A model generated the notes under the pieces. That model was not told the DNA's origin. It worked only from the letters and a program-made list of their open reading frames with translations, and did not search any database. From Nitratidesulfovibrio termitidis HI1 (GTDB lineage: Bacteria > Desulfobacterota > Desulfovibrionia > Desulfovibrionales > Desulfovibrionaceae): a DNA stretch of 64,000 bases. The position numbers and the translations under genes are program-made. Location of the stretch: positions 3,895,639-3,959,638 of the forward strand of contig NZ_KI632512.1 in NCBI RefSeq assembly GCF_000504305.1, given 5' to 3'. Shown here in pieces: positions 1 through 64,000 of the stretch (positions within the stretch are counted from its first letter, which is position 1; every line of letters begins with the position of its first letter).

Positions 1-4
1 CCAA

Positions 5-21
5 AAGGGGGTGCCCCCCTT
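5..21 (-). terminator. possible terminator after cdsA
   Basis: A G5/C5 stem with a two-base loop is followed on the minus strand by TTTT, just past the cdsA stop codon. It lies at the window edge, so its context is incomplete. Confidence 0.4.
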
Positions 22-38
22 CCCCCGATCATGTCCAG

Positions 39-845
39 TTAAAAGAACGGAAACACCGAATCCAGGGCGGCAAAGGCGGGCACCACGAAGAGCAGGCTGT
101 CGATGCGGTCGAGCAGGCCGCCGTGGCCGGGCAGGAGCGCGCCGGAGTCCTTGACGCCGAGGGTGCGCTTGAGGGCGGATTCGAAGAAGTCGCCCAGTTG
201 CGAGGCCACGTTCAGCAGGCCGCCCAGCAGGGCAAAGGCCCACCACGGGGCGGTGCCTGCGGCAACCCCAACGCCGGTGGTGGCGAGCACGCACAGGGTG
301 AGGCCGCCAAGGCTGCCGACCCAGCTTTTCTTGGGGCTGACGCGCGGCCAGATGCGGGCCTTGCCGAACCAGGTGCCGATGAAATAGGCCCCGGTGTCGG
401 AGATGACGGCGGCCAGCACCACCACCAGTTGTTCCCAGCGGTTGAAGTGCAGGGCGGGCAGCAGCAGCACGGGCACGTACAGGATGCCGCTGGCCAGCAC
501 CTGGCCTTCGGTGAAGCGGCAGTCGTCCTCGCCGTTGCCCCAGGTCAGCAGAAAGCCCACGGCCCCCACCAGAAAGGCGGCGGCAACGCAGCCCAGCACC
601 ATCCAGGGGCGGTCCATGTGGCCTGCCGCCAGCACGGCGGCGCCAAGGGCCATGCCCACGGCCTTCAGCGGCAGGCGGGCGTTGCCCGGCCAGAACATGG
701 TGTAGAATTCCAGCAGGGCAAGGCTGGCCACGGCCACCACCATGATCAGCAGCACCCAGCCGCCGATGGCAAGGCCCACGGTAAGCAGGGCGGCAAGGGC
801 CGTGCCGGTGACGACGCGTTGGAAATGGGGAGATGCCGAGGTCAC
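39..845 (-). CDS. cdsA: phosphatidate cytidylyltransferase CdsA
   Basis: Makes CDP-diacylglycerol from phosphatidic acid and CTP, the branch point of phospholipid synthesis, in the inner membrane. The 268-residue product is almost wholly hydrophobic, with about eight membrane segments. Near the C-terminus it carries the CdsA family signature, seen as LKRTLGVKDSG followed by LPGHGGLLDRIDS. The reading frame stays open upstream, but the GTG at 845 is chosen because it overlaps the uppS stop codon (GTGA), which implies translational coupling. It follows uppS in the frr-uppS-cdsA order common in bacteria. Family assignment is firm; the start is inferred from the overlap. Confidence 0.93.
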   Translation of the reverse strand: MTSASPHFQRVVTGTALAALLTVGLAIGGWVLLIMVVAVASLALLEFYTMFWPGNARLPLKAVGMALGAAVLAAGHMDRPWMVLGCVAAAFLVGAVGFLLTWGNGEDDCRFTEGQVLASGILYVPVLLLPALHFNRWEQLVVVLAAVISDTGAYFIGTWFGKARIWPRVSPKKSWVGSLGGLTLCVLATTGVGVAAGTAPWWAFALLGGLLNVASQLGDFFESALKRTLGVKDSGALLPGHGGLLDRIDSLLFVVPAFAALDSVFPFF

Positions 846-1609
846 GCGGGGGTTGCCTCCGTTTTGCCGAAGCGGCGTTGCCGCCCGGCGTAGTCGCGCA
901 GGGCCGCGCGGAAATGCTCTGGGGTGAAGTCCGGCCAGAGGGTCTCGGCGAAGTAAAATTCGCTGTAGGCGCTCTGGTAGAGCAGGAAATTGCTGATGCG
1001 CACCTCGCCGCTGGTGCGGATGACCAGGTCCGGGTCGGGCTGGCCCGCGGTCCACAGCCGCGCGGCAAAGGCTTCCTCGGTGATGGCTTCCGGCGTCAGG
1101 CCTTCGGCGGCAAGGGCGCGACAGGCCATCAGGATTTCATCGCGGGCGGAGTAGTTGAGGGCCAGGTTCAGGCGCATGGACGTGCAGGAGGATGTGCGGG
1201 AAATGGCGTGCTCCAGCGCCTTGCGCGCGGCCAGCGGCAGGTCGGCCAGCTGGCCGAACACGGACAGCCGGATGTCGCGCTGGATGAGGTTGGGCAATTC
1301 CTCGCGCAGAAAATCCACCAGCAGCTCGAACAGAAACTTCACCTCGGCGCCGGGGCGGCCCCAGTTTTCCTTGGAGAAGGTGTACATGGTCAGGTGGCCG
1401 ATGCCGAGCGTGCGGCATTCGGTGACGATGGCCCGGGCCGCCTCGGTGCCCGCCCGGTGCCCGTCGCTGCGCGAAAGGCCGCGCTGGGTGGCCCAGCGCC
1501 CGTTGCCGTCCATGATGACGGCCACATGGCGGGGCAGGGTTTCCGGCAAAAGCGTGTCCGGTGACCGTGTGTCCGGCGTGGGGGAACCCGCCGAGGGAGC
1601 GTTGTTCAC
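842..1609 (-). CDS. uppS: undecaprenyl diphosphate synthase UppS
   Basis: Cis-prenyltransferase that extends farnesyl diphosphate with isopentenyl diphosphate to give the C55 carrier lipid for peptidoglycan and surface polysaccharides. The substrate-binding motif VIMDGNGRWA lies near residue 34 and the RTSGEVRISNFLLYQ block near residue 200, both hallmarks of UppS. The GTG start at 1609 gives 255 residues, a usual family length, and has AGAGG six bases upstream. The longer in-frame extension to 1732 is low-complexity and unlikely to be translated. The gene overlaps cdsA by 4 nt. Confidence 0.93.
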   Translation of the reverse strand: MNNAPSAGSPTPDTRSPDTLLPETLPRHVAVIMDGNGRWATQRGLSRSDGHRAGTEAARAIVTECRTLGIGHLTMYTFSKENWGRPGAEVKFLFELLVDFLREELPNLIQRDIRLSVFGQLADLPLAARKALEHAISRTSSCTSMRLNLALNYSARDEILMACRALAAEGLTPEAITEEAFAARLWTAGQPDPDLVIRTSGEVRISNFLLYQSAYSEFYFAETLWPDFTPEHFRAALRDYAGRQRRFGKTEATPA

Positions 1610-1774
1610 TATAAGCCTCTGGTGCGGCGATGCGCCCGCGTCATATGCGCCATGGCCGGTCCGCCCGCCCGTCCGTCCAACCGCGTGTGCGGGGCGGGAC
1701 TGCCGCGGGCGCGACCGGCCATGTGGAATCATTCCGTGCGACCGAACATGGAGAAGCTGTTCGGAGGCAGCCTC

Positions 1775-2335
1775 CTAAAGTTCCATGATTTCCTTTTCTT
1801 TCGCCGTGCACTTCTCGTCCGACTTGGCCACGAAGCGGTCGGTCAGCTTCTGCACGTCGTCGGTGGACTTGCGCACGTCGTCCTCGGAAATCTCCTTGCC
1901 CTTTTCCAGCTTTTTCAGGGCGTCGTTGGCGTCGCGGCGCACGTTGCGCACGGCCACCTTGGCCTCTTCGGTGTACTTGCGGGCCACCTTGACGAGGTCC
2001 TTGCGGCGTTCCTCGGTCAGCGGCGGGATGGAGATGCGGATGATCTTGCCGTCGTTGACCGGGTTCAGCCCCAGGTCCGACTTCATGATGGCCTTTTCCA
2101 CCAGCTGGAAGGCCGAACGGTCCCACGGCTGGATGGTCAGGGTGCGGCTGTCGGGCACGCTGACGGACGCCAGCTGGCTGATGGGCGTGGGGGTGCCGTA
2201 GTAGTCCACCTTGATGTTGTCCACCAGCGAGGTGGAGGCGCGGCCCGTGCGCAGTTTGGCGAATTCGCGGTCCAGCGAGCCGAGGGCCTTTTCCATACGC
2301 TCTTCGGCGTCCAGAAGAATGGTATCCATATCCAT
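1775..2335 (-). CDS. frr: ribosome recycling factor
   Basis: Frr acts with EF-G to split post-termination ribosomes. The 186-residue product has the family length and the typical LRTGRAST segment near residue 31, then the ISQLASV and QPWD blocks of the central region and a highly charged C-terminal helical half. It lies 5 nt downstream of pyrH on the same strand, the usual pyrH-frr pair. Translation could begin at Met1 or Met3. Confidence 0.97.
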
Positions 2336-2340
2336 GGGGG

Positions 2341-3057
2341 TTAGCCTCCGTGTACGATGGTTCCGACGTCTTCGCCCATGACCACGCGCTTGATGCTGCC
2401 CTTGAACATGTTGCAGACGATGATGGGCACGTCGTTCTCCATGGCCAGGGTGATGGCCGTGGAGTCCATGACGCCAAGCTTGCGCTGCAACGTTTCGGCG
2501 TAGCCGAGGCTGCGGAACATCACGGCGTCGTCATGCTTCATGGGGTCCTTGTCGTAGACGCCGTCGACCTTGGTGGCCTTGATGATGGCCTGGCACTTCA
2601 GTTCCATGCCGCGCAGCGCGGCCGCCGTGTCGGTGGTGAAATAGGGGTTGCCGGTGCCCGCCGCGCAGATGACCACGCGGCCCTTTTCCAGGTGCCTGTC
2701 GGCCCGGCGGCGGATGTACGGCTCGCAGACTTCCTGCATGGTGATGGCCGAAAGCACCCGCGTGGGATGGCCGATCTTTTCCAGGGCGTCCTGCACGGCC
2801 AGGGCGTTGAGCACCGTGGCCAGCATGCCCATGTAGTCGGCCGATGAACGGTCCATGCCCCTGGCTGACGAGGAGAGGCCGCGGAAGATGTTGCCGCCGC
2901 CGATGACAAGCGCCACTTGCAGGCCCATGTCGACAACCTCGGCGATTTCCTCGCATATCTTCGAAACAGTCTGGGGGTCAATACCGAACTTGTTTTCGCC
3001 CGCCAGGGCTTCGCCGCTGAGTTTCAGCAGCACGCGCTTGTAGCGGAGTTCGCTCAT
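2341..3057 (-). CDS. pyrH: uridylate kinase PyrH
   Basis: Phosphorylates UMP to UDP using ATP; bacterial PyrH is hexameric and belongs to the amino-acid-kinase fold. The 238-residue product opens with [13 protein letters not shown], has the glycine-rich GGGNIFRG loop near residue 53 and [13 protein letters not shown] in the middle, all typical of PyrH. It is followed by frr with a 5-nt gap. The 121-nt gap upstream, towards the glycosyltransferase, could hold a promoter, but none was obvious. Confidence 0.97.
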
Positions 3058-3178
3058 GTCCGTCCCTCGGTGTGGTGGTTGTATGTTGCGTCGTCGAAAA
3101 TTCGTGTTCGTTCGCGGGGCGTCGGTGCCGATGGTGCAGTAGCCGTTTGCCGGGGCGCCAGTCTGCTGTCCGTGCGTT

Positions 3179-3970
3179 CTAGTGATGGTCGAAGGGGGCG
3201 CCCCAATCGCCCTCCTGCACCCGGATGTACTTCAGAAAGGCGTAGAACGCCCCGTGCGCCGCGTTGATGAAGCCCGCCCGGCCATCCAGAAAGCCCAGCT
3301 TGACCACGTACAGCTTCATGAACCGGGCCAGGCCGTGCGCCGTGGCCACGGCCACGCCGCCCTGGCGGCCCCTGGCGCGCAGGTCGTCCGCGCCCTGCTG
3401 GGCGTACGAGTTGATCTTGTCGAGGTGCTGGCGAAAGCTGTCGTACGGGTAGTGCAGGATGTCGCCGCGCAGTCGGCCCGTTTCGCCCCTGGGGTGGAAC
3501 GAGTAGTGCGCGCCGGAGACGTGCACTTCCATGTGGGCCGGGCGGAACAGCCGCAGCAGGCAGTCCGGGTACCAGCCGCTGTGCTTCATGAACCTGTCGT
3601 AGTACCACGAGCGGCGCGGCACCCAATGGCCTGCCTTGGCGGTGTGGCTGCCCTCGCCCCCGCGCACCTGCGCGCGCACGGTTGCCAGCACGCTTTCGCG
3701 CAGTTCTTCGGTGCAGATTTCGTCCTGGTCCAGGCTGAACACCCATTCGGTGTCGATGAGCGAGAGCGCGTGGCGGAACTGCGGGCCGGGGCCTTCCCAC
3801 TTGCGCTGGACGACCTCTGCCCCGGCGGCGCGGGCCATGTCCACGGTGCGGTCGGTGCTGAAGGAATCGACCACCAGGACCTTGTCGCAGAAGGACAGCG
3901 AGGCGAGGCACCTGTCGAGCAGGCGTTCGCCGTTGTAGGTGAGCACAAGGCCGGTGATGGCGGGGCGCAT
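3179..3970 (-). CDS. family 2 glycosyltransferase, WaaE/KdtX-like
   Basis: Predicted inverting glycosyltransferase acting on lipopolysaccharide core or another surface glycan in the cytoplasm. The product (263 residues from the ATG at 3970) has a GT-A fold start [15 protein letters not shown], the nucleotide-binding [10 protein letters not shown] and a metal-binding DxD-like SLDQDE around residue 80. The [12 protein letters not shown] stretch further on resembles the LPS core beta-glucosyltransferase family. Upstream in-frame codons give a proline-rich stretch and are left out. It lies downstream of a sugar aminotransferase, supporting a role in surface polysaccharide synthesis; acceptor and donor are unknown. 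Confidence 0.82.
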
Positions 3971-4052
3971 GCAGTCCTGCCGGTGGCGGCGGGGTTGAGG
4001 TTGGGGGAGGAAGGGGAAAGGCCAAAAAGACGGAGAAGTTAAACTCGGGGGT

Positions 4053-4073
4053 GCAGGGGGCAAAGCCCCCTGC
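4053..4073 (-). terminator. GC-rich hairpin after the aminotransferase gene
   Basis: GCAGGGGGC and GCCCCCTGC form a perfect 9-bp stem around AAA. It lies between the aminotransferase stop and the glycosyltransferase start. The T-tract after it on the minus strand is weak, so it may be a partial terminator or an RNA stabiliser. Confidence 0.5.
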
Positions 4074-4109
4074 CCGCCGGAGGCTGACAAAAACAGCTGA
4101 CCGTCAGCG

Positions 4110-5267
4110 TTACCCCTTGCCGGTGACGATGTCGCGCACGGCCTCGATCACGTCGTCCACGTCCTGTTCGCTCAGCTTGGGCGAGAGCGGCAGCGAGATG
4201 GTTTCGCGTCCGTAGGTCACGGCGTTGGGGTAGTCGTCCGGGTTCCAGCCGTAGTTCTTCTGGTAGTAGGGGTGTTCCGGAATGGCCAGGTAGTGCACCC
4301 CCACGCCGATCTTGCGGGCGGTCATCATGGGCAGCATGGCATCGCGCGAGACACCGCAGCGCGCCTCGTTCACCCGGATGGCGAACAGGTGGTAGGCGTG
4401 GCGGGTGTCCGGTTCGGGCGCGGCGGGCAGGCCCACGGGCAGGTCGGCGAAGGCCTGCATGTAGCGTTGCCACACGGCTTCGCGGCGCTTCCAGTAGGCT
4501 TCCACCCGCTTCAGCTGGTGAATGCCGAGCGCGGCCTGCATGTCCATCATGTTGTACTTGAAGCCGTGATCGACCACGTAATAGTGCTTGTAGCCCGCAT
4601 CGGAGAAGCGGGCCCAGGCGTCGGCGCTCATGCCGTGCAGGCCCATGATCTTCATGCGGTCGATCCTGGCCTTGTCGCGCGAGAGGATCATGCCGCCTTC
4701 GCCGGTGACCACGTTCTTGGTGGCGTAGAAGCTGAAGCAGCCGATGTCGCCGATGTCGCCCGCCTGCCTGCCCTTGTAGGTGGTTTCGATGGCGTGGGCG
4801 CAGTCTTCGATGACCGCCAGGTTGTGCCGCCGCGCGATGTCCATGATGGGGTCCATGTCGCAGGCGCGCCCGGCAAAGTGCACCACCAGCAGGGCCTTGG
4901 TGCGCGGGGTGATGCGGCGTTCGATGTCGGCGGGGTCGATGTTCTGGGTCACCGGGTCCACGTCGGCCAGCACCGGGGTGGCGCCGGAGTGAATGATGGC
5001 GTTCACCGAGGCGCAGAAGGTCATGGCCGTGGTGATCACCTCGTCGCCCCGCGCAAGGTCGAGGGCAAGGCAGGAAAGCTGGAGCGCGGCCGTGCACGAG
5101 TTGACGGCGGCGGCATACGGCATGCCCTTGTAGGCGGCGAAATCCTTTTCGAACTGGTGCACTTTGGGGCCGGTGCCAATCCACGCCCGCTTCATGCTGT
5201 CGAGCACTTCGTCCATTTCCGCCTGTTCGATGAGCGGCTGGCCGAAGACAAGGAAGGTATCGCGCAT
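4110..5267 (-). CDS. DegT/DnrJ/EryC1/StrS family aminotransferase
   Basis: PLP-dependent enzyme that probably aminates a nucleotide-linked keto-sugar for a surface glycan. The product is 385 residues from the ATG at 5267, which has GGAGAAAG upstream. Visible family marks are the GTGPKVHQFEKDF block near residue 31, the EDCAHAIETTYKG segment, and CFSFYATKNVVTGEGG with the Schiff-base lysine, then the C-terminal HYLAIPEHPYY region. The adjacent glycosyltransferase supports a polysaccharide role. The exact sugar cannot be read from the sequence. Confidence 0.88.
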   Translation of the reverse strand: MRDTFLVFGQPLIEQAEMDEVLDSMKRAWIGTGPKVHQFEKDFAAYKGMPYAAAVNSCTAALQLSCLALDLARGDEVITTAMTFCASVNAIIHSGATPVLADVDPVTQNIDPADIERRITPRTKALLVVHFAGRACDMDPIMDIARRHNLAVIEDCAHAIETTYKGRQAGDIGDIGCFSFYATKNVVTGEGGMILSRDKARIDRMKIMGLHGMSADAWARFSDAGYKHYYVVDHGFKYNMMDMQAALGIHQLKRVEAYWKRREAVWQRYMQAFADLPVGLPAAPEPDTRHAYHLFAIRVNEARCGVSRDAMLPMMTARKIGVGVHYLAIPEHPYYQKNYGWNPDDYPNAVTYGRETISLPLSPKLSEQDVDDVIEAVRDIVTGKG

Positions 5268-5595
5268 GGGTATTCTTTCTCCGGGGCCGGGCGGCGTGGC
5301 GCTGTGCCGAACGCGCGCGCGACCTGCTGTGCGTGGGGCGCGCAGTGCGCGCCGGGGGGACGAAACCCCGTCCCGTGGGGCCTCGCGGCGGCGGGGCAGC
5401 CGGAGGACTTTGCGTGTGGCGGTGCCGTATGCACCCCGCCCGCGCGGCTGCCGCTGGGGAACATACCCCAAACCGCAGCCCGCGAAAAAGGGGGTCTTGC
5501 GACCCCCCTTTCATTTCATGATGCATGCACGGTCTGCAGCATGCCGGTAGCGGTGCGGTTGCATCCGTGCGGCATGGCGGCGTTCCGTCCTGCGG
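5268..5595. other. intergenic region, tsf to aminotransferase
   Basis: About 330 nt without a convincing gene. It contains the tsf terminator at its promoter-distal side and a GC-rich stretch just upstream of the aminotransferase. No clear promoter was recognised. Confidence 0.6.
5485..5511 (-). terminator. rho-independent terminator of rpsB-tsf
   Basis: GGGGGTC, a TTGC loop and GACCCCC form a 7-bp stem that continues into A-T pairs. On the minus strand it is followed by TTTTT. It lies about 85 nt past the tsf stop codon. Confidence 0.8.
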
Positions 5596-6198
5596 CTAGG
5601 CTTCTTCCGCGCCCAGCTGCATGCGGACGAAGCGGCCGATGGTGACGTTTTCGCCCAGGGTGGCGATGACGTCGTTCAGCAGGTCGCGGATGGTCATCTT
5701 GTCGTCGCGGATGTACGGCTGTTCCAGGAGGCAGATCTCCTTGTAGAACTTCTTGATGCCGCCTTCAACGATCTTCTCGATGATGTTCTCGGGCTTGCCT
5801 TCTTCACGGGCCTTCTGGCGGTAAACCTCGCGCTCGCGCTCGATGATGGCGGGGTCCACGGACTCGGCGTCCACGGCGGCGGGGTTGTTGGCCGCGATCT
5901 GCATGGCCACGTTCTTGGCGAATTCCTGGAACTTTTCGTTACGGGCCACGAAATCGGTTTCGCACTTCACTTCCACGAGAACGGCGATCTTGCCGGTGGA
6001 GTGAATGTAATTGCCGATGACGCCTTCGGAGGTGGCGCGGCCAGCCTTCTTGGCGGCCTTGGAAAGGCCCTTCTGGCGCAGCCAGTCGACGGCTTTTTCG
6101 AGGTTGCCGTCGTTTTCTTCCAGGGCCTTCTTGCAGTCCATCATGCCGGCGCCGGTCTTTTCGCGCAGTTCCTTAACCATCTGGGCGGTAATTGCCAT
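5596..6198 (-). CDS. tsf: translation elongation factor Ts
   Basis: Guanine nucleotide exchange factor for EF-Tu. At 200 residues it is the short form of EF-Ts seen in many bacteria. The N-terminal UBA-like domain contains the TGAGMMDCKKAL motif (residues 16-27) and the core has CETDFVARNEKF, both diagnostic. It lies downstream of rpsB in the universal rpsB-tsf order and is followed by a strong terminator. Confidence 0.97.
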   Translation of the reverse strand: MAITAQMVKELREKTGAGMMDCKKALEENDGNLEKAVDWLRQKGLSKAAKKAGRATSEGVIGNYIHSTGKIAVLVEVKCETDFVARNEKFQEFAKNVAMQIAANNPAAVDAESVDPAIIEREREVYRQKAREEGKPENIIEKIVEGGIKKFYKEICLLEQPYIRDDKMTIRDLLNDVIATLGENVTIGRFVRMQLGAEEA

Positions 6199-6232
6199 TG
6201 TGCGGTCTCCCTGAGATGTCGTGGAGGTCTGG

Positions 6233-7033
6233 TTACTCGGCGGCGGCTTCGGCGGCGGGGGCGTCAGCGACGGCTTCAGGCGCGGCTTCGGCCTTGGGGG
6301 CGGCGGCCTTCTTCAGTTCTTCCTCGGCGTCCTTGCCCTTGCGTTCCTTGCGCATGGCGTCGCCTTCCATGCAGGCGTCGGCGATGGCGGCCACAAAGAG
6401 CTTGATGGCGCGGATGGCGTCATCGTTGCCGGGAATGACGAAGTCGATCAGGTCGGGATCGCAGTTGGTATCGGTGACCGCCACGATGGGGATGCCGAGC
6501 TTGCGGCATTCCTTTACGGCGATGTCTTCGCGGTGCGGGTCCACGATGAAGGCGAGCTGGGGCAGACGGTCCATTTCCTTGATACCGCCAAGGGTGGCCA
6601 GCAGCTTGTCCATCTCGCGCTGCATGCGCAGGATTTCCTTCTTCTGGTACTTGTTGACGGTGCCGTCGGCGAACATGGCCTCAAGCTTCTTCAGGCGGTC
6701 GATGCTCTTCTGGATGGTGGTGAAGTTGGTCAGCGTGCCGCCCATCCAGCGGTTGGTCACGTAGAACTGGCTGGCGCGGCCGGCTTCCACGGCCACGGCT
6801 TCCTGAGCCTGGCGCTTGGTGCCGATGAACACGACCTTGCCGCCGTTGACCACGGTGTCCACAACCTTGTCGTGGGCGGTGCGGAACAGCTTAACGGTCT
6901 GCTGCAGGTCGATGATATGGATGCCGTTGCGGGCGCCGAAGATGAAGGGGCGCATCTTGGGGTTCCAGCGGCGGGTCTGGTGACCGAAGTGCACGCCGGT
7001 TTCCAGCATCTGCTTCATGGAAACATAAGCCAT
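6233..7033 (-). CDS. rpsB: 30S ribosomal protein S2
   Basis: Structural protein of the small ribosomal subunit. The ATG at 7033 has AAGGAG upstream and begins [19 protein letters not shown], the conserved S2 start. [18 protein letters not shown] and the [13 protein letters not shown] block follow in order. The product is 266 residues and ends in an alanine/glutamate-rich tail of about 25 residues beyond the usual core. Together with tsf it forms an operon driven by the promoter proposed at 7154-7182. Confidence 0.97.
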
Positions 7034-7153
7034 TTCAGAACTCCTTGCGGGTTTTTTCTTCCACACCGGCCATGGCCCTTCAACCCGCGCCGCTCAAGGC
7101 GTGGCGGGCACCCCGGGCCGAAACCGGAGTGTGCTTGGTGTAAAAGGCAGGAC

Positions 7154-7182
7154 TGCATACGCCAGATTGTGGCGGATGGCAA
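7154..7182 (-). promoter_or_regulatory. sigma-70-type promoter for rpsB-tsf
   Basis: On the minus strand TTGCCA and TATGCA are separated by 17 nt. Transcription would start near 7147, leaving a leader of about 115 nt before rpsB, in keeping with S2 leader autoregulation known in other bacteria. Motif match only. Confidence 0.55.
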
Positions 7183-7287
7183 GTGTTGGTGGGAGGGGAT
7201 GACGAAAATCCGCGCGCGAGACGCTTGGGCGGACATGCCCCGGCACATTCCTGCGCCGTCCAAAATCGGCGAGGCGGGCGGCCCCGC

Positions 7288-8070
7288 CTACTGCAACGGC
7301 ACCTCGGCATGCTCGTCCCCATCCGGGGCGGCCAGCACGGGGTTGATCAAAAGGCCCACCTGCTCGATTTCCACGCGCACCTCGTCGCCGGGCGCGATGG
7401 GACCAATGCCGACCGGGGTGCCGGTAAGGATGAGGTCGCCGGGCAGCAGGGTCATTACGCGTGAAATGGCGCTGACCATCTCGTTGGGGGTGAACAGCAT
7501 GTCGGCGGTGTTGCCCTGCTGGCGCACCTCGCCGTTGACCAGGGTGCGCACGGCCAGGTTGGCGGTGTCGGACAGGTCGGTTTCTATCCACGGCCCCACG
7601 GGGCAGAAGGTGTCGTAGCCCTTGCAGCGGCCGAACAGGCCGTCGCGGCGTTGCAGGTCGCGGGCGGTGACGTCGTTGGCGCAGGTATAGCCGAAGATGT
7701 TCGCGGGCACGGCATCCGGAGAAATATTGCGGCATTGCCGCCCCACCACAAGCGCCAGTTCGCCCTCGTAGTCCACCCGTCCCACGCCTTGCGGCACCAG
7801 GATGGGCTGGCCGCTGCCGATGACGGCGGTGGGCGCCTTCAGGAAGAACACCGGCTCGTCCGGCACGGGAAAGCCGATTTCCGCCGCGTGGTCGCGGTAG
7901 TTCATGCCCGCGCAGATGATCTTGGAGGGGGCCACCACCGGCAGGATGGACAGTTCCGCCAGCGGGATGGGGTCTTTCAGCCCCAGTTGGTGGTTCAGGC
8001 ACACCACCCCGTCGTCCTGCAACGCGCCAAAGAACACGCTGCCCTTGTATTGCACCCGTACCACGCGCAT
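7288..8070 (-). CDS. fumarylacetoacetate hydrolase family protein
   Basis: Member of the FAH superfamily, metal-dependent hydrolases, decarboxylases or isomerases of 2-keto acids. The 260-residue product has the family blocks ICAGMNYRDHAAE near residue 53, the metal ligands in DYEGELALVVG near residue 100, GYTCANDVTARDLQ, and the C-terminal TGTPVGIGPIAPGD. It lies on the same strand as RNase J, but about 195 nt apart. The likely substrates are an acylpyruvate or oxaloacetate; the sequence does not settle this. Confidence 0.88.
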   Translation of the reverse strand: MRVVRVQYKGSVFFGALQDDGVVCLNHQLGLKDPIPLAELSILPVVAPSKIICAGMNYRDHAAEIGFPVPDEPVFFLKAPTAVIGSGQPILVPQGVGRVDYEGELALVVGRQCRNISPDAVPANIFGYTCANDVTARDLQRRDGLFGRCKGYDTFCPVGPWIETDLSDTANLAVRTLVNGEVRQQGNTADMLFTPNEMVSAISRVMTLLPGDLILTGTPVGIGPIAPGDEVRVEIEQVGLLINPVLAAPDGDEHAEVPLQ

Positions 8071-8265
8071 GTCGCCGCTCCGCTCCGGCGGGCAGTTGCC
8101 CGCCGCGTTGCATCGTCAGTACCCGAAATTGGGCGCCGTCAGGACCGGAAAGGGCCGGAAAGGAACCGCCGCTCCCCCTTAGGAACGGTGCGGAAAGCCC
8201 GCGTCGCCAATTCCGTCCATACCGTCAACACCGCCAATTTCGCCAGCACCGGCAGGCGGGGACGG

Positions 8266-9927
8266 TCAGATGGTGGTGACCACGGGCACCACGATGGGGT
8301 CGCGCTCCAGCACCTTGCGGAAGAACCGCCGCAGCGACGAACGGATGCGATCCTGCAGCCGTTCCGTTTCGCCGGGGGGGATGTTCTCGAAGATGTCCAG
8401 CACGATGCACTTGGCGTCTTCGAGCACGTGATTGTAATGCTGTTCGAACACGAAGCCCTTGGACAGCATTTCCGGGCCGTGCAGCACTTCCCAACCCATT
8501 TCGTCCACCACCAGCACCACGATGACCATGCCCTCGCCACCCAGGATGTGCCGTTCCTTGAGCACCGAATGGCCCACGTCGCCCACGCCCTTGCCATCCA
8601 CAAGGATGAATTCCACCGGCACGTGCTCTTCAAAGCGCACGCTGTCCGGAGTGAGGGTGATGGGGTCGCCGTTTTCAAGGATGATGGTGCGTTCCTGCGC
8701 CACGCCGCATTCCTGCGCCAGGCGACAGTGCTTGACCAGGTGGCGGTATTCGCCGTGCACCGGCACGAAGTAGCGGGGGCGCACGGTCTCGATCATGGCG
8801 CGCAGTTCGTCGCGGTGGGCATGGCCCGAAGCGTGGATGGAGCGCACCTTGTCGTAATAGACTTCCGCGCCCAGCCGGTACAATTGGTTGATGAGCTTGG
8901 TGATGGCCCGCGCGTTGCCGGGGATGAAGCGCGAGGACATGACCACCGTGTCGCCCCGGTGGATGGAAAGCTGTTTGTGCTCGCCCATGATGATGCGCGA
9001 AAGGGCCGACAGCGGCTCGCCCTGCGAACCGGTGACCAGCAGCACCAGGTCGCGGTCGGCCATGGGGGGCATGGTCACGGCGTCCAGGATCATGCCAGCC
9101 TCTGCCCGCAGAAAGCCCAGGTTGCGCGCTATCTCTATGTTGTTCATCAGGCTGCGGCCGCTGACCACCACCTTGCGCCCGAATTCGCTGGCCAGGTCGA
9201 ACACTTCCTGGATGCGCTGGATGTGGCTGGAGAACAGCGTGACCACGATGCGCCCTTCCGCTTCGTCGAACAACTGGCGGAAGGTGTCCATGATCTCGCG
9301 TTCGCCCAGCGACTGGCCGTCACGCTCGATGTTGGTGGAGTCGGACAGCAGCAGGCGCACGCCCTCGTCCCCGGCAAAGTCGCGGAACAGCGCAAGGTCG
9401 GTGCCGGGGCCGGACAGGGGGTTGGGGTCGATCTTGAAGTCGCCGGTGTGCACCACGCGGCCCGCCGGGGTTTCCACGGCAAGGGCGTAGCCTTCGATGA
9501 TGGAATGGCACACCGGCAGAAAGCGAAAGGTCATGTCGCCGAGCACCAGCGGCGCGTCGGGCGAGACGGGCACCAGTTCCACGCGGTCGGCCAGGCCGTG
9601 TTCGCGCAGCTTGTGTTCCACCAGGGCCAGGGTGAAGCGCGACCCGTAGATGGGGGCCTTCAGGTGGGGCATCAGCCACGGCAGCGCGCCGATGTGGTCC
9701 TCGTGCGCGTGGGTCAGCACGATGCCGCGCACCCGGTGGCGGTTCTGCAGCACATGGTCGAAGCGCGGAATAACCACGTCCACGCCAAGGTGGTAGTCTT
9801 CGGGGAACATCAGGCCGCAGTCCACCAGGACCATGGAGTCTGGCGTGGACCAGATCTGGCAGTTCAGGCCGATCTCTCCGAGTCCGCCAAGGGGGGTGAT
9901 GGTCAGGTGCGGGGTCTGGTCCGCCAT
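8266..9927 (-). CDS. ribonuclease J
   Basis: Metallo-beta-lactamase/beta-CASP ribonuclease with endo- and 5'-3' exonuclease activity in mRNA decay and RNA maturation. The product is 553 residues from the ATG at 9927, the usual RNase J length. It shows LGGLGEIGLN near the N-terminus, the zinc-binding LTHAHEDHIGALPW near residue 73, then SDSTNIERDG, and the beta-CASP blocks TGSQGEPLSAL and SGHAHRDEL with PVHGEYRHL. The long in-frame extension upstream to 10251 is low-complexity arginine/proline and is excluded. Confidence 0.95.
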   Translation of the reverse strand: MADQTPHLTITPLGGLGEIGLNCQIWSTPDSMVLVDCGLMFPEDYHLGVDVVIPRFDHVLQNRHRVRGIVLTHAHEDHIGALPWLMPHLKAPIYGSRFTLALVEHKLREHGLADRVELVPVSPDAPLVLGDMTFRFLPVCHSIIEGYALAVETPAGRVVHTGDFKIDPNPLSGPGTDLALFRDFAGDEGVRLLLSDSTNIERDGQSLGEREIMDTFRQLFDEAEGRIVVTLFSSHIQRIQEVFDLASEFGRKVVVSGRSLMNNIEIARNLGFLRAEAGMILDAVTMPPMADRDLVLLVTGSQGEPLSALSRIIMGEHKQLSIHRGDTVVMSSRFIPGNARAITKLINQLYRLGAEVYYDKVRSIHASGHAHRDELRAMIETVRPRYFVPVHGEYRHLVKHCRLAQECGVAQERTIILENGDPITLTPDSVRFEEHVPVEFILVDGKGVGDVGHSVLKERHILGGEGMVIVVLVVDEMGWEVLHGPEMLSKGFVFEQHYNHVLEDAKCIVLDIFENIPPGETERLQDRIRSSLRRFFRKVLERDPIVVPVVTTI

Positions 9928-10365
9928 GCGAGGGGCTCCACTCTGGTTGCGCGTCTGGTGAGGTGCGAAAGGGCACGGGTCAGTTCCTCTTGCTATCGCA
10001 AAAAGACGGCTCTCACAAGGGGATGCGTTGTGCATGACGACCCGTGCCGTTTGTCTGAACAGTCCGTGGTGGACGGGGCGGGGCGCCATGCACGCGCGTG
10101 ACACATGGTATTTGCAACCGTGGGCAGCGGGCCGCAGTGCGTTGCGGTCCGCATGGCGCGGCAATGCGCGGGGGGGGGGCGGCAGCGGCGGGATCGGAAA
10201 ACGAAGGCCGCGCCACCCGGTAGGGCGGCGCGGCATCTGGTTGCCAGGCATGATAATTTCACATCGACAATGAACAACGAATGTTCAGCCGATGTTCAGC
10301 TGATGTTCAGTCGACGTCCAACGGATGTTCGACCATGTTCCGGTGCGGCGGGCTTGCAGGCCAGC
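9928..10365. other. intergenic region with an 11-nt repeat array
   Basis: About 440 nt between the RNase J start and the reductase stop. It contains the tandem repeat at 10281-10334 and a G-run near 10170. No convincing coding sequence was found on either strand. Confidence 0.6.
10281..10334. repeat. 11-nt tandem repeat array
   Basis: Three near-identical 11-nt units beginning ATGTTCAG start at 10281, 10292 and 10303. They are followed by two degenerate units from 10314. The array is intergenic, just downstream of the reductase gene. Confidence 0.75.
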
Positions 10366-11262
10366 CTACGCGGGCTTGCGGCGCACCTCGACCCCGGCCA
10401 GCTTTTCCCAGTGGCGGATCAGCGCGCCGTGGTCGGCGTCGCCCAGGCCGTCGGCCATCAGGGCCTGCATCACTTCCATCAGTTGGGCGGTCAGCGGCAG
10501 GGGGGCGTGCAGTTCGTGCGAGGTTTCCAGCACGTTGCCCAGGTCCTTGGCGTGCAGCTTGATGCGGAAGCCGGGGGTGAACTTGCCGTCCATGACCAGC
10601 GGGGCCTTGGCGTCCAGCACGGTGCTGCCCGCAAGGCCACCCCGGATGGCCTGGTAGACCAGATCCGGGTCCGCCCCGGCGCGGGTGGCCAGCACCAGCG
10701 CTTCGGACATGGCCGCGATGTTGCCCGCCACCACAATCTGGTTGGCCAGCTTGGCCACGTTGCCCGCGCCCACCTCGCCCACGCGCACCACGGATGCGGC
10801 CATGGCCTTGAACACCGGCAGGCAGGTATCGAAGTCTTCCTGCGCGCCGCCCACCATGACGGACAGGGTGCCATCGATGGCCTTGGGCTCGCCGCCGCTC
10901 ACCGGGGCGTCCAGCATGCGGATGGACTTTGCGGCCAGTTCCGCCGCGATATCGCGGCTGGCCAGCGGGGCGATGGAGCTCATGTCCGCCACGATGCAGC
11001 CGGGGGCCGCGCCTTCGGCGATGCCGCCGGGGCCAAGGACCACCGCGCGTACTTCCGGCGAATTGGGCAGCATGGTGATGACCACGTCCGATGCTGCGGC
11101 CACGGCGGCGGGGCTTTCCGCAGCCGTCGCGCCTTCGGCGGCCATGGCCCGCAGTTTGTCTGCGTTGCGGGTGTGGGCGGTTACCGGAAATCCGGCCTTG
11201 AGCAGGTTGCGGCACATGGGGGCGCCCATGATGCCCAATCCGATGAATCCGATGCGTTGCAT
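10366..11262 (-). CDS. garR: 2-hydroxy-3-oxopropionate (tartronate semialdehyde) reductase
   Basis: Beta-hydroxyacid dehydrogenase expected to reduce tartronate semialdehyde to D-glycerate with NAD(P)H. The 298-residue product has the Rossmann start GFIGLGIMGAPMCRNL, the substrate block LDAPVSGGEPKA near residue 117 and GNVAKLANQIVVAGN containing the catalytic lysine. It is the last gene of a same-strand cluster with hydroxypyruvate isomerase and a GntR regulator, which supports a tartronate-semialdehyde rather than 3-hydroxyisobutyrate substrate. Glyoxylate carboligase is not in the window. Confidence 0.85.
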   Translation of the reverse strand: MQRIGFIGLGIMGAPMCRNLLKAGFPVTAHTRNADKLRAMAAEGATAAESPAAVAAASDVVITMLPNSPEVRAVVLGPGGIAEGAAPGCIVADMSSIAPLASRDIAAELAAKSIRMLDAPVSGGEPKAIDGTLSVMVGGAQEDFDTCLPVFKAMAASVVRVGEVGAGNVAKLANQIVVAGNIAAMSEALVLATRAGADPDLVYQAIRGGLAGSTVLDAKAPLVMDGKFTPGFRIKLHAKDLGNVLETSHELHAPLPLTAQLMEVMQALMADGLGDADHGALIRHWEKLAGVEVRRKPA

Positions 11263-11340
11263 GGCGTGCTCCTTTGCGGTGGTGTGCCGTCGCGCGCTGC
11301 GGCGGCTCCCATGGTGTTGCGCGGTTTACGGCGTCCGGAA

Positions 11341-12555
11341 TCAGGACGGCCTGTGCCGTTCCAGGCATTCAAGGTTGCAGAAATCCCGGTGCGCGGCGTG
11401 GTCGATGGGATAGTCCCACGAGCCGCTGCGCAGGGCCACATTGCCACCGAACCCGGTCTTGAAGCGGTGCAGCCCGTGAAAGGGGTGGGCCGGGTCCAGC
11501 CCCGGCGGCACCGCGCCCATGTCGTAGGCGGTGCAGCCGCGCTGGCGGGCCAGGCGCATGGCCTTCCAGTGCATGGCGTAGGGGGCCATGCACTGGCGCT
11601 TGTGGTTGGACGAGGCCCCGTACAGGAAGTGCGCGGTGGCGCCGCACAGGGCCACGATGGCCCCGGCCAGCACGTCCGCGCCGTGGCGGGCCAGCAGGAA
11701 CAGCAGTTCGGCGTCGCTGGTGCCTGGGGATGCGCGGGTGGTGCGTGCGGCGTCCGTACGGTCCGCCGTGCCTGCCCAATCACGCCAGTCATGCCAGTTC
11801 GCCCCGTATGGCCCATCCGTCCAGACAGGATGCGGCAGCGCGGAATTCTCCGTTCTTGCAGGGGGCAGGCCGCGCAGGCGGGCACGGAACAGCGCCTGGA
11901 ACTGCTCGTAGCCGCATGGGGCAAAGCCGTTGCGCAGGGCGGTCTGGCGGTACAGTCCGTGGAACACCGGCAGCAAGTCCGGCGGGGCCACGTCCACCCG
12001 CACGTCCTTCCTGGCCGCAAGGCCGATGTTGTAGCGGGTCTTGGGCTTCATGCGCGCCAGGATGTCCTGCTCCGTGCCGGTCAGGTCCACCACCAGCGAA
12101 CTGGCCACGGTCATGTCGCGGTGGGCCTTGCGCAGGTTCCAGTTGCGGGTGCCCATGTTCATGCGCATCTCGCGGATGCGCGGCTCCGGGTAGGCGTTGC
12201 TGCCGTGGGTGCGCATGTCGGCGGCGTAGGGCGAGGCCCACGGCAGGTCGTAGCGGATGAACGCCACGGACGGGCCAAGGTTGCGGGCCAGCGCTTCGGA
12301 AAGGTCTTCGAGGAACGGGCCGTAATCCTCCTCGGCGGGGGCGTGCTCCGGCCCTTGCGGCACGTAGGCCATGGCCTGGCCGCGCCCCATGGGTTGCAGC
12401 AGCACCAGCACGTCGCCGTGGCGTTCGGTGGCGGCCAGGTCGAACGCCTTTGGCGTGTAGCCCAGCCGGGCCTTCACCTGCGCCCAGTATCCCGTCTGGA
12501 ACAGGATGTCGGTGGGCAGCAGGGCATCGGTCCGTTTCGATGAAAGCTCGAACAT
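11341..12555 (-). CDS. FemAB-type peptidyltransferase-like protein
   Basis: 404-residue member of the FemAB / lipid II:glycine glycyltransferase-like GNAT superfamily. FemAB proteins transfer aminoacyl groups to peptidoglycan precursors; related proteins in Gram-negative exopolysaccharide loci are of unknown activity. Supporting marks are the paired acyltransferase halves, RNWNLRKAHR and LARMKPKTRYNIGLA around residues 137-180, and the C-terminal YDMGAVPPGLDP then FKTGFGGNVALR typical of the family. A threonine/alanine-rich insert of about 40 residues interrupts the second half around residue 270. It sits between hyi and garR on the same strand, an unexpected neighbour for sugar-acid metabolism. 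Confidence 0.8.
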   Translation of the reverse strand: MFELSSKRTDALLPTDILFQTGYWAQVKARLGYTPKAFDLAATERHGDVLVLLQPMGRGQAMAYVPQGPEHAPAEEDYGPFLEDLSEALARNLGPSVAFIRYDLPWASPYAADMRTHGSNAYPEPRIREMRMNMGTRNWNLRKAHRDMTVASSLVVDLTGTEQDILARMKPKTRYNIGLAARKDVRVDVAPPDLLPVFHGLYRQTALRNGFAPCGYEQFQALFRARLRGLPPARTENSALPHPVWTDGPYGANWHDWRDWAGTADRTDAARTTRASPGTSDAELLFLLARHGADVLAGAIVALCGATAHFLYGASSNHKRQCMAPYAMHWKAMRLARQRGCTAYDMGAVPPGLDPAHPFHGLHRFKTGFGGNVALRSGSWDYPIDHAAHRDFCNLECLERHRPS

Positions 12556-12738
12556 GTCAGATCCCTGTTGAGGTTGGCGAGCGCCGTCAGGCGCGGTCCG
12601 TGGTCACGGGAGGGGGCAGGCCGGAGAGGGGCGGACTGGTATCGTCGCGCCGCCGCGTGCTTTTCACGCCGGTCATGCCCCCGTGAGGAAGCGGGGTGCG
12701 CATGGGGGTATCCTTGTGTTTCTTCGTGTCGCGCAGGG

Positions 12739-13536
12739 TTACGCCTGCCTGGTGTACGGAAGCATCCAGTCCAGCGACGCCAGCGTGTCGGGCGCGGGCA
12801 CGTATTCCAGCCCGATGTGTCCGGCATAGCCCAGGCGGTCCAGTTCTGCGAACAGGAAGGGGTAGTTGATCTCGCCGGTGCCGGGCTGGTGGCGGCCCGG
12901 CGTGTCCGCGATCTGGACGTGCCCGATGCGGTCCATGTGGGCGCGCAGGGTGGCGGCCAGTTCGCCCTCTTCTCGCTGGGCGTGGTAGATGTCGTACTGC
13001 AACAGCACGTTGGGGCGGCCCACTTCGTCCATCAGCCGCAGCACCTGCGCGGTGGAATGCAGGAAAAAGCCGGGAATGTCCTTGCGGTTGATGAATTCCA
13101 CTACCAGCACCAGCCCGACCTCGGCCAGCCGGTCGGCGGCGAAGCGCACGTTGTCCACCAGGGTGGACCATGCGGCCTGAGCGGCGGTGGGGTCGTTGTC
13201 CGGCACCTTGCCCGCAAGGCAGTTCAGCCGGGGCACGCCAAGGGCCTTGGCATAGGCGATGGCGCGGTCCACCCCGGCGCGGAATTCCGCCTCGCGCCCC
13301 GGCAGGGCGGCGATGCCGCGCTCTCCGGCGGCCCAGTCGCCCGCGGGCAGGTTGAACAGCACCTGGGTCAGGCCGTTGTCGCGCAGCAGGGCGGCCAGCG
13401 CTTCCGGAGCGTGATCGTAGGGGAACAGGTATTCCACCGTGTCGAAGCCCGCAGCCCGCGCGGCGGCAAAGCGTTCGGTGAACGGCAGTTCGGTGAACAG
13501 CATGGTCAGGTTGGCGGCGAATCTGGGCATGGTCAC
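12739..13536 (-). CDS. hyi: hydroxypyruvate isomerase
   Basis: Interconverts hydroxypyruvate and tartronate semialdehyde; TIM-barrel of the xylose-isomerase-like family. The 265-residue product begins MPRFAANLTMLFTELPF, with the conserved NLTMLFTE start, then FNLPAGDWAAGERGIA near residue 80, NCLAGKVP, and LLQYDIYHAQREEG with metal-ligand acidic and histidine residues. With GarR it would convert hydroxypyruvate to glycerate. The upstream GntR gene is on the same strand and probably controls it. Confidence 0.88.
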   Translation of the reverse strand: MTMPRFAANLTMLFTELPFTERFAAARAAGFDTVEYLFPYDHAPEALAALLRDNGLTQVLFNLPAGDWAAGERGIAALPGREAEFRAGVDRAIAYAKALGVPRLNCLAGKVPDNDPTAAQAAWSTLVDNVRFAADRLAEVGLVLVVEFINRKDIPGFFLHSTAQVLRLMDEVGRPNVLLQYDIYHAQREEGELAATLRAHMDRIGHVQIADTPGRHQPGTGEINYPFLFAELDRLGYAGHIGLEYVPAPDTLASLDWMLPYTRQA

Positions 13537-13680
13537 TCCTTGCGGGTGGGGTTGCTGGCGGTTGCGGGGGATGGGCGCTGGCTGGCGTGCCGGGGATGGT
13601 TGCCGGGATGGGGCGGGGCGCCCGGACCCCGTCCGGGGCTTGTGGGGTTTGGGGCTTGTGGGGTTTTGCCGAAAATTCCT

Positions 13681-14535
13681 TCAGGCGGCCTTGGGCGGCT
13701 CGTGGCTGTCGTCGCCAGCAAGCCCTGGAGACGGAGGCGGTGACGGGGCTGGCGATGGGGACGAGGGCAGGGCAGACGGCGCGTCGGCTTCGGCCAGGGC
13801 CTGGCGCAACGCCGCCAGCGATGGCGCGATGTGATTGCGCATGGCCGCGCCGCTGGCCGCCGGATCGCCCCGGCGCAGCCCGTCGATGATGGCCAGATGG
13901 TCGGGCACGGTATCTTCCCACGGGCGGGGAGTGCCGTGCAGGTAGGCGGCGGCCAGCATGCTCACCGGGTCCATGGCCGCGCGCAGGAAGGGGTTGCCGG
14001 AAAGTTCGGCCAGACGCCGATGAAAGGCCCGGTCGCGCTCCACGTAGGTCTGGTGCGCTTCCGGCGTGTCCGGCAGATTGGTCATGGCCCGCCATTCGTC
14101 GGCCATGCGTTCCGCCTCGTCCGGGGTGATGCGCGTGGCGGCCAGTTCCGCCGCCAAGGGTTCCAGCCGTTCGCGCAGTTCGAACAACTGCACCAGTTCC
14201 AGCGGAGAAAGTTCGCGCACCCGGAACCCCCGGCGGGGAATGGCCCGCAGCAAACCGTCCTGCGCCAGCCGCTTCAGGGCGTTGACCAGCGGGGTGCGGC
14301 TGACGCCAAGGCGCGCGGCCAGCGCCTCCTGCGCCACCCGCTGGCCCGGGGCCAGTATGCCGTCGGCGATCATGGCCCGGATGCGCTCGTAAACCTTGTC
14401 GTCGAGGTTTTCGTGCCGGATGGCGGCAAGGCCGTCGGGGACGGGTGCGGCGGCGGTGGGGGCGCAGGGAATCGAATCCCGTGACGCGTGCGGGGCAAAG
14501 TCCGGCGTACCGGGGGTAGGCGTGGGAAGCTTCAT
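13681..14535 (-). CDS. GntR-family (FadR/FCD subfamily) transcriptional regulator
   Basis: 284-residue regulator. The winged helix lies at about residues 42-110 (LDDKVYERIRAMIADGIL then GVSRTPLVNALKRLAQDGLL), after a low-complexity N-terminal stretch of about 35 residues. It is followed by an all-helical FCD ligand-binding domain with acidic and histidine metal-ligand candidates. It is first in the hyi-FemAB-garR cluster, and a perfect inverted repeat lies about 40-60 nt upstream, consistent with autoregulation. The effector is probably a small carboxylate, by family analogy only. Confidence 0.88.
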   Translation of the reverse strand: MKLPTPTPGTPDFAPHASRDSIPCAPTAAAPVPDGLAAIRHENLDDKVYERIRAMIADGILAPGQRVAQEALAARLGVSRTPLVNALKRLAQDGLLRAIPRRGFRVRELSPLELVQLFELRERLEPLAAELAATRITPDEAERMADEWRAMTNLPDTPEAHQTYVERDRAFHRRLAELSGNPFLRAAMDPVSMLAAAYLHGTPRPWEDTVPDHLAIIDGLRRGDPAASGAAMRNHIAPSLAALRQALAEADAPSALPSSPSPAPSPPPSPGLAGDDSHEPPKAA

Positions 14536-14573
14536 GGGGCAACCCTAGCCGTGGGGAGGGGGTGGGTCAATCG

Positions 14574-14594
14574 TTTTGCATGCAGAATGCAAAA
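14574..14594. promoter_or_regulatory. inverted-repeat operator upstream of the GntR gene
   Basis: TTTTGCAT and ATGCAAAA form a perfect 8-bp inverted repeat around a 5-bp spacer, 39 bp upstream of the regulator start. The AT-rich palindrome stands out in GC-rich DNA and is placed where an autoregulatory site is expected. Confidence 0.6.
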
Positions 14595-14649
14595 TGCGAC
14601 AGAGATGTTTGCCGATCAGGCCTCAGGTTCAGCAGTGCCATGGGCACGT

Positions 14650-16026
14650 TTATTGGGCCGCGCCGTCCTGTCTCGTGCTCAGCCCGGGGGCCAGGCACGC
14701 GCGCAGTTCGGAAAAACTCCGCGAGGGCACGCCCGCTTCACGGAACACCTGCTCCCACTTCGAGGCGATGATGTCTTTCAAACCCGCAACGAGGTGGCGC
14801 GCCTCGTCTTTTGCCAGGGCAAACGGTCCTCCGGACTCCACGAGGTGGCGTTCGGTGGCCAGCCTTCCCTGTTCGCCGATCGTCAGGGATAGTGTGCGCA
14901 CCTCTGCGTCATAGTTGCCCATGATCGGTTGGGGGACAAGGTCGTAGGCTGGCGAAAGCGTCCATCCATTACTGTGTCTGTACTGGCCATTACTGTGCCC
15001 GTACTGTCCATTACTTCGCCCGTACTGGCTGTTTTTCTGTTCGTACAGGAACCCATGATTGCGGAGATGGTCGTCGGTGTTGTTGACCAGGGCATTGAAG
15101 GCCATGCGCAGGTACAGTCTGGCGATGTCCTGCTGCAGTGTGTCCGCCCGGCAGTGGCGGCGCATGGCTGCGGCCAGGCCGGGGTAGCTCCCACCCTGTT
15201 CTGCCTGGCTCTGCGTGTAGCCGAGCATGGTCGCTCCCGACACGAACGGAATCCGTTCGGTTCCGTGCTCACCCGGACGCCGGTCGAAGCGTTCCACAAG
15301 CAGGATGTCCCGTCCGCCAAGAACGCGGAGTATCCGGGTGTCGGGCACGTCGATACCGCACAGGCGCGCCAGCCGCATGCACCCGTGCTCGATCCGGCAT
15401 GTCGGCCAGGCCTCCCTTGCCCGGTCGAACTTGGCTATCCAGTGGCGACCGTCAAGCTCCACTGCCGCCTTGGGCCGGGCTCCGCCCAGGGATGATCCCC
15501 GTATGAAAAAACGCCTGTAGCGGGGCTCCAGGTCTTCCTCGTTGTCGACGGCATCGGCGGCCATCAGCAGCGCCTCAAGGTCAAGCTCCGCGCCCGGCAG
15601 GGTCGCCGCCTGCCGCGTGGAGAGCGCAAAGGGCGATTCATCGAGATGCAGGCTGAAGCCGAGAGCGCCAATGCGCCCGGGGCCCGCCCGGAGCAGGTAG
15701 TCCAGCTCCGAGAGTTGCAGGCCCGCGTTCTCTCCGCGCCGGTCCACGGTTCTGTCCAGAACATGCCTGCCCCACGCGTCCGGGCTTGCATCGCGAATGC
15801 CGCCGAACAGATCGCCCCCCACGGGACCGTCAAACCGGAGGCTCCTTGCGCCAGCGAGCGGGAGTTGCACGGGGTCGACAGGAACGGCGTCGGCGCGCTC
15901 CAGATACCGGTGGCCGTACTGGAACGCACACGAACTGCGCCGACCATCCTCTACTACGGTCAGCAGGCCCGCGGGTACGAACGTGCCCTGAAGATGCATA
16001 TGGACGTATGCGGTGCGGGTGCGCAT
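14650..16026 (-). CDS. HipA-type serine/threonine kinase toxin
   Basis: Kinase toxin of the HipBA class. E. coli HipA phosphorylates glutamyl-tRNA synthetase and induces persistence; the target here is unknown. The 458-residue product has an N-terminal HipA_N-like region, the SSLGGARPKA loop at 178-187, WIAKF with the ATP-binding lysine near 199, the catalytic NTDDHLRNH at 316-324 and the metal-binding LSPAYDL at 357-363. Catalytic elements look intact. Three 7-residue repeats sit between the last two motifs (333-353), unusual for the family. It lies 16 nt downstream of the HTH gene. Confidence 0.9.
   Translation of the reverse strand: MRTRTAYVHMHLQGTFVPAGLLTVVEDGRRSSCAFQYGHRYLERADAVPVDPVQLPLAGARSLRFDGPVGGDLFGGIRDASPDAWGRHVLDRTVDRRGENAGLQLSELDYLLRAGPGRIGALGFSLHLDESPFALSTRQAATLPGAELDLEALLMAADAVDNEEDLEPRYRRFFIRGSSLGGARPKAAVELDGRHWIAKFDRAREAWPTCRIEHGCMRLARLCGIDVPDTRILRVLGGRDILLVERFDRRPGEHGTERIPFVSGATMLGYTQSQAEQGGSYPGLAAAMRRHCRADTLQQDIARLYLRMAFNALVNNTDDHLRNHGFLYEQKNSQYGRSNGQYGHSNGQYRHSNGWTLSPAYDLVPQPIMGNYDAEVRTLSLTIGEQGRLATERHLVESGGPFALAKDEARHLVAGLKDIIASKWEQVFREAGVPSRSFSELRACLAPGLSTRQDGAAQ
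14968..15030. repeat. 21-nt tandem repeat inside hipA
   Basis: Three 21-nt units, each with CCATTACT near its start and CGTACTG or TGTACTG at its end on the plus strand. They encode three heptapeptides of the type GQYGHSN. The unit is a multiple of three, so copy-number change keeps the frame. Confidence 0.85.
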
Positions 16027-16042
16027 TTTTCGCGCCTCCTTT

Positions 16043-16387
16043 TCAGAAATCCAGGTTCTCGCGCGGCGGCCTGACCCGCTTGATCCTGGCCAGTCTGTCG
16101 CTGTCGTGGCGCTGCCCTATTTCGTCGGTGGCCGGGGCCGCCACGCTTGCAAGGTCATGGTCCAGCCCCAGGCAGTACAATGCCGAGACGAGAAGCCCGA
16201 GACTGACGCCCGGGTCGCCCTGCTCCAGCCGCCGCAACGTCTTGGGTGTTACCAGCATGCGCTGCGCAAGGCTGGACAGCGTCTGCCCACGGCGTTTGCG
16301 CGCGTAGCGGATGCGTGCGCCCATTTCCCGCAGGGCGTCCAGTTCCTGTTGCGACAGTGCTGCTTGGGACTTGGTGTTTCGGGTCAT
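16043..16387 (-). CDS. HipB-like XRE-family HTH antitoxin
   Basis: 114-residue DNA-binding protein with a Cro/C1-type helix-turn-helix at about residues 24-70 (RIRYARKRRGQTLSSLAQRM then TPKTLRRLEQGDPGVSL). The position directly upstream of the HipA-type kinase identifies it as the antitoxin and probable autorepressor. The C-terminal tail is charged and presumably contacts the kinase or operator. A good sigma-70-like promoter with AT-rich surroundings lies immediately upstream. Confidence 0.88.
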   Translation of the reverse strand: MTRNTKSQAALSQQELDALREMGARIRYARKRRGQTLSSLAQRMLVTPKTLRRLEQGDPGVSLGLLVSALYCLGLDHDLASVAAPATDEIGQRHDSDRLARIKRVRPPRENLDF

Positions 16388-16416
16388 AAATTACTCTTTA
16401 TTGTGTGATTGGGGAT

Positions 16417-16445
16417 ATAATAAGTCTCTTTTTGTGATGACGCAA
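16417..16445 (-). promoter_or_regulatory. sigma-70-type promoter for hipBA
   Basis: On the minus strand TTGCGT and TATTAT are separated by 17 nt, about 30 nt upstream of the HTH start codon. The AT-rich block around it would also be the expected HipB operator region. Confidence 0.65.
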
Positions 16446-16646
16446 CAAGGGGCAAAGAGCGCGGCGTCACGTGAAGGCGTGTCCGGCATGGTGGCCAGCA
16501 AGGGCATTACCGGTCAGCAGGCACCTTCGTTCCGCAACGCAAGCGCCGCCCCCGGAACCCCGGAGGCGGCGCATGTGTTCGTACTTGTGTCTCGCCAGTT
16601 TCTCATCCCGCCCGCGTATCATTTGCGGGCATCCGCCGCGTGGCAA

Positions 16647-18713
16647 CTACTCCTCGCCGCGTTCCTTCCGGTAGTCGGCGATGACCTTTTCGGCCACCGG
16701 CGGCGGCGCTTCCTCGTAGTGGTCGAATTCCATGGTGAACACGCCCTGCCCGCCGGTCATGGAGCGCAGGTCGGGCGCGTAGCGCAGCACTTCGCTCATG
16801 GGCACGTGGGCCTTGATTTCGGTGATGCCCACCTGCGAGTCGGAGCCCAGCACCTTGCCGCGCCGCGACGACAGGTCGCCGATGACGTCGCCCATGTATT
16901 CGTCGGGCACGGAAACGGTCAGCAGCACGATGGGTTCGAGCAGGGTGGGCTTCATCAGTTCCATGGCCTTCTTGAAGGCCAGCGAGCCCGCGATCTTGAA
17001 CGCCATTTCCGACGAGTCCACCGTGTGGTAGCTGCCGTCGTACAGCTTCACCTTGAAGTCCACCACCGGGCACCCGGCAAGGTACCCGCGCACGGCGGCC
17101 TCCTGCACGCCCTTGTCCACGGCGGGGATGTACTGGCGGGGGATGGAGCCGCCCACCACCGCATCCTCGAACACGTAGCCGGAACCGCGCGGCAGCCCTT
17201 CCATTTCGATCCAGCAGTCACCGAACTGGCCGCGCCCGCCGGACTGCTTCTTGTGCCGTCCCTGCACCTGGGCCTTGCCGCGCACGGTTTCGCGGTAGGG
17301 CACCTTGGGCGTCTTGAGCACGATTTCGGTCTTGTAGCGGCGCCTGGCCTTTTCGACGGAAAGTTCGATGTGCAACTGGCCCATGCCGGAGAGCAGGATG
17401 TCGCCGGTTTCCTCATCACGGGCCAGGCGCAGGGTGATGTCCTCGTCCAGCAGCTTGTGCACGGCAGTGAACACCTTGTCCTCGTCGCCCTTTTCCTTGG
17501 GGGCGAGGGCGTAGGTGATCAGCTGCGGCGGCATGGCCGGTTTGGGCAGCACGAAGGGGTTCTTTTCGTCGCACAGGGTGTCGCCGGTGCGGGTGCCCTT
17601 CAGCTTGGCCACGGCCACCACGGCGCCGGGCCCCAGCACGTCCTTGCAGGGGGTCTGGGTCTTTCCGGTCAGGTACAGCAGCGAGCCCAGGCGTTCCGGT
17701 TCGCCCGTGGTCATGTTCCTGAGGGTGGATTCTGTGGAGACGGTACCCGAAAGCACCCGGATCAGGCTGAGCTGCCCCGCGAAGGGGTCCGCCAGGGTCT
17801 TGAACACGAAACAGGCGGCCGGGGCGTCGGGGCTGCTGGCCCGTTCCCTGCCGTCCGCGTCCAGCCAGGCGGGGCGTTGCAGGGGCGAGGGCAGCAGCCG
17901 GTCGATGGTGTCCAGTAACTGCGCGCCGCCCTTGTTTTCCATGGCGGCGCCGGCCACCACGGGCACCAGATCACCGGCCAGCACGCCCTTTTGCAGGCCC
18001 ATGGCCATTTCCTCGGGGGTCAGTTCGCCCTCTTCGAGGTATTTTTCCATCAGGGTTTCGTCGGCCTCGGCAATGTTCTCGATGGTGGTTTCGCGCAGGG
18101 CGGCCACGTCGTCGGCCATGCCGGCGGGAATCTCGCCCTCGGTCACCTTGCCGTCGTCGCCGAAGAACAGGGCCTTGCCCGCCAGCACGTCCACCAGACC
18201 CTTGAAACTGGCCTGCTGGCCGATGGGCATGTACAGCAGCACGGGCCGCATGCCGAGAATGGCGGAAAGGCCGGAGAAGGCCATGTCGAAGTCGGCCCGG
18301 TCGCGGTCCACCTTGTTGATGAACACGGCGGCGGGCAGCCCGGCGGCCCGCACCGACTGCCACAGCTTGCGGGTGAGCGGCCGCACGCCGTCCACCGCGT
18401 CGATGACGAAAACGGCGGCATCGACGCCTGCAAGCAGGTAGCCGATGTCGCCGATGAAATTGCCGTCGCCGGGAATGTCGAGCAGGAAGTGGCGGGAACC
18501 GTTGCGTTGCAGGGTGGCCACCGAGGGCTGGATGGAACCGCGCCGCTTGGTTTCCTCGGGCTCGAAGTCGAGGGCGGTGGTGCCCTCCTCGATTTTGCCG
18601 AGGCGGCCGACCACGCCCGCCTGATACAGCAGCATTTCGGCGAGCGAGGTCTTACCGCAACCTCCGGTTCCTACGAGAGCATAGGTTCTTTGGGTCTCCA
18701 ACGCCTTGGACAT
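16647..18713 (-). CDS. elongation factor G-like GTPase
   Basis: 688-residue translation-factor-family GTPase, a paralogue type of EF-G; its role here is unknown. The ATG at 18713 has AGGGAG upstream. G1 is GTGGCGKTS (15-23), G3 is DIPGDGNF (79-86) and G4 is NKVD (133-136), followed by EF-G domains II-V, with GRGQFGDCWIEMEGLPRGSGY in domain IV and DEYMGDVIGDLSSRRG in domain V. The canonical G3 motif DTPGH has Asp in place of the GTPase-activating His, which may slow hydrolysis. It stands alone, with a long leader and its own promoter candidate upstream. Confidence 0.88.
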   Translation of the reverse strand: MSKALETQRTYALVGTGGCGKTSLAEMLLYQAGVVGRLGKIEEGTTALDFEPEETKRRGSIQPSVATLQRNGSRHFLLDIPGDGNFIGDIGYLLAGVDAAVFVIDAVDGVRPLTRKLWQSVRAAGLPAAVFINKVDRDRADFDMAFSGLSAILGMRPVLLYMPIGQQASFKGLVDVLAGKALFFGDDGKVTEGEIPAGMADDVAALRETTIENIAEADETLMEKYLEEGELTPEEMAMGLQKGVLAGDLVPVVAGAAMENKGGAQLLDTIDRLLPSPLQRPAWLDADGRERASSPDAPAACFVFKTLADPFAGQLSLIRVLSGTVSTESTLRNMTTGEPERLGSLLYLTGKTQTPCKDVLGPGAVVAVAKLKGTRTGDTLCDEKNPFVLPKPAMPPQLITYALAPKEKGDEDKVFTAVHKLLDEDITLRLARDEETGDILLSGMGQLHIELSVEKARRRYKTEIVLKTPKVPYRETVRGKAQVQGRHKKQSGGRGQFGDCWIEMEGLPRGSGYVFEDAVVGGSIPRQYIPAVDKGVQEAAVRGYLAGCPVVDFKVKLYDGSYHTVDSSEMAFKIAGSLAFKKAMELMKPTLLEPIVLLTVSVPDEYMGDVIGDLSSRRGKVLGSDSQVGITEIKAHVPMSEVLRYAPDLRSMTGGQGVFTMEFDHYEEAPPPVAEKVIADYRKERGEE

Positions 18714-19470
18714 AATCCGTCTCCCTTGTTCCTGATGGTTGTGGAGATGAAATCCCTGCCGGGCAGGGCGCAGTGTCCATGAATGCGTGATGCCGCCAAC
18801 AAAACCGTGTTCCGTTCGTGCTTCCTTGTGCGGGGCATTGTCCCGGTGGCGTGATGCGTCTGCGCCGTTCGTGCGGCATGTGTCTGGCGGGCGCGGTGCG
18901 GCGGGTGGTGTTGCCGCGGCCTGGGGCCCTTGCCCCCGGCAGTCGTGTGTGCCGTGTGTCCCGTCCCTCGTCGTGGCCGCCGGGGCTGTCGCTGTTACGC
19001 TGGCGCATGGTCGCGCTGTCGGGCTTTTTCCCCCGTGTCGAGTGGCGTATCGTCCGGTTTCTGGGCGGCGATGCGGGTTGAGGGTTTGCACGGCGCGTTG
19101 CCGGTTCGCAACCGTTCCGCGCGGAAATCGTGACCGTACCGGACGTGCCGACGGGCCTTGCCGATGGCTTTCCAGTTACGTAAGTCATAGGAAGACGTTA
19201 AGAAAGATGTCAAGGGCAAACTGGACGTCGCCCCGGTAGTCCGCGCCCCGCAACGGTTTGCGGGTTTCGCGCCGCCCCGGTGGACGGATGGGCCGTGGCG
19301 GGGCGGGGTACCGTTGGCCACGCCGCACCGGCTGAGGCGGGTTGCAGGTGCGGTCGGCTGGCCCGGCTGCAACTACTGTGCATGGCTGCAACGGCTGTGC
19401 ATGGTTGCCGGGGGCCGGTCCTGCCGTTCGCCACTTGCGCACGGGGACCTTTCGCGGCATGGAGTATGGC
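18714..19470. other. long gene-free region upstream of the EF-G-like gene
   Basis: About 760 nt without a plausible gene; the open frames are arginine/threonine-rich artefacts of GC bias. It contains a good minus-strand promoter candidate at 19184-19213. That would give the EF-G-like mRNA a leader of about 460 nt, or drive a separate small RNA. Two near-copies of a 19-nt sequence containing CTGTGCATG occur around 19367-19405. Confidence 0.55.
19184..19213 (-). promoter_or_regulatory. sigma-70-type promoter towards the EF-G-like gene
   Basis: On the minus strand a perfect TTGACA is followed after 18 nt by TATGAC, in locally AT-richer DNA. Transcription would begin near 19177. Confidence 0.55.
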
Positions 19471-19983
19471 ATGATACGCGGCTTGATTCTGGGCGGCCTG
19501 TTCGTCCTGCTGATTTACCTGCTGTTGCGCTACGTGTGGCGGACCAGGCCGGAAAACCCGCGCGAGGTGCTGCGCGAGGAGCTTTTGCGCCGCCGCGCCG
19601 TGGGCGAAAGCGCCACGGGCATGTCCGAACGGCTGCGCGACGTGGCCCGCGAGCGGCTGCGCCCCGTGGCCGCCGCCCTGGACGAGATGCGCGAGGAACT
19701 GCCCGAGGACCAGCGTTTCGACCTGCGGGACGACGGCGATACCCTGACCGTGCAGGCGGGCGGACGCACCATCGAGGTCATCCACAACGCGCTCACGGTA
19801 TTGCTGGGAAACCGCAACGGCGCGGAAGCCTCCGGCGGCGATGGAGCCCGCCGCCCCCTGCGCGACGAGCGCTACGGCATTCGCGTGGATGGCGCCTTCG
19901 AGGAGCATGCCGACCTTGCCGGAACGGTGCGGCGGCTGGCCTCGCTCATCGCCGACGCGGTGGCCGGGCGACCATCCGCCTAG
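19471..19983 (+). CDS. hypothetical protein with N-terminal membrane anchor
   Basis: 170 residues, not recognised. The ATG at 19471 is preferred over the one at 19459 because GGAG lies six bases before it. Residues 4-20 form one hydrophobic segment followed by positive residues, so the protein is probably anchored with its body in the cytoplasm. The body is charged (Arg/Glu-rich) with predicted helices and no cysteine motif. It lies 176 nt upstream of the glutaredoxin/FTR pair on the same strand, but no functional link is evident. Confidence 0.65.
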   Translation: MIRGLILGGLFVLLIYLLLRYVWRTRPENPREVLREELLRRRAVGESATGMSERLRDVARERLRPVAAALDEMREELPEDQRFDLRDDGDTLTVQAGGRTIEVIHNALTVLLGNRNGAEASGGDGARRPLRDERYGIRVDGAFEEHADLAGTVRRLASLIADAVAGRPSA

Positions 19984-20159
19984 CGGTAGGCGGTTTCCGC
20001 CGGGTGATCCCGGGCACCTGGTTCCGCCGGGCAGCCCATCCGCGTCCCCATACGGATTGTCACGCCGGGGGGCTGCTGCTAGGATGCACCAGCGGTTCGC
20101 GGCACCTCAGCCCCATTCCAATGAACGATGCGGCGCGCACGCCGAACGAGGTATCCATC

Positions 20160-20423
20160 ATGTCCGACGATTCCAACGAAGTGAAACTGTTCGCCCTGTC
20201 CACCTGCGTTCACTGCAAGAATACCAAGCAGTACCTTGAAGAGCATGGCGTGGACTACAAGTGCGTGTTCGTGGACCAGCTGGAAGGCGACGAGCGCAAG
20301 TCGGTGCTGGAAGAAATCCGCGCCCACAACCCCAAGCTGTCCTTTCCCACGCTGGTTTGCGGCAATGGCCGCGTCATCGTGGGCTTCCACAAGGAAGACA
20401 TCAAGGAGGCACTGCAACTATGA
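20160..20423 (+). CDS. glutaredoxin/NrdH-like thiol-disulfide protein
   Basis: 87-residue thioredoxin-fold protein with the redox-active CVHC at residues 17-20 and the cis-proline FPTLVCGN near residue 64. Its stop codon overlaps the start of the ferredoxin:thioredoxin reductase catalytic subunit (ATGA). The pairing suggests that the reductase recycles this small protein rather than a classical thioredoxin. The start at 20160 gives the usual small glutaredoxin length. Confidence 0.88.
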   Translation: MSDDSNEVKLFALSTCVHCKNTKQYLEEHGVDYKCVFVDQLEGDERKSVLEEIRAHNPKLSFPTLVCGNGRVIVGFHKEDIKEALQL

Positions 20424-20764
20424 GCGGCCCCGCCACCCCGCAGGCGCTGCATGACATGCTGCGCAAGATTCAGGAACCCAAGGGCTATTTCTTCAACAAG
20501 GACATGGACATGACCATGCCCCTGCTGGAAAGCCTGCTGGTGAACAAGCAGCGGTACGGGTACATGGCCTGCCCCTGCCGCCTGGCCCTCGGCGAGTTCG
20601 AGAAGGACCGCGACATCGTTTGTCCCTGCGTGTACCGCGAGGACGACGTGAAGGAATTCGGGGCCTGCTTCTGCGGGCTGTATGTGTCGCAGGCCTGGAA
20701 CGACGACGAAATTCCGCACGACATCGTGCCGGAGCGCAGGCCGCCGGAGAAACTGTTCGGGTAG
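20420..20764 (+). CDS. ferredoxin:thioredoxin reductase catalytic subunit
   Basis: 114-residue protein of the FTR catalytic beta-chain family, which uses a [4Fe-4S] cluster next to a disulfide to pass ferredoxin electrons to a thiol partner. Six of its cysteines form the ordered motifs CPC, CPC and CFC at residues 52-88, spaced 14 and 12 residues apart; the plant/cyanobacterial pattern has CPC, CPC and CHC with other spacings. No FTR variable subunit is nearby, as in other anaerobes. It is translationally coupled to the glutaredoxin-like gene. Confidence 0.88.
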   Translation: MSGPATPQALHDMLRKIQEPKGYFFNKDMDMTMPLLESLLVNKQRYGYMACPCRLALGEFEKDRDIVCPCVYREDDVKEFGACFCGLYVSQAWNDDEIPHDIVPERRPPEKLFG

Positions 20765-20910
20765 GTGGTGTGGCCGCAAGGTGCCTTTTGTCCTCTGCCG
20801 TCGTCAGCGTGTTTTTTTATTCCGGTCGAGTACCACAAACGTACACTCCCTTCATAAAAAAGCCCGCTTCCTCGGCAGAGAACAAAAAACCTTCTTGCGG
20901 CCATACCACC
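20764..20910. repeat. 147-bp imperfect inverted repeat (MITE-like or folded RNA)
   Basis: Arms of 37-38 bp (20764-20800 and 20873-20910) match as inverted copies with few differences: GGTGGT-TGGCCGCAAG at one end and CTCTGCCG inwards. Inside, TTTTTTTAT and ATAAAAAA, then GAGT and ACTC, continue the dyad towards the centre. It begins at the FTR stop codon. No transposase is present. Confidence 0.75.
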
Positions 20911-20949
20911 TGAAGCCGTGCATTGGCATACCGTTTAGTAAAACTGAAC

Positions 20950-20988
20950 CGCCGCCGACTTCCCGAAGGAATCCGGCGGCGCTTTTCG
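20950..20988. terminator. bidirectional terminator between FTR and pfkB
   Basis: CGCCGCCG and CGGCGGCG form an 8-bp stem capped by an inner TTCC-CGAA-GGAA hairpin. CTTTT follows on the plus strand and a T-rich stretch on the minus strand. It lies between convergent genes. Confidence 0.65.
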
Positions 20989-21015
20989 TTGCGAGTATGT
21001 CGTGTGCGTGGTGGG

Positions 21016-21942
21016 TTAGTTGCCGAAGGCCGCCGCGTGCCGCGCCGCAAACTGCTCCGGCGTGAAGGCGTGTTCCTGGGTGCCGTAGTGCTCCACGCAG
21101 AAGCTGGCGCAGGTGGCCCCCATGCGGGCAGCCTGCACCACGTCCTTGCCGTCCACCAGCCCCTTGATGAGGCCCGCGCGGTAGGCGTCGCCCGCGCCGG
21201 TGGGGTCCAGCACCCGGTCGGCCTTGACGGCGGGCACCAGCACCGGGCTGCCGTTGTCGATGCGCGAGCCGTGCTCGGACATGGTGGTGATGATCCCCCC
21301 GGTGCGTTCCAGCAGTTCCGCCTTGGTGCGGCCCGTGGCCTTCATGATCATTTCCAGTTCGTAGTCGTTGGTGACCAGCATGTGCGCGCCGCAGATGGCT
21401 TCGTACAACTGGTCGCCGGACAGGGCGGGAATCTGCTGGCCGGGGTCGAAGATGTAGCGCACGCCGCGTTCGCGGAACATGCGCGGCAGGCCCACCATGT
21501 CATCCACGTTGCCGGGCGAGACGATGGCCATGTCCGCCTTGGCGTCCAGCGCGGGGAAGGAATATTCGCACGCAAAGCGCATGGCCGCCGGGTTGAAGCC
21601 GGTGATCTGGTTGTCGCTCTGGTCGGTGGTGATGTAGGCCCCGGCGGTGAACTGGTCGTCCAGCTTGCGGATGCCGTCCTGCGGCAGCCCCAGCCTGTCC
21701 AGTTCCTCGGCGTAACGGTCGAAGTCCTTGCCCACGCAGCACAGGATGTGCGGGGCCTCGCCCAGCAGGGCCAGGCTGTAGGCGATGTTGCCCGCCGTGC
21801 CGCCGCGCTTTTCCTCCAGCCGGTCGATAAGGAAACACACGTTCAGGATATGTATCTTTTCCGGCAGGATATGGTCCGCGAACTTGCCGGGAAAATTCAT
21901 GATGCGGTCGTAGGCGATGGACCCGGAAACGTAGATGGACAT
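21016..21942 (-). CDS. PfkB-family carbohydrate kinase, adenosine kinase-like
   Basis: 308-residue sugar or nucleoside kinase of the ribokinase superfamily. The RGGTAGNIAYSLALLG block near residue 46 and the C-terminal PfkB signature DPTGAGDAYRAG with the catalytic aspartate are clear. Similarity in layout to bacterial adenosine kinase-like proteins is noted, but the substrate cannot be fixed. It follows cutA on the same strand with only a 1-nt gap, so the two are probably co-transcribed. Confidence 0.88.
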   Translation of the reverse strand: MSIYVSGSIAYDRIMNFPGKFADHILPEKIHILNVCFLIDRLEEKRGGTAGNIAYSLALLGEAPHILCCVGKDFDRYAEELDRLGLPQDGIRKLDDQFTAGAYITTDQSDNQITGFNPAAMRFACEYSFPALDAKADMAIVSPGNVDDMVGLPRMFRERGVRYIFDPGQQIPALSGDQLYEAICGAHMLVTNDYELEMIMKATGRTKAELLERTGGIITTMSEHGSRIDNGSPVLVPAVKADRVLDPTGAGDAYRAGLIKGLVDGKDVVQAARMGATCASFCVEHYGTQEHAFTPEQFAARHAAAFGN

Positions 21943-21943
21943 G

Positions 21944-22264
21944 CTATGGCTCCTTGCGGGTTACTTCGTCGATCCAGCCGAGAAAGGCGGCGCTGCCGCC
22001 GGTGATGGGCAGGGTGACCACACAGGGCACCTCGTAGGGGTGCAGTTGCAGTACCGCCTCGGTCAGGGCGGGCACGAGGGCATCGGTGGTCTTGGCGATG
22101 AACGCGGTTTCGGTTTCGGTCTGGATGTCGCCCGCCCAGTGGTAGATGGACCGGATGGACCCCAGCACGTTGACGCAGGCGGCAAGCCGTTGTTCCACCA
22201 AGCTGCGGCCGATGCGTTCGGCTTCTTCCGGGTTCGGGGCCGTCATGTACACGATGACCGCCAT
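21944..22264 (-). CDS. cutA: divalent-cation tolerance protein CutA
   Basis: 106-residue trimeric CutA1 protein, linked to copper and other divalent cation tolerance in E. coli, molecular role unresolved. Visible marks are RLAACVNVLGSIRSIYHW near residue 27, ETAFIAKT and the C-terminal LHPYEVPCVVTLPI with a conserved His-Pro-Tyr-Glu. The ATG at 22264 has GGAGG upstream; the longer frame upstream is not family-like. Confidence 0.93.
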   Translation of the reverse strand: MAVIVYMTAPNPEEAERIGRSLVEQRLAACVNVLGSIRSIYHWAGDIQTETETAFIAKTTDALVPALTEAVLQLHPYEVPCVVTLPITGGSAAFLGWIDEVTRKEP

Positions 22265-22842
22265 GTGGACCTCCTGCGGCGGAATATGCCACCCGCGCGC
22301 CGATGGTGAGGATGGTACGCGGGATGGCCGCGCGGTGCGGGCGGGCGGCGGATGCGCGGTATGGATGGCATCCGCGCGCGGCGCGCCGCCCATGTGCATA
22401 GCGGAGAAGCCAGCGCACGGCAACGCGATGATCACGGTTCCGACGCCGGAATGCCGCGGGGGCGGTGCGGTGGGTGGGGGATGGCACGGCGGGGCGGCGG
22501 CGGATGCCCCCGCGAAGGCGCGGCACGCCCCGGCAGGCGCGCCCCGTCTTCCTTTCCGATGTGGTTGCGGGGCGCGGTCCGGCATGGCATAAACTGGCCG
22601 CCGCGCGCGGAACGGGCTGTCACACGGCAGCATGCCTGCCCCGGTGCGTCTGTCAGCCTGCCCGGCCCTGCCCAGTCATGCCCGGCCCTGCCCGGTCATG
22701 CCCGGCCCTGCCCAGTCATGCCCGGCCCTGCCCGGTCCTGCCCAGTCATGCCCGGTCATGCCCGGTCTGTTCGTCACTGTCCCTTTGGCCTGTTGTCCCG
22801 CTGCCCGGCAGCCCCGCGCACATCCCCTTCACGGAGCCTTTC
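22265..22842. other. intergenic region with a 10-nt repeat array
   Basis: About 580 nt between the divergent cutA and nth genes. It is very GC-rich and contains the decanucleotide array at 22657-22766, which ends 76 nt before the nth start codon. No convincing promoter or gene was recognised. Confidence 0.6.
22657..22766. repeat. 10-nt tandem array, 11 units, upstream of nth
   Basis: Eleven decamers in perfect register, all variants of C(C/A)TGCCC(G/A)G(C/T). Alternation of CCTG and CATG forms gives an apparent 20-nt higher-order unit. The array is intergenic. Confidence 0.9.
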
Positions 22843-23688
22843 ATGCAGACCGCCGACCGCGCGGCCAGGGTTCTCGAACTCCTGCGCCTGCGCTACCCCA
22901 CCCGAGAAACGCATCTGGTGGCCCAGAACGCCTGGGAACTGCTGGTGGCCACGGTGCTGGCCGCCCAGTGCACCGACGTGCGCGTGAACCAGGTCACCCC
23001 AGGCCTGTTCCGCCGCTGGCCCGGCCCGGCGGAGCTTGCCCGCGCCACGCAGGAGGAACTGGAAGAGGTCATCCATTCCACTGGCTTTTACCGCAACAAG
23101 GCCACCAACCTGCTGGGCGCGGCCCGCCGCGTGGCCGAAGTGCACGGCGGCGAGGTGCCCCGCACCATGGCCGAACTGGTGCAGCTGCCGGGCGTGGCCC
23201 GCAAGACGGCCAACGTGGTGCTGTGGGGGGCCTACGGCATCAACGAGGGCATTGCCGTGGACACCCACGTCAAGCGCATCGCCTTTCGCATGGGCTTTAC
23301 CGAATCCGTGGACCCGGTGCAGATAGAGCGCGACCTGATGGATCTTTTTCCGCGCGATGCCTGGGGCGACGTGAACCACATGCTGGTGTGGTTTGGCCGC
23401 CATGTCTGCGATGCGCGCGCCCCGCGTTGCGGCGAGTGCGAGATGATCGAGGTCTGCCCGCGCCACGGGGTGGGGGAGAAGGCAGGGGCGGTCACCAAGG
23501 TCCGGAAGCCTCGGGGCGGCAAGAGCAGCGAAAAGAGCAACGAGGCAGAGCAGGAGGCCGGAAGTGAAGCCCGGCCCGAAGGAAAAGGGGCGGCAACCGG
23601 ATTTGGTAAACCCCGCAAGCCCACCATGGGTGGGCGACGGCGGGCTGGTAACGTGGGGCGCTCCGGCAGCAGCGGCGGCAAGTCATGA
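22843..23688 (+). CDS. nth: endonuclease III (DNA glycosylase/AP lyase)
   Basis: Base-excision repair enzyme removing oxidised pyrimidines. The 281-residue product has the helix-hairpin-helix LPGVARKTANVVL with the catalytic lysine, VDTHVKR with the catalytic aspartate, and the [4Fe-4S] loop Cys-X6-Cys-X2-Cys-X5-Cys near residues 190-207. About 70 residues of a basic, low-complexity C-terminal tail follow the cluster, absent from E. coli Nth. The stop codon overlaps the start of the next gene (ATGA). Confidence 0.95.
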   Translation: MQTADRAARVLELLRLRYPTRETHLVAQNAWELLVATVLAAQCTDVRVNQVTPGLFRRWPGPAELARATQEELEEVIHSTGFYRNKATNLLGAARRVAEVHGGEVPRTMAELVQLPGVARKTANVVLWGAYGINEGIAVDTHVKRIAFRMGFTESVDPVQIERDLMDLFPRDAWGDVNHMLVWFGRHVCDARAPRCGECEMIEVCPRHGVGEKAGAVTKVRKPRGGKSSEKSNEAEQEAGSEARPEGKGAATGFGKPRKPTMGGRRRAGNVGRSGSSGGKS

Positions 23689-24518
23689 TCACTTCCACTT
23701 TCCGCCATCTGCCCGGCGTGGGGGCCGCCTTCGAGGAACGCCTGTGGCGCGGGGGCTGCCTGACCTGGCAGGACGCCGCCGCGCGCGGCGACATTCCCTG
23801 CCGCAAATACGAGGCAGGCACCTTTGCCACCGGCATCGCCGATTCGCACGCGCGCCTCGCCGCGGGCGACGCCGCATGGTTCGGCCAGCGCCTGGGCGCG
23901 GCGGACCAGTGGCGGCTGTTTGCCGCGTTCCGCCATCAGGCGGCCTACGTGGACATCGAAACCACCGGCCTCGGCTGGCCGGAATCGCACATCACCACCA
24001 TTGCCCTGTGGGACGGAGTGCTGTTGCGCACCTACCGGCACGGTGACAACCTGGAAGCCTTCGCCGACGACATCCGCGACTACAAGCTGCTGGTGACCTT
24101 CAACGGGCGCGGCTTCGATGCGCCGTTCATCGAGCAGACCTTTCGCCAGAAGCTGGACATGGCCCATCTTGATCTGCGCTGGGTGCTGAAGCCGCTGGGC
24201 TATTCCGGCGGGCTGAAGCGGGTGGAGCAGGCCTTCGGACTGGATCGTGGCGGCCTCTCCGGAGTGGACGGCTACACCGCCGTGCTCCTGTGGCGCCACT
24301 GGCGGAACAGCGGCGACGACCGCGCCCTGGAAACCCTGCTGGCCTACAACGCCGAAGACGTGCTGACCCTGGAGCCGCTGGCGGTGCATGCCTACAACGC
24401 GCACCTGGCCGGGCTGCCCGCCCTGCCGGAGCATCCGCTGCCGCAGTGCGGTCGGGCCGACAACCCCTTCAATGCCAGCGCCGAGGTGCTGCGCAAGGTG
24501 GGCGTGCGGGCGGCCTGA
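23685..24518 (+). CDS. YprB-like RNase H-fold exonuclease
   Basis: 277-residue protein of the YprB family (ribonuclease H-like, DnaQ-type exonuclease). YVDIETTGLG near residue 86 supplies the first acidic metal ligands; LVTFNGRGFDAPFIE near 136 and YNAEDVLTLEPL near 222 supply the others, the DEDD pattern. It overlaps nth by 4 nt, so both are likely co-translated, suggesting a nucleic-acid repair or processing role. Substrate (DNA or RNA) is unknown. Confidence 0.82.
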   Translation: MITSTFRHLPGVGAAFEERLWRGGCLTWQDAAARGDIPCRKYEAGTFATGIADSHARLAAGDAAWFGQRLGAADQWRLFAAFRHQAAYVDIETTGLGWPESHITTIALWDGVLLRTYRHGDNLEAFADDIRDYKLLVTFNGRGFDAPFIEQTFRQKLDMAHLDLRWVLKPLGYSGGLKRVEQAFGLDRGGLSGVDGYTAVLLWRHWRNSGDDRALETLLAYNAEDVLTLEPLAVHAYNAHLAGLPALPEHPLPQCGRADNPFNASAEVLRKVGVRAA

Positions 24519-24718
24519 GCTCCGTTGCCCGCCAAATCCGGCTTCGCTTTCCGCAACCGGCCCCGTTTTGCGTTCTTCCGCATCGGGCCGCCCGGCCCCT
24601 TTCCTTCGCGTACACGGCGGAAAGGGCTATATTGTTGCCCCCAACGCGGAAAAACAATTGCCCATGGCGGCCCGTGTGGCATACTGGAGCGCACGTCACG
24701 ACCTTTCAGGGGGGCCGC

Positions 24719-25690
24719 ATGAGCCAGACCAACATTCTGCTGGAATCGGGCACCAACGAGCTCGAAATCATCGAATTCTACATCGAGGAAACCCTGCCGG
24801 GGGGCGGGGTGTACCGTGGCTACTACGGCATGAACGTGGCCAAGGTGCTGGAGATCATCCGGCGGCCCACGGTCACCGGCGTGCCCAGCAAACACCACCC
24901 GGCGGCGCTGGGCACCTTCAACCTGCGCGGTAGGGTGCTGCCCCTGGTGGACCTGGGCGGGTGGCTGGGCAAGCAGGTGGTGGCCAGCGACACGCTGAAG
25001 GTCATCGTGTCCGAGTTCAGCGGCATGGTCACCGCGTTCCTGGTGTCCGGGGTCACGCGCATCCACCGCCTGAGCTGGAGCCAGGTGGAGGCCCCCGACA
25101 CGCACATGCAGACCTACAGCGGCCAGTCGGTCATCGGGGTGGTGCGCTTCGAGGACCGCATCGTGTTCCTGCTGGACATGGAAAAGATCGTGGCCTCCAT
25201 GAATCCCCGGGCGGACATCGGCGCGACGCTGGCGGCGGTGGAACCGGTAGTGACGGCGGCCGAACAGTGGCACGTGCTCATCGCCGACGATTCCTCGGCC
25301 ATCCGCAACATGATCGGCAGCACCCTGGAGAAGGCGGGCTTTCGCGTCACCCGCACCAGCAGCGGGCGCGAGGCGTGGGACGTGCTGTGCGGCTGGCGCA
25401 AGCGCTCGGAAGAAGAGCGCAAGCACATCTACGACTACGTGGACCTGGTGGTGTCGGACATCGAGATGCCCGAGATGGACGGCCACAACCTGACCCGGCG
25501 CATCAAGGAAGACCAGGTGCTGCAAAAGCTGCCCGTGGTGCTGTTCTCCTCGCTGATCACCGACGCCCTGCGCCACAAGGGCACCGCAGTGGGGGCCGAC
25601 GACCAGATATCCAAGCCCGACCTGCCCGGCCTTACCGAGCGGGTGCGTGGCCTGATCGAGCGGTTTCGCCAGGGGGCCAGTGCCGCATAG
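24719..25690 (+). CDS. cheV: chemotaxis protein CheV (CheW-REC fusion)
   Basis: 323-residue adaptor linking chemoreceptors to CheA and tuning it by phosphorylation. Residues 1-160 are a CheW domain (YYGMNVAKVLEII, then GTFNLRGRVLPLVDLGGWLG). Residues 180-320 are a receiver domain: LIADDSSAIRNM holds the acidic pocket, VVSDIEMPEMDGH holds the phospho-acceptor Asp, and the SS/K positions follow. The ATG at 24719 is preceded by a GGGGG-rich Shine-Dalgarno. It lies upstream of a PilZ gene. Confidence 0.93.
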   Translation: MSQTNILLESGTNELEIIEFYIEETLPGGGVYRGYYGMNVAKVLEIIRRPTVTGVPSKHHPAALGTFNLRGRVLPLVDLGGWLGKQVVASDTLKVIVSEFSGMVTAFLVSGVTRIHRLSWSQVEAPDTHMQTYSGQSVIGVVRFEDRIVFLLDMEKIVASMNPRADIGATLAAVEPVVTAAEQWHVLIADDSSAIRNMIGSTLEKAGFRVTRTSSGREAWDVLCGWRKRSEEERKHIYDYVDLVVSDIEMPEMDGHNLTRRIKEDQVLQKLPVVLFSSLITDALRHKGTAVGADDQISKPDLPGLTERVRGLIERFRQGASAA

Positions 25691-25974
25691 TCCTGCCGGT
25701 CTGGGGGGGGCGCAGGTCCGTCCCTGGCCCCAGAGGGGCCCGGTCGGACATGTGATGCGCCCCGACTAACGACGTTCCCTTCCTTTCCCGGATATGGTAG
25801 TGCTGCTGCCGTTTCAGGGGGCTCTGCGCCGGGTGTTCCGGCATGCGCACTCGGGCGGCCCACCCGGAGCAGCCGGACCGTACGATTCGTGCAGACCGTC
25901 CGCTCCGGACAGGTCGCCCATCTGGACAGATCGTACGGCAGTCGCCACGGCAGGGCGAAAGGGGGGCAAACATC

Positions 25975-26322
25975 ATGGAACGCAGGCGTCACGCGCGCAT
26001 CTTTCTGAAGGCCTACGGGCTCAACCAGTCCTGTCGGGTGCACATGGACGGTGCGGACCGCATTGCCCAGATCATCGACATCAGCCCCGGCGGCTCGCGC
26101 ATGCTGCTGGCCGACGGCGGCCCCATGCCCGCGCAGGGCGTGCGGGGCACCCTGGTGCGGGGCGAGAATTTCCAACTGGCCTACCTGCGGGACGTGGCCT
26201 ACACGGTGGCCTGGGTCAAGAGTGACCAGCCGGGGGGCTTCGAATTCGGGGCCAGCTTCGACGTGGACCTGGACGCCTCGGTGTCGGGCCTGCAGGCGGA
26301 CCTGGCCGATCTGGCGGGATAG
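25975..26322 (+). CDS. PilZ-domain cyclic-di-GMP receptor
   Basis: 115-residue single-domain PilZ protein. The two c-di-GMP-binding parts are visible: ERRRHARI at the N-terminus (RxxxR type) and DISPGGSRM near residue 36 (D/NxSxxG type), and the rest forms the expected small beta-barrel. It is about 285 nt from cheV on the same strand. It could couple c-di-GMP from the GGDEF/EAL protein at 50.8-54.4 kb to motility, but this is inference. Confidence 0.85.
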   Translation: MERRRHARIFLKAYGLNQSCRVHMDGADRIAQIIDISPGGSRMLLADGGPMPAQGVRGTLVRGENFQLAYLRDVAYTVAWVKSDQPGGFEFGASFDVDLDASVSGLQADLADLAG

Positions 26323-26427
26323 TCCGGATAATGGCCGGATAGTGGCGGGGCCGTCACGCCGCGTCCGCCTCGCGTCTGGCCCGTGTCCGCGCCGGGTGCC
26401 GGGCAGGGGCGGGATATCAACGCACGC

Positions 26428-26457
26428 AAAAAGGGCGGGGAGCATGCTCCCCGCCCT
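26428..26457 (-). terminator. metK terminator
   Basis: A perfect 26-nt palindrome (AGGGCGGGGAGCA and its complement) is followed on the minus strand by TTTTT, 30 nt after the metK stop codon. Confidence 0.88.
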
Positions 26458-26487
26458 GTCTCTTTCCGGCTGGCTTGCGTCGCGCGC

Positions 26488-27657
26488 CTAGATCTTGGCG
26501 GCGGTGCGCAGGTCGGCCACGGCGTCGCACTGCTCCCAGGTGAACTCGGGCAGTTCGCGGCCAAAGTGACCATAGCAGGTGGTCTTGCCGTAGATGGGGC
26601 GATTCAGGTCAAGGCGCTTGATGATGTGGTACGGGCGCAGGTCGAACACCTCGCGCACGGCGCGGGTCAGCACTTCGTCCGACAGTTCGCTGCTGCCCAG
26701 AGAGGAAACCAGCACCGAAACCGGCTCGGCCACGCCGATGCAGTAGGCGATCTGCACTTCGCACTTGGGGGCCAGACCCGCCTTGACCACGTTCTTGGCG
26801 ATGTAGCGGCCCATGTACGCGCCGGAACGGTCCACCTTGGAGGCGTCCTTGCCCGAGAACGCGCCGCCGCCGTGGTGACCCGCGCCGCCGTAGGTGTCCT
26901 GGATGATCTTGCGGCCGGTCAGGCCGCAGTCGCCCATGGGGCCGCCGACGACGAAGCGCCCGGTGGTGTTGATGAAGATTTCGCAGTCGTCGGCCATCAG
27001 GCCTTCGGGCAGCGTCTTCTTGATCACTTCCTCGATGATGCCTTCGCGGATGGTGGCGTTGGACACGTTGTCGGCATGCTGCGACGAGACCACCACGTTG
27101 TTGATGTGCACGGGCTTGCCGTCCACGTATTCGAACGAAACCTGGGTCTTGCCGTCGGGCCGCAGGAAGTCGAGAATGCCGTCCTTGCGCACCTTTGTCA
27201 GGCGCTGCGAAAGCTGGTGCGCCCAGTAGATGGGGGCGGGCATGAGGGTGGGGGTTTCATCGCAGGCAAAGCCGAACATCATGCCCTGGTCGCCCGCGCC
27301 CTGGTCTTCGGGGTTGCCCCGGTCCACGCCCTGGGCGATGTCGCCCGACTGCTTGTCGATGGAGGAGATGACCGCGCAGGTCTTCCAGTCGAAGCCCATT
27401 TCCGAGCTGTTGTAGCCGATGTTCTGGATGGTGGAGCGCACCACCTCGGGCAGGTCGGCAAAGCCCTTGGTGCGGATTTCGCCCGCGATGAAGGCCATGC
27501 CGGTGGTCACCAGCGTTTCGCAGGCCACGCGGGACATGGGGTCCTGCGCCAGCAGCACATCGAGCACGGCATCGGAAATCTGGTCGGCAACCTTGTCGGG
27601 GTGCCCTTCGGTGACGGATTCGGACGTGAAGAAGTAGCGGCCTTTTCCGGGAATCAT
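26488..27657 (-). CDS. metK: S-adenosylmethionine synthetase
   Basis: Makes S-adenosylmethionine from methionine and ATP. The 389-residue product starts [21 protein letters not shown] in form, contains [15 protein letters not shown] near residue 120 and [19 protein letters not shown] near residue 260, the three family signatures. It is followed by a strong terminator. No SAM riboswitch was recognised in the 132-nt gap to panC. Confidence 0.97.
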
Positions 27658-27789
27658 GCGGTCCTCCTGATGATGCGCGCGTGGCCCCGGCTATGGCCTG
27701 CTCCCCGGTGTTGCGGTGCGGGCGGTGCGGGCTTCGGGCGCGTTTCTTTGCGTGGGTTGCGGTAGTCTGTTCCGGCTGTTCTGGTGGCC

Positions 27790-28641
27790 CTATTCGCCCG
27801 CCAGCAGCATGTTGTCGATAAGCCGGGCCTTGCCCAGGCGGAAGGCCACCGCGCACAGGGCCGCGTCGGCAATGCGCGCAAGCGGCTCCAGCGTTTCCGG
27901 ATGCACGATGGACACGTAGTCTTCCTGCGCCAGGGGCAGATTTTCGCGCCAGTAGCGGCGCATGGCTTCTGCCACGGCGGCGGCGTCGCGCTCGCCCCCC
28001 TGCACCAGCGCCCGGCCAAGGGCCAGGCCGTGGTGGATGTTGGGGGCCTGGGCGCGCTCTTCGGTCGAAAGGTAGATGTTGCGCGAACTCATGGCCAGCC
28101 CGTCCTGCTCGCGCACGATGGGGCGGCCCACCACGTCCACGGGCACGTTCAGGTCGCGCGCCATGCGGCGGATGATGGCCAGCTGCTGCCAGTCCTTCTG
28201 GCCGAACACGGCGGTACGCGGCATGGCCAGCTGGAACAGCTTCATGACCACGGTGCACACCCCCCGGAAATGGGTGGGGCGCGAAACGCCGCACAGCGTG
28301 CCCGCCAGTGCGGGCACCTCTATCCACGTGGCATACCCCGCCGGAAACATGTCCGCGGGCTGCGGGGTGAACAGGATGTCCGCGCCGTTGGCCTCGGCCA
28401 GGGCGGCATCGCGTTCAAGATCGCGCGGGTAGGCGGCCAGGTCTTCGCCGGGGCCGAACTGGGTGGGGTTCACGAACAGGCTGACCACCACCTTGTCGCC
28501 CACCGAGCGGGCGTAAGACATCAGGCTTTCGTGCCCGGTGTGGTAGTAACCCATGGTGGGCACCAGCACGGTGTGCTGGCCGTCGGCCCGCCAGCGCAGG
28601 CAGGTCTGTTGCAACGTGCGGGGATCGGTGAGTATCTGCAT
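27790..28641 (-). CDS. panC: pantothenate synthetase
   Basis: Condenses pantoate and beta-alanine with ATP to pantothenate. The 283-residue product has the HIGH-like MGYYHTGHESLM near residue 31 (a Tyr-Tyr variant of the more usual MGALHxGH), FVNPTQFGPGEDL near residue 57, GQKDWQQLAIIRRM and SSRNIYLS (KMSKS analogue). panB lies 1.3 kb away on the same strand, separated by a divergent gene. Confidence 0.95.
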   Translation of the reverse strand: MQILTDPRTLQQTCLRWRADGQHTVLVPTMGYYHTGHESLMSYARSVGDKVVVSLFVNPTQFGPGEDLAAYPRDLERDAALAEANGADILFTPQPADMFPAGYATWIEVPALAGTLCGVSRPTHFRGVCTVVMKLFQLAMPRTAVFGQKDWQQLAIIRRMARDLNVPVDVVGRPIVREQDGLAMSSRNIYLSTEERAQAPNIHHGLALGRALVQGGERDAAAVAEAMRRYWRENLPLAQEDYVSIVHPETLEPLARIADAALCAVAFRLGKARLIDNMLLAGE

Positions 28642-28950
28642 ATCAAGTTATCCGAATATTGTTGTGTAGGCGGGTATACACGCACCCCGCCACGATGTCC
28701 AGCGAAAACGGCGTCCGATATGGGCGGCGCGAAGCTTGCCGGGCAGGTGGTACGGGCTGACCGGCAGGTTTGTCCGCGTGGCGGGTGAAACGGCAAGTTC
28801 CGTACCGGAGGGGGCGTTCGCCCGGTACGGTCGCAGGGCGTCCCGTTTGCGACGCCATCACTTGACGGAGGCGATGGCTGCGGGCAAGAGCAGGGTCGAG
28901 CCCTTCCGCACACTGAGTGCGCCCGCAACACCAATGCCCACGGGAGCCGC
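28642..28950. other. divergent promoter region panC / cysteine-peptidase-like gene
   Basis: About 310 nt between divergently read genes. CCGTACCGG (28800-28808) and CCGGTACGG (28822-28830) make a 9-bp inverted repeat that could be an operator or hairpin. The panC-proximal 40 nt are AT-rich. No confident -35/-10 pair was assigned. Confidence 0.5.
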
Positions 28951-29787
28951 ATGGTCGCGCCCAATTCTCATGATACGCCCAAGGCACGGCCCGAGGCAAC
29001 GGATGCTTCCTCCGCAGTGCGGGAGCCGTCCCGCCCGGCGTCGCCGCCCCCTTCACCAGAAACGGGCCGGCCTGGTCAAACGGGCCAAGCGGGTCAAGCG
29101 GGCCAGTCGGGTCAAGCGGGCCAATCGGGCCAGCCGTACCATCAGGGGCAACTGGACGTGTTCTGCGCCGTGTACGCGGTGGCCAATGCCTTGCGCTCGG
29201 TTCATCCGCTGGGCATGGGGCAGGCGCGGCGGCTGTTCAACGAGGTGTTGCTGGACCTTGCCCGCGATACGGACGCCTTGCGCGCCGTGCTGTACAACGC
29301 CACCGACCACGATGCGCTGGTGCGCACGGTGCTGGAGCGCGCCAGCCGTGACGTGGTTTCGCTGCGCGTGGAGCGCCCCTTCGCGGCCAGCCCGGCCCTG
29401 CGCGTGACGGGCAGGGTGGGGCCGGATGCGTCGGCAGCGGGGCGGGGCGGGCGTGGGCCGGACGGCGCCGCGCAGCCCACGCCCCGCGCGGTGTGGGAAG
29501 CCCTTGTGGGCTGGCTTTGCGGCGGGGCGGGACGGGCGGCCGTGTTGCGCTTTCACCGCTATCTGCCCTTCAAGGGCGACCCGGTGATTTCGCATTGGAC
29601 GGCAGCGGGCATTCCGTTGGGCGATACACTGTTCCTGCACGACTCCAGCCGCGAAGCCAACGCCATCCACGTCATCGAGCGGGGCGGCTTCGTCACCGCG
29701 CCGGAGCATCTTTCCGACGACAGGCTGCTGCTGGTGGAGCCGCGCTGCCTGTATCTGCTGGAGATTGAAGCGCAGGGGGCTTCGTAG
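28951..29787 (+). CDS. cysteine-peptidase-like protein with collagen-like repeats
   Basis: 278 residues, family not recognised with certainty. Residues 1-66 are low-complexity and include seven Gly-Gln-X triplets. The globular part has QLDVFCAVYAVANAL with Q67 and C72, VISHWTAAG with H215, and LFLHDSS with D231, an order matching a papain/C39-like Gln-Cys-His-Asp active site. No signal peptide or membrane segment is evident, so it probably acts in the cytoplasm. The ATG at 28951 has GGGAG five bases upstream. The protease call is inference from motif order only. Confidence 0.55.
   Translation: MVAPNSHDTPKARPEATDASSAVREPSRPASPPPSPETGRPGQTGQAGQAGQSGQAGQSGQPYHQGQLDVFCAVYAVANALRSVHPLGMGQARRLFNEVLLDLARDTDALRAVLYNATDHDALVRTVLERASRDVVSLRVERPFAASPALRVTGRVGPDASAAGRGGRGPDGAAQPTPRAVWEALVGWLCGGAGRAAVLRFHRYLPFKGDPVISHWTAAGIPLGDTLFLHDSSREANAIHVIERGGFVTAPEHLSDDRLLLVEPRCLYLLEIEAQGAS
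29074..29136. repeat. 9-nt in-frame repeat in the peptidase-like gene
   Basis: Seven consecutive 9-nt units of the form GG(T/C)CA(A/G)NCG, encoding Gly-Gln-Thr/Ala/Ser/Pro. In frame with the gene. Confidence 0.9.
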
Positions 29788-29967
29788 CCGCGCCGTCTCG
29801 CAGTCGCCCAGTCTCGCGGTCTCGCGGTTCCCGGCTTCCCGGCTCTGCCGTCCCATACTCCAGCGGTCCCGCGGTCACGCGGGTGTGCCGACCGCTTGCT
29901 GCCGTTTGGCGTGCGGCGGGCAGTGCTATCCCTTTCTCTGCTTCTTTTCCTGCTCCAGTTCCTGCGC

Positions 29968-30870
29968 CTATCCCTTCCCCTGACCGGCCTCATCACCGCC
30001 CAATTGGCGCAATTCCTCGTCGGGCATGGCAAAGCCGTGTTCCGGGCCGGGAAAGACGCCGCTTTCCACTTCCTGCTTGTAGGCGCTCACGGCGGCGGTC
30101 ACCTGCCCGGCCAGGTTGGCGTAGCGCTTGACGAAGCGGGGCACCATGCGGTCCTGCAGGCCCAGCATGTCGTGCAGCACCAGCACCTGCCCGTCGCAGT
30201 CCGGCCCCGCGCCGATGCCGATGGTGGGGATGGAGAGCGCGGCGGTGATGCGCGCGGCCACGGGCGAGGGCACGCACTCCAGCACGATGGAGAAGCAGCC
30301 CGCCTGTTCCAGGGCCAGGGCGTCGTCAAGCAGGCGGCGGGCCGCGTCGGCGGTCTTGCCCTGCACCTTGAACCCGCCCAGTTGCGCCACCCGCTGCGGG
30401 GTAAGGCCGATGTGCCCCATGACCGGAATGCCCGCGTCCACCAGGGCCCGCACCTGCGGCAGGTATGGTCCTGCGCCTTCCAGCTTCACGGCGCGCGCCC
30501 CCCCTTCGCGGAACAGCCGCCCGGCATTGCGCAATGCGTCCGCCGGGCTCGTTTCGTAGGACAGGAAAGGCATGTCCGCCACCACCAGCGCGCGGGTGAC
30601 GCTGCCTGTCACGGCGCGGCAGTGGTGTACCATTTCGTCCACGGTCACGGACAGGGTGTCGCCCCGGCCCAGCATGACCATGCCCAGCGAATCGCCCACC
30701 AGGATGATGTCGATGTCGCAGGCGTCCACCAGGGCGGCGGTGGGCGCGTCGTAGGCGGTAAGCATGGCGATGCGTCGCGCGCCCTTGGCGGCGCGCACGT
30801 CCAGCGTGCCCACGGGGCGACGCGTCTGCTGCTGGGGGGTGGAACGTTCCGGTGTCGGATGGACGCTCAT
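29968..30870 (-). CDS. panB: 3-methyl-2-oxobutanoate hydroxymethyltransferase
   Basis: First committed enzyme of pantothenate synthesis (ketopantoate from ketoisovalerate and methylene-tetrahydrofolate). The 300-residue product has MLTAYDAPTAALVD near residue 37, VGDSLGMVMLG near 56, ADMPFLSY, and IPTIGIGAGPDCDGQVLVLHDMLG near 215, all diagnostic of PanB. About 20 residues of N-terminal low-complexity precede the core. panC is nearby, but the two are not in one operon. Confidence 0.96.
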   Translation of the reverse strand: MSVHPTPERSTPQQQTRRPVGTLDVRAAKGARRIAMLTAYDAPTAALVDACDIDIILVGDSLGMVMLGRGDTLSVTVDEMVHHCRAVTGSVTRALVVADMPFLSYETSPADALRNAGRLFREGGARAVKLEGAGPYLPQVRALVDAGIPVMGHIGLTPQRVAQLGGFKVQGKTADAARRLLDDALALEQAGCFSIVLECVPSPVAARITAALSIPTIGIGAGPDCDGQVLVLHDMLGLQDRMVPRFVKRYANLAGQVTAAVSAYKQEVESGVFPGPEHGFAMPDEELRQLGGDEAGQGKG

Positions 30871-31174
30871 GAAAGGCTCCTTGCTGTGCGCTGCGGGCGG
30901 AGTGCGTCCGGTGATGGCCCGGCGCGGATTACGCCGGCGCGTTTTGGCGCTGCGCGTTGGGTGATGCTTTGGCGCTGGTCACCGGGGAATGTTTCGGCGC
31001 TTCGCGTTGGGCAATCAGTCTACATCCCCCTTCGGGGCATGGCAAACCGCCGGGCATGGCTGGCCGCGAATTTCCGCCTGGTGCGGGAATCCGGCTCCAG
31101 GCAGTTTCGCGTCCGCCCGGTGTCACGCCGGCACCCGTCTCGAACTCCGCCGAATCCGGTTTATCCGGACAGCG

Positions 31175-31202
31175 TAAAGAAAAGTGAAGATCGCCCCCTA
31201 TA
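31175..31202 (+). promoter_or_regulatory. possible sigma-28 (FliA) promoter for flagellin
   Basis: TAAAGAAA is followed after 10-11 nt by a GCCCCCTATA block. This resembles TAAAGTTT-N11-GCCGATAA only partly in the -10. Its position, about 110 nt upstream of flagellin, fits. Confidence 0.35.
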
Positions 31203-31245
31203 GTTTTACATTGGCGGGCCGAAAAGAGGGGCATGAACGGCGGAT

Positions 31246-31263
31246 GATCGCATGGATGCGATC
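31246..31263 (+). promoter_or_regulatory. CsrA-binding hairpin 1 in flagellin leader
   Basis: GATCGC and GCGATC form a perfect 6-bp stem presenting the hexaloop ATGGAT, an exact ANGGAN CsrA/RsmE site. It lies 48 nt before the start codon. Confidence 0.7.
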
Positions 31264-31290
31264 GGCGTGGTGCCCCGCCCGGAACGGCGC

Positions 31291-31310
31291 AATATTCATG
31301 GAGGAATATT
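31291..31310 (+). promoter_or_regulatory. CsrA-binding hairpin 2 over the flagellin Shine-Dalgarno
   Basis: AATATTC and GAATATT form a perfect 7-bp stem with the hexaloop ATGGAG (ANGGAN). The GGAGG ribosome site (31300-31304) is in the loop and stem edge, and the start codon follows directly. Confidence 0.75.
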
Positions 31311-32201
31311 ATGTCTCTCGTAATCAATCACAACTTGATGGCAATGAATGCCGCCCGCAACCTCAGCTCGTCGTACGGCAACCTGTCCACGTCCGTGCGC
31401 CGACTGTCGTCGGGTCTTCGTGTTGGCACCGCTTCTGACGACGCGGCCGGCCTGGCCATTCGCGAACTGATGCGTTCGGACATCGCAGCCCTGAACCAGG
31501 GTGTGCGTAACGCCAACGACGCCATTTCGCTGATCCAGACCGCCGACGGCGCCCTGGGCGTCATCGATGAAAAGCTGATCCGCATGAAGGAACTGGCCGA
31601 ACAGGCCGCTACCGGTACCTACACCTCGGACCAGCGTCTCATCATCGATTCGGAATACCAGGCCATGGCCTCGGAAATCACCCGAATCGCCAACTCGACG
31701 GACTTCAACGGCATCCACCTGCTCAACGGCAACCTGTCCGGCGCCACCCACGATGGTTCCGGCCTCGTGTCCACCGGCAAGCTGAAGGTCCACTTCGGCT
31801 CGGCCAACGACTGCTCGGAAGACTACTACTACATCCGCATCGGCACCTCCACGGCGTCGGCGCTGGGCGTGGGCAGCCAGGCAGCGGAAGGCAAGGGCAA
31901 GTCGATCTCCACGCAGTCTGCCGCGCAGGCCGCCCTGGAAGGCATCGAGAACGCCATCATCTCGAAGGACAAGATTCGCGCGAACCTTGGTGCGCTCCAG
32001 AACCGTCTGGAAAACACCATCAGCAACCTGCAGATCCAGTCGGAAAACCTGCAGGCCGCCGAATCGCGGATTTCGGACGTGGACGTTTCGAGCGAAATGA
32101 CCGAATTCACCCGTCAGCAGATCCTGACCCAGGCTGCCGTCGCCATGCTCTCGCAGGCCAACTCCCTGCCGCGTATGGCCATGCAGTTGCTGGGCGGCTA
32201 A
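31311..32201 (+). CDS. flagellin
   Basis: 296-residue filament subunit exported by the flagellar type III system. The conserved N-terminal D0/D1 region (LVINHNLMAMNAARNLSSS, then RLSSGLRVGTASDDAAGLAI) and C-terminal D1/D0 region (NLQAAESRISDVD, TEFTRQQIL, AMLSQAN) are intact. The central variable region is only about 120 residues, making this a short flagellin. It has its own leader with two CsrA-type hairpins and a strong terminator, so it is probably monocistronic. Other flagellar genes are not in the window. Confidence 0.97.
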   Translation: MSLVINHNLMAMNAARNLSSSYGNLSTSVRRLSSGLRVGTASDDAAGLAIRELMRSDIAALNQGVRNANDAISLIQTADGALGVIDEKLIRMKELAEQAATGTYTSDQRLIIDSEYQAMASEITRIANSTDFNGIHLLNGNLSGATHDGSGLVSTGKLKVHFGSANDCSEDYYYIRIGTSTASALGVGSQAAEGKGKSISTQSAAQAALEGIENAIISKDKIRANLGALQNRLENTISNLQIQSENLQAAESRISDVDVSSEMTEFTRQQILTQAAVAMLSQANSLPRMAMQLLGG

Positions 32202-32244
32202 GGCACACACCGTAAGGTGGAGGGGTTTTGGCAGACACGCTCGA

Positions 32245-32271
32245 CCGGGCCGCGCAAGCGGCCCGGTTTTT
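32245..32271 (+). terminator. flagellin terminator
   Basis: CCGGGCCGC and GCGGCCCGG form a perfect 9-bp stem around GCAA, followed by TTTTT. It lies 43 nt past the flagellin stop. Confidence 0.92.
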
Positions 32272-32378
32272 GTGCGTTTGTCGCCAGCCTGTTGTTTACA
32301 GCGGTGGGCGGCATGCGGCATCGTGGCGTGCATCCCCCATTCCGCAGCCGCAGCGTAGCCGTACCGCAGGAGAATTCC

Positions 32379-33044
32379 ATGGCCGTGCCTTCCGTCCCTT
32401 CGTCGAATACGCCCCCGAATACGCACCGGGATGCTTCGTCCGGGCCGTCACGCCTGCCGGAAGTGCTGGCCGCCGTGTTCGTCGTGGTGTTCATCGTGCT
32501 GGGCATTGCCCCGTACGACCGTACGGTGTGGTACATGGAGGTCACGCCGGTCATCACCATCTTTCTGCTGCTGGCGGGCACGGCGCGCAAATTCCGGTTC
32601 AGCGGCGCGGCCTATCTGCTTATGGCGGTGTGGCTGTTCTGGCACACCGTGGGCGGGCACTACACCTTCGAACGGGTGCCCTTCGGCTTCATTACCGATG
32701 CCTTCGGCTTTGCGCGCAACCATTTCGACAGGGTGGGGCATTTCAGCGTGGGCTTCTATGCCTATGCCTTCGCGGAACTGCTGACGCGCCGCCGTCTGGC
32801 CGGGCCGGTGGTGACCATGCTGTTCGCGTTGTTCGCCATCATGGCCGTGGCCTGCGGCTGGGAAATCCTGGAATGGCTGGTGGCCGATGCCGAAGGCGGC
32901 GAGGCGGGGCTGGCCTTTCTGGGCAGCCAGGGCGACGTGTGGGATGCTCAGAAGGACATGCTGGCCGATACGCTGGGGGCGGTGTTCGCGTTGGTGCTGT
33001 TCCGGCTGTGCGGCAGGCGCTGGGGCAGCATGGACCCGGTGTAG
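32379..33044 (+). CDS. DUF2238 (YjdF-like) integral membrane protein
   Basis: 221-residue inner-membrane protein with about six hydrophobic segments. The conserved segment NHFDRVGHFSVGFYAYAFAELL around residues 112-133, with paired polar residues near a membrane face, then CGWEILEWLVAD and DVWDAQKDMLADTLGA, match the DUF2238/YjdF family. Function is unknown. The ATG at 32379 has AGGAG upstream. It is separate from flagellin because of the intervening terminator. Confidence 0.82.
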   Translation: MAVPSVPSSNTPPNTHRDASSGPSRLPEVLAAVFVVVFIVLGIAPYDRTVWYMEVTPVITIFLLLAGTARKFRFSGAAYLLMAVWLFWHTVGGHYTFERVPFGFITDAFGFARNHFDRVGHFSVGFYAYAFAELLTRRRLAGPVVTMLFALFAIMAVACGWEILEWLVADAEGGEAGLAFLGSQGDVWDAQKDMLADTLGAVFALVLFRLCGRRWGSMDPV

Positions 33045-33354
33045 GCCCGGTTTGGGGGTAACGGGCGCGTCTGGGCGGCAGGGCGCGCGATGCCGGAGGC
33101 AGACCGGTGCGGCTGAAAGCGGGCGAGCACGGGCGGGATTGTCCTGATGTGCCCTGATATGGCCTGATATGACCTGACGTGTCCTGCCGTGCCCTGATGA
33201 CTTGGTAGGGCTGGACGGCAGTGCGGTCCGGAGCGGCGGGCCGTTTGGACAGCACCGGGGAAATGCCGTATGCCGGACGGGCGCGCCGCGCGGCGCATCC
33301 GGTGGCTTTTCACCGGGCGCTGGCGGCCGACGTCATTTTTTCCGGAGCCTTGCC
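33045..33354. other. intergenic region with a 10-nt repeat array
   Basis: About 310 nt between the DUF2238 gene and the HD-phosphohydrolase gene. Apart from the decamer array at 33141-33200 nothing was recognised. Confidence 0.6.
33141..33200. repeat. 10-nt tandem array, six units
   Basis: Six decamers in register of the form G(N)CCTG(A/C)(T/C)(A/G)T start at 33141. The unit length matches the array upstream of nth, but the sequence differs. Confidence 0.88.
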
Positions 33355-33978
33355 ATGACCGCCTGCAATCCCCAGTTGAACCTTCAGGGGCGCGGCCGCC
33401 TGAAGCGCATCGTCGATTTCCTGAACGAGGCGGGCATGCTGCGCCTCACGCCGCGCACCGGCTACCAGTTTCTCGGCACCGGCAACGAGAACGTGGCCGA
33501 ACACTCCTTCCGTACCGCCATCATCGGCTACGTGCTGGCCCGCATGGCCGGGGCCGATCCTTCCCGTACCGCCATGCTGTGCTTGTTCCACGACTTTCAC
33601 GAGGCGCGCATCGGCGACTTCAACTACGTCAACCGCATCTACAACACCACCAAGCCGCGTGACGCCGTGGTGCATGCCGCCGAGGGCACTGGCCTTGAAG
33701 TGGACATGTTGGAATTCTGGGACGATCTGGAAGCCTCGCAGACGCCCGAGGCGCAACTGGCCCACGACGCGGACCAGTTGGACCTGATCCTGAACCTGAA
33801 GCGCGAACTGGACCTGGGCAACAAGTACGCGGGCAAGTGGATGGAAAGCGCGCTGGAGCGGCTGCACACCGAAGAAGGCCGCGAACTTGCCCGGACCATT
33901 GCCGAAACCGACCACACCGACTGGTGGTTTCTGGGCCCGGACCGGGCGTGGTGGGAGAGGAAGAACGGGAAGGAGTGA
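33355..33978 (+). CDS. YfbR-like HD-domain 5'-nucleotidase
   Basis: 207-residue HD-superfamily phosphohydrolase, probably a metal-dependent deoxyribonucleoside 5'-monophosphatase. Metal ligands are visible as AEHSFRTA (H50), LFHDFHEARIGD (H79, D80) and HDADQLDLIL near residue 140. Length and motif order match YfbR/HDDC2 proteins. The C-terminus is WFLGPDRAWWERKN. It is the last high-GC gene before the AT-rich island. Confidence 0.88.
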   Translation: MTACNPQLNLQGRGRLKRIVDFLNEAGMLRLTPRTGYQFLGTGNENVAEHSFRTAIIGYVLARMAGADPSRTAMLCLFHDFHEARIGDFNYVNRIYNTTKPRDAVVHAAEGTGLEVDMLEFWDDLEASQTPEAQLAHDADQLDLILNLKRELDLGNKYAGKWMESALERLHTEEGRELARTIAETDHTDWWFLGPDRAWWERKNGKE

Positions 33979-34031
33979 GTGTGGTAGTGTGAATACGTTG
34001 AATAGCTTGGCGAATATATACCAATGTTTGA

Positions 34032-35387
34032 CTAATGTCCGATCACCCTTTTTGCAAAATGTTTTAAGATATGGCTGCTAGGGTGTGCGGCTAAGCTTAC
34101 TAGTTTGTTTGCTAAAGCAATCGGAATCAATGCGGAGTCATACATATCGCAGTGAAGCTCTTCAATATGCGTTAAGATTGTTTCAAGATTTGGTATATCC
34201 TGAGGAAGGGGGGTCTTTTTTAATTCCCGAACTGGTGCAGAGATAACGTGCATCTGCCCCGATTGTGTTTTGAATATAATTTTATGCCCATAGTATGATG
34301 TCGATGCGTATGGCCGTGTGGGATCTTCGTTGCCTGGTGATATGTAGCTGTATATGTAGGCGTCGCTAAGGATGAGGAACGATCCTGCGGGCATTTTCTT
34401 TTGTATGTCTCTTGCGTGGTCGACAAATGCTCCGCTCTTTTCAAGGCCAACAAGTAAGACGTTATAATTGTCAAACAGCCAACAAACTAGGTCGTTCATT
34501 GGTTTGTGTAACCGGGCTGTTTGACCAAAAAAACCTGTAGGCCGATCCATAATGAAGAGAACCGACTTGAGACGATCGGGTTGGTAGCGGAGAACGTGGC
34601 GAATTATGTGGATTGTTATTATATGTTCAATCACGCCAGTAAGATAGCTGCAAATTCCACCTGCGCCGAGATCGTTGTCGATGACTTCGTGGAAGCGGAA
34701 AATGTCTGTCAGATATATTTCTTTTTTAGTCGTCGGGCATATGTAGATGCCATTACCTGTAACATCTTCCTCTTTTAGTTCTATCTGTCCATATGAACTT
34801 CCATGTGGATTGCTTGATAGAGTCCAGCTTTTGTCGCTCGGTTCTCTTTTCGCGGAAGGTTTGTATTGTTTAAATATAAACCATCGCAGCGTATCTAAAA
34901 GGCTTTCTTCTTCGCTTAAAGTTTCCGTTTTGAAAAAGTTATAAATTTCACTCCTGACAGAATCCAAAAGAGTGTTTTCGCTTTTGAAGTGGACTCCCTT
35001 TGTTGGCAGCACAAGCTTGAGTCGTTCGATGTTCTTTAGGCGCGCCATGTCTTCAGGGGCGATAAAGCTGCATTGCTCTATGGCGTGAAGATCGGCTCGT
35101 TCAAACCTAAGCGCGCCAAATTGAAAGAAGTGAATAATTGCAGATGGGAAGTCCTTGCGGACCGCAGTCTCTGTGTAGCCGCCATCAATGGCGACAATAT
35201 CTGTAATCGGGCTGATTTTTTGTGGTGTAAACGTGTGGATCATATCCTCAATCGATTCACCCTTCATTAAGGGAGGGATCCAGAGTCTCTCTAGTGCATT
35301 CTGCACCTTGGGGTCGTTAATGATGTGGTGGTGCGATGCTTTGCTAGCCCTTTCAAAGGGCTTTGGTCCATTCTTTGAGTATCCCAT
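34032..35387 (-). CDS. NurA-domain nuclease, component of a methyltransferase-HerA-NurA operon
   Basis: 451-residue protein whose core matches the NurA fold, a metal-dependent 5'-3' nuclease that partners HerA in archaea. The first metal site is DIVAIDGGYTE (63-73, Asp68). A second acidic block is FIMDRPTGFFGQTARLH (278-294), followed by VGLEKSGAFVDHARDI (313-328). These three motifs in order are the NurA pattern. It begins 9 nt after the herA stop, with a weak Shine-Dalgarno, so it is probably translated by coupling. Codons are A/T-rich, unlike the flanking genes. Assignment is from motif order, without alignment. Confidence 0.78.
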   Translation of the reverse strand: MGYSKNGPKPFERASKASHHHIINDPKVQNALERLWIPPLMKGESIEDMIHTFTPQKISPITDIVAIDGGYTETAVRKDFPSAIIHFFQFGALRFERADLHAIEQCSFIAPEDMARLKNIERLKLVLPTKGVHFKSENTLLDSVRSEIYNFFKTETLSEEESLLDTLRWFIFKQYKPSAKREPSDKSWTLSSNPHGSSYGQIELKEEDVTGNGIYICPTTKKEIYLTDIFRFHEVIDNDLGAGGICSYLTGVIEHIITIHIIRHVLRYQPDRLKSVLFIMDRPTGFFGQTARLHKPMNDLVCWLFDNYNVLLVGLEKSGAFVDHARDIQKKMPAGSFLILSDAYIYSYISPGNEDPTRPYASTSYYGHKIIFKTQSGQMHVISAPVRELKKTPLPQDIPNLETILTHIEELHCDMYDSALIPIALANKLVSLAAHPSSHILKHFAKRVIGH

Positions 35388-35396
35388 GGCATTGCC

Positions 35397-37433
35397 TTAG
35401 GTGCGAGGCGCGTTTTCGGGGGGGAATCTGTCGACTTGTACTGGGACAACAAAAGCGTTGCTATATGTCTTCATCCGTACAAAGCCCTTGTCTGTGTCTT
35501 GGCTAAATCGGATTAAACTTTCCGTGAAATCACTAAAGTCGTAGTATTTTCGTAATTCACGGATTTCGTCTTCGTTATTAAGGTGTGAGATGAACCAATT
35601 TTGTGTGGCCTTTAATATGTTTGAGCTGATGGAGCTGACTTCTTGGGTGGCATAGACGAGGCCTAGGTTCAGTTTTGCGCCTTCTTTCGCAAGCCTGTTG
35701 TAGATTTGGGATAGATCCTTATCTTCTTTTTTGGGGAATAGGTTGTGTGCTTCTTCAAAGTAAAATTGTATGAAGTTGTTTGGTAGTGTTGATGTAAATC
35801 TATTCATTGCGTCTCGGAAGATATGGCGAGTTATCCGTTCTGTGAACATTCTTTGTATGTCGTCATCACCAAGAGATAGGTCAACGATTACGATATTCCC
35901 AGCGCGGAGCTGCGCTAGGATATCTGTGTCAAAAGGTTTTTGATTTGTCGAGGTGTGTTGTGGAATGATCTCTTTGAGTATGCGAAACCCAGAGCAGTCT
36001 GTACGCCCCCCAGGGGACCTCTTTCTCGTGAGAATTGTGAGGAGGGCCTTTAAGTCATCGTCAGCCCATTCTTTTTGTTTTTTCTTTTTATAGTCGCTAA
36101 AAACATCGGCATCTTCGTACACGGTCCAAAGTGAATCCCACCACTCGGCAGATTCCTCAAGGGTAAGTCCATTCTTTGGGTCTGTGTTTGTACTAACTAC
36201 TGTACGAATATCTCTATTTGCTACGAAGCTGACTTTAAAGTCACTAGGTGGTGTAAAGCCCGCGCGATAGAGGCACGAGTAGTAGACGGCTAGCTTTCGG
36301 TCGTATCTGTTTTTTGCAGACTTGTTCTCATTATAGTCTTCGGGTTTGTCTAAGACGACATTTCGGAAGTTTGTGGCAAAGCGCGAAGAGTCTTCTGCGA
36401 TGCTGGGATGGGAGCATATTAAGTTAAATCCAGCTTCGAGTTCGTTGTAGAAATTAACCTTCATTTCTTTGAAGCCGTTTTTTTTAACGGTTGAATATCT
36501 TACTGTTGTATCTTTATATAAGTCGAATATCGCTGTTCCTTGGTCTTGAAGGTTCGGGTTCGCGTATTCGCCGTTGATGTCGAAAATGATTTGCCCAATT
36601 GGATATTTGGGAGTTCCTGTGTCTGTGAAGGGTTTAAGGACTTCGTCAGTACTTTCTCTATACTGGTCGAGAATGAGAGATGAGTGTAGGCTCATTTCTA
36701 CGTTGGCTTGGATGATCTTTTTGACAGTATTGGATTTTCCTGTCCTGGTCATTCCGAACATTGCAGTTCGTTTCCCGGCGAAGTCTTGGGCTTGAGCGTA
36801 TACAGGGACTTCAGGTTCTTTTCCTTGGAAACGCAGGCTAGAACTGTATCTTACTTTTCCAACCCGAATATCGGAGATGCTTCCGGGGGTTCCGAACTGG
36901 CGGTAGTTGACTATGTATTTTAGAATATCTGGGGACGGCTTGATGACGGAGTAGTTGTGTGAGCTGTAGAAATTCTCAAGATCCGCTCCAAAGCGAGTGT
37001 TTTTGTGCTCGTCTTTGTAGAAACAGCCCAAGATGGCGCACTTCAAGCCGCTAAAAGAGAATTCGTAGCGTGTAAAGGTGTCCAGTTGCGAGCGTTTTGT
37101 TTCGCCAGTTTCTATGCCTTCTTTGTAATATTCTACTAGGCTGCTGACTACATCAGGGTCTGTTGGAAGTGTTGTTGGTGATAGGACGCGTAGTAGTATT
37201 GCCTCAAGTGATGTGTCATCTTTTGGTTCATTGTCGTAGTATGCGATTAAAAAACATCCCTGTGGGATGCCCCCGGCATTTTGCTTCCAGGCGTCCGCAA
37301 CGAGTATTTCGACATGTGCATAGCTGAGTCTGAATGGGCGACCAACAAACTCGCCAGTGTCCCAAAATAGCTTCCCTTCGTTTTCCTTTCGCCTAAATAT
37401 ATTTGTCTGTGAAAGCTGCTTGCTTATACTCAT
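35397..37433 (-). CDS. HerA-type hexameric DNA-pumping ATPase
   Basis: 678-residue ATPase of the FtsK-HerA superfamily (DUF87 type). The N-terminal 210 residues resemble the HAS barrel that docks NurA in archaeal HerA. Walker A is GMTRTGKS (227-234), IIFDINGEY near 283 is the typical HerA strand after it, Walker B is FIQFYFEEAH (554-563), and VYATQEVSSI near residue 595 is the sensor. The start codon overlaps the methyltransferase stop (ATGA). With the nuclease next door it probably forms a translocase-nuclease complex that degrades unmodified DNA. The specificity mechanism is unknown. Confidence 0.88.
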   Translation of the reverse strand: MSISKQLSQTNIFRRKENEGKLFWDTGEFVGRPFRLSYAHVEILVADAWKQNAGGIPQGCFLIAYYDNEPKDDTSLEAILLRVLSPTTLPTDPDVVSSLVEYYKEGIETGETKRSQLDTFTRYEFSFSGLKCAILGCFYKDEHKNTRFGADLENFYSSHNYSVIKPSPDILKYIVNYRQFGTPGSISDIRVGKVRYSSSLRFQGKEPEVPVYAQAQDFAGKRTAMFGMTRTGKSNTVKKIIQANVEMSLHSSLILDQYRESTDEVLKPFTDTGTPKYPIGQIIFDINGEYANPNLQDQGTAIFDLYKDTTVRYSTVKKNGFKEMKVNFYNELEAGFNLICSHPSIAEDSSRFATNFRNVVLDKPEDYNENKSAKNRYDRKLAVYYSCLYRAGFTPPSDFKVSFVANRDIRTVVSTNTDPKNGLTLEESAEWWDSLWTVYEDADVFSDYKKKKQKEWADDDLKALLTILTRKRSPGGRTDCSGFRILKEIIPQHTSTNQKPFDTDILAQLRAGNIVIVDLSLGDDDIQRMFTERITRHIFRDAMNRFTSTLPNNFIQFYFEEAHNLFPKKEDKDLSQIYNRLAKEGAKLNLGLVYATQEVSSISSNILKATQNWFISHLNNEDEIRELRKYYDFSDFTESLIRFSQDTDKGFVRMKTYSNAFVVPVQVDRFPPENAPRT

Positions 37434-38467
37434 TCGGATACCTGCCTGTTTGTAAACTCAGGTGCTGTGAACCTTATTTGGGATTGCTCAACGTATTTTT
37501 CTTCAGCGTCAACAGCAATCCAATATCTATCGTGTGTTGCTGCTGCAAAGCCAGTTGTATTGCTGCCTGCGAAGGGGTCCAGAACCAAATCCCCTTTTTC
37601 TGTGAGGAATTCAATAAAGAATCCAGCGAGACCTATTGGCATCCTCGCTGGGTGTGGGGAAATATTTTTTTCCTTGCATGCTTTGTGAAAATAGTCATTT
37701 GAAGATGTGTTTGCCATTGAAAAAGTGTTTGGAAGCCTTGTCTCGCGAGTTTCATCGAGTGCGTCAATCTCAAAAAAATTATGAGCTATAGCCCCGCCTT
37801 GATCTTTTAAAAAACCCGACGTGCTTATATTGTGTTCAGATGGCCGCTTACCTGCGTTGTAGTTTCCACGTTTTAGAAGCTTTAGCATTGACTGACTATA
37901 TGGTCTTAGCACGTTCTTGTTGTCAGCCTTGGGATAGTCAGATTTAGCAAGCCACCATACATGGGTGAAGCTGTCTACTGTTCTGATGCGATTTACGGTT
38001 ACCCATTGCGCAGGTGAAGGAAGTCGTGATGGATTGTAGCATATGAATTGCTGTATTAGCCTTAGATTCGCTTTTTTGTGGCGCGCAAAACCTAGTAATG
38101 ATTCTAGATGCAGAAGTGATTGTATCGGTCTATTGGGTTCCCAGGAATTTCCTAGCTCGAGAACAATAGAGCCTGTTTCTGTTAATAGACTTGAAAAGAT
38201 TGGTGCTAATGAGGTAAACCATTTTAAGTAGCTGTCTCCCGTTAGATTGCCATAGCTTTTTTTAGTGTTGAGTGGGTACGGTGGGGATGTGAGAATCAGG
38301 TCAACGTTCCCGCGCAACTGCTCAAAACGTTTGCTTTTTAATATTTTGGGGGAATCGCCGACAAAATAAAGTCCATCTTCACAAACGTGTGCAGCTTGGT
38401 TCTTGGGGAGTGAAGCTAGTAACTCTTTTTTCGAAGGCTGCATGTTCTTGTTCCGTTTCGTCTGCAT
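37430..38467 (-). CDS. beta-class DNA methyltransferase (N4-cytosine or N6-adenine)
   Basis: 345-residue S-adenosylmethionine-dependent DNA methyltransferase. The catalytic motif IV TSPPYPL is at 60-66 and the SAM-binding motif I DPFAGSNTTG at 297-306, the permuted order of the beta class. SPPY favours N4-cytosine, but N6-adenine members exist. It has a long central variable region likely to contain target recognition. It is first in the operon and overlaps herA by 4 nt, so host protection would be made before the nuclease. The start could be Met1 (38467) or Met9 (38443); neither has a strong ribosome site. Confidence 0.9.
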   Translation of the reverse strand: MQTKRNKNMQPSKKELLASLPKNQAAHVCEDGLYFVGDSPKILKSKRFEQLRGNVDLILTSPPYPLNTKKSYGNLTGDSYLKWFTSLAPIFSSLLTETGSIVLELGNSWEPNRPIQSLLHLESLLGFARHKKANLRLIQQFICYNPSRLPSPAQWVTVNRIRTVDSFTHVWWLAKSDYPKADNKNVLRPYSQSMLKLLKRGNYNAGKRPSEHNISTSGFLKDQGGAIAHNFFEIDALDETRETRLPNTFSMANTSSNDYFHKACKEKNISPHPARMPIGLAGFFIEFLTEKGDLVLDPFAGSNTTGFAAATHDRYWIAVDAEEKYVEQSQIRFTAPEFTNRQVSE

Positions 38468-38584
38468 GTTTTTCTTTACGCGTCTACTAATTGTCCGATA
38501 CTGGATAGCGAGGCAAGCTTTTTTTGATTGTTTGCAAACGGTTCTGTTGGGTTTGAAGTGTGACCTAGAGGAAATTTCCCAGGA

Positions 38585-39808
38585 TCACTCAGGATTCCTG
38601 AGCACCTCCAGCACCTCCACCCGCGATGCCTGCCACGCCGGGTATGCCCCGGCCACCAGCCCCAGCAGCACGGACGCCACGCACGCCCCGACGATCAGCA
38701 GCGGGTCGTACAGGTACGGAAAATCGCCCACCGCATACACCACGCTGACGATGCCGACAGCCGCCATCACCCCGGCGGCCCCGCCCACCCCGGCCATCAC
38801 CCCGGCCTCGGCCAGAAACTGGCGGATGATCACCGTGCGGCTGGCGCCCACGGCCCGGCGGATGCCGATCTCCAGCCTGCGGGCGCGCACCAGCAGGATC
38901 ATGATGGACAGGATGCCCAGCGCCCCCACGGCAAACGAGATGGACGACGACAGCACCCCCAGCGTCCACACCAGGTCCAGCGCCTGATTGCGCAGCCGGG
39001 CCGAATCCTGCGCCGAGATAACCGAAAAATCGTCCTTGCGGCTTGGCCCCATGTGGTGGCGGCGGCGCAGAATGTCGGTGACGGTGGCCTTGGCTGCGGC
39101 CTCGTCGTTCTGGTTGTGCAGGTTCATGAACACGCCGCTGATCCAGTCCTGGTTGGTGAAGCGGCGCATGTACGTGGACAGCGGGGTGAACACCATCTCG
39201 TCAAGGTTGGCCCCGGTCACGTCCTGGCCCTTCTCGGGCAGCACGCCCACCACCAGCACGTTGGCGCGAAAGAAGAACACCTGCCTGCCCACGGCGTCTG
39301 CCGGGTCGCCGAACAGGCGCTGCGCGATGGCGTAGCCCAGCACGCACACCTTGGCCTGCGTGGCCTCTTCTTCATCGTTGTAGAAGCGGCCATGCTCGGT
39401 TTCCAGCATGCGCACCTGCGCGTAGGCCGGGGGCGACGCCATGAGCTGGCTGCCGGTGGTCACCCGGCCATGGCGTACCGGCATGGAGCCGCCGGCATAG
39501 GGCACGCCAAGGCGCACCTGCGGCACGGACCCCAGGATTTCGCGGGCGTCCTCCAGGCTGAAGGTGGTGGTCATGCCGGTGACGCGGGTGGAGCCTTCAC
39601 GCCGGAAGTTGGCCTGCCCGGACATGGCCTGCAGCAGGTTGGGGCCAAGGCGCTGCGTCTCGATGTCGGCCTTCTTGACCATGGCCTTCGAGATGTGCAG
39701 CACGGCGGTAAGCGCCAGTGCGCCCAGAAAGACCCCCAGCATGGCCAGCACCGTACGCATGCGGTGGGCGGCCAGCGAACGCAGGGCAATGCGCAGCCGC
39801 TGCATCAC
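38585..39808 (-). CDS. MacB-type ABC transporter permease
   Basis: 407-residue permease with the MacB layout: one membrane helix near residue 20-45, a large extracytoplasmic domain (about 45-270) and three C-terminal helices (FtsX-like domain, IMILLVRARRLEIGIRRAVGAS near residue 305, which contacts the ATPase). It is the last gene of a four-gene export operon, overlapping the second permease by 4 nt. The stop codon is followed by the AT-rich island on the same strand. Confidence 0.92.
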   Translation of the reverse strand: MMQRLRIALRSLAAHRMRTVLAMLGVFLGALALTAVLHISKAMVKKADIETQRLGPNLLQAMSGQANFRREGSTRVTGMTTTFSLEDAREILGSVPQVRLGVPYAGGSMPVRHGRVTTGSQLMASPPAYAQVRMLETEHGRFYNDEEEATQAKVCVLGYAIAQRLFGDPADAVGRQVFFFRANVLVVGVLPEKGQDVTGANLDEMVFTPLSTYMRRFTNQDWISGVFMNLHNQNDEAAAKATVTDILRRRHHMGPSRKDDFSVISAQDSARLRNQALDLVWTLGVLSSSISFAVGALGILSIMILLVRARRLEIGIRRAVGASRTVIIRQFLAEAGVMAGVGGAAGVMAAVGIVSVVYAVGDFPYLYDPLLIVGACVASVLLGLVAGAYPAWQASRVEVLEVLRNPE

Positions 39809-41112
39809 TCACCCCCGCGCAGGGCCTGGATGGGGTCCAGCGCGGCGGCCTGCCGCGCCGGGCGCAGCCCGAACACCAGCCCCACCGCCGTGGCGGCGGC
39901 CAGGGCCAGCAGAAATACCTTGACCGACAGCACCATCTCGATGAGCCCCAGGCGTTCCAGCATCTGGCCCATCAGCGCGCCCAGCACCACGCCGCCCACG
40001 GCGCCGCACAGGGTCAGCGCAAGGGATTCCATGAGGAATTGCAGCAGGATGGCTCGTCCCGGCGCGCCCAACGCCTTCTTGAGGCCGATCTCCACCCGCC
40101 GTTCGGTGACCGAGAGCAGGAACAGGTTGGCCAGCACGAAGCCGCCCACGATCATGGCCGCCGCCGCCGTCACTCCCAGAAAGAGCACCAGCCCGCCCTT
40201 GATCACGGACAGGAATTTCAGCACCTCGCGCGCGGTGAGGATGGTGAAGTCGTCGGGGTCTTCGGGCGCCAGACGGTGCAGGTGGCGCAGCAGGCTGCGC
40301 AGGTCTTCCACGTGGGCGTCCATACCCGCCACATCCTCGAACTTCACGCGCAGGGCGCGAAAGTAGCGGCGGTCCATGTTGAAGCGCTGGGTCAGGGTGG
40401 TGAGGGGAATGATCACGCGGTCGTCCACGCTGCTGCCGCCGCCGGACATGCCCCGGTACTGCATCAGCCCCACCACGGTGAACGGCACGCCGGACATCAG
40501 GAAGGTCCGCCCCACGGGGCTTTCGTCGCCGAACAGCTCGCGGGCGGGCCTGTCGCCCATCAGGGCCACGCGCGCGCCACGCTGCACGTCTTCCGCCGTC
40601 AGGTCACGGCCTTCCACCAGCGGCCAGTTCCAGGCCCTGGCGTAGTTTTCGGTGGTGCCCGCCACCAGCGACACGTCGTAGTTGTTGGCCTCGTGCTTCA
40701 GGCGCACGTTGCCCTTGGAGCGCATGGGCAGCACGATGTACGCGCCCGGCAGCGACTGGCGGATGCGCGATGCGTCCTCCCAGGTCAGGGTAAGGGTGCG
40801 GGCGCCCACGGCGCGGTTGACGATGTTGCCGCCGAACACCAGCACTGCGTCCGGCCCGAACATGTCGGCGATCTCGTCGGCCTTCTTGGACGCGCCATCC
40901 ACGGCGGCCACGATGACCGTCAGCGAGGCGATGCCCAGCGACACGGCGGCGATGACGAAAAAGCTGCGCAGCCGGTAGGCCAGCAGCGCGGAAAGGCCCA
41001 GCGCGGCGGCGCGCCAGCCTTCGCGCGCCAGCGCGGGCAGGCTCCGCCCGCCGAAGCGCCCGGAAGGGGGGCCGTGTTCCGGGCTGGATGCCATGCCCGC
41101 CGGGGTGGTCAT
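39805..41112 (-). CDS. MacB-type ABC transporter permease
   Basis: 435-residue permease with the same layout as its neighbour: a membrane helix at about residues 45-65, a large periplasmic domain and an FtsX-like C-terminal domain with LFLLSVTERRVEIGLKKALGA near residue 330. It overlaps the ATPase gene and the second permease by 4 nt each, so all are translationally coupled. Two distinct permeases probably form a heterodimer. Confidence 0.92.
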   Translation of the reverse strand: MTTPAGMASSPEHGPPSGRFGGRSLPALAREGWRAAALGLSALLAYRLRSFFVIAAVSLGIASLTVIVAAVDGASKKADEIADMFGPDAVLVFGGNIVNRAVGARTLTLTWEDASRIRQSLPGAYIVLPMRSKGNVRLKHEANNYDVSLVAGTTENYARAWNWPLVEGRDLTAEDVQRGARVALMGDRPARELFGDESPVGRTFLMSGVPFTVVGLMQYRGMSGGGSSVDDRVIIPLTTLTQRFNMDRRYFRALRVKFEDVAGMDAHVEDLRSLLRHLHRLAPEDPDDFTILTAREVLKFLSVIKGGLVLFLGVTAAAAMIVGGFVLANLFLLSVTERRVEIGLKKALGAPGRAILLQFLMESLALTLCGAVGGVVLGALMGQMLERLGLIEMVLSVKVFLLALAAATAVGLVFGLRPARQAAALDPIQALRGGE

Positions 41113-41894
41113 GCGGATGCTCCACCCGCCGCGGCGTTGCCATGCAGGCCGTCGCTTTCGATGACCCCGTCGCGGATGACGATGCGCCGCCGGGCGCGGG
41201 CGGCGGTTTCCGCGTCATGGGTCACCACCACCACGGTCTTGCCGGTGCGGTTGATGTCCGCGAACAGGTCCAGGATGTCGGCGCTGGTGGTGGAGTCGAG
41301 CTGGCCGGTGGGTTCGTCGGCCAGGATCAGGGCGGGGTCGTTCAGCAGGGCGCGGGCCAGGGCCACGCGCTGCTGCTGTCCGCCGGAAAGGCGCGCGGGC
41401 ACGAAGTCCATGCGGTCACCCAGGCCCACGCGGTGCAGCAGGTCTTCCGCCCGCTTGCGCTGGGCGCGCAGGTTCTTGTGGCTGTACAGGCCGGGCAGCA
41501 GCACGTTGTCCAGCGCGGTGGCGTAGGGGATGAGGTAGAAGTTCTGGAACACGAAGCCGGTCAGCTGGTTGCGTGCTTCCGAGCGGGCGTCGTCGTCCAG
41601 GTGCGACACGTCGTGCCCGTCCAGCACGTAGCGGCCCGCAGTGGGGCTGTCCAGCAGGCCCAGAATGTGCAGCAGCGTGGATTTGCCGGAGCCGGAAGAC
41701 CCCTGGATGGCCACGAATTCGCCGCGCGCGATGGAAAAACTGACGCCGCGCAGCACGTCCACGGTCAGGTCACCCTGGGTGAAGCTGCGGGTGATGCCGG
41801 ACAACTCGACCAGCGGTGCGCCGGAGCCCGCCGACGGGGCGGGGGTTTCCTCCGTGCCGGGTCGCAGTGCCGTGTCGTTGGGGGTGGTGGTCAT
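41109..41894 (-). CDS. ABC transporter ATP-binding protein, MacB/LolD-type
   Basis: 261-residue ATPase powering the MacAB-like exporter. Walker A is GSSGSGKST near residue 63, the signature LSGGQQQR near 167, Walker B LILADEPTG near 187 and the H-loop VVVVTHD near 220. The ATG at 41894 is chosen because the upstream extension is low-complexity. It lies between the adaptor gene (13-nt gap) and the first permease (4-nt overlap). Confidence 0.93.
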   Translation of the reverse strand: MTTTPNDTALRPGTEETPAPSAGSGAPLVELSGITRSFTQGDLTVDVLRGVSFSIARGEFVAIQGSSGSGKSTLLHILGLLDSPTAGRYVLDGHDVSHLDDDARSEARNQLTGFVFQNFYLIPYATALDNVLLPGLYSHKNLRAQRKRAEDLLHRVGLGDRMDFVPARLSGGQQQRVALARALLNDPALILADEPTGQLDSTTSADILDLFADINRTGKTVVVVTHDAETAARARRRIVIRDGVIESDGLHGNAAAGGASA

Positions 41895-41907
41895 GCCGTG
41901 CGCCCCG

Positions 41908-43194
41908 TTACCGGCCCGGCCGCCCGGAACCCGGACCGCCCCCACCCGGGCCGCCCGATGCCTGCTCGGTGCGCGCCCCCCCGCGCGAGGCGGGCAGCAC
42001 CACCCTGGTGCCCACCACGTCGCCCTCGGCCAGCCCTTCCAGCACTTCGCTGGTCTCGGCACCGGCAAGGCCGATGCGTGGCCGCACCCGGCGGATGGCC
42101 CCGTCGCCCTGCACGAACACCACCTGCTCGCCGCCCACCCATTTCAGGGCCTCGTTGGGCACGGCCAGCACGTTGTCCTTCTGCTGCACCACGATGCGAC
42201 ACTGGGTGGTCATTTCGGGCCGCAGGTCGGTGGAGGTCTGCGAAGTAAGGCGCACCAGCGCCCGATAGTACACGATGTTGTCGCGGATTTCCGGCTGCGG
42301 ATAGATCTGGTTCACCGTACCGCCAAAGGTGCGGCCCGGCAGCGAATCCACGCGAAACTCCACGGCCATGCCGGGGGCCACCTGGCCCACGTCGGTTTCA
42401 TCCACGTAGATCCACATTTCCAGCCGGGTGGGGTCCAGCACGGTGATCAGGTTGGCCACCTGAAAGCCCGCCACCACGGTTTCGCCGCCCTGCGCCGTGA
42501 CCTCGCTGACCACCCCGTCCAGCGGGGCGCGGATCACCGAATAGGACAGGCGCACGTTGGTGGCCTCCAGCGCGGACTGCGCCTCTTGCACGGCCTCGCG
42601 GGCGCTTTTGATGGCCAGGGTCGATTCGCGCTGCAAACGGTCCAGGGTGGCCTTGCGCGCGGCCAGGGTGTTGGCGGTGGTTTCCGCCTGCTGCGTGGCC
42701 TCGTCCAGGGTGTTGCGGGCGTCCAGATCCTGGTCCACCAGGGTGCGGCGGCGCTTCAGGTTCAGGGCGGCATAGTCATAGTCGGCCTGCGCTGCGGCCA
42801 CCTGGGCCTCGGCCTCGCGGATTTGCAGGGGGTACGAGGCCTCGGTCTTGGCAAGGTCCGCCTTGGTCCTGCGCAGGGTGGCTTCCGCCTGATCCTGCTG
42901 GGCGCGCTGTTCCCGGTCGTCGATTTCGGCAATGATCTGCCCGGCCTTCACCTTGTCGCCCACCTTGACGTGCATGGTGCGGATGATGCCGGTGAACCGG
43001 GTGCCGGTCTTCACGATGGCGCCCACCTCGGGCTTGATGATGCCCGTGGCGTCCAGCACCTTGCGCACGGTGGCCCGGCTGACCGTGGCGGACTGGGTGA
43101 TCTCGGTGCGGCCTTCGCGCCGCGACAGGAAGTAGGTGGCGATAAGGGCCACGGCGAGGGCGATGGCGATGCCGATGATGATCTTCTTGCGCAT
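41908..43194 (-). CDS. MacA-like periplasmic adaptor (HlyD/RND-MFP family)
   Basis: 428-residue membrane-fusion protein linking the ABC permeases to an outer-membrane channel, which is not in the window. Residues 4-23 are a membrane anchor, then a lipoyl half (VGDKVKAGQIIAEID near residue 78), a long coiled coil (about 90-195) and the second half RAPLDGVVSEVTAQGGETV near 220, then beta-barrel domains. A glycine-rich tail ends the protein. The exported substrate is unknown. Confidence 0.92.
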   Translation of the reverse strand: MRKKIIIGIAIALAVALIATYFLSRREGRTEITQSATVSRATVRKVLDATGIIKPEVGAIVKTGTRFTGIIRTMHVKVGDKVKAGQIIAEIDDREQRAQQDQAEATLRRTKADLAKTEASYPLQIREAEAQVAAAQADYDYAALNLKRRRTLVDQDLDARNTLDEATQQAETTANTLAARKATLDRLQRESTLAIKSAREAVQEAQSALEATNVRLSYSVIRAPLDGVVSEVTAQGGETVVAGFQVANLITVLDPTRLEMWIYVDETDVGQVAPGMAVEFRVDSLPGRTFGGTVNQIYPQPEIRDNIVYYRALVRLTSQTSTDLRPEMTTQCRIVVQQKDNVLAVPNEALKWVGGEQVVFVQGDGAIRRVRPRIGLAGAETSEVLEGLAEGDVVGTRVVLPASRGGARTEQASGGPGGGGPGSGRPGR

Positions 43195-43595
43195 GGGGTT
43201 CCCGTGTTCGTGAAGTATTGGGAAGTATGGGAAAGTCTGGGCGGTATGGCAGTGGGAAAGGGTGGCCCCTTGGGGCGAACGTGACGCCGCTGACGGGTGG
43301 CGGCCGGCCCCGTATGCGGCGTGCCTGACGCACACGGGGCACGGGCACGGGGCACGGGGCGCCGGGCAATGCCGGGACTATAAGTATTCGCGCGGCGAAG
43401 GGGAAGGGCATGCGCGGGATGGAACGGCAAGGGGCGTGAGGTTGGCGCCGCGCGTGGGCGGCGCGGGCAGGGAAGGGGGTGTCGCCCGAACACTGCCCGC
43501 CGGTTGTTGTGCTGTCGTGCGGTGCGATCCTGCGCGGTTTTGTGGCGGGTGCCGCCGCCCGGCCTCTGCCGGTGTCCGCCGGGAAAACGGAGGGG
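43195..43595. other. intergenic region upstream of the macA-like gene
   Basis: About 400 nt between two minus-strand genes. Short degenerate repeats occur, such as GGGCACG copies near 43338-43365. It presumably holds the export operon promoter, but none could be assigned. Confidence 0.55.
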
Positions 43596-44606
43596 CTAGT
43601 CGCCGGGCCGCAGCGCGGTCAACCTGCCCGATTCGCCCGATTCGCCCGATTCGCCCGATTCGCCCGATTCGCCTGATCCGCCGGGCCTGTCGGCCAGGCG
43701 CAGGCCGAATCCCGCCCACAGTTCCGCCAGCAGTTCCGTGCCGGGATCCATGTCGGGAGAACCGGCCACATGGCGATTGCGGAAGAAGGCGTGCAGTTCG
43801 CGCGCGGCGGCGGGCAGATCGGCCCGGTGCAGCAGTTCCGCGCCGGGGGCGGCCAGGTCCGGGAAGTGGTCCAGTGTGGCCCAGGCGTGGGACAGGGCCA
43901 GGGAAAGGCGCATCACCAGCGGGCGCACCGCGCGCAGGTAGGTGGCGGTGTCGCCGGTGCGGGCGTGGTCGTCGGCCAGCATGCGCAGCCAGGTGCGCAC
44001 ATCCGCCGAGGTGGCGTGGCCAAGGTCTGCCGCAAAGGCGTGCAGCAGGGCGGTGCGGGCGCGCTCGGAAAGTTCCTGCCGCAGCACCTTGCGCAGCAGC
44101 CCGTCGCGAAAATCCCAGGCCTTGCGGGCGGCGTCGTATTCGCCGAACAGGCGCGAAACGGCGGTCAGCAGCACGGCGTGCCGGTCCTGCCGGGGGGCGC
44201 CGTCGGCAGCGCGCAGGGGCACGGGCAGCCGCCCCTTGTTCACCAGGCGGGTCAGTTCGCGCCAGTACAGGGCGTAGCGCATGTGGGCATCGTGCTCCGG
44301 CCCGTAAATGCCGGGGTGGAAGACCAGCACCCAGCCCTGCGGGGCGGGGATGGCTGCCGTCATTGCGGCGGAGGGTGAGGCGGGCTTGCCGGATCGGCCG
44401 GCATGGCGGTGCGGGGCCAGTTCGGCCAGCGCCGTGTCGAAGTCCGCGGGCACAAGGATGCGCGCGATGCGCACCACGTCGGAAAGGCCGCGTGCCGCCC
44501 CGGCGATGACGCCCAGTTCCTCGCGCGCGGCCTGGGGGCCGGTGCCGCCTTCCGGGCCGCGCAGGGTGTCCGGCAGGTTCGCTTCCACATCCACCGTAAT
44601 GCGCAT
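43596..44606 (-). CDS. hypothetical protein
   Basis: 336 residues, not recognised. The ATG at 44606 has AAGGAG seven bases upstream. No signal peptide or membrane segment is evident. The protein has a beta-rich start (MRITVDVEANLPDTLRG), a block WVLVFHPGIYGPEHDAHMRYALYWREL near residue 85 and a long helical, arginine/alanine-rich middle, and ends in an (E-S-G)n tail. Its strand matches the export operon, but the 400-nt gap argues against co-transcription. Function unknown. Confidence 0.65.
   Translation of the reverse strand: MRITVDVEANLPDTLRGPEGGTGPQAAREELGVIAGAARGLSDVVRIARILVPADFDTALAELAPHRHAGRSGKPASPSAAMTAAIPAPQGWVLVFHPGIYGPEHDAHMRYALYWRELTRLVNKGRLPVPLRAADGAPRQDRHAVLLTAVSRLFGEYDAARKAWDFRDGLLRKVLRQELSERARTALLHAFAADLGHATSADVRTWLRMLADDHARTGDTATYLRAVRPLVMRLSLALSHAWATLDHFPDLAAPGAELLHRADLPAAARELHAFFRNRHVAGSPDMDPGTELLAELWAGFGLRLADRPGGSGESGESGESGESGESGRLTALRPGD
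43627..43671. repeat. 9-nt repeat in the hypothetical gene's 3' end
   Basis: Five perfect copies of CCCGATTCG, followed by one degenerate copy. On the minus strand they encode Gly-Glu-Ser triplets near the C-terminus. Confidence 0.95.
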
Positions 44607-44941
44607 GGGGGTGCTCCTTGCGTCGCCACGCCCCCACGGAATGCGGGGGCGCGCCCCACCATGTAGAGGAAGCACGAAGCCGGGTCAACCGTCCGGCGGA
44701 CGTGGTTTTTCAAGGCCTGGCGCGGGCTGCCGCCATTGGGCGGACCTTGGGAGCGTTCCGCCCGCTGGCGGGGCGCCCCGGAAAGGAGCGTGCCGCGAAG
44801 CGTGCGCCGGGGTGTTGACACCGCCGCGAGCGGATTTAGCTAATTTCCGGAAAGGGTGCGGCGGACATCCTGCTCCATTCGCATGCCGCCGCACTGCGGC
44901 AATGGCAAATCATGAACGTGCCAGACCAAGGAGGTACCCTC
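44607..44941. other. divergent intergenic region with hsp20 promoter
   Basis: About 335 nt between the hypothetical gene and the Hsp20 pair. It contains the promoter candidate at 44815-44844; nothing else was recognised. Confidence 0.6.
44815..44844 (+). promoter_or_regulatory. sigma-70-type promoter for the hsp20 pair
   Basis: A perfect TTGACA is followed after 18 nt by GCTAAT, about 100 nt before the first Hsp20 start. A heat-shock sigma-32 promoter pattern was not seen. Confidence 0.55.
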
Positions 44942-45370
44942 ATGGTGATTGACTTCAGCACACTGTACGACATGCCGAAAAGTTTCGAGAGGATGTTCGA
45001 CGAGATGTCGCGTTTGCATTCGTTCAGTTCGCGGCGCACTGCATATCCGTTGCTGAACGTGCACGAGAACGATGACGGCTATACCGTGGACGTCAGCGTT
45101 CCCGGCGTGGCTCCCGGAGACGTGGAACTGACCCTTACCGACCGCAACCTGATCATCAAGGGCGAACGCAAGGCCACCGAGGGCAGGTATTTCCGGCAGG
45201 AACGCCTTTCCGGTTCGTTCCAGCGCATTCTGAGCCTGAACGTGCCAGTGGACCGCGACCGCGTTTCCGCCCGCAGCGAGAACGGCATCCTGCGGGTGAC
45301 CCTGCCCAAGGCCGAAGCCGTGAAGCCGCGCAAGATCGCCGTCGAAGCGTCGGCAGGAGGTGTGCAATGA
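44942..45370 (+). CDS. small heat shock protein, Hsp20 family
   Basis: 142-residue ATP-independent holdase. The alpha-crystallin domain runs from about 40 to 132, with LLNVHENDDGYTVDVSVPG at its start and the dimer-interface motif SENGILRVTLPK near residue 115. The ATG at 44942 has AAGGAGG. Its stop codon overlaps the start of the second Hsp20 gene, giving coupled expression. Two different Hsp20s made together usually co-assemble. Confidence 0.93.
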   Translation: MVIDFSTLYDMPKSFERMFDEMSRLHSFSSRRTAYPLLNVHENDDGYTVDVSVPGVAPGDVELTLTDRNLIIKGERKATEGRYFRQERLSGSFQRILSLNVPVDRDRVSARSENGILRVTLPKAEAVKPRKIAVEASAGGVQ

Positions 45371-45819
45371 TGCCCGACATGCCCAATACGGCAGACATCG
45401 CCGAACGCAACGCCAGTCCGGCCCGCAACGCGGAAACCGGAGGCTCCGAGCGCTCCGCCCCGGCGCGCGAAGGCAGCGCAACGCGCATCGAGCGGGTATC
45501 GCCCGCCACGGACATCATCGAGCAGGCCGACGGCTTCCATATCCTGATGGATCTGCCCGGCGTGCCGCCGGACGGACTGACCATCGATCTCGAAGAGAAC
45601 GAGGTCACCGTTACCGGGCGCAGCAGCTATGCCCCGGCGGGCAACGACCGGCGCATGCACGCCGAGTTCGACGCCGTGGAGTTCGTGCGCACCTTCACCC
45701 TGTCGGACATGGTGGACAGGGAGCGCATCCGCGCCGTGCTCAAGGACGGGGTGCTGAACCTGTTCCTGCCCAAGGCGGAAGCGGCGAAGCCCAGGCGCAT
45801 CGAAATCTCGCAGGGATAA
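45367..45819 (+). CDS. small heat shock protein, Hsp20 family
   Basis: 150-residue Hsp20 overlapping the previous gene by 4 nt. The alpha-crystallin domain spans about 52-148 (IIEQADGFHILMDLPGVPPDGLTI in form), ending with LKDGVLNLFLPKAEAAKPRRIEI. A charged, low-complexity N-terminal arm of about 45 residues differs from the first paralogue. A strong terminator follows. Confidence 0.92.
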   Translation: MMPDMPNTADIAERNASPARNAETGGSERSAPAREGSATRIERVSPATDIIEQADGFHILMDLPGVPPDGLTIDLEENEVTVTGRSSYAPAGNDRRMHAEFDAVEFVRTFTLSDMVDRERIRAVLKDGVLNLFLPKAEAAKPRRIEISQG

Positions 45820-45841
45820 CGCATCCCCACCGTCGCAATGA

Positions 45842-45872
45842 AAAAGGCCCCCGGCAATGTCGGGGGCCTTTT
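45842..45872. terminator. bidirectional terminator hsp20 / corA
   Basis: AAAAGGCCCCCG and CGGGGGCCTTTT form a perfect 12-bp stem around a 7-nt loop. A and T tracts at both sides suit termination in both directions between convergent genes. Confidence 0.93.
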
Positions 45873-45931
45873 CGCGATGTGTGAGTACGCTTCGTGCTCT
45901 TCGGGAGATGAATGGGCAGTCGAAACAGCCC

Positions 45932-47284
45932 CTACCGGAACCAGCCGCGCTTGTGGAAAAACCACATCATCCCCCCGGCCACCGCCAGCATGGCGCCCAG
46001 CGCCACGTAGTAGCCGTAGTCCCAGTTCAGTTCCGGCATGTGGCGGAAATTCATGCCGTAGATGCCCGCGATGACCGTAAGCGGCATGCACACCGCCGTG
46101 AGCACGGTGAGCACCCGGATGCGATGGTCGGTGTTGCGTTGCAGCAGCAGCAGGTAGAACTGGTACAGGTCGCGCAGGCGCATTTCCAGCCGGGCCTGGC
46201 TGCGGGCCAGGTGGTTCTGGTTGTCCATGATGTCGCGCAGTCCCTCGCGCTGGCTGGTCAGGGGCAGGGCGGTGGCCTGCAATGTCTGGAGCGTGGCCAG
46301 GCAGTAGAACTGGTCCTCGAACTGGATGGACAGCCGGGTGATGGCGCGCTTCAGCGGCAGGATGTCGTCGGGGCTGGCCGCGTCGGGGGTTTCGTCCAGC
46401 AGTTCGGCCAGTTGTTCCACGCGCGTGCGGGCTTCCATGTAGAAATGCACGTTGGCGTCGATGCAGGCATCCAGCAGAAAGATGAGCAGCGCCTGCACGC
46501 TGGCCTGCAGCGGCGCGTTGCCGGAGCGGATCATCTGCACCAGTTTGTCCAGCAGGGGGATGTCCTCGTCGTGCAGGGTGATCATGCGGCCCGGCAGGCA
46601 GAGCACCGTCAGGTAGCGGCTGTGCTGCGAGTCCCAGTCGTGGCGGGTGGGCAGGTGAACCATGATGCCTGAAGGGAACACGCTGACTTCGGGGTAGCGG
46701 CGCGGTGCAAGGCAGGCTTCGGTCACGTCGTCGGGCAGGTCGTAAGGGGCCAGGAAGCGGCCCAGGTCGCTGCGCGAGGGGGTGGTGATGTCATGCCATA
46801 TGACGGCAGGCCTCGTGGACTCGGCACCGTCCGATGGGATGGCGGCAGGCCTCGTGGACTCGGCACCGTCCGATGGGATGGCGGCAGGCCTCGTGGACTC
46901 GGCACTGCCTGGCCATATTACGGCGGGCCTCGCGGATTCGGCACCGTCCGATGGGATGGCGGCGGGCCTCGCGGATTCGGCACCGTTGGCCTGCATGTCT
47001 GCGGGGCTCGCTGGCTCGGCGTCGTTTTCTGCCGTGGCGGTGGACCCTGCGGATTCGGCCGCGCCTTCGGGCATGCCGGGCGCTCTCGGGGCCTCGGCTT
47101 CCTGCGGCGGAACGGGGCCGGGCTCCCGCGGACAGGCGCCGCTTGGCGCCACGGGCGCTTCCGTGCCGGGCTGTACGGCGGCAATGGTGCAGTCCGGCGC
47201 CAGATGCAGGGTGCGTACGCGCAGGCTGCCCGTGGGGGCGGCATCCGGCAAGGTCGTGGAGAAGGTCTCAGGGGCGGTGGGCAT
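45932..47284 (-). CDS. CorA-family divalent metal transporter with repeat-rich N-terminus
   Basis: 450-residue inner-membrane Mg/Co/Ni-type channel. The C-terminal two membrane segments and the GMN signature (AGIYGMNFRHMPEL near residue 408) are clear, after a long cytoplasmic helical region with ARTRVEQLAELLDETP. Residues about 95-160 consist of five 13-residue repeats of the type AAIPSDGAESTRP, absent from known CorA. The ATG at 47284 is preferred to a GTG at 47311 because GGAG lies 10 nt upstream. The last residues are KRGWFR, typical of the family. Confidence 0.88.
   Translation of the reverse strand: MPTAPETFSTTLPDAAPTGSLRVRTLHLAPDCTIAAVQPGTEAPVAPSGACPREPGPVPPQEAEAPRAPGMPEGAAESAGSTATAENDAEPASPADMQANGAESARPAAIPSDGAESARPAVIWPGSAESTRPAAIPSDGAESTRPAAIPSDGAESTRPAVIWHDITTPSRSDLGRFLAPYDLPDDVTEACLAPRRYPEVSVFPSGIMVHLPTRHDWDSQHSRYLTVLCLPGRMITLHDEDIPLLDKLVQMIRSGNAPLQASVQALLIFLLDACIDANVHFYMEARTRVEQLAELLDETPDAASPDDILPLKRAITRLSIQFEDQFYCLATLQTLQATALPLTSQREGLRDIMDNQNHLARSQARLEMRLRDLYQFYLLLLQRNTDHRIRVLTVLTAVCMPLTVIAGIYGMNFRHMPELNWDYGYYVALGAMLAVAGGMMWFFHKRGWFR
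46806..47000. repeat. 39-nt tandem repeat in the corA-like gene
   Basis: Five 39-nt units in exact register (46806, 46845, 46884, 46923, 46962). The first two are identical; the others differ in blocks. They encode five 13-residue repeats of the cytoplasmic N-terminal region. Confidence 0.95.
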
Positions 47285-47494
47285 GGCGGGGATGCTCCGA
47301 AAAATGTGCACCGCGCGGGTGCGTTGATGGGGGCGTGTGTAGCATCATTCGCGGCGTTGCGTAAGGGCGTGGCGCGGGCGCGGAGGCGGGCGTGCGGTTC
47401 GCGCGTATGCGTTGCCTGAACGGTGGACGGATGCTAGGCTTGATCGGGGCCAACCGCCTTGCGGACGCCGCGCCGGATCATCAGGGGGCTGTCG

Positions 47495-48736
47495 ATGGAA
47501 TGTACGCCGCAGGACTCGCAGGACAAGTTGCGGGTGCTTTTCGTGGACGACGAGCCCAACGTGCTGCACGGGCTGCGTCTGGCGCTGCGCCACATGCGCG
47601 ATGCATGGCAGATGTCCTTTGCCGGCAGCGGGAGCGAGGCGCTGGACATTCTTGCGCGCGAGCCGCACGACGTGGTGGTTTCGGACATGCGCATGCCCGG
47701 CATGGACGGCGACAGGCTGCTGGCCGAAGTGCAGCGCCGCTTTCCCGACACCCTGCGCATCATCCTATCCGGCTATTCCGATTATGCCATGATCATGCGC
47801 ACGGTAAAGCCCGCCCACCAGTTCCTCAGCAAGCCGTGCAGCCACGAGGACCTGGCCCGCACCGTCAACCGCGCCCTGCGCCTGCGCGAGGTGCTGTGCA
47901 ATCCGCGCATCAAGGGGCTGCTGGGGGCCATCGGTTCGCTGCCGTCGCTGCCCGAGGTGTTCGCCGCCCTGCGCGAGGAGATGGACAAGCCGGAGCCTTC
48001 GCTGCAACGCATCGGCGACCTGGTTTCGCAGGACATGGGCATGACCGCGTCGGTGCTCAAGCTGGTCAATTCCTCGTTCTTCGGGTTGCGCCGCCACATC
48101 GGCACGCCGCGTCAGGCGGTGGTGCTGCTGGGGCTGGAAACCGTGCGCGGCCTGTTGCTGCTTTCCGAACTGTTCCGGCAGTTCACCCTGCCACCGGAAC
48201 TGGGCTGCTCCACGGACCTTCTGTGGCGGCACTGCACCGGGGTGGGCCGGTTCAGTCGGGCCATCGCGGCGGTGGAGGGGCTTTCGGCGGCGGAGCAGGA
48301 CGACTGCTTCATCGCCGGGCTGCTGCACGACGTGGGCAAACTGGTGCTGCTTGCCCACATGCCCGAGGAATACGGCGCGGCCCTTGCCCGGGTGCGCCAG
48401 GGGGACGCCACGGTGCATGACGCCGAGCGCGAGGTGTTCGGCGCTTCGCACGCCGAGATGGGGGCGTATCTGCTGGCCCTGTGGGGTCTGCCCGATACCG
48501 TGGTGGAGTCCGTGTTCCGCCACCACGCGCCCGCTTGCGGCAATGGGGAGGTTGCCTGCGTGGCCGCCGTGCATGCCGCCAATGCCCTGCACCATGAACT
48601 GGTGGTGCTGACGCCTGGCCGGGCGCCGCGACCGGCGGACACCGACTGGCTGGCGGCCTGCGGATTTGAGGGACGCATGGCTGCCTGGCGCGAGGCCTGC
48701 GCGGCCACCCTGGCCGCGCAGGAGCAGGAAGCCTAG
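47495..48736 (+). CDS. REC-HDOD response regulator
   Basis: 413-residue signalling protein. Residues 12-130 are a receiver (VLFVDDEPNVLHGL acidic pocket, VVSDMRMPGMDG phospho-acceptor Asp, FLSKP lysine). Residues 145-340 are an HDOD domain (LPSLPEVFAALREEM, SVLKLVNSSFFGL, LLGLETVRGLLLL, then LLHDVGKLVLL with an intact HD pair). HDOD proteins act in c-di-GMP, motility and stress signalling. The ATG at 47495 follows a G-rich ribosome site. No sensor kinase is adjacent. Confidence 0.9.
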   Translation: MECTPQDSQDKLRVLFVDDEPNVLHGLRLALRHMRDAWQMSFAGSGSEALDILAREPHDVVVSDMRMPGMDGDRLLAEVQRRFPDTLRIILSGYSDYAMIMRTVKPAHQFLSKPCSHEDLARTVNRALRLREVLCNPRIKGLLGAIGSLPSLPEVFAALREEMDKPEPSLQRIGDLVSQDMGMTASVLKLVNSSFFGLRRHIGTPRQAVVLLGLETVRGLLLLSELFRQFTLPPELGCSTDLLWRHCTGVGRFSRAIAAVEGLSAAEQDDCFIAGLLHDVGKLVLLAHMPEEYGAALARVRQGDATVHDAEREVFGASHAEMGAYLLALWGLPDTVVESVFRHHAPACGNGEVACVAAVHAANALHHELVVLTPGRAPRPADTDWLAACGFEGRMAAWREACAATLAAQEQEA

Positions 48737-48792
48737 CGGCACTGCGGTCGTCCCCCAGCCCGGACCGCCTCTGTCCTGTTCCGGCGCGTAGT

Positions 48793-48847
48793 GCGTCCGG
48801 TCAACGTCCGGTTGGCGTCCGGTGGGCATTCGGCCAGCGTCCGTTTT
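48793..48847. repeat. 11-nt tandem array, five units
   Basis: Five 11-nt units of the type GCGTCCGGTNN in register, 57 nt past the HDOD stop codon. Confidence 0.85.
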
Positions 48848-48968
48848 GCCGTCGCTGCGCGCCCTGTCCGAGCGGGGCAGATCCCCGGCGGCGGCCCGCC
48901 GGGTGCCTTTTGGACTTGCCTTCGCCGCCCTGCGGGGGTAATGAAGCCGTTCCGCAACACCCCGCCCG

Positions 48969-48996
48969 ACCACAGGTGCCAGCCTGTGGTTTTTTT
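48969..48996 (+). terminator. orphan rho-independent terminator
   Basis: ACCACAGG and CCTGTGGT form an 8-bp stem around six bases, followed by TTTTTT. It may end the HDOD transcript or an unannotated small RNA. Confidence 0.8.
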
Positions 48997-49367
48997 GCGG
49001 CGGTGGATGCTTTGCCACGGCCATGCCGCCGGTTTTCCATAATCCCCAACAGTTGCGTCCACGGGCCGATGCCCGCCGCACCCGGACCAGACGTCCGGGG
49101 GCAGTGCGTCGTCCGCCCGCAGATATTGCGGACGCGTCGCGGAATGCAGGCCGCGTCAGGGGGGAGTGACGGCGGCTGCACGCGGCGCATTGTTGCGGGG
49201 TACACGGATGCGGGCATGCACCCCGCCGGGTGCCGTTCCGTTCCCTTGCCGGGGGCGGACGGCCGATGGAGCGCGGGGGGGAATCATTCTTTTCCGGGAT
49301 GGCACGGACCGTCAGGCGGCATGGCCGCCGGACGGCCTGCGCCGCCCGACAAGCGAAAGGTGTGTTG

Positions 49368-49883
49368 ATGCGCAGTACAGGACTTGCCGCCGGGGCGATC
49401 ATCGAGGCCAAGTGCACCCGATGCAACGACATTACCGGCCACGTCATCGTGGCCATGGTCGGCGGTGAAGTGGTGAAGGTCGAATGCCGGGCCTGCGGCT
49501 CGGTGCACAAATACCGTCCCCAGAAAAAGGACGCCCCGCGCAATGCCGCGCCCTCCGTGCGCAAGGTGCGCGCGGGCGCCACCCGCGCCGAGGCCGTGGA
49601 CGTTTCTGCCTCGCGTTCCGAGGCCGCCCGCAAGGCCGCCGCAACCCGCGCCAATCAGCGGGCCGCGCGCGACGCCGAGGCCACCGAAGTGGCCTGGAAG
49701 GTCGCCATGACCCGCAACCCTGCGGAAGTAAACCGCAAGTACAGCATGAGCGAAGGCTACGAAGTGGGCGAGATCATCGATCATCCCGTGTTTGGCCCTG
49801 GCGAGGTGCGGGCCGTGGTGCGTCCCGACAAGGTGGAAATACTCTTTCAGGAAGGCCTGAAGGTATTGCGCTGCGTCTGCTAG
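49368..49883 (+). CDS. zinc-ribbon protein with a C-terminal PcrA/CarD-like beta module
   Basis: 171-residue protein, not named. C16/C19 and C40/C43 (CTRC and CRAC) form an N-terminal zinc ribbon. An alanine/arginine-rich linker follows. The C-terminal 40 residues (VGEIIDHPVFGPGEVRAVV) contain an HPxFGxGxV motif, as in the C-terminal modules of UvrD/PcrA helicases and CarD-like RNA polymerase-binding proteins. It may therefore bind RNA polymerase or nucleic acid, which is inference. A strong terminator follows. Confidence 0.75.
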   Translation: MRSTGLAAGAIIEAKCTRCNDITGHVIVAMVGGEVVKVECRACGSVHKYRPQKKDAPRNAAPSVRKVRAGATRAEAVDVSASRSEAARKAAATRANQRAARDAEATEVAWKVAMTRNPAEVNRKYSMSEGYEVGEIIDHPVFGPGEVRAVVRPDKVEILFQEGLKVLRCVC

Positions 49884-49924
49884 CTGCTTTGTGGCGCCGT
49901 CTGCGCACCATCCTGCGGACAACG

Positions 49925-49954
49925 AAAAAACCCGGAGCTTGCTCCGGGTTTTTT
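49925..49954. terminator. bidirectional terminator zinc-ribbon gene / surE
   Basis: AAAAAACCCGGAGC and GCTCCGGGTTTTTT form a long perfect stem with A and T tracts at its base, between convergent genes. Confidence 0.93.
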
Positions 49955-49983
49955 CATGTGTCCTGATCTGGTGTTGCGCCAAT

Positions 49984-50787
49984 TCAGCGCCCGCCGTCCA
50001 GCCATGCGCGGATGTCGCCGAAGGCGGTGCGCGCCGTGAAGTCGAGGGTCAGCGGGGTTACCGAAACCACCCGGTCCACGCTGAGGGCGTAGACGTCGGT
50101 TTCCGGCGATTCGCCAGGGGCTGCCCCCTTGGTCACGGTGGCGTCGCCCAGCCTGCTGCCCAGCGAAGGGGCGGTCAGGCGCGATTCGTAGTACATGTCC
50201 GGCGAAAGGCGGGTAAGCCGCCACGGCGTGTCCGGGGTGGCCCCGGCGGGCACGTCGATCTTCAGCACGTGCACGTCGCCGGGCAGGCCGCGTTCCAGCA
50301 CCATGCCCGCGAACAGCGTCAGAAAGTGCATGGCCGCGCTCCAGTCCTGCTCGGTGTACGCGTGGTGCGACTCGATGCCTGTTTCCATGGATACGGCCAG
50401 CGCGGGAATGCCCCGGCAGGCCCCTTCCAGCGCGGCGCCCACCGTGCCGGAGCTGGTGATGCTGGCCCCCAGGTTTTCACCGTAGTTGATGCCGGACACC
50501 AGCAGCGCGGGGGCGTAACCGGGCATCACCTTCAGCCCGTGGCCCACCGTGGCGGCAGGGGATGCATCGCAGGCCCAGGCCCGCAGCGGAGCGCCCGCCA
50601 CGGCAAGTTCCACCTGTTGCAGGATGGCGTTGCGGTTGCCGGTCTGGGCGCGACCCATGGCCGTCTGCTGGTGCAGGGGGGCGAACACGTCCACCCCGCC
50701 CAGGGGCTGTAGCGCCTCCGCCGCGGCCAGCAGGCCGGGCGAGCGCACGCCGTCGTCGTTGGTCAGCAGGATGCGTGGTGCGGTCAT
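49984..50787 (-). CDS. surE: 5'/3'-nucleotidase SurE
   Basis: 267-residue metal-dependent nucleoside monophosphate phosphatase of stationary-phase survival. The metal-binding LLTNDDGVRSPGL is at residues 7-19, DVFAPLHQQTAMGR near 33 and LLVSGINYGENLG near 94, the SurE family blocks. It is 36 nt downstream of the GGDEF/EAL gene start region only in coordinates; both are minus-strand and surE lies after that gene's stop at 50824 in the other direction, so it has its own start context. Confidence 0.93.
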   Translation of the reverse strand: MTAPRILLTNDDGVRSPGLLAAAEALQPLGGVDVFAPLHQQTAMGRAQTGNRNAILQQVELAVAGAPLRAWACDASPAATVGHGLKVMPGYAPALLVSGINYGENLGASITSSGTVGAALEGACRGIPALAVSMETGIESHHAYTEQDWSAAMHFLTLFAGMVLERGLPGDVHVLKIDVPAGATPDTPWRLTRLSPDMYYESRLTAPSLGSRLGDATVTKGAAPGESPETDVYALSVDRVVSVTPLTLDFTARTAFGDIRAWLDGGR

Positions 50788-50823
50788 TGCGTGTCTCTCG
50801 TGTGGCTGGCGCGGCGATGGCGA

Positions 50824-53800
50824 TCAGCCGAGGCTGTCTGTCTGCGGGACGGTGCTCCCGGGCATGCCCCCGGCGGCGATGAATGCCACGGCCCGGTCCT
50901 CGGCGACGGGACGGGAGAAATGGTACCCCTGCACCGAGTGGCAGCCCAGTTCCGCCACGATGGCGAGCTGCTCCGCCGTTTCCACCCCTTCGGCCACCAC
51001 GTGCAGCCCAAGGCTGCGGCCCAGGGTGACCACGGTGCGCACGATCTCGCGGTTTTCCGCATCCCCGGCCACGGCGGACACGAACGAGCGGTCCACCTTC
51101 AGGGTGTCCACCGGAAAGCGTTGCAGATAGGCCAGTGACGAGTAGCCGGTGCCGAAATCGTCGATGCCGATGCCCACCCCCAGACGGCGCAGGGCTTCCA
51201 GCCGCTGCAATGCGCCGTCCGGATCCTTCATGATGGCGGTTTCGGTAATCTCCAGTTTCAGGGCATCGGGCGGCAGGCCGGTGTCGGTCAGGACGCGGGC
51301 CACGCGCCCGGTAAGGTTGGGCTGCGATGCCTGCCGGGCCGAAAGGTTCACCGACACGTACAATTCGTGCGCGCCGGGCAGGGTGGCCCGCCAGCGGGCC
51401 AGGGTGGCCGCCGCCTGTTCCAGCACCCACTGGCCGATGCGCAGGATCAGCCCCGTCTCTTCCGCGATGGGGATGAACCGGGCCGGGGGCACCGCGCCCT
51501 CGGTGGGGTGCCGCCAGCGCACCAGCGCCTCGAACCCCAGCAGCCGTGCGCCGTCCACGCCGAACACCGGCTGGTATTCCAGGTACAGTTGCTTGCGGCG
51601 CATGGCCATGGAAAGGTCGCCTTCCAGGGTCATCATTTCCAGGGTGTGGCGGTGCATGGACTGGTTGAACACCCGGAAACGTCCCTTGCCCTGGGCTTTC
51701 GCCTGGTACATGGCGATGTCCGCGTCGCGCAGCAGCGCGTCTGCCGTATCGTACCCCTGGGTGCGCAGCACCATGCCGATGCTGGCGGACGTGCGCACCA
51801 CCTTGGCGCCCATGCGCACCGGGCGTTCCAGCGCGGCCAGCAGGCGGCGGGTGATCTGCACGATGCGCCGGGGCGAATCCACGTCTTCCAGCAACAGGGC
51901 GAATTCGTCGCCGCCAAGCCGGGCCACGGTGTCGCCCGCGCGCACCACCGGGCGCATGCGCCGGGCCACCTCCACCAGCAGGTTGTCGCCCGTGGTGTGG
52001 CCGTGGCTGTCGTTGATGAACTTGAAGCGGTCCAGGTCCAGCATCAGCACGACAAAGCGATAGCTGTCGTTGCGGCGGCGCCGCTGGATGGCCCGGTCTA
52101 TGCGGTCCAGCAGCAGGGCGCGGTTGGGCAGGCCGGTAAGCGGGTCGTGCAGGGCGAGATGGGTCAGCATTTCCTCGCCCTGCTTGCGTTCTATGGCCAC
52201 GGCCACCTGTTCGGCCACCGGCACCATCAGTTCCGCGTCGCGGGCCGAGAAGAATTCCGAATCCTCGTAGTGCTGCACCACCATGGCCCCGATGACCTTG
52301 CCGCGCGAGCGCAGCGGGGTGCCCAGCCAGGCCGCCGGGCGCGCACCGAACACCGGGCGCGCCGCGATGTCGTTGCTGTGCAGGTGCACCTGCCTGCCGG
52401 TGCGGATGACCTCGAGCGTGGGGCTTTGCACGCCGGGGTCGGAAATGTGCTCCACGGGGTTGTAGCGGGCGTCGCGCTCGTCGGCGAAGTAGGCGAAGTC
52501 CAGCCGGTCTTCCGGTTCGTTGACCAGGGCGATGAAGAAGTTGGGGGCCTGCACGTGACGGCGCAGGGCCGTATGGATGGACAGGAACAGTTCGTCCAGG
52601 TCGCGCGTTTCGTTGATGGCGTTGGCGATGTGGAACAGGATGCCCGCGATGGCGTCGCCCTGCTTGTGGTCGGTGATGTCGGCCAGTGCCCCGGCCACGC
52701 GATTCAGGCGTCCGCCGGGGCCGCGCCGGGCCGCGCCGCGCGCCAGCACCCAGCGCCACGTGCCGTCGGTGTGGCGGATGCGGAATTCATGCTCGAAGCG
52801 CTCCGCGTCCTCTCCGGTGATGCGGCGCACCTCGGACAGCACGCGCAGCCTGTCCTCCGGGTGCAGGATGGCCGCGATGTCCATGGGCGACATCCGTTCA
52901 TCGGGGGCTCGCCCCATGATCTCGAGGCAGCGCGGCGAATGGTACAGGGTGTTGGTGGCCAGTTCCCATTCCCAGATGCCGTCGTTGGTGGCGGAAATGG
53001 CCATGTCGTAGCGCTGGCGGCTTTTTTCCAGTTCCAGCACCTGGTTGCGCCGTTCCGTTATGTCGCGGATGGTCTGGATGACCCCGGCGAGCCGCCCTTC
53101 ACCGTCGCGCAGGGCGGATGCCACGGTCCACACGTGGGCGCCCCGGCCGCCGAACAACGTGGGCACGTAGGCCTCCGCCGTCAGCTTGTCGCCCTGTGCG
53201 CCGAACATGGTGTAGTGGCTGGGCAGGGGCATGTCCGGGCTGAAGAACCGGTCGCCCAGCAGGGGGATGCGCTCGCCGTAGAAGGGCAGGGCGTATTCGA
53301 AGTTGCCGCGCCCCAGCATCTCGCCCGCGGAATGGCCGGTCATTTCCTCCATGGCGCGGTTCCAGGCGGTGACCCGGCGGCTTGCGTCCAGCACCAGGGC
53401 CGCGTCGGGCAGAAAGTCGATGATGTCGCGCAGCCTGCGCCACGCCTCGGAAAGCTGGTCCTGCATCACCTTCTGCTCGGTGATGTCCAGTACGAAGCCG
53501 TCGATGTAGTCCACTTCCGCCGGGGTGTTCTCTGCTCTTCCGCTGGCACGGCCCGTACTGTCCGAAGCGCCAGCCTGGCCCGTGAGGGCCGTCTGGGCCG
53601 AAGCCGGGCCGCGCACCAGCCGCGCGCTGACCAGCCCCCAGAACAGGCTGCCGTCGCGGCGCTTCAGGCGCAGTTCCATGCGGTCCACGCGGCCCGTGGC
53701 CTGCAACGCGCCCACGAAGCGCTGGCGATCCGCAGGGTTGGCGTACATCTGCCGGGGAATGTCCGAGACGCATTCCAGCATTTCTTCCGTGGTGGGGCAG

Positions 53801-54387
53801 CCCCAGATGCGCGCGTATTCCGGGTTGACGTTCTCGTAGCGGCCTTCCGGCGTCACCCGAAAGATGCCCACCGGCGCGCTGTTGAAGATGGCGTGGTACT
53901 GCTCGCGGGCCCGGTCCAGATCGTCCGCCTGGTTTGAAGCGTCTGCCTGATTCGAACTATCCGTGTGCCCCGAAGCGGTGTCCTGCTCCGCGCCGGTGGT
54001 CTTGCCGCGCCACAACAGCATCCCTGCCAGCAGGCCCAGCGCCAGCCCGGCGGCAAGGCCGGCCAGCGGCACGGGGGACGTCCATGGCACGGCGCCTTCG
54101 GCGGCGGCCAGAGCCGGGCTGGCGGTGGCTATGCTGATGATGGCGCTGGTGGTCGGCAGCAGGGGCGAAAGCGGACGTGCCGCGGACGCAAGAACCGGCA
54201 GGCGAAACGCGTGGAGCAAAGGACGCGGGCGGTGGGTGCGGCGGGGAGTGTCTGCGACGTGATGGCGCACGGCGGGCACGAGGTCCGGCGGCAGCATGGG
54301 GGAGCGGCGCGGGCAGTCGGCGGGCACGCGCAAGGGCGCATGCCACGGTGCCTCCTGCGGCCAGGGCGCCTTGCGGCGGGTGGTCAT
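50824..54387 (-). CDS. membrane PAS/GAF GGDEF-EAL cyclic-di-GMP protein
   Basis: 1187-residue sensor with both c-di-GMP synthase and phosphodiesterase domains. A membrane segment lies at about residues 105-127, then three PAS domains (about 165-285, 315-430, 445-575), a GAF domain (about 590-745), GGDEF (755-920) and EAL (930-1175). RLGGDEFALLLED is intact, with an RAGD inhibitory site five residues before it. EAL has GFEALVRW, LKLEITET, DDFGTGYSSLAYL and VVAEGVET, so catalysis looks possible. Serine/asparagine-rich linkers are short repeats. Net activity cannot be predicted. Confidence 0.92.
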   Translation of the reverse strand: MTTRRKAPWPQEAPWHAPLRVPADCPRRSPMLPPDLVPAVRHHVADTPRRTHRPRPLLHAFRLPVLASAARPLSPLLPTTSAIISIATASPALAAAEGAVPWTSPVPLAGLAAGLALGLLAGMLLWRGKTTGAEQDTASGHTDSSNQADASNQADDLDRAREQYHAIFNSAPVGIFRVTPEGRYENVNPEYARIWGCPTTEEMLECVSDIPRQMYANPADRQRFVGALQATGRVDRMELRLKRRDGSLFWGLVSARLVRGPASAQTALTGQAGASDSTGRASGRAENTPAEVDYIDGFVLDITEQKVMQDQLSEAWRRLRDIIDFLPDAALVLDASRRVTAWNRAMEEMTGHSAGEMLGRGNFEYALPFYGERIPLLGDRFFSPDMPLPSHYTMFGAQGDKLTAEAYVPTLFGGRGAHVWTVASALRDGEGRLAGVIQTIRDITERRNQVLELEKSRQRYDMAISATNDGIWEWELATNTLYHSPRCLEIMGRAPDERMSPMDIAAILHPEDRLRVLSEVRRITGEDAERFEHEFRIRHTDGTWRWVLARGAARRGPGGRLNRVAGALADITDHKQGDAIAGILFHIANAINETRDLDELFLSIHTALRRHVQAPNFFIALVNEPEDRLDFAYFADERDARYNPVEHISDPGVQSPTLEVIRTGRQVHLHSNDIAARPVFGARPAAWLGTPLRSRGKVIGAMVVQHYEDSEFFSARDAELMVPVAEQVAVAIERKQGEEMLTHLALHDPLTGLPNRALLLDRIDRAIQRRRRNDSYRFVVLMLDLDRFKFINDSHGHTTGDNLLVEVARRMRPVVRAGDTVARLGGDEFALLLEDVDSPRRIVQITRRLLAALERPVRMGAKVVRTSASIGMVLRTQGYDTADALLRDADIAMYQAKAQGKGRFRVFNQSMHRHTLEMMTLEGDLSMAMRRKQLYLEYQPVFGVDGARLLGFEALVRWRHPTEGAVPPARFIPIAEETGLILRIGQWVLEQAAATLARWRATLPGAHELYVSVNLSARQASQPNLTGRVARVLTDTGLPPDALKLEITETAIMKDPDGALQRLEALRRLGVGIGIDDFGTGYSSLAYLQRFPVDTLKVDRSFVSAVAGDAENREIVRTVVTLGRSLGLHVVAEGVETAEQLAIVAELGCHSVQGYHFSRPVAEDRAVAFIAAGGMPGSTVPQTDSLG

Positions 54388-54717
54388 CTGAGGCCCTTCG
54401 GGAAACGGCGTTGGGTAAGGAAAGAATAGAGGATTCCGTTTCGTTTGAAAAGCGGCCCAAATGTCATCTACCTGATGTCATGGGATATTGATTCCGCGCA
54501 GTGACCGCGCGCGGGCGTGCTTTGCCCGGCGGGGCTGGGCGGCGGCCAGGGGGCGGGTGTGGCGCGCGCGCGCAGGGGGGCACCACCCTTGATCTTTCCT
54601 GTTGACGGATGGCCCCGCATGGGGCAAGGGCAGAAACTGGGGCCGCGCAGCAGGACATCGGTCCTGTCCCGATGAAACGGCGCGGGCGTGTTCCATTTTT
54701 AGTGAGAGGTTTTTCGC
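54388..54717. other. divergent intergenic region upstream of the RRM gene
   Basis: About 330 nt between the GGDEF/EAL start and the RRM gene. It should hold promoters for both genes, but none was convincing. The RRM gene has GAGAGG eight nt before its ATG. Confidence 0.55.
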
Positions 54718-54984
54718 ATGGCCAAGTCTATCTACGTCGGCAATCTGCCTTGGGCCGCCACCGAGGACGAAGTGCGCAGCCTGTTCAGCACCTACGGCAC
54801 GGTGCTTTCCGTCAAGCTGGTCACCGACCGTGAAACCGGGCGCGCCCGCGGCTTCGGCTTTGTCGAGATGGATGACGCCGCTGCTGCGGCGGCCATCGAA
54901 GCCCTGGACAACACCCCGTTCGGCGGTCGCAACCTGCGCGTCAACGAGGCGCAGCCCAAGGCGCCCCGCCCGCCCCGCTACTAG
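54718..54984 (+). CDS. RRM-type RNA-binding protein
   Basis: 88-residue single RNA-recognition-motif protein resembling bacterial/cyanobacterial Rbp. RNP2 is IYVGNL (5-10) and RNP1 is RGFGFVEM (44-51), both with the aromatic residues needed for RNA stacking. A short basic tail ends KAPRPPRY. Such proteins are often cold- or stress-induced. It stands alone with its own leader. Confidence 0.93.
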   Translation: MAKSIYVGNLPWAATEDEVRSLFSTYGTVLSVKLVTDRETGRARGFGFVEMDDAAAAAAIEALDNTPFGGRNLRVNEAQPKAPRPPRY

Positions 54985-55255
54985 ACCCGAACCGCACACG
55001 GCACGTCGCGCCGCTCCGGGACAACAGGTTCCGGGGCGGCGTTCTGCATGGCCCCCGGCGTCCAGACAGGTGCCCAGGCCCAGGTGACCGGACCGGAGCC
55101 CATGCCGGAGCCCATACCGCACCGGGAGCTTGTCGGACATGTGCTGCGGGGGCGTGTTGCATCCCCCGTCCGCAGGCTGTATATTCAGATAGGAAATCGC
55201 GCCGTCATTCCCGACGACGCGGCAAACGATTTGGTCTCAAGACAAGGAGAACGAG

Positions 55256-55714
55256 ATGCGTCAACTCAAGGCCCTCGTGACGCTGCTTATCCTCGGGCTT
55301 GCCATTTCCGGCTGCGCCCAGACCTACGGCGGCGGCACCTACAAGGGCGGGCAGACCCGCATGTCGCACACCGTGCAGTACGGCACCGTGGAACAGATCA
55401 GCGATTCCGTGATCGAGGACAGCCCCAGCGGTCTCGGCGCACTTGGCGGCGCCGTGGTGGGCGGTGTGCTTGGCAACATGATCGGCGGCGGCAAGGGCCG
55501 GGTGCTGACCACGCTGGGTGGCGCCGTGGCCGGTGGCGCCGCGGGCTATGCCGGCGAACAGGCCATGAAGACCAAGAAGGCCATCGAAATCACCGTCAGG
55601 CTGGAGAACGGGCAGGTGATGTCCGTGGTGCAGGAACCGGACGAAACCTTCGTGGTGGGCGACCGGGTGCGCATCCTGACGGGGAATGACGGTTCGGCCC
55701 GCGTGCGTCACTAG
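55256..55714 (+). CDS. glycine-zipper lipoprotein, SlyB/Pal-like outer membrane family
   Basis: 152-residue lipoprotein. A signal peptide ends in the lipobox ISGC with Cys20 as the lipidated residue. Residues 57-100 form a glycine-zipper (GALGGAVVGGVLGNMIGGG then AVAGGAAGYAGE), as in the SlyB/rickettsial 17-kDa antigen family. The C-terminal part is a small beta domain (RLENGQVMSVVQEPDETFVVGDRVR in two parts). Expected in the outer membrane. A terminator follows. Confidence 0.9.
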   Translation: MRQLKALVTLLILGLAISGCAQTYGGGTYKGGQTRMSHTVQYGTVEQISDSVIEDSPSGLGALGGAVVGGVLGNMIGGGKGRVLTTLGGAVAGGAAGYAGEQAMKTKKAIEITVRLENGQVMSVVQEPDETFVVGDRVRILTGNDGSARVRH

Positions 55715-55748
55715 TCCGCTGTACACCGCAAGACAAATGCGTATACTG

Positions 55749-55785
55749 GACCCGTCCCGGCCTTTCGGGGCGGGTCTTCCCTTTT
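55749..55785 (+). terminator. terminator after the lipoprotein gene
   Basis: GACCCG pairs with CGGGTC and the inner CCC with GGG, followed by TTCCCTTTT. It lies 35 nt past the stop codon. Confidence 0.75.
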
Positions 55786-55885
55786 CATGACGTGTCGTCG
55801 GGTGGTGCCCGCCGCGCACGTCGCACGACGCCACCACATCGCGCCGGCGGCGGGCCGGCCTTCACGAACGCGACGGAGGATACCG

Positions 55886-56440
55886 ATGCTTGATCCCAGG
55901 GAATGCATCCTGTACAGCGGCGGCGCCACGGGGACCGAGGCCTGCTTCGGCGCCACGGCAGAGGCGTATGGCCTGCAAGAGGTCAACTACAGCTTCGAGG
56001 GCCATCAGGTGGAACGCATGCGCGGCGTGCGCGTGCTGACCAGCGAGGAACTGGCCCTGAAGGACGTGAGCCTGACCTACGTCTCGCGCCTGATGAACCG
56101 CCAGTACACCCGCGCCCCCCTGTTCCGTAAGGTGTTGCAGTCCATCTGCTGGCAGGTCAGCAGCGGGCACGAAGTGTTCGTGGTGGGCGAGGTGATGGAG
56201 GACGGCACCGTCAAGGGCGGCACCGGCTGGGGCGCCGAATTCGCCAAGATCTGCAACAAGCCCCTGTTCGTGTTCGACCAGGTGAAGAACGGCTGGTTCC
56301 GCTGGGAACAGGACGCCTGGCTGCCCGAGGCCGCCCCGCGCATTACCCACCGCCACTTCACCGCCACCGGTACCCGATTCATCGAGGACTCCGGCAAGGC
56401 CGCCATCGAGGCCCTGTTCGCCAGATCCTTCAGCCGGTAG
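55886..56440 (+). CDS. conserved-looking hypothetical protein, possible SLOG-like fold
   Basis: 184 residues, not recognised with certainty. It begins ECILYSGGATGTEACFGATAEAYGL, a glycine-rich Rossmann-type turn after a strand, as in SLOG/LOG/YpsA nucleotide-binding proteins. VFVVGEVMEDGTVKGGTGWGAEFAK near residue 95 and PLFVFDQVKNGWFRW follow, also compatible with that fold. No signal peptide. It has its own terminator. A nucleotide-ligand function is inference. Confidence 0.6.
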   Translation: MLDPRECILYSGGATGTEACFGATAEAYGLQEVNYSFEGHQVERMRGVRVLTSEELALKDVSLTYVSRLMNRQYTRAPLFRKVLQSICWQVSSGHEVFVVGEVMEDGTVKGGTGWGAEFAKICNKPLFVFDQVKNGWFRWEQDAWLPEAAPRITHRHFTATGTRFIEDSGKAAIEALFARSFSR

Positions 56441-56461
56441 ACAACGACCCAGCGCATTTCC

Positions 56462-56492
56462 GGGGGCCGTCGGCGACGGCCCCCTTCTTTTT
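56462..56492 (+). terminator. terminator after the SLOG-like gene
   Basis: GGGGGCCGTC and GACGGCCCCC form a perfect 10-bp stem around GGC, followed by TTCTTTTT, 21 nt past the stop codon. Confidence 0.92.
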
Positions 56493-56584
56493 GGGCCAGC
56501 CGCGACCTTTCGTGTGTACCCGGGCCATTCTTTCGCCACCTTTGGGCGCGGGGCTCGCACCCCTGTCGCCACCACGGAGAAGCC

Positions 56585-57499
56585 ATGCCGCCGCAACCGG
56601 AGCAACGCACCACGCGCGCGGGCCTTTGGGGGGCCCTTGGCGCGTTCGGCCTGTGGGGCCTGCTGCCCCTGTACTGGAAGCTTGTCCAGCAGGTGCCCTC
56701 GTTCGAAATCCTGTGCCACCGCATTGCCTGGTCGGTGGTGTTCCTGCTGCCCCTGGTGCTGCTGGGGGGGCGCCTGGCAGAGGTGCGCGCCGCCCTGGCC
56801 TCGCGCCGCAACCTGACCACCATCGCGGGCAGCAGCCTGCTTATCGGCGGCAACTGGTTCCTGTACATCTGGGCCGTGAATTCGGACATGGTGCTGGAAA
56901 CCAGCCTGGGCTACTACATGACCCCGCTGGTCAACGCCCTGCTGGGCGCGCTGGTGCTGGGCGAAAGGCCAAGCCGCGTGCAGCTTGCGGCCATCGCCAT
57001 CGCCGCCGCCGGGGTACTGTCCATGCTGGTCTCCTACGGCAGGCTGCCGTGGGTGGCGCTGGTGCTGGCGGTGTCGTTCTCGTTCTACGGCCTGTTGCGC
57101 AAGCTGGTGAAGGTGGAGTCCATCCCCGGCCTGTTCATCGAGACCATGCTGCTTGCGCCCGTGGCCATCGGCTACCTGGGGTGGCTGGCGTGGCAGGGGG
57201 GCGGCGCGCTGGGTCACCAGGGTGCCGCCACCAGCCTGTTGCTGGTGGGCGCGGGCATCGCCACATCCACGCCGCTGCTGTGCTTTGCCTTCGCGGCGCG
57301 TCGGCTGCGCCTGATGACGCTGGGGATCATGCAGTACATCGCGCCGAGCATCGCCTTTCTGCTGGGGGCCTTCGTGTTCCGCGAGCCGGTGACCTCGGCC
57401 CACCTGCTGACCTTCGGCTGCATCTGGGCGGCCCTGGCCCTGTACACGGCGGAAGGCCTGCGCGCCGCAAGGAGCGGATACCGCCACGCGGTTCGGTGA
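56585..57499 (+). CDS. rarD: RarD-type EamA-family transporter
   Basis: 304-residue membrane protein with ten predicted helices, two EamA repeats. The RarD subfamily marks are GLWGALGAFGLWGLLPLYWK at the start, LCHRIAWS near residue 43 and NWFLYIWAVNSDMVLETSLGYYMTPL near residue 91. E. coli RarD is linked to chloramphenicol sensitivity, but the true substrate is unknown. No partner gene is adjacent on the same transcript. Confidence 0.9.
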   Translation: MPPQPEQRTTRAGLWGALGAFGLWGLLPLYWKLVQQVPSFEILCHRIAWSVVFLLPLVLLGGRLAEVRAALASRRNLTTIAGSSLLIGGNWFLYIWAVNSDMVLETSLGYYMTPLVNALLGALVLGERPSRVQLAAIAIAAAGVLSMLVSYGRLPWVALVLAVSFSFYGLLRKLVKVESIPGLFIETMLLAPVAIGYLGWLAWQGGGALGHQGAATSLLLVGAGIATSTPLLCFAFAARRLRLMTLGIMQYIAPSIAFLLGAFVFREPVTSAHLLTFGCIWAALALYTAEGLRAARSGYRHAVR

Positions 57500-57680
57500 C
57501 AGCGGCAGGGTTTTGGAGTAGCCTTGCAAGCGTGGTCGTGCGGCCGTGACCCGTGTGTGGCGTGCGCGCAATCTTCGCGTAACCAGTGGGCGTCATTATG
57601 GGCGCTCCCGTTGCGGGATTGCGCCGTGCACGGGATGCGGCGCGCGCGGGCGGGAAACCCATCATACCCGGAGACTGCAC

Positions 57681-58751
57681 ATGACGAAGAAGATGTTGTT
57701 GCTGCTGTCGATGCTCACGGTGCTGCTGCTGCCCTGCCTGGGCCATGCCGCGCCCAAGGAATTCCGCCTGCTGACCTGGAAGGGCTACGCACCGGCGGAA
57801 CTGGTGGAAAAGTTCGAGAAGGAAACCGGCTACAAGGTGCAGGTGACCTATTCGAACAACGAGGAAATGATCGCCAAGTTGCGCGCCACGCGCGGCGGCG
57901 GGTTCGACCTTGCCCAGCCCAGCCAGGACCGCATTTCTTCCGTGCAGGCAAGCTTTGGCCTGTACCAGCCCATCGACTTCGGCCGCATCGAGGCAGCCCG
58001 GTTCATTCCTTCCATGCTCGACGCGGTGAAGAAGAACACCCTGGTCAAGGGCAAGTCGTATGCCGTGCCGTTCTGCTGGGGCACCGACGGGCTGATCGTG
58101 AACCGCAAGTTCGCGCCCGAGGCCAAGAGCTTTGCCGATCTGCTGGACGCCAGGTACGCGGGCCGCGCCAGCTATCGCCTGAAGCGCCCCACCCTCATCG
58201 CGCAGGCCTTCGGCATGGGTATCGACCCCTTTGCCCTGTACGCCGATGAGGCCGCCTACCAGAAGATGCTGGACCAGGTGGAAGGCAAGCTCATCGCCGC
58301 CAAGGGCGTGGTGAAGAACTACTGGACCAACGGCGACGCGCTGCTGGAATCCATGCGTTCGGGTGAAGTGCACATTGCCCAGGCCTGGGACAACGGCGGC
58401 TTCAAGCTGCATGCCGAAAATCCCGACATCGACTTCGTGGCGCCCACCACCGGCGCGCTGGGCTGGATCGACACCTTCGCCATCCCCGCCAAGGCCGACA
58501 ACGCCGACGCCGCGTACAAGTGGATCAACTTCATGATGCGGCCCGAAAACGCGGCCGTGTTCACCAACGCCGAAGACACCCCCACCGCCGCCGTGGGTGT
58601 GGGCGAACGCCTGAAGCCCACCTTCCGCGCCGACTTCGAACGCTGCTACCCGCAGCAGGTCATCGACAACATCAAGTGGTACCCGCCCGTGCCCGCCAAG
58701 CTCGAAGCCATGGAAGGCAAGGCGCTGGACCGGGTGAAGGCCGCCCAGTAG
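57681..58751 (+). CDS. potD: periplasmic polyamine-binding protein (PotD/PotF family)
   Basis: 356-residue secreted substrate-binding protein, first of the pot operon. A signal peptide (about residues 1-23) ends at GHA. LLTWKGYAPAELVEKFEKETGYKV and YSNNEEMIAKLRA near residue 56 are the PotD-type opening; the ligand pocket includes CWGTDGL near residue 133 and AQAWDNGG near 236. Acidic and aromatic residues favour spermidine or putrescine, but the ligand is not certain. A hairpin follows the stop and may set potD excess. Confidence 0.88.
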   Translation: MTKKMLLLLSMLTVLLLPCLGHAAPKEFRLLTWKGYAPAELVEKFEKETGYKVQVTYSNNEEMIAKLRATRGGGFDLAQPSQDRISSVQASFGLYQPIDFGRIEAARFIPSMLDAVKKNTLVKGKSYAVPFCWGTDGLIVNRKFAPEAKSFADLLDARYAGRASYRLKRPTLIAQAFGMGIDPFALYADEAAYQKMLDQVEGKLIAAKGVVKNYWTNGDALLESMRSGEVHIAQAWDNGGFKLHAENPDIDFVAPTTGALGWIDTFAIPAKADNADAAYKWINFMMRPENAAVFTNAEDTPTAAVGVGERLKPTFRADFERCYPQQVIDNIKWYPPVPAKLEAMEGKALDRVKAAQ

Positions 58752-59071
58752 CATGACGCCGGGGCGCCGTGCCTGCCCGTGAGGGGGGTGCGGCGCCCCG
58801 TTTCGTTGCATCCGGAACAGGACGCGCCGGGCGTGCAGGGCCCGGCGGTTTCGCCCCCGTTCATCGGCGTGGGGCGTAACCGCGATGGATACCGGATGGC
58901 CCGGCAGCGGGTGGCCATCCAGATGCGCCGCGCATGGCGGCCCAAGCCCTTTTGCGAATCCGCGAGCCCCACGCGGACCCGATGCGGCCCGGCAACGGTG
59001 CCGACACGGGACCGGACGGGGATACGCGGCGAAAGGGCGGGCAGGCCAGCGCGGCGGGAGTGCATGACCCT
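58752..59071. other. potD-potA intergenic region
   Basis: About 320 nt inside the transporter operon. Only the hairpin at 58761-58799 was recognised. The open frames here are GC-bias artefacts. Confidence 0.55.
58761..58799 (+). promoter_or_regulatory. intercistronic hairpin after potD
   Basis: GGGGCGCCG and CGGCGCCCC form a perfect 9-bp stem around a 21-nt loop, just past the potD stop. It has no good T-tract, so it probably stabilises potD mRNA or reduces read-through. Confidence 0.6.
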
Positions 59072-60307
59072 ATGCCCACGGATATTTCGCCAGTTGCTTC
59101 TTCTGCCGCTTCCCCAGGCGCTTCCCCAAGTATATCTGCGGACCTTTCCGTCACCCGCCTCGTCAAACGCTTTGAAAAATTCACGGCGGTCAACGACGTG
59201 TCGTTCGAGGTGGAGCAGGGCAAGTTCTTTTCCATCCTCGGGCCTTCGGGCTGCGGCAAGACCACCCTGCTGCGCATGATCGCGGGGTTCGAGTCGCCCG
59301 ATTCCGGCGTCATCGCCATTCGCGGGCGCGACATGGCGGGCATTGCCCCCAACCGCCGCCCGGTGAACCTGATTTTCCAGCATCTTGCGTTGTTTCCCAT
59401 GATGTCCGTGGCCGACAACGTGGCCTTTGGCCTGAAACGCCGGGGCATGGCCGGGGGCGAGATAACCCGCCGGGTGCAGGACGTGCTGGAACGCGTGGGC
59501 CTGCCCGGTTACGGGGCCAAGATGCCCGCCCAGCTTTCCGGCGGGCAGAAGCAGCGCGTGGCCATTGCCCGTTGCCTGGTGCTGGAACCCGCCGTGCTGC
59601 TGCTGGACGAGCCTCTGGGCGCGCTGGACCTGAAGCTGCGCGAGCAGATGAAGGTGGAACTGAAAACGTTGCAGGCCGAGGTGGGCACCACCTTCGTGTA
59701 CATCACCCACGACCAGTCCGAGGCCCTGGTCATGTCCGACCACGTGGCGGTCATGAACGCCGGGCGCTTCGAGCAGGTGGACACCCCGCGCAACCTGTAC
59801 CGCCGCCCGGCTTCGGCCTTCGTGGCCGGTTTCGTGGGCGAGACCAATGTGTGGTCGGGCACGCTGGAAGAAGCCAGCGGCGATGCGGGGCTGGTGCGCA
59901 CCGACGAGGGCGCGGTGTTCCGCGCCCGCGTGGCCGCCGGGCTTGCCAGGGGTGCGCGGGTGGACATGTTCATCCGGCCAGAGGCAGTGCTGATCGACCC
60001 CGATGAGGTGTCGTGTGCGACCGGTGACGCGACAGGCGGCGCGACCAGTGACGTGGCTGGTGACGGCGGCGATGCGCCCCTGCCGGTGCGCGGGGCCTGC
60101 GCCAATCGCGTGCAGGTGCAGGTGCAGGCCATCCTGTTCGACGGCGCGGCCAGCCGCCTGCTGACCCATCCGGAAGGTTCGCGCCGCGAGGTCATGGTGG
60201 CCCTGCCCCAGAACCGCCTGTACGACCACATCAAGCCCGGCGACCGCATCACCGTGGGCTGGGACGACCGCGCGGGCATCTGCTTCGCGGCGGGGAGCGG
60301 GAAATGA
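59072..60307 (+). CDS. potA: polyamine ABC transporter ATP-binding protein
   Basis: 411-residue ATPase. Walker A is GPSGCGKTT near residue 56, the signature LSGGQKQR near 155 and Walker B VLLLDEPLGALD near 175, with THDQSEAL after them. The C-terminal TOBE domain (about 270-410) contains an alanine/threonine-rich low-complexity insert near residue 315. The ATG at 59072 is inferred; GGAG lies 11 nt upstream. It overlaps potB by 4 nt. Confidence 0.92.
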   Translation: MPTDISPVASSAASPGASPSISADLSVTRLVKRFEKFTAVNDVSFEVEQGKFFSILGPSGCGKTTLLRMIAGFESPDSGVIAIRGRDMAGIAPNRRPVNLIFQHLALFPMMSVADNVAFGLKRRGMAGGEITRRVQDVLERVGLPGYGAKMPAQLSGGQKQRVAIARCLVLEPAVLLLDEPLGALDLKLREQMKVELKTLQAEVGTTFVYITHDQSEALVMSDHVAVMNAGRFEQVDTPRNLYRRPASAFVAGFVGETNVWSGTLEEASGDAGLVRTDEGAVFRARVAAGLARGARVDMFIRPEAVLIDPDEVSCATGDATGGATSDVAGDGGDAPLPVRGACANRVQVQVQAILFDGAASRLLTHPEGSRREVMVALPQNRLYDHIKPGDRITVGWDDRAGICFAAGSGK

Positions 60308-61194
60308 GCGCCGCCGTGCATGCAGCGCCCGTGAAATCCCGACCGGGACTGCGCCTGACCCTGGCGTTGTTCCTGACCCCGGTGGTGCTGTGGCTGGGGC
60401 TGCTCATCGTGTTGCCGCACATCGACCTGCTGATCATGTCCTTTCGCATGGACCCGGCCTTCGGCGACGAAGGCTGGAGCCTGGAAAACTACCACCAGTT
60501 CTTCTCGGAACCCATCTACTGGCTGACCTTCGTGCGCACAGCCGGGTATTCGGTGCTGGTCACCGTGCTGACCTTCCTGGTTTCCCTGCCCGTGGCCTTC
60601 TACGTGACCAAGGTGGTGGCGCGGAACACCTCGCGCTTTCTGCTGACCATGCTGCTGCTGCCGTTCTGGGTCAGCGAACTGGTGCGGGTGTACGGCTGGA
60701 TGATCCTGCTGCGCGAAAGCGGCGTGCTGAATCACTGGCTGACGGCGCTGGGCATTACCGCCAGGCCCGTGGAGATGCTGTACAACGACGCCACCATGAT
60801 CATGGGGCTGGTGTACACCTCCATGCTGTTCATGGTGGTGCCGCTGGTGTCCGTGCTGGAAAGCCTGGATGACAGCCTCATCGAGGCCGCCTGCGACCTT
60901 GGCGCGGGCCCGTGGACCATCATGCGCACCATCGTGGTGCCGCACTGCATGCCGGGCATCATGTCCGGGGGCATAGTGGTGTTCATGCTCACCCTTGGCA
61001 ACTACCTGACGCCCAACCTGATGGGCGGCAAGAATTCGCTGTGGTTCACCGAGCAGATCTACAACCAGTTCATCGCCAGCTTCAACTGGAACCAGGGCGC
61101 GGCCTTCGGCTTTCTGCTGCTGGCGCTGTCGTCGTGCATCATCTGGCTGGGGCTGCGGCTGACCGGCCAGAAACTGAGCAGGGTAGTGCAATGA
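60304..61194 (+). CDS. potB: polyamine ABC transporter permease
   Basis: 296-residue inner-membrane permease with six helices. The ATPase-contact EAA motif is EAACDLGAGPWTIMRTIVVP near residue 197. It overlaps potA at its start and potC at its end by 4 nt each. PotB-type permeases pair with PotC. Confidence 0.92.
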   Translation: MSAAVHAAPVKSRPGLRLTLALFLTPVVLWLGLLIVLPHIDLLIMSFRMDPAFGDEGWSLENYHQFFSEPIYWLTFVRTAGYSVLVTVLTFLVSLPVAFYVTKVVARNTSRFLLTMLLLPFWVSELVRVYGWMILLRESGVLNHWLTALGITARPVEMLYNDATMIMGLVYTSMLFMVVPLVSVLESLDDSLIEAACDLGAGPWTIMRTIVVPHCMPGIMSGGIVVFMLTLGNYLTPNLMGGKNSLWFTEQIYNQFIASFNWNQGAAFGFLLLALSSCIIWLGLRLTGQKLSRVVQ

Positions 61195-62054
61195 TCCGTT
61201 CGCTGCCGCGCTCGCGCGGCTACACCATGGGCTACGGCCTGTATATCACGCTGTACTTCGTCTTTCTGTTCGCACCCCTGGCGGTCACCTGCGTGCTGGC
61301 CTTCAACGATTCGCAATTCCCCTCGCTGCCGTGGAAGGGCTTCACGCTGGACTGGTTCCTGGCCGACCTGCCCGCGCGCACCGGCATCTTCCACGACCGG
61401 GGCAACCTGTCGTCCATCCTCACCAGCGCCCAGACCGCCATCCTGGTGTCCGCGCTGGCCACGCTGGTGGGCACCTGCGCCGCCTTCCTGTTCGAGCAGG
61501 AGGAGTTTCCGCTGAAGGGGCCGTTGTACTTCCTGATGCTGGCCCCGCTGGTGGTGCCCGGCGTCATCCTGGGCATTTCCATCCTGATTGCCGCCACCAC
61601 GGCGGGCACCTTCATGGAAGACGTGCTGGGCATCGACGTGGGCATCCTGCGGCCCGGCTTCTGGCTGGTGGTGCTGGGGCAGTTCTCGTTCATCACCACC
61701 TTTGTCACCCTGGTTGTTTCCGCCCGGCTGAAAAAGTTCGACCGCACGCTGGAAGAAGCCGCGCTGAATCTGGGGGCGACGAGGCTGGAGGTGATCCGCT
61801 ACATCACCCTGCCGTTCCTGCGCACGGCCATCATCGGCGCGGGCGCAGTGGCCTTCCTGATGTCGTTCGAGAACTTCAACACCACGCTGTTTCTCGTGGG
61901 CTCGGAACCCACCCTGCCCATCAACCTGTATCTGCAGGTGCGCGACGGCTCCACCCCGGTCATCAACGCCATCTCGTTCCTGCTCATCGTGGGCACCTCG
62001 CTGGTGGCGTGCGTGAATTTGTATGCGGGGCGGAGGACCGAAGCCGGTAGTTAG
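61191..62054 (+). CDS. potC: polyamine ABC transporter permease
   Basis: 287-residue partner permease with six helices and the EAA motif EEAALNLGATRLEVIRYITL near residue 187. The ATG at 61191 overlaps the potB stop (ATGA). It ends the operon; a 20-bp perfect palindrome follows. Confidence 0.92.
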   Translation: MIRSLPRSRGYTMGYGLYITLYFVFLFAPLAVTCVLAFNDSQFPSLPWKGFTLDWFLADLPARTGIFHDRGNLSSILTSAQTAILVSALATLVGTCAAFLFEQEEFPLKGPLYFLMLAPLVVPGVILGISILIAATTAGTFMEDVLGIDVGILRPGFWLVVLGQFSFITTFVTLVVSARLKKFDRTLEEAALNLGATRLEVIRYITLPFLRTAIIGAGAVAFLMSFENFNTTLFLVGSEPTLPINLYLQVRDGSTPVINAISFLLIVGTSLVACVNLYAGRRTEAGS

Positions 62055-62071
62055 AGAGTGTTGGAAATGAA

Positions 62072-62113
62072 CCGGGGGGAAGGAACCTTTTGGAAAAGGT
62101 TCCTTCCCCCCGG
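62072..62113. terminator. 20-bp perfect palindrome after potC
   Basis: Two perfect 20-bp arms (62072-62091 and 62094-62113) beginning CCGGGGGGAAGG flank a GG loop. C-rich DNA and then CTTTTT follow. It probably terminates the pot operon; the central AACCTTTT/AAAAGGTT pairing also suits the minus strand. Confidence 0.75.
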
Positions 62114-62198
62114 ACCCCCCAACCTCCCAAACTTTTTATTTGGGGTACGTATTCCAGGCATGGAGTCGTGCCTTTGCTCGAATTTTCAGGAGGTCAGC

Positions 62199-63110
62199 AT
62201 GTCCGGTGCAACCATGCCCCGTGAAGGATACTACGCCCTGCGCGAGGGGCGGGTGCTGTGCATCGCCCATCGCGGCGCGCGCTCCGTGGCGCCCGAAAAC
62301 ACCATCCTTGCCGCCCAGCGCGGGCTGGAAGAGGGCGCGGACCTGTGGGAACTGGACGTGCAGCTTACCGCTGACGGTCATCTGGTGGTGGTGCACGACG
62401 ACACCCTGGACCGCACCACCGACGTGGCCACCCGCCCGGAATACGCAGGCCGAGCCCCGTGGCGGGTCTGCGACTTCACCCTGGACGAGGTGCGCGGACT
62501 GGACACGGGCGGCTGGTATCAGGCTGCGGACCCGCACGGCCAGATTGCCTCGGGTGGAGTGACCGCCGACGACCTTGCCCTGTTCCCCGGCCTGCGCATC
62601 CCCACGCTGGACGAGGCCCTGGCCTTCACGGCGGACCACGCCTGGCGCGTCAACGTGGAAATCAAGGACATGACCGTCAACGCGGACGGCAGCCCTGGCA
62701 GCCCGAATTATCCGGGCGACGAGGCGGTGGTCCGCGCCGTGCTGGAATGCATCCGCGCGCATGGCCTGATGGAGCGGACGCTGCTGTCCTCCTTCCGGCA
62801 CGACTGCCTGCGCCACGCGGCCCGCATGGAACCCGCGCTGGCCCTTGCCGCGCTGGTGGAGGACGTGCGCCCGGACGACCCGGTGGCCCTGTGCAGCGAA
62901 CTTGGCGTGGTGGCCTACCACCCCGGCGACGACATCGTCACCGAAGCGGACGTGGCCGGGCTGCGGGCAATCGGCGTTGCCGTCAACGTCTGGACCGTGA
63001 ACGAAGAGGCGGACATGCGCCGGTTCATGGACTGGGGCGTGGCCGGGCTGATCACCGATGTTCCGCTGCTGTGCTGGGGTGTACTGCGCGAGAGGGGTTT
63101 GAGCGCGTAA
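62199..63110 (+). CDS. glycerophosphoryl diester phosphodiesterase
   Basis: 303-residue cytoplasmic GDPD-family enzyme that hydrolyses glycerophosphodiesters to glycerol-3-phosphate and an alcohol. The catalytic HRGARSVAPENT is near residue 25, followed by LWELDVQLTADGHLVVVHDDTLDRTT (two catalytic His, metal ligands) and the C-terminal NVWTVNEE and GLITDVP blocks. The ATG at 62199 has AGGAGG five bases upstream; the longer frame upstream runs through the palindrome and is rejected. Confidence 0.93.
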   Translation: MSGATMPREGYYALREGRVLCIAHRGARSVAPENTILAAQRGLEEGADLWELDVQLTADGHLVVVHDDTLDRTTDVATRPEYAGRAPWRVCDFTLDEVRGLDTGGWYQAADPHGQIASGGVTADDLALFPGLRIPTLDEALAFTADHAWRVNVEIKDMTVNADGSPGSPNYPGDEAVVRAVLECIRAHGLMERTLLSSFRHDCLRHAARMEPALALAALVEDVRPDDPVALCSELGVVAYHPGDDIVTEADVAGLRAIGVAVNVWTVNEEADMRRFMDWGVAGLITDVPLLCWGVLRERGLSA

Positions 63111-63380
63111 GGGGTGTTTGGGCGTTGCCTTGTCCGCCCCCTCCGTTTGAGAGGGCAGGGTAAGGGGGCTACGGACCGCGCCCCCCGTGCATTCCCGCTC
63201 GCGGAACAGCCTGCATATCCGGATGGTTGACCCGGCGCGCCACAAGGCGTAGGCCGTGCGCTCGGGCATCCGCGCCTGCCGTGGTGGCGGTGCGTGGTTC
63301 CCACCGCGACTTCCACGCAATCGTCAGGCAACCCGTGCGCCGGTCCCGTCCGGCCAGCTTCCGCCCTGCGGAGGAACCCC

Positions 63381-64000
63381 ATGCCCGCCCTCGGGACCGG
63401 CGAACTCGCCGCCCTGTCCACCGCCGCCCTCTGGGCGGTTTCGTGCCAGATCCACGCCATCCTTTCCCGGCGCCTTGGCGCCCACACCCTGATCCTGCTG
63501 CGTCTGCCCATCTGCATCGTGATGTTCGGCGCATGGTGGGGCGCATCCGTGCTCTTTTTCGGCGGCGGGGTGATGGTGCCCGGCGCGGGCAACTCGCCTG
63601 GCCTGACTGGCCTGACTGGCGCGGGCGGCCCCAGCACAGTGGCCTTGATATCGCTGGCCCTGTCCGGAGTGTTCGGCGTGGCCCTGTGCGACCTGCTGTT
63701 CTATTCCGGCGTGGTGCTGGTGGGCGCGCGGGTGGCCTTGCTGGTGCAGTCGTTGTCCACGGTGATCACCGCCGTGCTCGGCTACCTGTTTCTGGGCGAG
63801 GCCATCGGCCCCATGGGCATCGCGGGCATTCTCATCGCCACGGTCGGGGTGGCCTGGGTGGTGGGCGACGGCGGCACGGTGCCCGAGGGGGCGGTGCCCC
63901 TGTCCCGCGCCGTGCGTTTGCGCGGGGTGGGTCTGGCCTTTGCCTCGGCACTGGCGCTTTCCGGTGGCATGGTGCTGTCCAAGCAGGGGTTGAGCGAAGG
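63381..64000 (+). CDS. EamA/DMT-family transporter, 3' truncated by the window
   Basis: The frame from the ATG at 63381 (GGAGG upstream) stays open for at least 206 residues to the window edge. It shows EamA/DMT helices: ALSTAALWAVSCQIHAILSRRL, LILLRLPICIVMFGAWW, SLALSGVFGVALCDLLFYSGVV and VALLVQSLSTVITAVLGYLFLGE with IATVGVAWVV. The second EamA repeat is cut off. A glycine/threonine-rich loop around residues 70-90 is low-complexity. Substrate unknown. Confidence 0.82.
   Translation, partial: MPALGTGELAALSTAALWAVSCQIHAILSRRLGAHTLILLRLPICIVMFGAWWGASVLFFGGGVMVPGAGNSPGLTGLTGAGGPSTVALISLALSGVFGVALCDLLFYSGVVLVGARVALLVQSLSTVITAVLGYLFLGEAIGPMGIAGILIATVGVAWVVGDGGTVPEGAVPLSRAVRLRGVGLAFASALALSGGMVLSKQGLSE

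Follow-up and report, generated by a model that had tools for sequence, protein, structure and literature searches.

In TdpABC, a phosphorothioation-based system of Thermus, restriction is the task of TdpAB, whose structures are PDB entries 8wet and 8wfd. For HerA–NurA pairs, passages of PMC12977600 cast doubt on a role in end resection and suggest an antiviral action; a term search of that paper did not find 'methyl'. Passages on ICETh1 of Thermus thermophilus describe the co-transcription of genes for a type IIG enzyme, a NurA-like nuclease, the FtsK/HerA-type TdtA, and a 410-aa N4-N6 methylase, and report that DNA donation needs the first three and that the effects of the methylase are minor (PMC5365140, PMC7767461). 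In the open-licence papers searched, we found no description of a methyltransferase–HerA–NurA restriction system, the nearest case being ICETh1; a prior description is possible.

We analyzed a locus in a 64,000-nt stretch of the genome of Nitratidesulfovibrio termitidis HI1 (the window), which has the following features:

37430..38467, minus strand: DNA methyltransferase (MT), 345 aa; LTSPPYPL … VLDPFAGSNTTG; from the ORF list
35397..37433, minus strand: HerA-type ATPase (putative translocase), 678 aa; GMTRTGKS … FYFEEAHN; from the ORF list
34032..35387, minus strand: predicted nuclease of NurA fold (TdpB-like), 451 aa; DIVAIDGGY; from fold comparison
35940..36431, minus strand: HerA residues 335–498, fast-evolving stretch; from identity over 35 loci
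33980..38586, no strand: foreign low-GC insert, 43.9% GC; from GC and flanking host genes

The operon consists of MT, HerA, and NurA only. The three genes share the minus strand; MT and HerA overlap by 4 nt (37430–37433), and a gap of 9 nt (35388–35396) separates HerA from NurA, exactly as an earlier note on this DNA had described. That note had also proposed a module with no conventional endonuclease; consistently, a classical restriction endonuclease is absent from the operon, and the neighbors encode an HD-domain protein and a MacB/FtsX-type permease. The operon is a foreign insert that was acquired horizontally. Its GC content is 0.440 compared with 0.670 (sd 0.014) over 253 overlapping windows, it is flanked by two convergent host genes, 33202–33978 (HD domain) and 38585–39808 (MacB/FtsX-type permease), and the nuclease is missing from seven genomes of the same genus, with empty sites being seen. 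The nuclease is present in one of 59 relatives, i.e., the window's own genome; when 395 genomes of the phylum were searched at E≤0.001, six gave a match, its own being one of them and two of the matches being partial. Rfam gave no match within 33500–39000, promoter and terminator scans of the locus yielded about as much as shuffles, and the only terminal repeats at the locus were two 8-nt direct repeats, which are not distinctive.

MT matches Pfam N6_N4_Mtase (101.8 bits, 6.8e-29; cut-off 26.7) and the generic PADLOC model MTase_II (1.5e-72; among the best 25 of 63 families) and is homologous to M.PvuII (structure 1boo, 9.2e-58). TSPPYPL (motif IV) lies near the N terminus and DPFAGSNTTG (motif I) near the C terminus; we take a TSPP-Y/F motif together with motif IV before motif I to be the sign of a β-class m4C enzyme. 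Motif order, TSPP-Y/F motif, and homology to an m4C enzyme all agree with the earlier assignment to the β class, and we conclude from the sequence that MT is an M.PvuII-related β-class DNA methyltransferase of the m4C type, with the base being predicted. The lack of a specificity subunit had also been claimed; because MT is an M.PvuII homolog, the set may still have sequence specificity. Restriction systems tend toward target diversification, and the dedicated MT has no hypervariable specificity region in the 35 β-loci compared, which is unusual for such systems and counts against a restriction function.

HerA matches Pfam DUF87/HerA (52.7 bits, 7.7e-14; cut-off 23.2), and Walker A (GMTRTGKSN) and Walker B (YFEEAH) are invariant in 35 of 35 HerA proteins, in line with the HerA-type ATPase proposed previously; by homology, HerA would form a hexamer that translocates DNA. 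The closest PDB sequence is TdpA 8wet_A (4.9e-18 with the single sequence, 6.7e-26 with a profile). The profile scored 94 bits for TdpA compared with 55 and 53 bits for the entries that we assign to HerA–DUF4297 and Sir2–HerA. PADLOC matched HerA with its generic HerA models, as well as with mad8 (39.7 bits).

At E≤1, searches of Pfam, NCBIfam, and PADLOC found nothing for the third protein. We regard it as NurA-type because of annotated relatives, Pfam matches among relatives, and its fold: three of seven plasmid and phage relatives carry a NurA annotation, and among 73 relatives, 28 reach E≤0.01 with the Pfam NurA profile (best 9.3e-12). In an alignment-based AlphaFold2 model (pLDDT 87.7), which we used in place of a discarded single-sequence prediction (pLDDT 33.2), the best fold match is TdpB with a Z score of 20.9 over 316 residues, compared with 14.2 to 11.7 for archaeal and Deinococcus NurA (VIA Z scores: TdpB, 20.9; Deinococcus NurA, 11.7; Pyrococcus NurA, 12.3; Foldseek E-values: 4.4e-08, 9.3e-06, and 1.5e-05, respectively); the sequence identity to TdpB is 9–13%. 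The structural comparison suggested in the earlier note thus places the protein within the NurA/TdpB group, and, as modeled, it has an RNase H-like NurA fold with a predicted nuclease function. All 73 aligned members have D68, D228, E254, D281, and K317, and H324 is present in 68 of 73; D68, E254, D281, and H324 are candidate catalytic positions. A zinc ribbon, considered as a common NurA reader, was rejected, since CxxC…CxxC is present in just 32 of 73 members and absent from the window protein. That the HerA–NurA pair has no evident sequence reader counts against the restriction reading.

A scan of genome contigs with alignment A1 found 84 loci, of which 80 were kept; because a single conserved NurA peptide pattern served to find all 80, the sample represents only the NurA family of the window. 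A single-protein scan of genome contigs and scans of viral contigs with alignments A1 and A3 found no relative. Conservation of the trio across genomes, which had been proposed as a check, was found: the 82 dereplicated HerA–NurA loci that could be assessed span no fewer than 14 phylum-level groups, of which one is archaeal. In 70 of these loci, a DNA methyltransferase (MTase) is the direct neighbor of HerA–NurA, at most 350 nt away; in 67 of the 70, it has the same orientation as the pair, and 59 of the 67 overlap or sit within 30 nt. Because it is kept over many phyla, the trio is not a chance arrangement. As a rough control, the D12 profile hit 6 of 340 other flanking ORFs of ≥200 aa at an offset of ≥2, N6_N4-type hits not being part of this control. 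The count of 82 leaves out duplicates (L001, L089, L006, L058, L007) and loci with a partial NurA (L059, L060, L093, L094) or no HerA match (L017, L053, L090), includes L016, L021, and L091, which have truncated flanks, as being without MTase, and retains near-duplicates, e.g., L029–L031 and L047/L049/L050.

Three MTase architectures fill the same slot, i.e., β-order N6_N4, permuted-order N6_N4 (m4C-type, ∼400 aa), and MethyltransfD12 (Dam-like, m6A-type). In nine loci, all of them cyanobacterial, the adjacent position is free of MTase (≥1.5 kb on both flanks; two profiled kinds), which counts against the restriction reading. In L012 and L014, an MTase with a ResIII/TnsA-like protein as its neighbor lies one gene further up; in L020, an NPPY motif occurs in a 1067-aa ORF lying 1.8 kb downstream. 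An MTase encoded elsewhere in the genome may serve the cyanobacterial loci without one. The whole genomes of five cyanobacterial MT-less loci (L009, L019, L020, L055, L058) each have an A4 match elsewhere (319–432 bits), with internal stop codons in three of the five; for L003 and L004, the plasmid record alone was searched and gave no A4 match. The genome of L017, a truncated locus, has a dedicated-type MTase on another contig (545 bits). The MT tree, which includes three (L108, L113, L115) of the eight extra proteins from these genome searches and in which L054 (permuted class), on a very long branch, was disregarded, has a second β lineage with TSPPFAL, like M.PvuII (L011, L022, L028; M.PvuII itself is not on the tree).

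HerA and NurA co-evolve tightly, their distances correlating with r=0.87 (permutation maximum 0.24; n=35); the MT–HerA correlation of 0.35 is barely above permutations (maximum 0.30; n=35). These comparisons cover 35 of 37 β-loci (L040 and L050 are without full-length HerA), with L024 and L062 (partial MTase) and L030 and L031 (near-copies) excluded. MTase architectures track NurA clades: on the NurA tree, the three MTase classes alone require 5 changes, and all seven labels require 13 compared with 35.2 in shuffles (labels were set by hand, with L067 and L068 classed like their relative L065; L017 and L091 are unlabelled). Phyla are intermingled on this tree.

Because an MTase adjoins the pair in 70 of 82 loci, three architectures occupy its slot, and TdpAB provides the best matches, we favor the restriction-modification-like reading that the earlier note had put forward, and which is the best supported one; its framing by the archaeal end-resection pair gives way to TdpAB as the closest solved relative. 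We consider it likely that the trio is a mobile restriction module guided by modification, with a translocase–nuclease that degrades unmarked DNA, i.e., a methylation-guided counterpart of TdpABC. MT would mark the host genome at a short, fixed motif, the marked base probably being N4-methylcytosine. HerA would assemble into a TdpA-like ring and drive duplex DNA into a TdpB-like dimer of NurA, which would cut it. Marked DNA may escape in one of two ways: the mark brings the moving complex to a halt or slows it down, or MT joins recognition. Unmarked incoming DNA would be degraded, giving a putative anti-phage or anti-plasmid action.

A survey of the surroundings of related loci, made without a background control, covered 114 flanking ORFs, picked by NurA closeness and a composition filter from the 222 that were eligible in 59 loci. 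PtuA/PtuB models were matched by at least 14 of the 114, and AbiTii, KwaB-like, integrase, and resolvase matches also occur (all among the best 25 of 254 and 25 of 161 families). Nine Bacteroidota loci have a two-gene pair directly downstream, which is PtuA/PtuB in L043, and in two Vibrio phage records, HerA–NurA and a D12 MTase lie beside integrase and excisionase. This defense-related and mobile context speaks for the restriction module. That the majority of the surveyed neighbors are not defense genes counts against a defense function.

HerA residues 335–498, between Walker A and Walker B, have 43% mean identity versus 67% elsewhere in HerA (35 loci), and their divergence has partial correlations of −0.09 with MT distance and −0.12 with NurA distance. 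The former value does not support this stretch as a reader of the methylation motif. Alternatively, a phage factor might trigger HerA–NurA to kill the infected cell, with methylation only guarding the resting host genome. According to this abortive model, the fast stretch, which diverges independently of MT and NurA, might be a surface facing changing phage partners, and HerA–DUF4297 and Sir2–HerA are known phage-defense systems. However, the stretch may simply lack constraint, and the window HerA is nearer to TdpA than to other defense HerAs in the PDB, and we regard abortive defense as unlikely.

Even less probable, in our view, is DNA donation, in which HerA exports chromosomal DNA, NurA trims it, and MT is an accessory, as for TdtA, NurA, and methylase in ICETh1. 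HerA, NurA, and methylase share the ICETh1 operon that serves donation (passages of PMC5365140, PMC7767461), and relatives of the HerA–NurA pair are found on plasmids and phages. However, the window operon has no type IIG enzyme, and the trio is a sporadic insert across many phyla. HerA has no long hydrophobic stretch (19-residue Kyte–Doolittle maximum 1.08), whereas TdtA is at the membrane. Moreover, by Pfam, nine of ten neighbors within 27790–47311 have housekeeping or transport functions and one is without a match; the next neighbor encodes an HD-domain protein. Finally, a bacterial end-resection pair with MT as a bystander would fit the folds shared with archaeal and Deinococcus HerA–NurA, but the sparse occurrence of the nuclease among relatives and in the phylum, the MTase beside the pair in 70 of 82 loci, and the mixing of phyla on the NurA tree make a repair function very unlikely.

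Returning to the modification-guided restriction module, we tentatively speculate that HerA–NurA/TdpAB, as a single family of translocating nucleases, acts as a restriction engine agnostic to the mark: it would be paired with chemically different self-marks and sense them as an obstacle to translocation rather than as sequence. m4C (two permuted architectures), m6A (Dam-like), and phosphorothioate in Tdp would then be alternative marks, and an MTase swap alone would re-set self. If the modification-guided module itself holds, base methylation and DNA phosphorothioation would have one restriction arm in common. PADLOC, also named earlier as a check, has generic models for HerA and MT (for MT, among the best 25 of 63 families) and no family for the NurA protein; in the nuclease family, one of 73 members weakly matches the candidate PDC-M32A (2.1e-4). 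Because the nuclease is nearly unmatched in this 2023 defense profile library, a compact three-gene immune module across many phyla would have been largely overlooked. The trio is a clean test case for how a pump without evident sequence specificity separates marked from unmarked DNA, and it bears on the role of HerA–NurA outside repair.

Among the known systems, PD-λ-5 of an E. coli prophage, a compacted RM+Abi system according to passages of PMC9519451, resembles certain relatives: D12 MTases of the actinobacterial loci L080 and L083 match PADLOC PD-Lambda-5_B (7.7e-48 and 5e-48), and no PD-Lambda-5 model is among the matches listed for the window proteins (for MT, the best 25 of 63). HerA–DUF4297 and Sir2–HerA likewise tie a HerA motor to an effector enzyme; however, the effector is of another kind, and a methyltransferase is not among their parts in the passages describing them. 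PvuII-type restriction–modification has an M.PvuII homolog in common with the window (9.2e-58), whereas the window operon is without a classical endonuclease gene. Archaeal and Deinococcus HerA–NurA (2ygk, 3taz, 9x1m, 7f6d) share both folds, with lower fold scores (14.2 to 11.7). ICETh1, compared by gene content, also combines a HerA-type ATPase, a NurA-like nuclease, and an N4-N6 methylase in one operon (passages of PMC5365140); however, its type IIG enzyme is absent from the window operon and the scanned neighbors, and ICETh1 serves DNA donation. TdpABC differs in that the window's third gene at the locus encodes an N6_N4 methyltransferase rather than the phosphorothioation enzyme TdpC, and in that the nuclease is only 9–13% identical to TdpB, its profile matching no PDB sequence at E≤1; the likeness to TdpAB could stem from shared HerA–NurA ancestry rather than from a common function. 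Nevertheless, TdpA is the best match of HerA, TdpB is the best fold match of the nuclease (Z 20.9, 316 residues), and, as in TdpABC, a DNA-modifying enzyme is encoded next to them.

We found that three genes lie on the minus strand at 34032-38467, as the earlier note had claimed; the ORFs were confirmed and are spaced by one 4-nt overlap and one 9-nt gap.

Genes of the trio
37430-38467, minus strand: methyltransferase, 345 aa; N6_N4_Mtase over the Pfam cut-off
35397-37433, minus strand: HerA-type ATPase, 678 aa; DUF87 over the Pfam cut-off
34032-35387, minus strand: nuclease with a predicted NurA fold, 451 aa; from fold and relatives

Searches of Pfam, PADLOC and NCBIfam at E≤1 returned nothing for the 451-aa protein. 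Using tblastn, we found relatives in seven plasmid or phage records, three of which carry a NurA annotation. In an alignment of 73 NurA rows, the window protein among them, D68, D228, E254, D281, G314, K317 and G319 are invariant in all 73, and 28 of the 73, the window protein not among them, match Pfam NurA at E≤0.01. With this alignment, AlphaFold2 gave a model with a mean pLDDT of 87.7 (33.2 without it). The earlier proposal that the third protein is NurA-type is borne out by Foldseek, in which TdpB (the NurA-fold nuclease of TdpAB), Deinococcus NurA and archaeal NurA rank at the top. Similarly, VIA-align placed TdpB first (8wfd_G; Z 20.9, rmsd 4.1, 316 residues), followed by NurA of Sulfolobus (14.2), Pyrococcus (12.3), Thermococcus (12.2) and Deinococcus (11.7), with endonuclease V and Argonautes at about 9 and lower. 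Based on this model, the protein is a predicted NurA-fold nuclease. We also note that one of the 73 relatives weakly matches the phage-defence candidate PDC-M32A (2.1e-4), the sole PADLOC family matched by any of them at E≤0.001.

A scan of genome contigs by one NurA peptide pattern gave 84 relatives, a lower bound because of the single pattern, and the 80 kept all derive from it. They represent Cyanobacteriota, Bacteroidota, Bacillota, Actinomycetota, Chloroflexota, Pseudomonadota, Campylobacterota, candidate phyla and haloarchaea, and 14 phylum-level groups are named on the NurA tree. The earlier note had set recurrence of the trio as a test; across many phyla, a methyltransferase lies within 350 nt of the HerA-NurA pair in 70 of 82 dereplicated loci (54 N6_N4-type, 16 D12), on the same strand as the pair in 67 of the 70. 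The other 12 comprise three with truncated flanks (L016, L021, L091) and nine from cyanobacteria (L002, L003, L004, L009, L012, L014, L019, L020, L055).

Several loci are arranged differently. In L012, L014 and L016 (around 1250-5890), a larger methyltransferase (594-669 aa) lies one gene further upstream, next to an 877-aa protein that directly precedes HerA-NurA; this protein carries ResIII and TnsA-like domains in L014, the sole one scanned, as if one locus housed two restriction arms. In L002, L003, L004, L019, L020 and L055, all without an adjoining methyltransferase, an ORF of 82-90 aa from one family precedes HerA and then NurA; those with an annotation or a scan are XRE-type regulators. 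In L020, an ORF of 1067 aa containing an NPPY motif lies 1.8 kb downstream. In the Deferribacter locus L005 (6515-8294), a TnpB/TnpA element apparently interrupts the HerA gene.

The methyltransferase is homologous to M.PvuII (1boo, 9.2e-58), has motif IV before motif I and contains TSPP, which we take to be the mark of a β-class, m4C-type enzyme; on these features, the window enzyme is predicted to belong to this class. Mean identity over 35 loci is 60% for the methyltransferase, 59% for HerA and 48% for NurA. All 20-residue windows across residues 61-320 of the methyltransferase have at most 1.4 bits of entropy in these loci; this lack of a hypervariable block suggests one fixed methylation motif across many phyla. 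Three architectures occupy the slot beside HerA-NurA: the β enzymes, in which TSPP lies close to the N-terminus and motif I close to the C-terminus; permuted enzymes of ~400 aa, in which the N-terminus corresponds to the last part of the Pfam profile and TSPP lies near residue 250; and Dam-like D12 enzymes. Mapping the classes onto the NurA tree (77 rows: 39 β, 12 permuted, 15 D12, 5 none, 3 other, 1 mixed, 2 unlabelled) takes 5 changes for the three architectures by themselves and 13 for the full set of seven labels; shuffles of the latter gave 35.2, and 0 of 200 came as low, a comparison in which near-copies favour clustering of any label. A second β lineage in L011, L022 and L028 forms a long supported branch and has TSPPFAL, as in M.PvuII. 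Between L011/L028 and L010, L013 and L063, which carry the dedicated β enzyme, HerA is 72-80% and NurA 71-74% identical, whereas the methyltransferase is 44-48% identical. The correlation between HerA and NurA distances is 0.87; that of the methyltransferase with either is only 0.35-0.37, barely over the highest permuted values (0.30 and 0.36). These comparisons argue that HerA and NurA behave as a unit and that the marking enzyme is exchangeable.

Searched against PDB sequences, the HerA profile has TdpA, the HerA-type motor of TdpAB, as its best match (6.7e-26, 94 bits; runner-up 55 bits), and the single sequence matches TdpA at 4.9e-18; thus, HerA agrees with the nuclease in pointing to a TdpAB-like pair. 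The fastest long stretch of HerA lies between Walker A and Walker B (residues 335-498, window 35940-36431; 43% identity compared with 67% in the rest, which is highly conserved). Its divergence tracks neither the methyltransferase nor NurA (partial correlation −0.09 with the former and −0.12 with the latter), which speaks against a role as motif reader; the stretch may sense invaders or may merely lack constraint.

Acquisition of the trio is indicated by its GC content, 0.440 compared with 0.670 over 253 overlapping windows (sd 0.014, minimum 0.640). NurA is missing from all seven same-genus genomes (two are <90% complete), and of 59 relatives searched one has it, the window's own genome. The right flank is present in all eight genomes of the genus, own included. 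In four same-genus genomes, both flanks align at one locus, with 59, 109, 871 and 1102 bp replacing the 4.6-kb insert; of the remaining three, L100 and L102 are cut off too early, and a stretch of 1.5 kb in L099 shows no left flank. The insert ends carry no clear terminal repeat. Profile-scanned neighbours at 27790-47311 include no integrase; they are pantothenate synthesis genes, flagellin, a DUF2238 membrane protein, an HD-domain protein, an ABC exporter with a HlyD-type protein, CorA and one unmatched. In several genomes of the genus (L099, L100, L101 and L104), the spacer that the insert occupies here holds repeats with GTCGGAGACATAACGAAATC or close to it; this sequence has three exact copies elsewhere in the window's genome and none in the window.

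Among relatives, one two-gene pair lies directly downstream of NurA in 9 of 11 Bacteroidota loci (not L034 or L041). This PtuA/PtuB-like (Septu) pair, seen in L038, L042, L043, L047, L049, L050, L051, L061 and L069, was scanned by itself in L043 (PtuA 2.1e-207, PtuB 5.2e-102) and perhaps forms a five-gene composite system with the trio. Among the matches listed, PtuA/PtuB models account for 14 of 114 sampled neighbours, beside a single AbiTii, two KwaB-like proteins, integrases, resolvases, transposases and housekeeping genes; counted without a background control, the defence and mobile neighbours favour a defence reading in a supportive capacity only. In two Vibrio phage records (L007, L008; 1-6000), HerA-NurA and an opposing D12 enzyme (match scanned in L007) lie between integrase and excisionase, with HerA split in L007 and whole in L008. 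In L029, L030, L031 and L032, NurA is followed by an opposite-strand ORF of 559-587 aa, SMC-like in L030, and then a D12-type ORF of 392 aa (81 aa at a contig end in L029); these ORFs may constitute a second defence module.

Judging from sequence, we consider it probable that the trio is a restriction module, the simplest account, in which the methyltransferase would mark self DNA and a TdpAB-like pump-nuclease would attack DNA without the mark. The mark could be read by obstructing translocation, which would account for the exchange of marks, or through the methyltransferase inside a complex, which would account for sequence specificity. Abortive defence, which sequence does not separate from restriction, is improbable. 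DNA donation is quite improbable; its case is the Thermus element ICETh1, likened by operon content, which weighs most heavily against a purely defensive role. As described in sections of PMC5365140 and PMC7767461, the ICETh1 operon encodes a type IIG enzyme, a NurA-like nuclease, TdtA and an N4-N6 methylase, and donation requires the first three, the effects of the methylase being minor. DNA repair is unlikely because the distribution is sporadic.

An antiviral role has been proposed for archaeal HerA-NurA (in part of PMC12977600), HerA/FtsK capture systems are described in sections of PMC10853773 and PMC12839542 that do not mention NurA, and PD-λ-5 is described in part of PMC9519451. We found no description of the trio as a restriction system in the open-access literature, and an earlier description elsewhere is possible. 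TdpAB is the restriction arm of TdpABC, in which TdpC introduces the phosphorothioate and phage DNA lacking it is attacked; TdpA is the best PDB sequence match of HerA here, and TdpB the best fold match of the nuclease.
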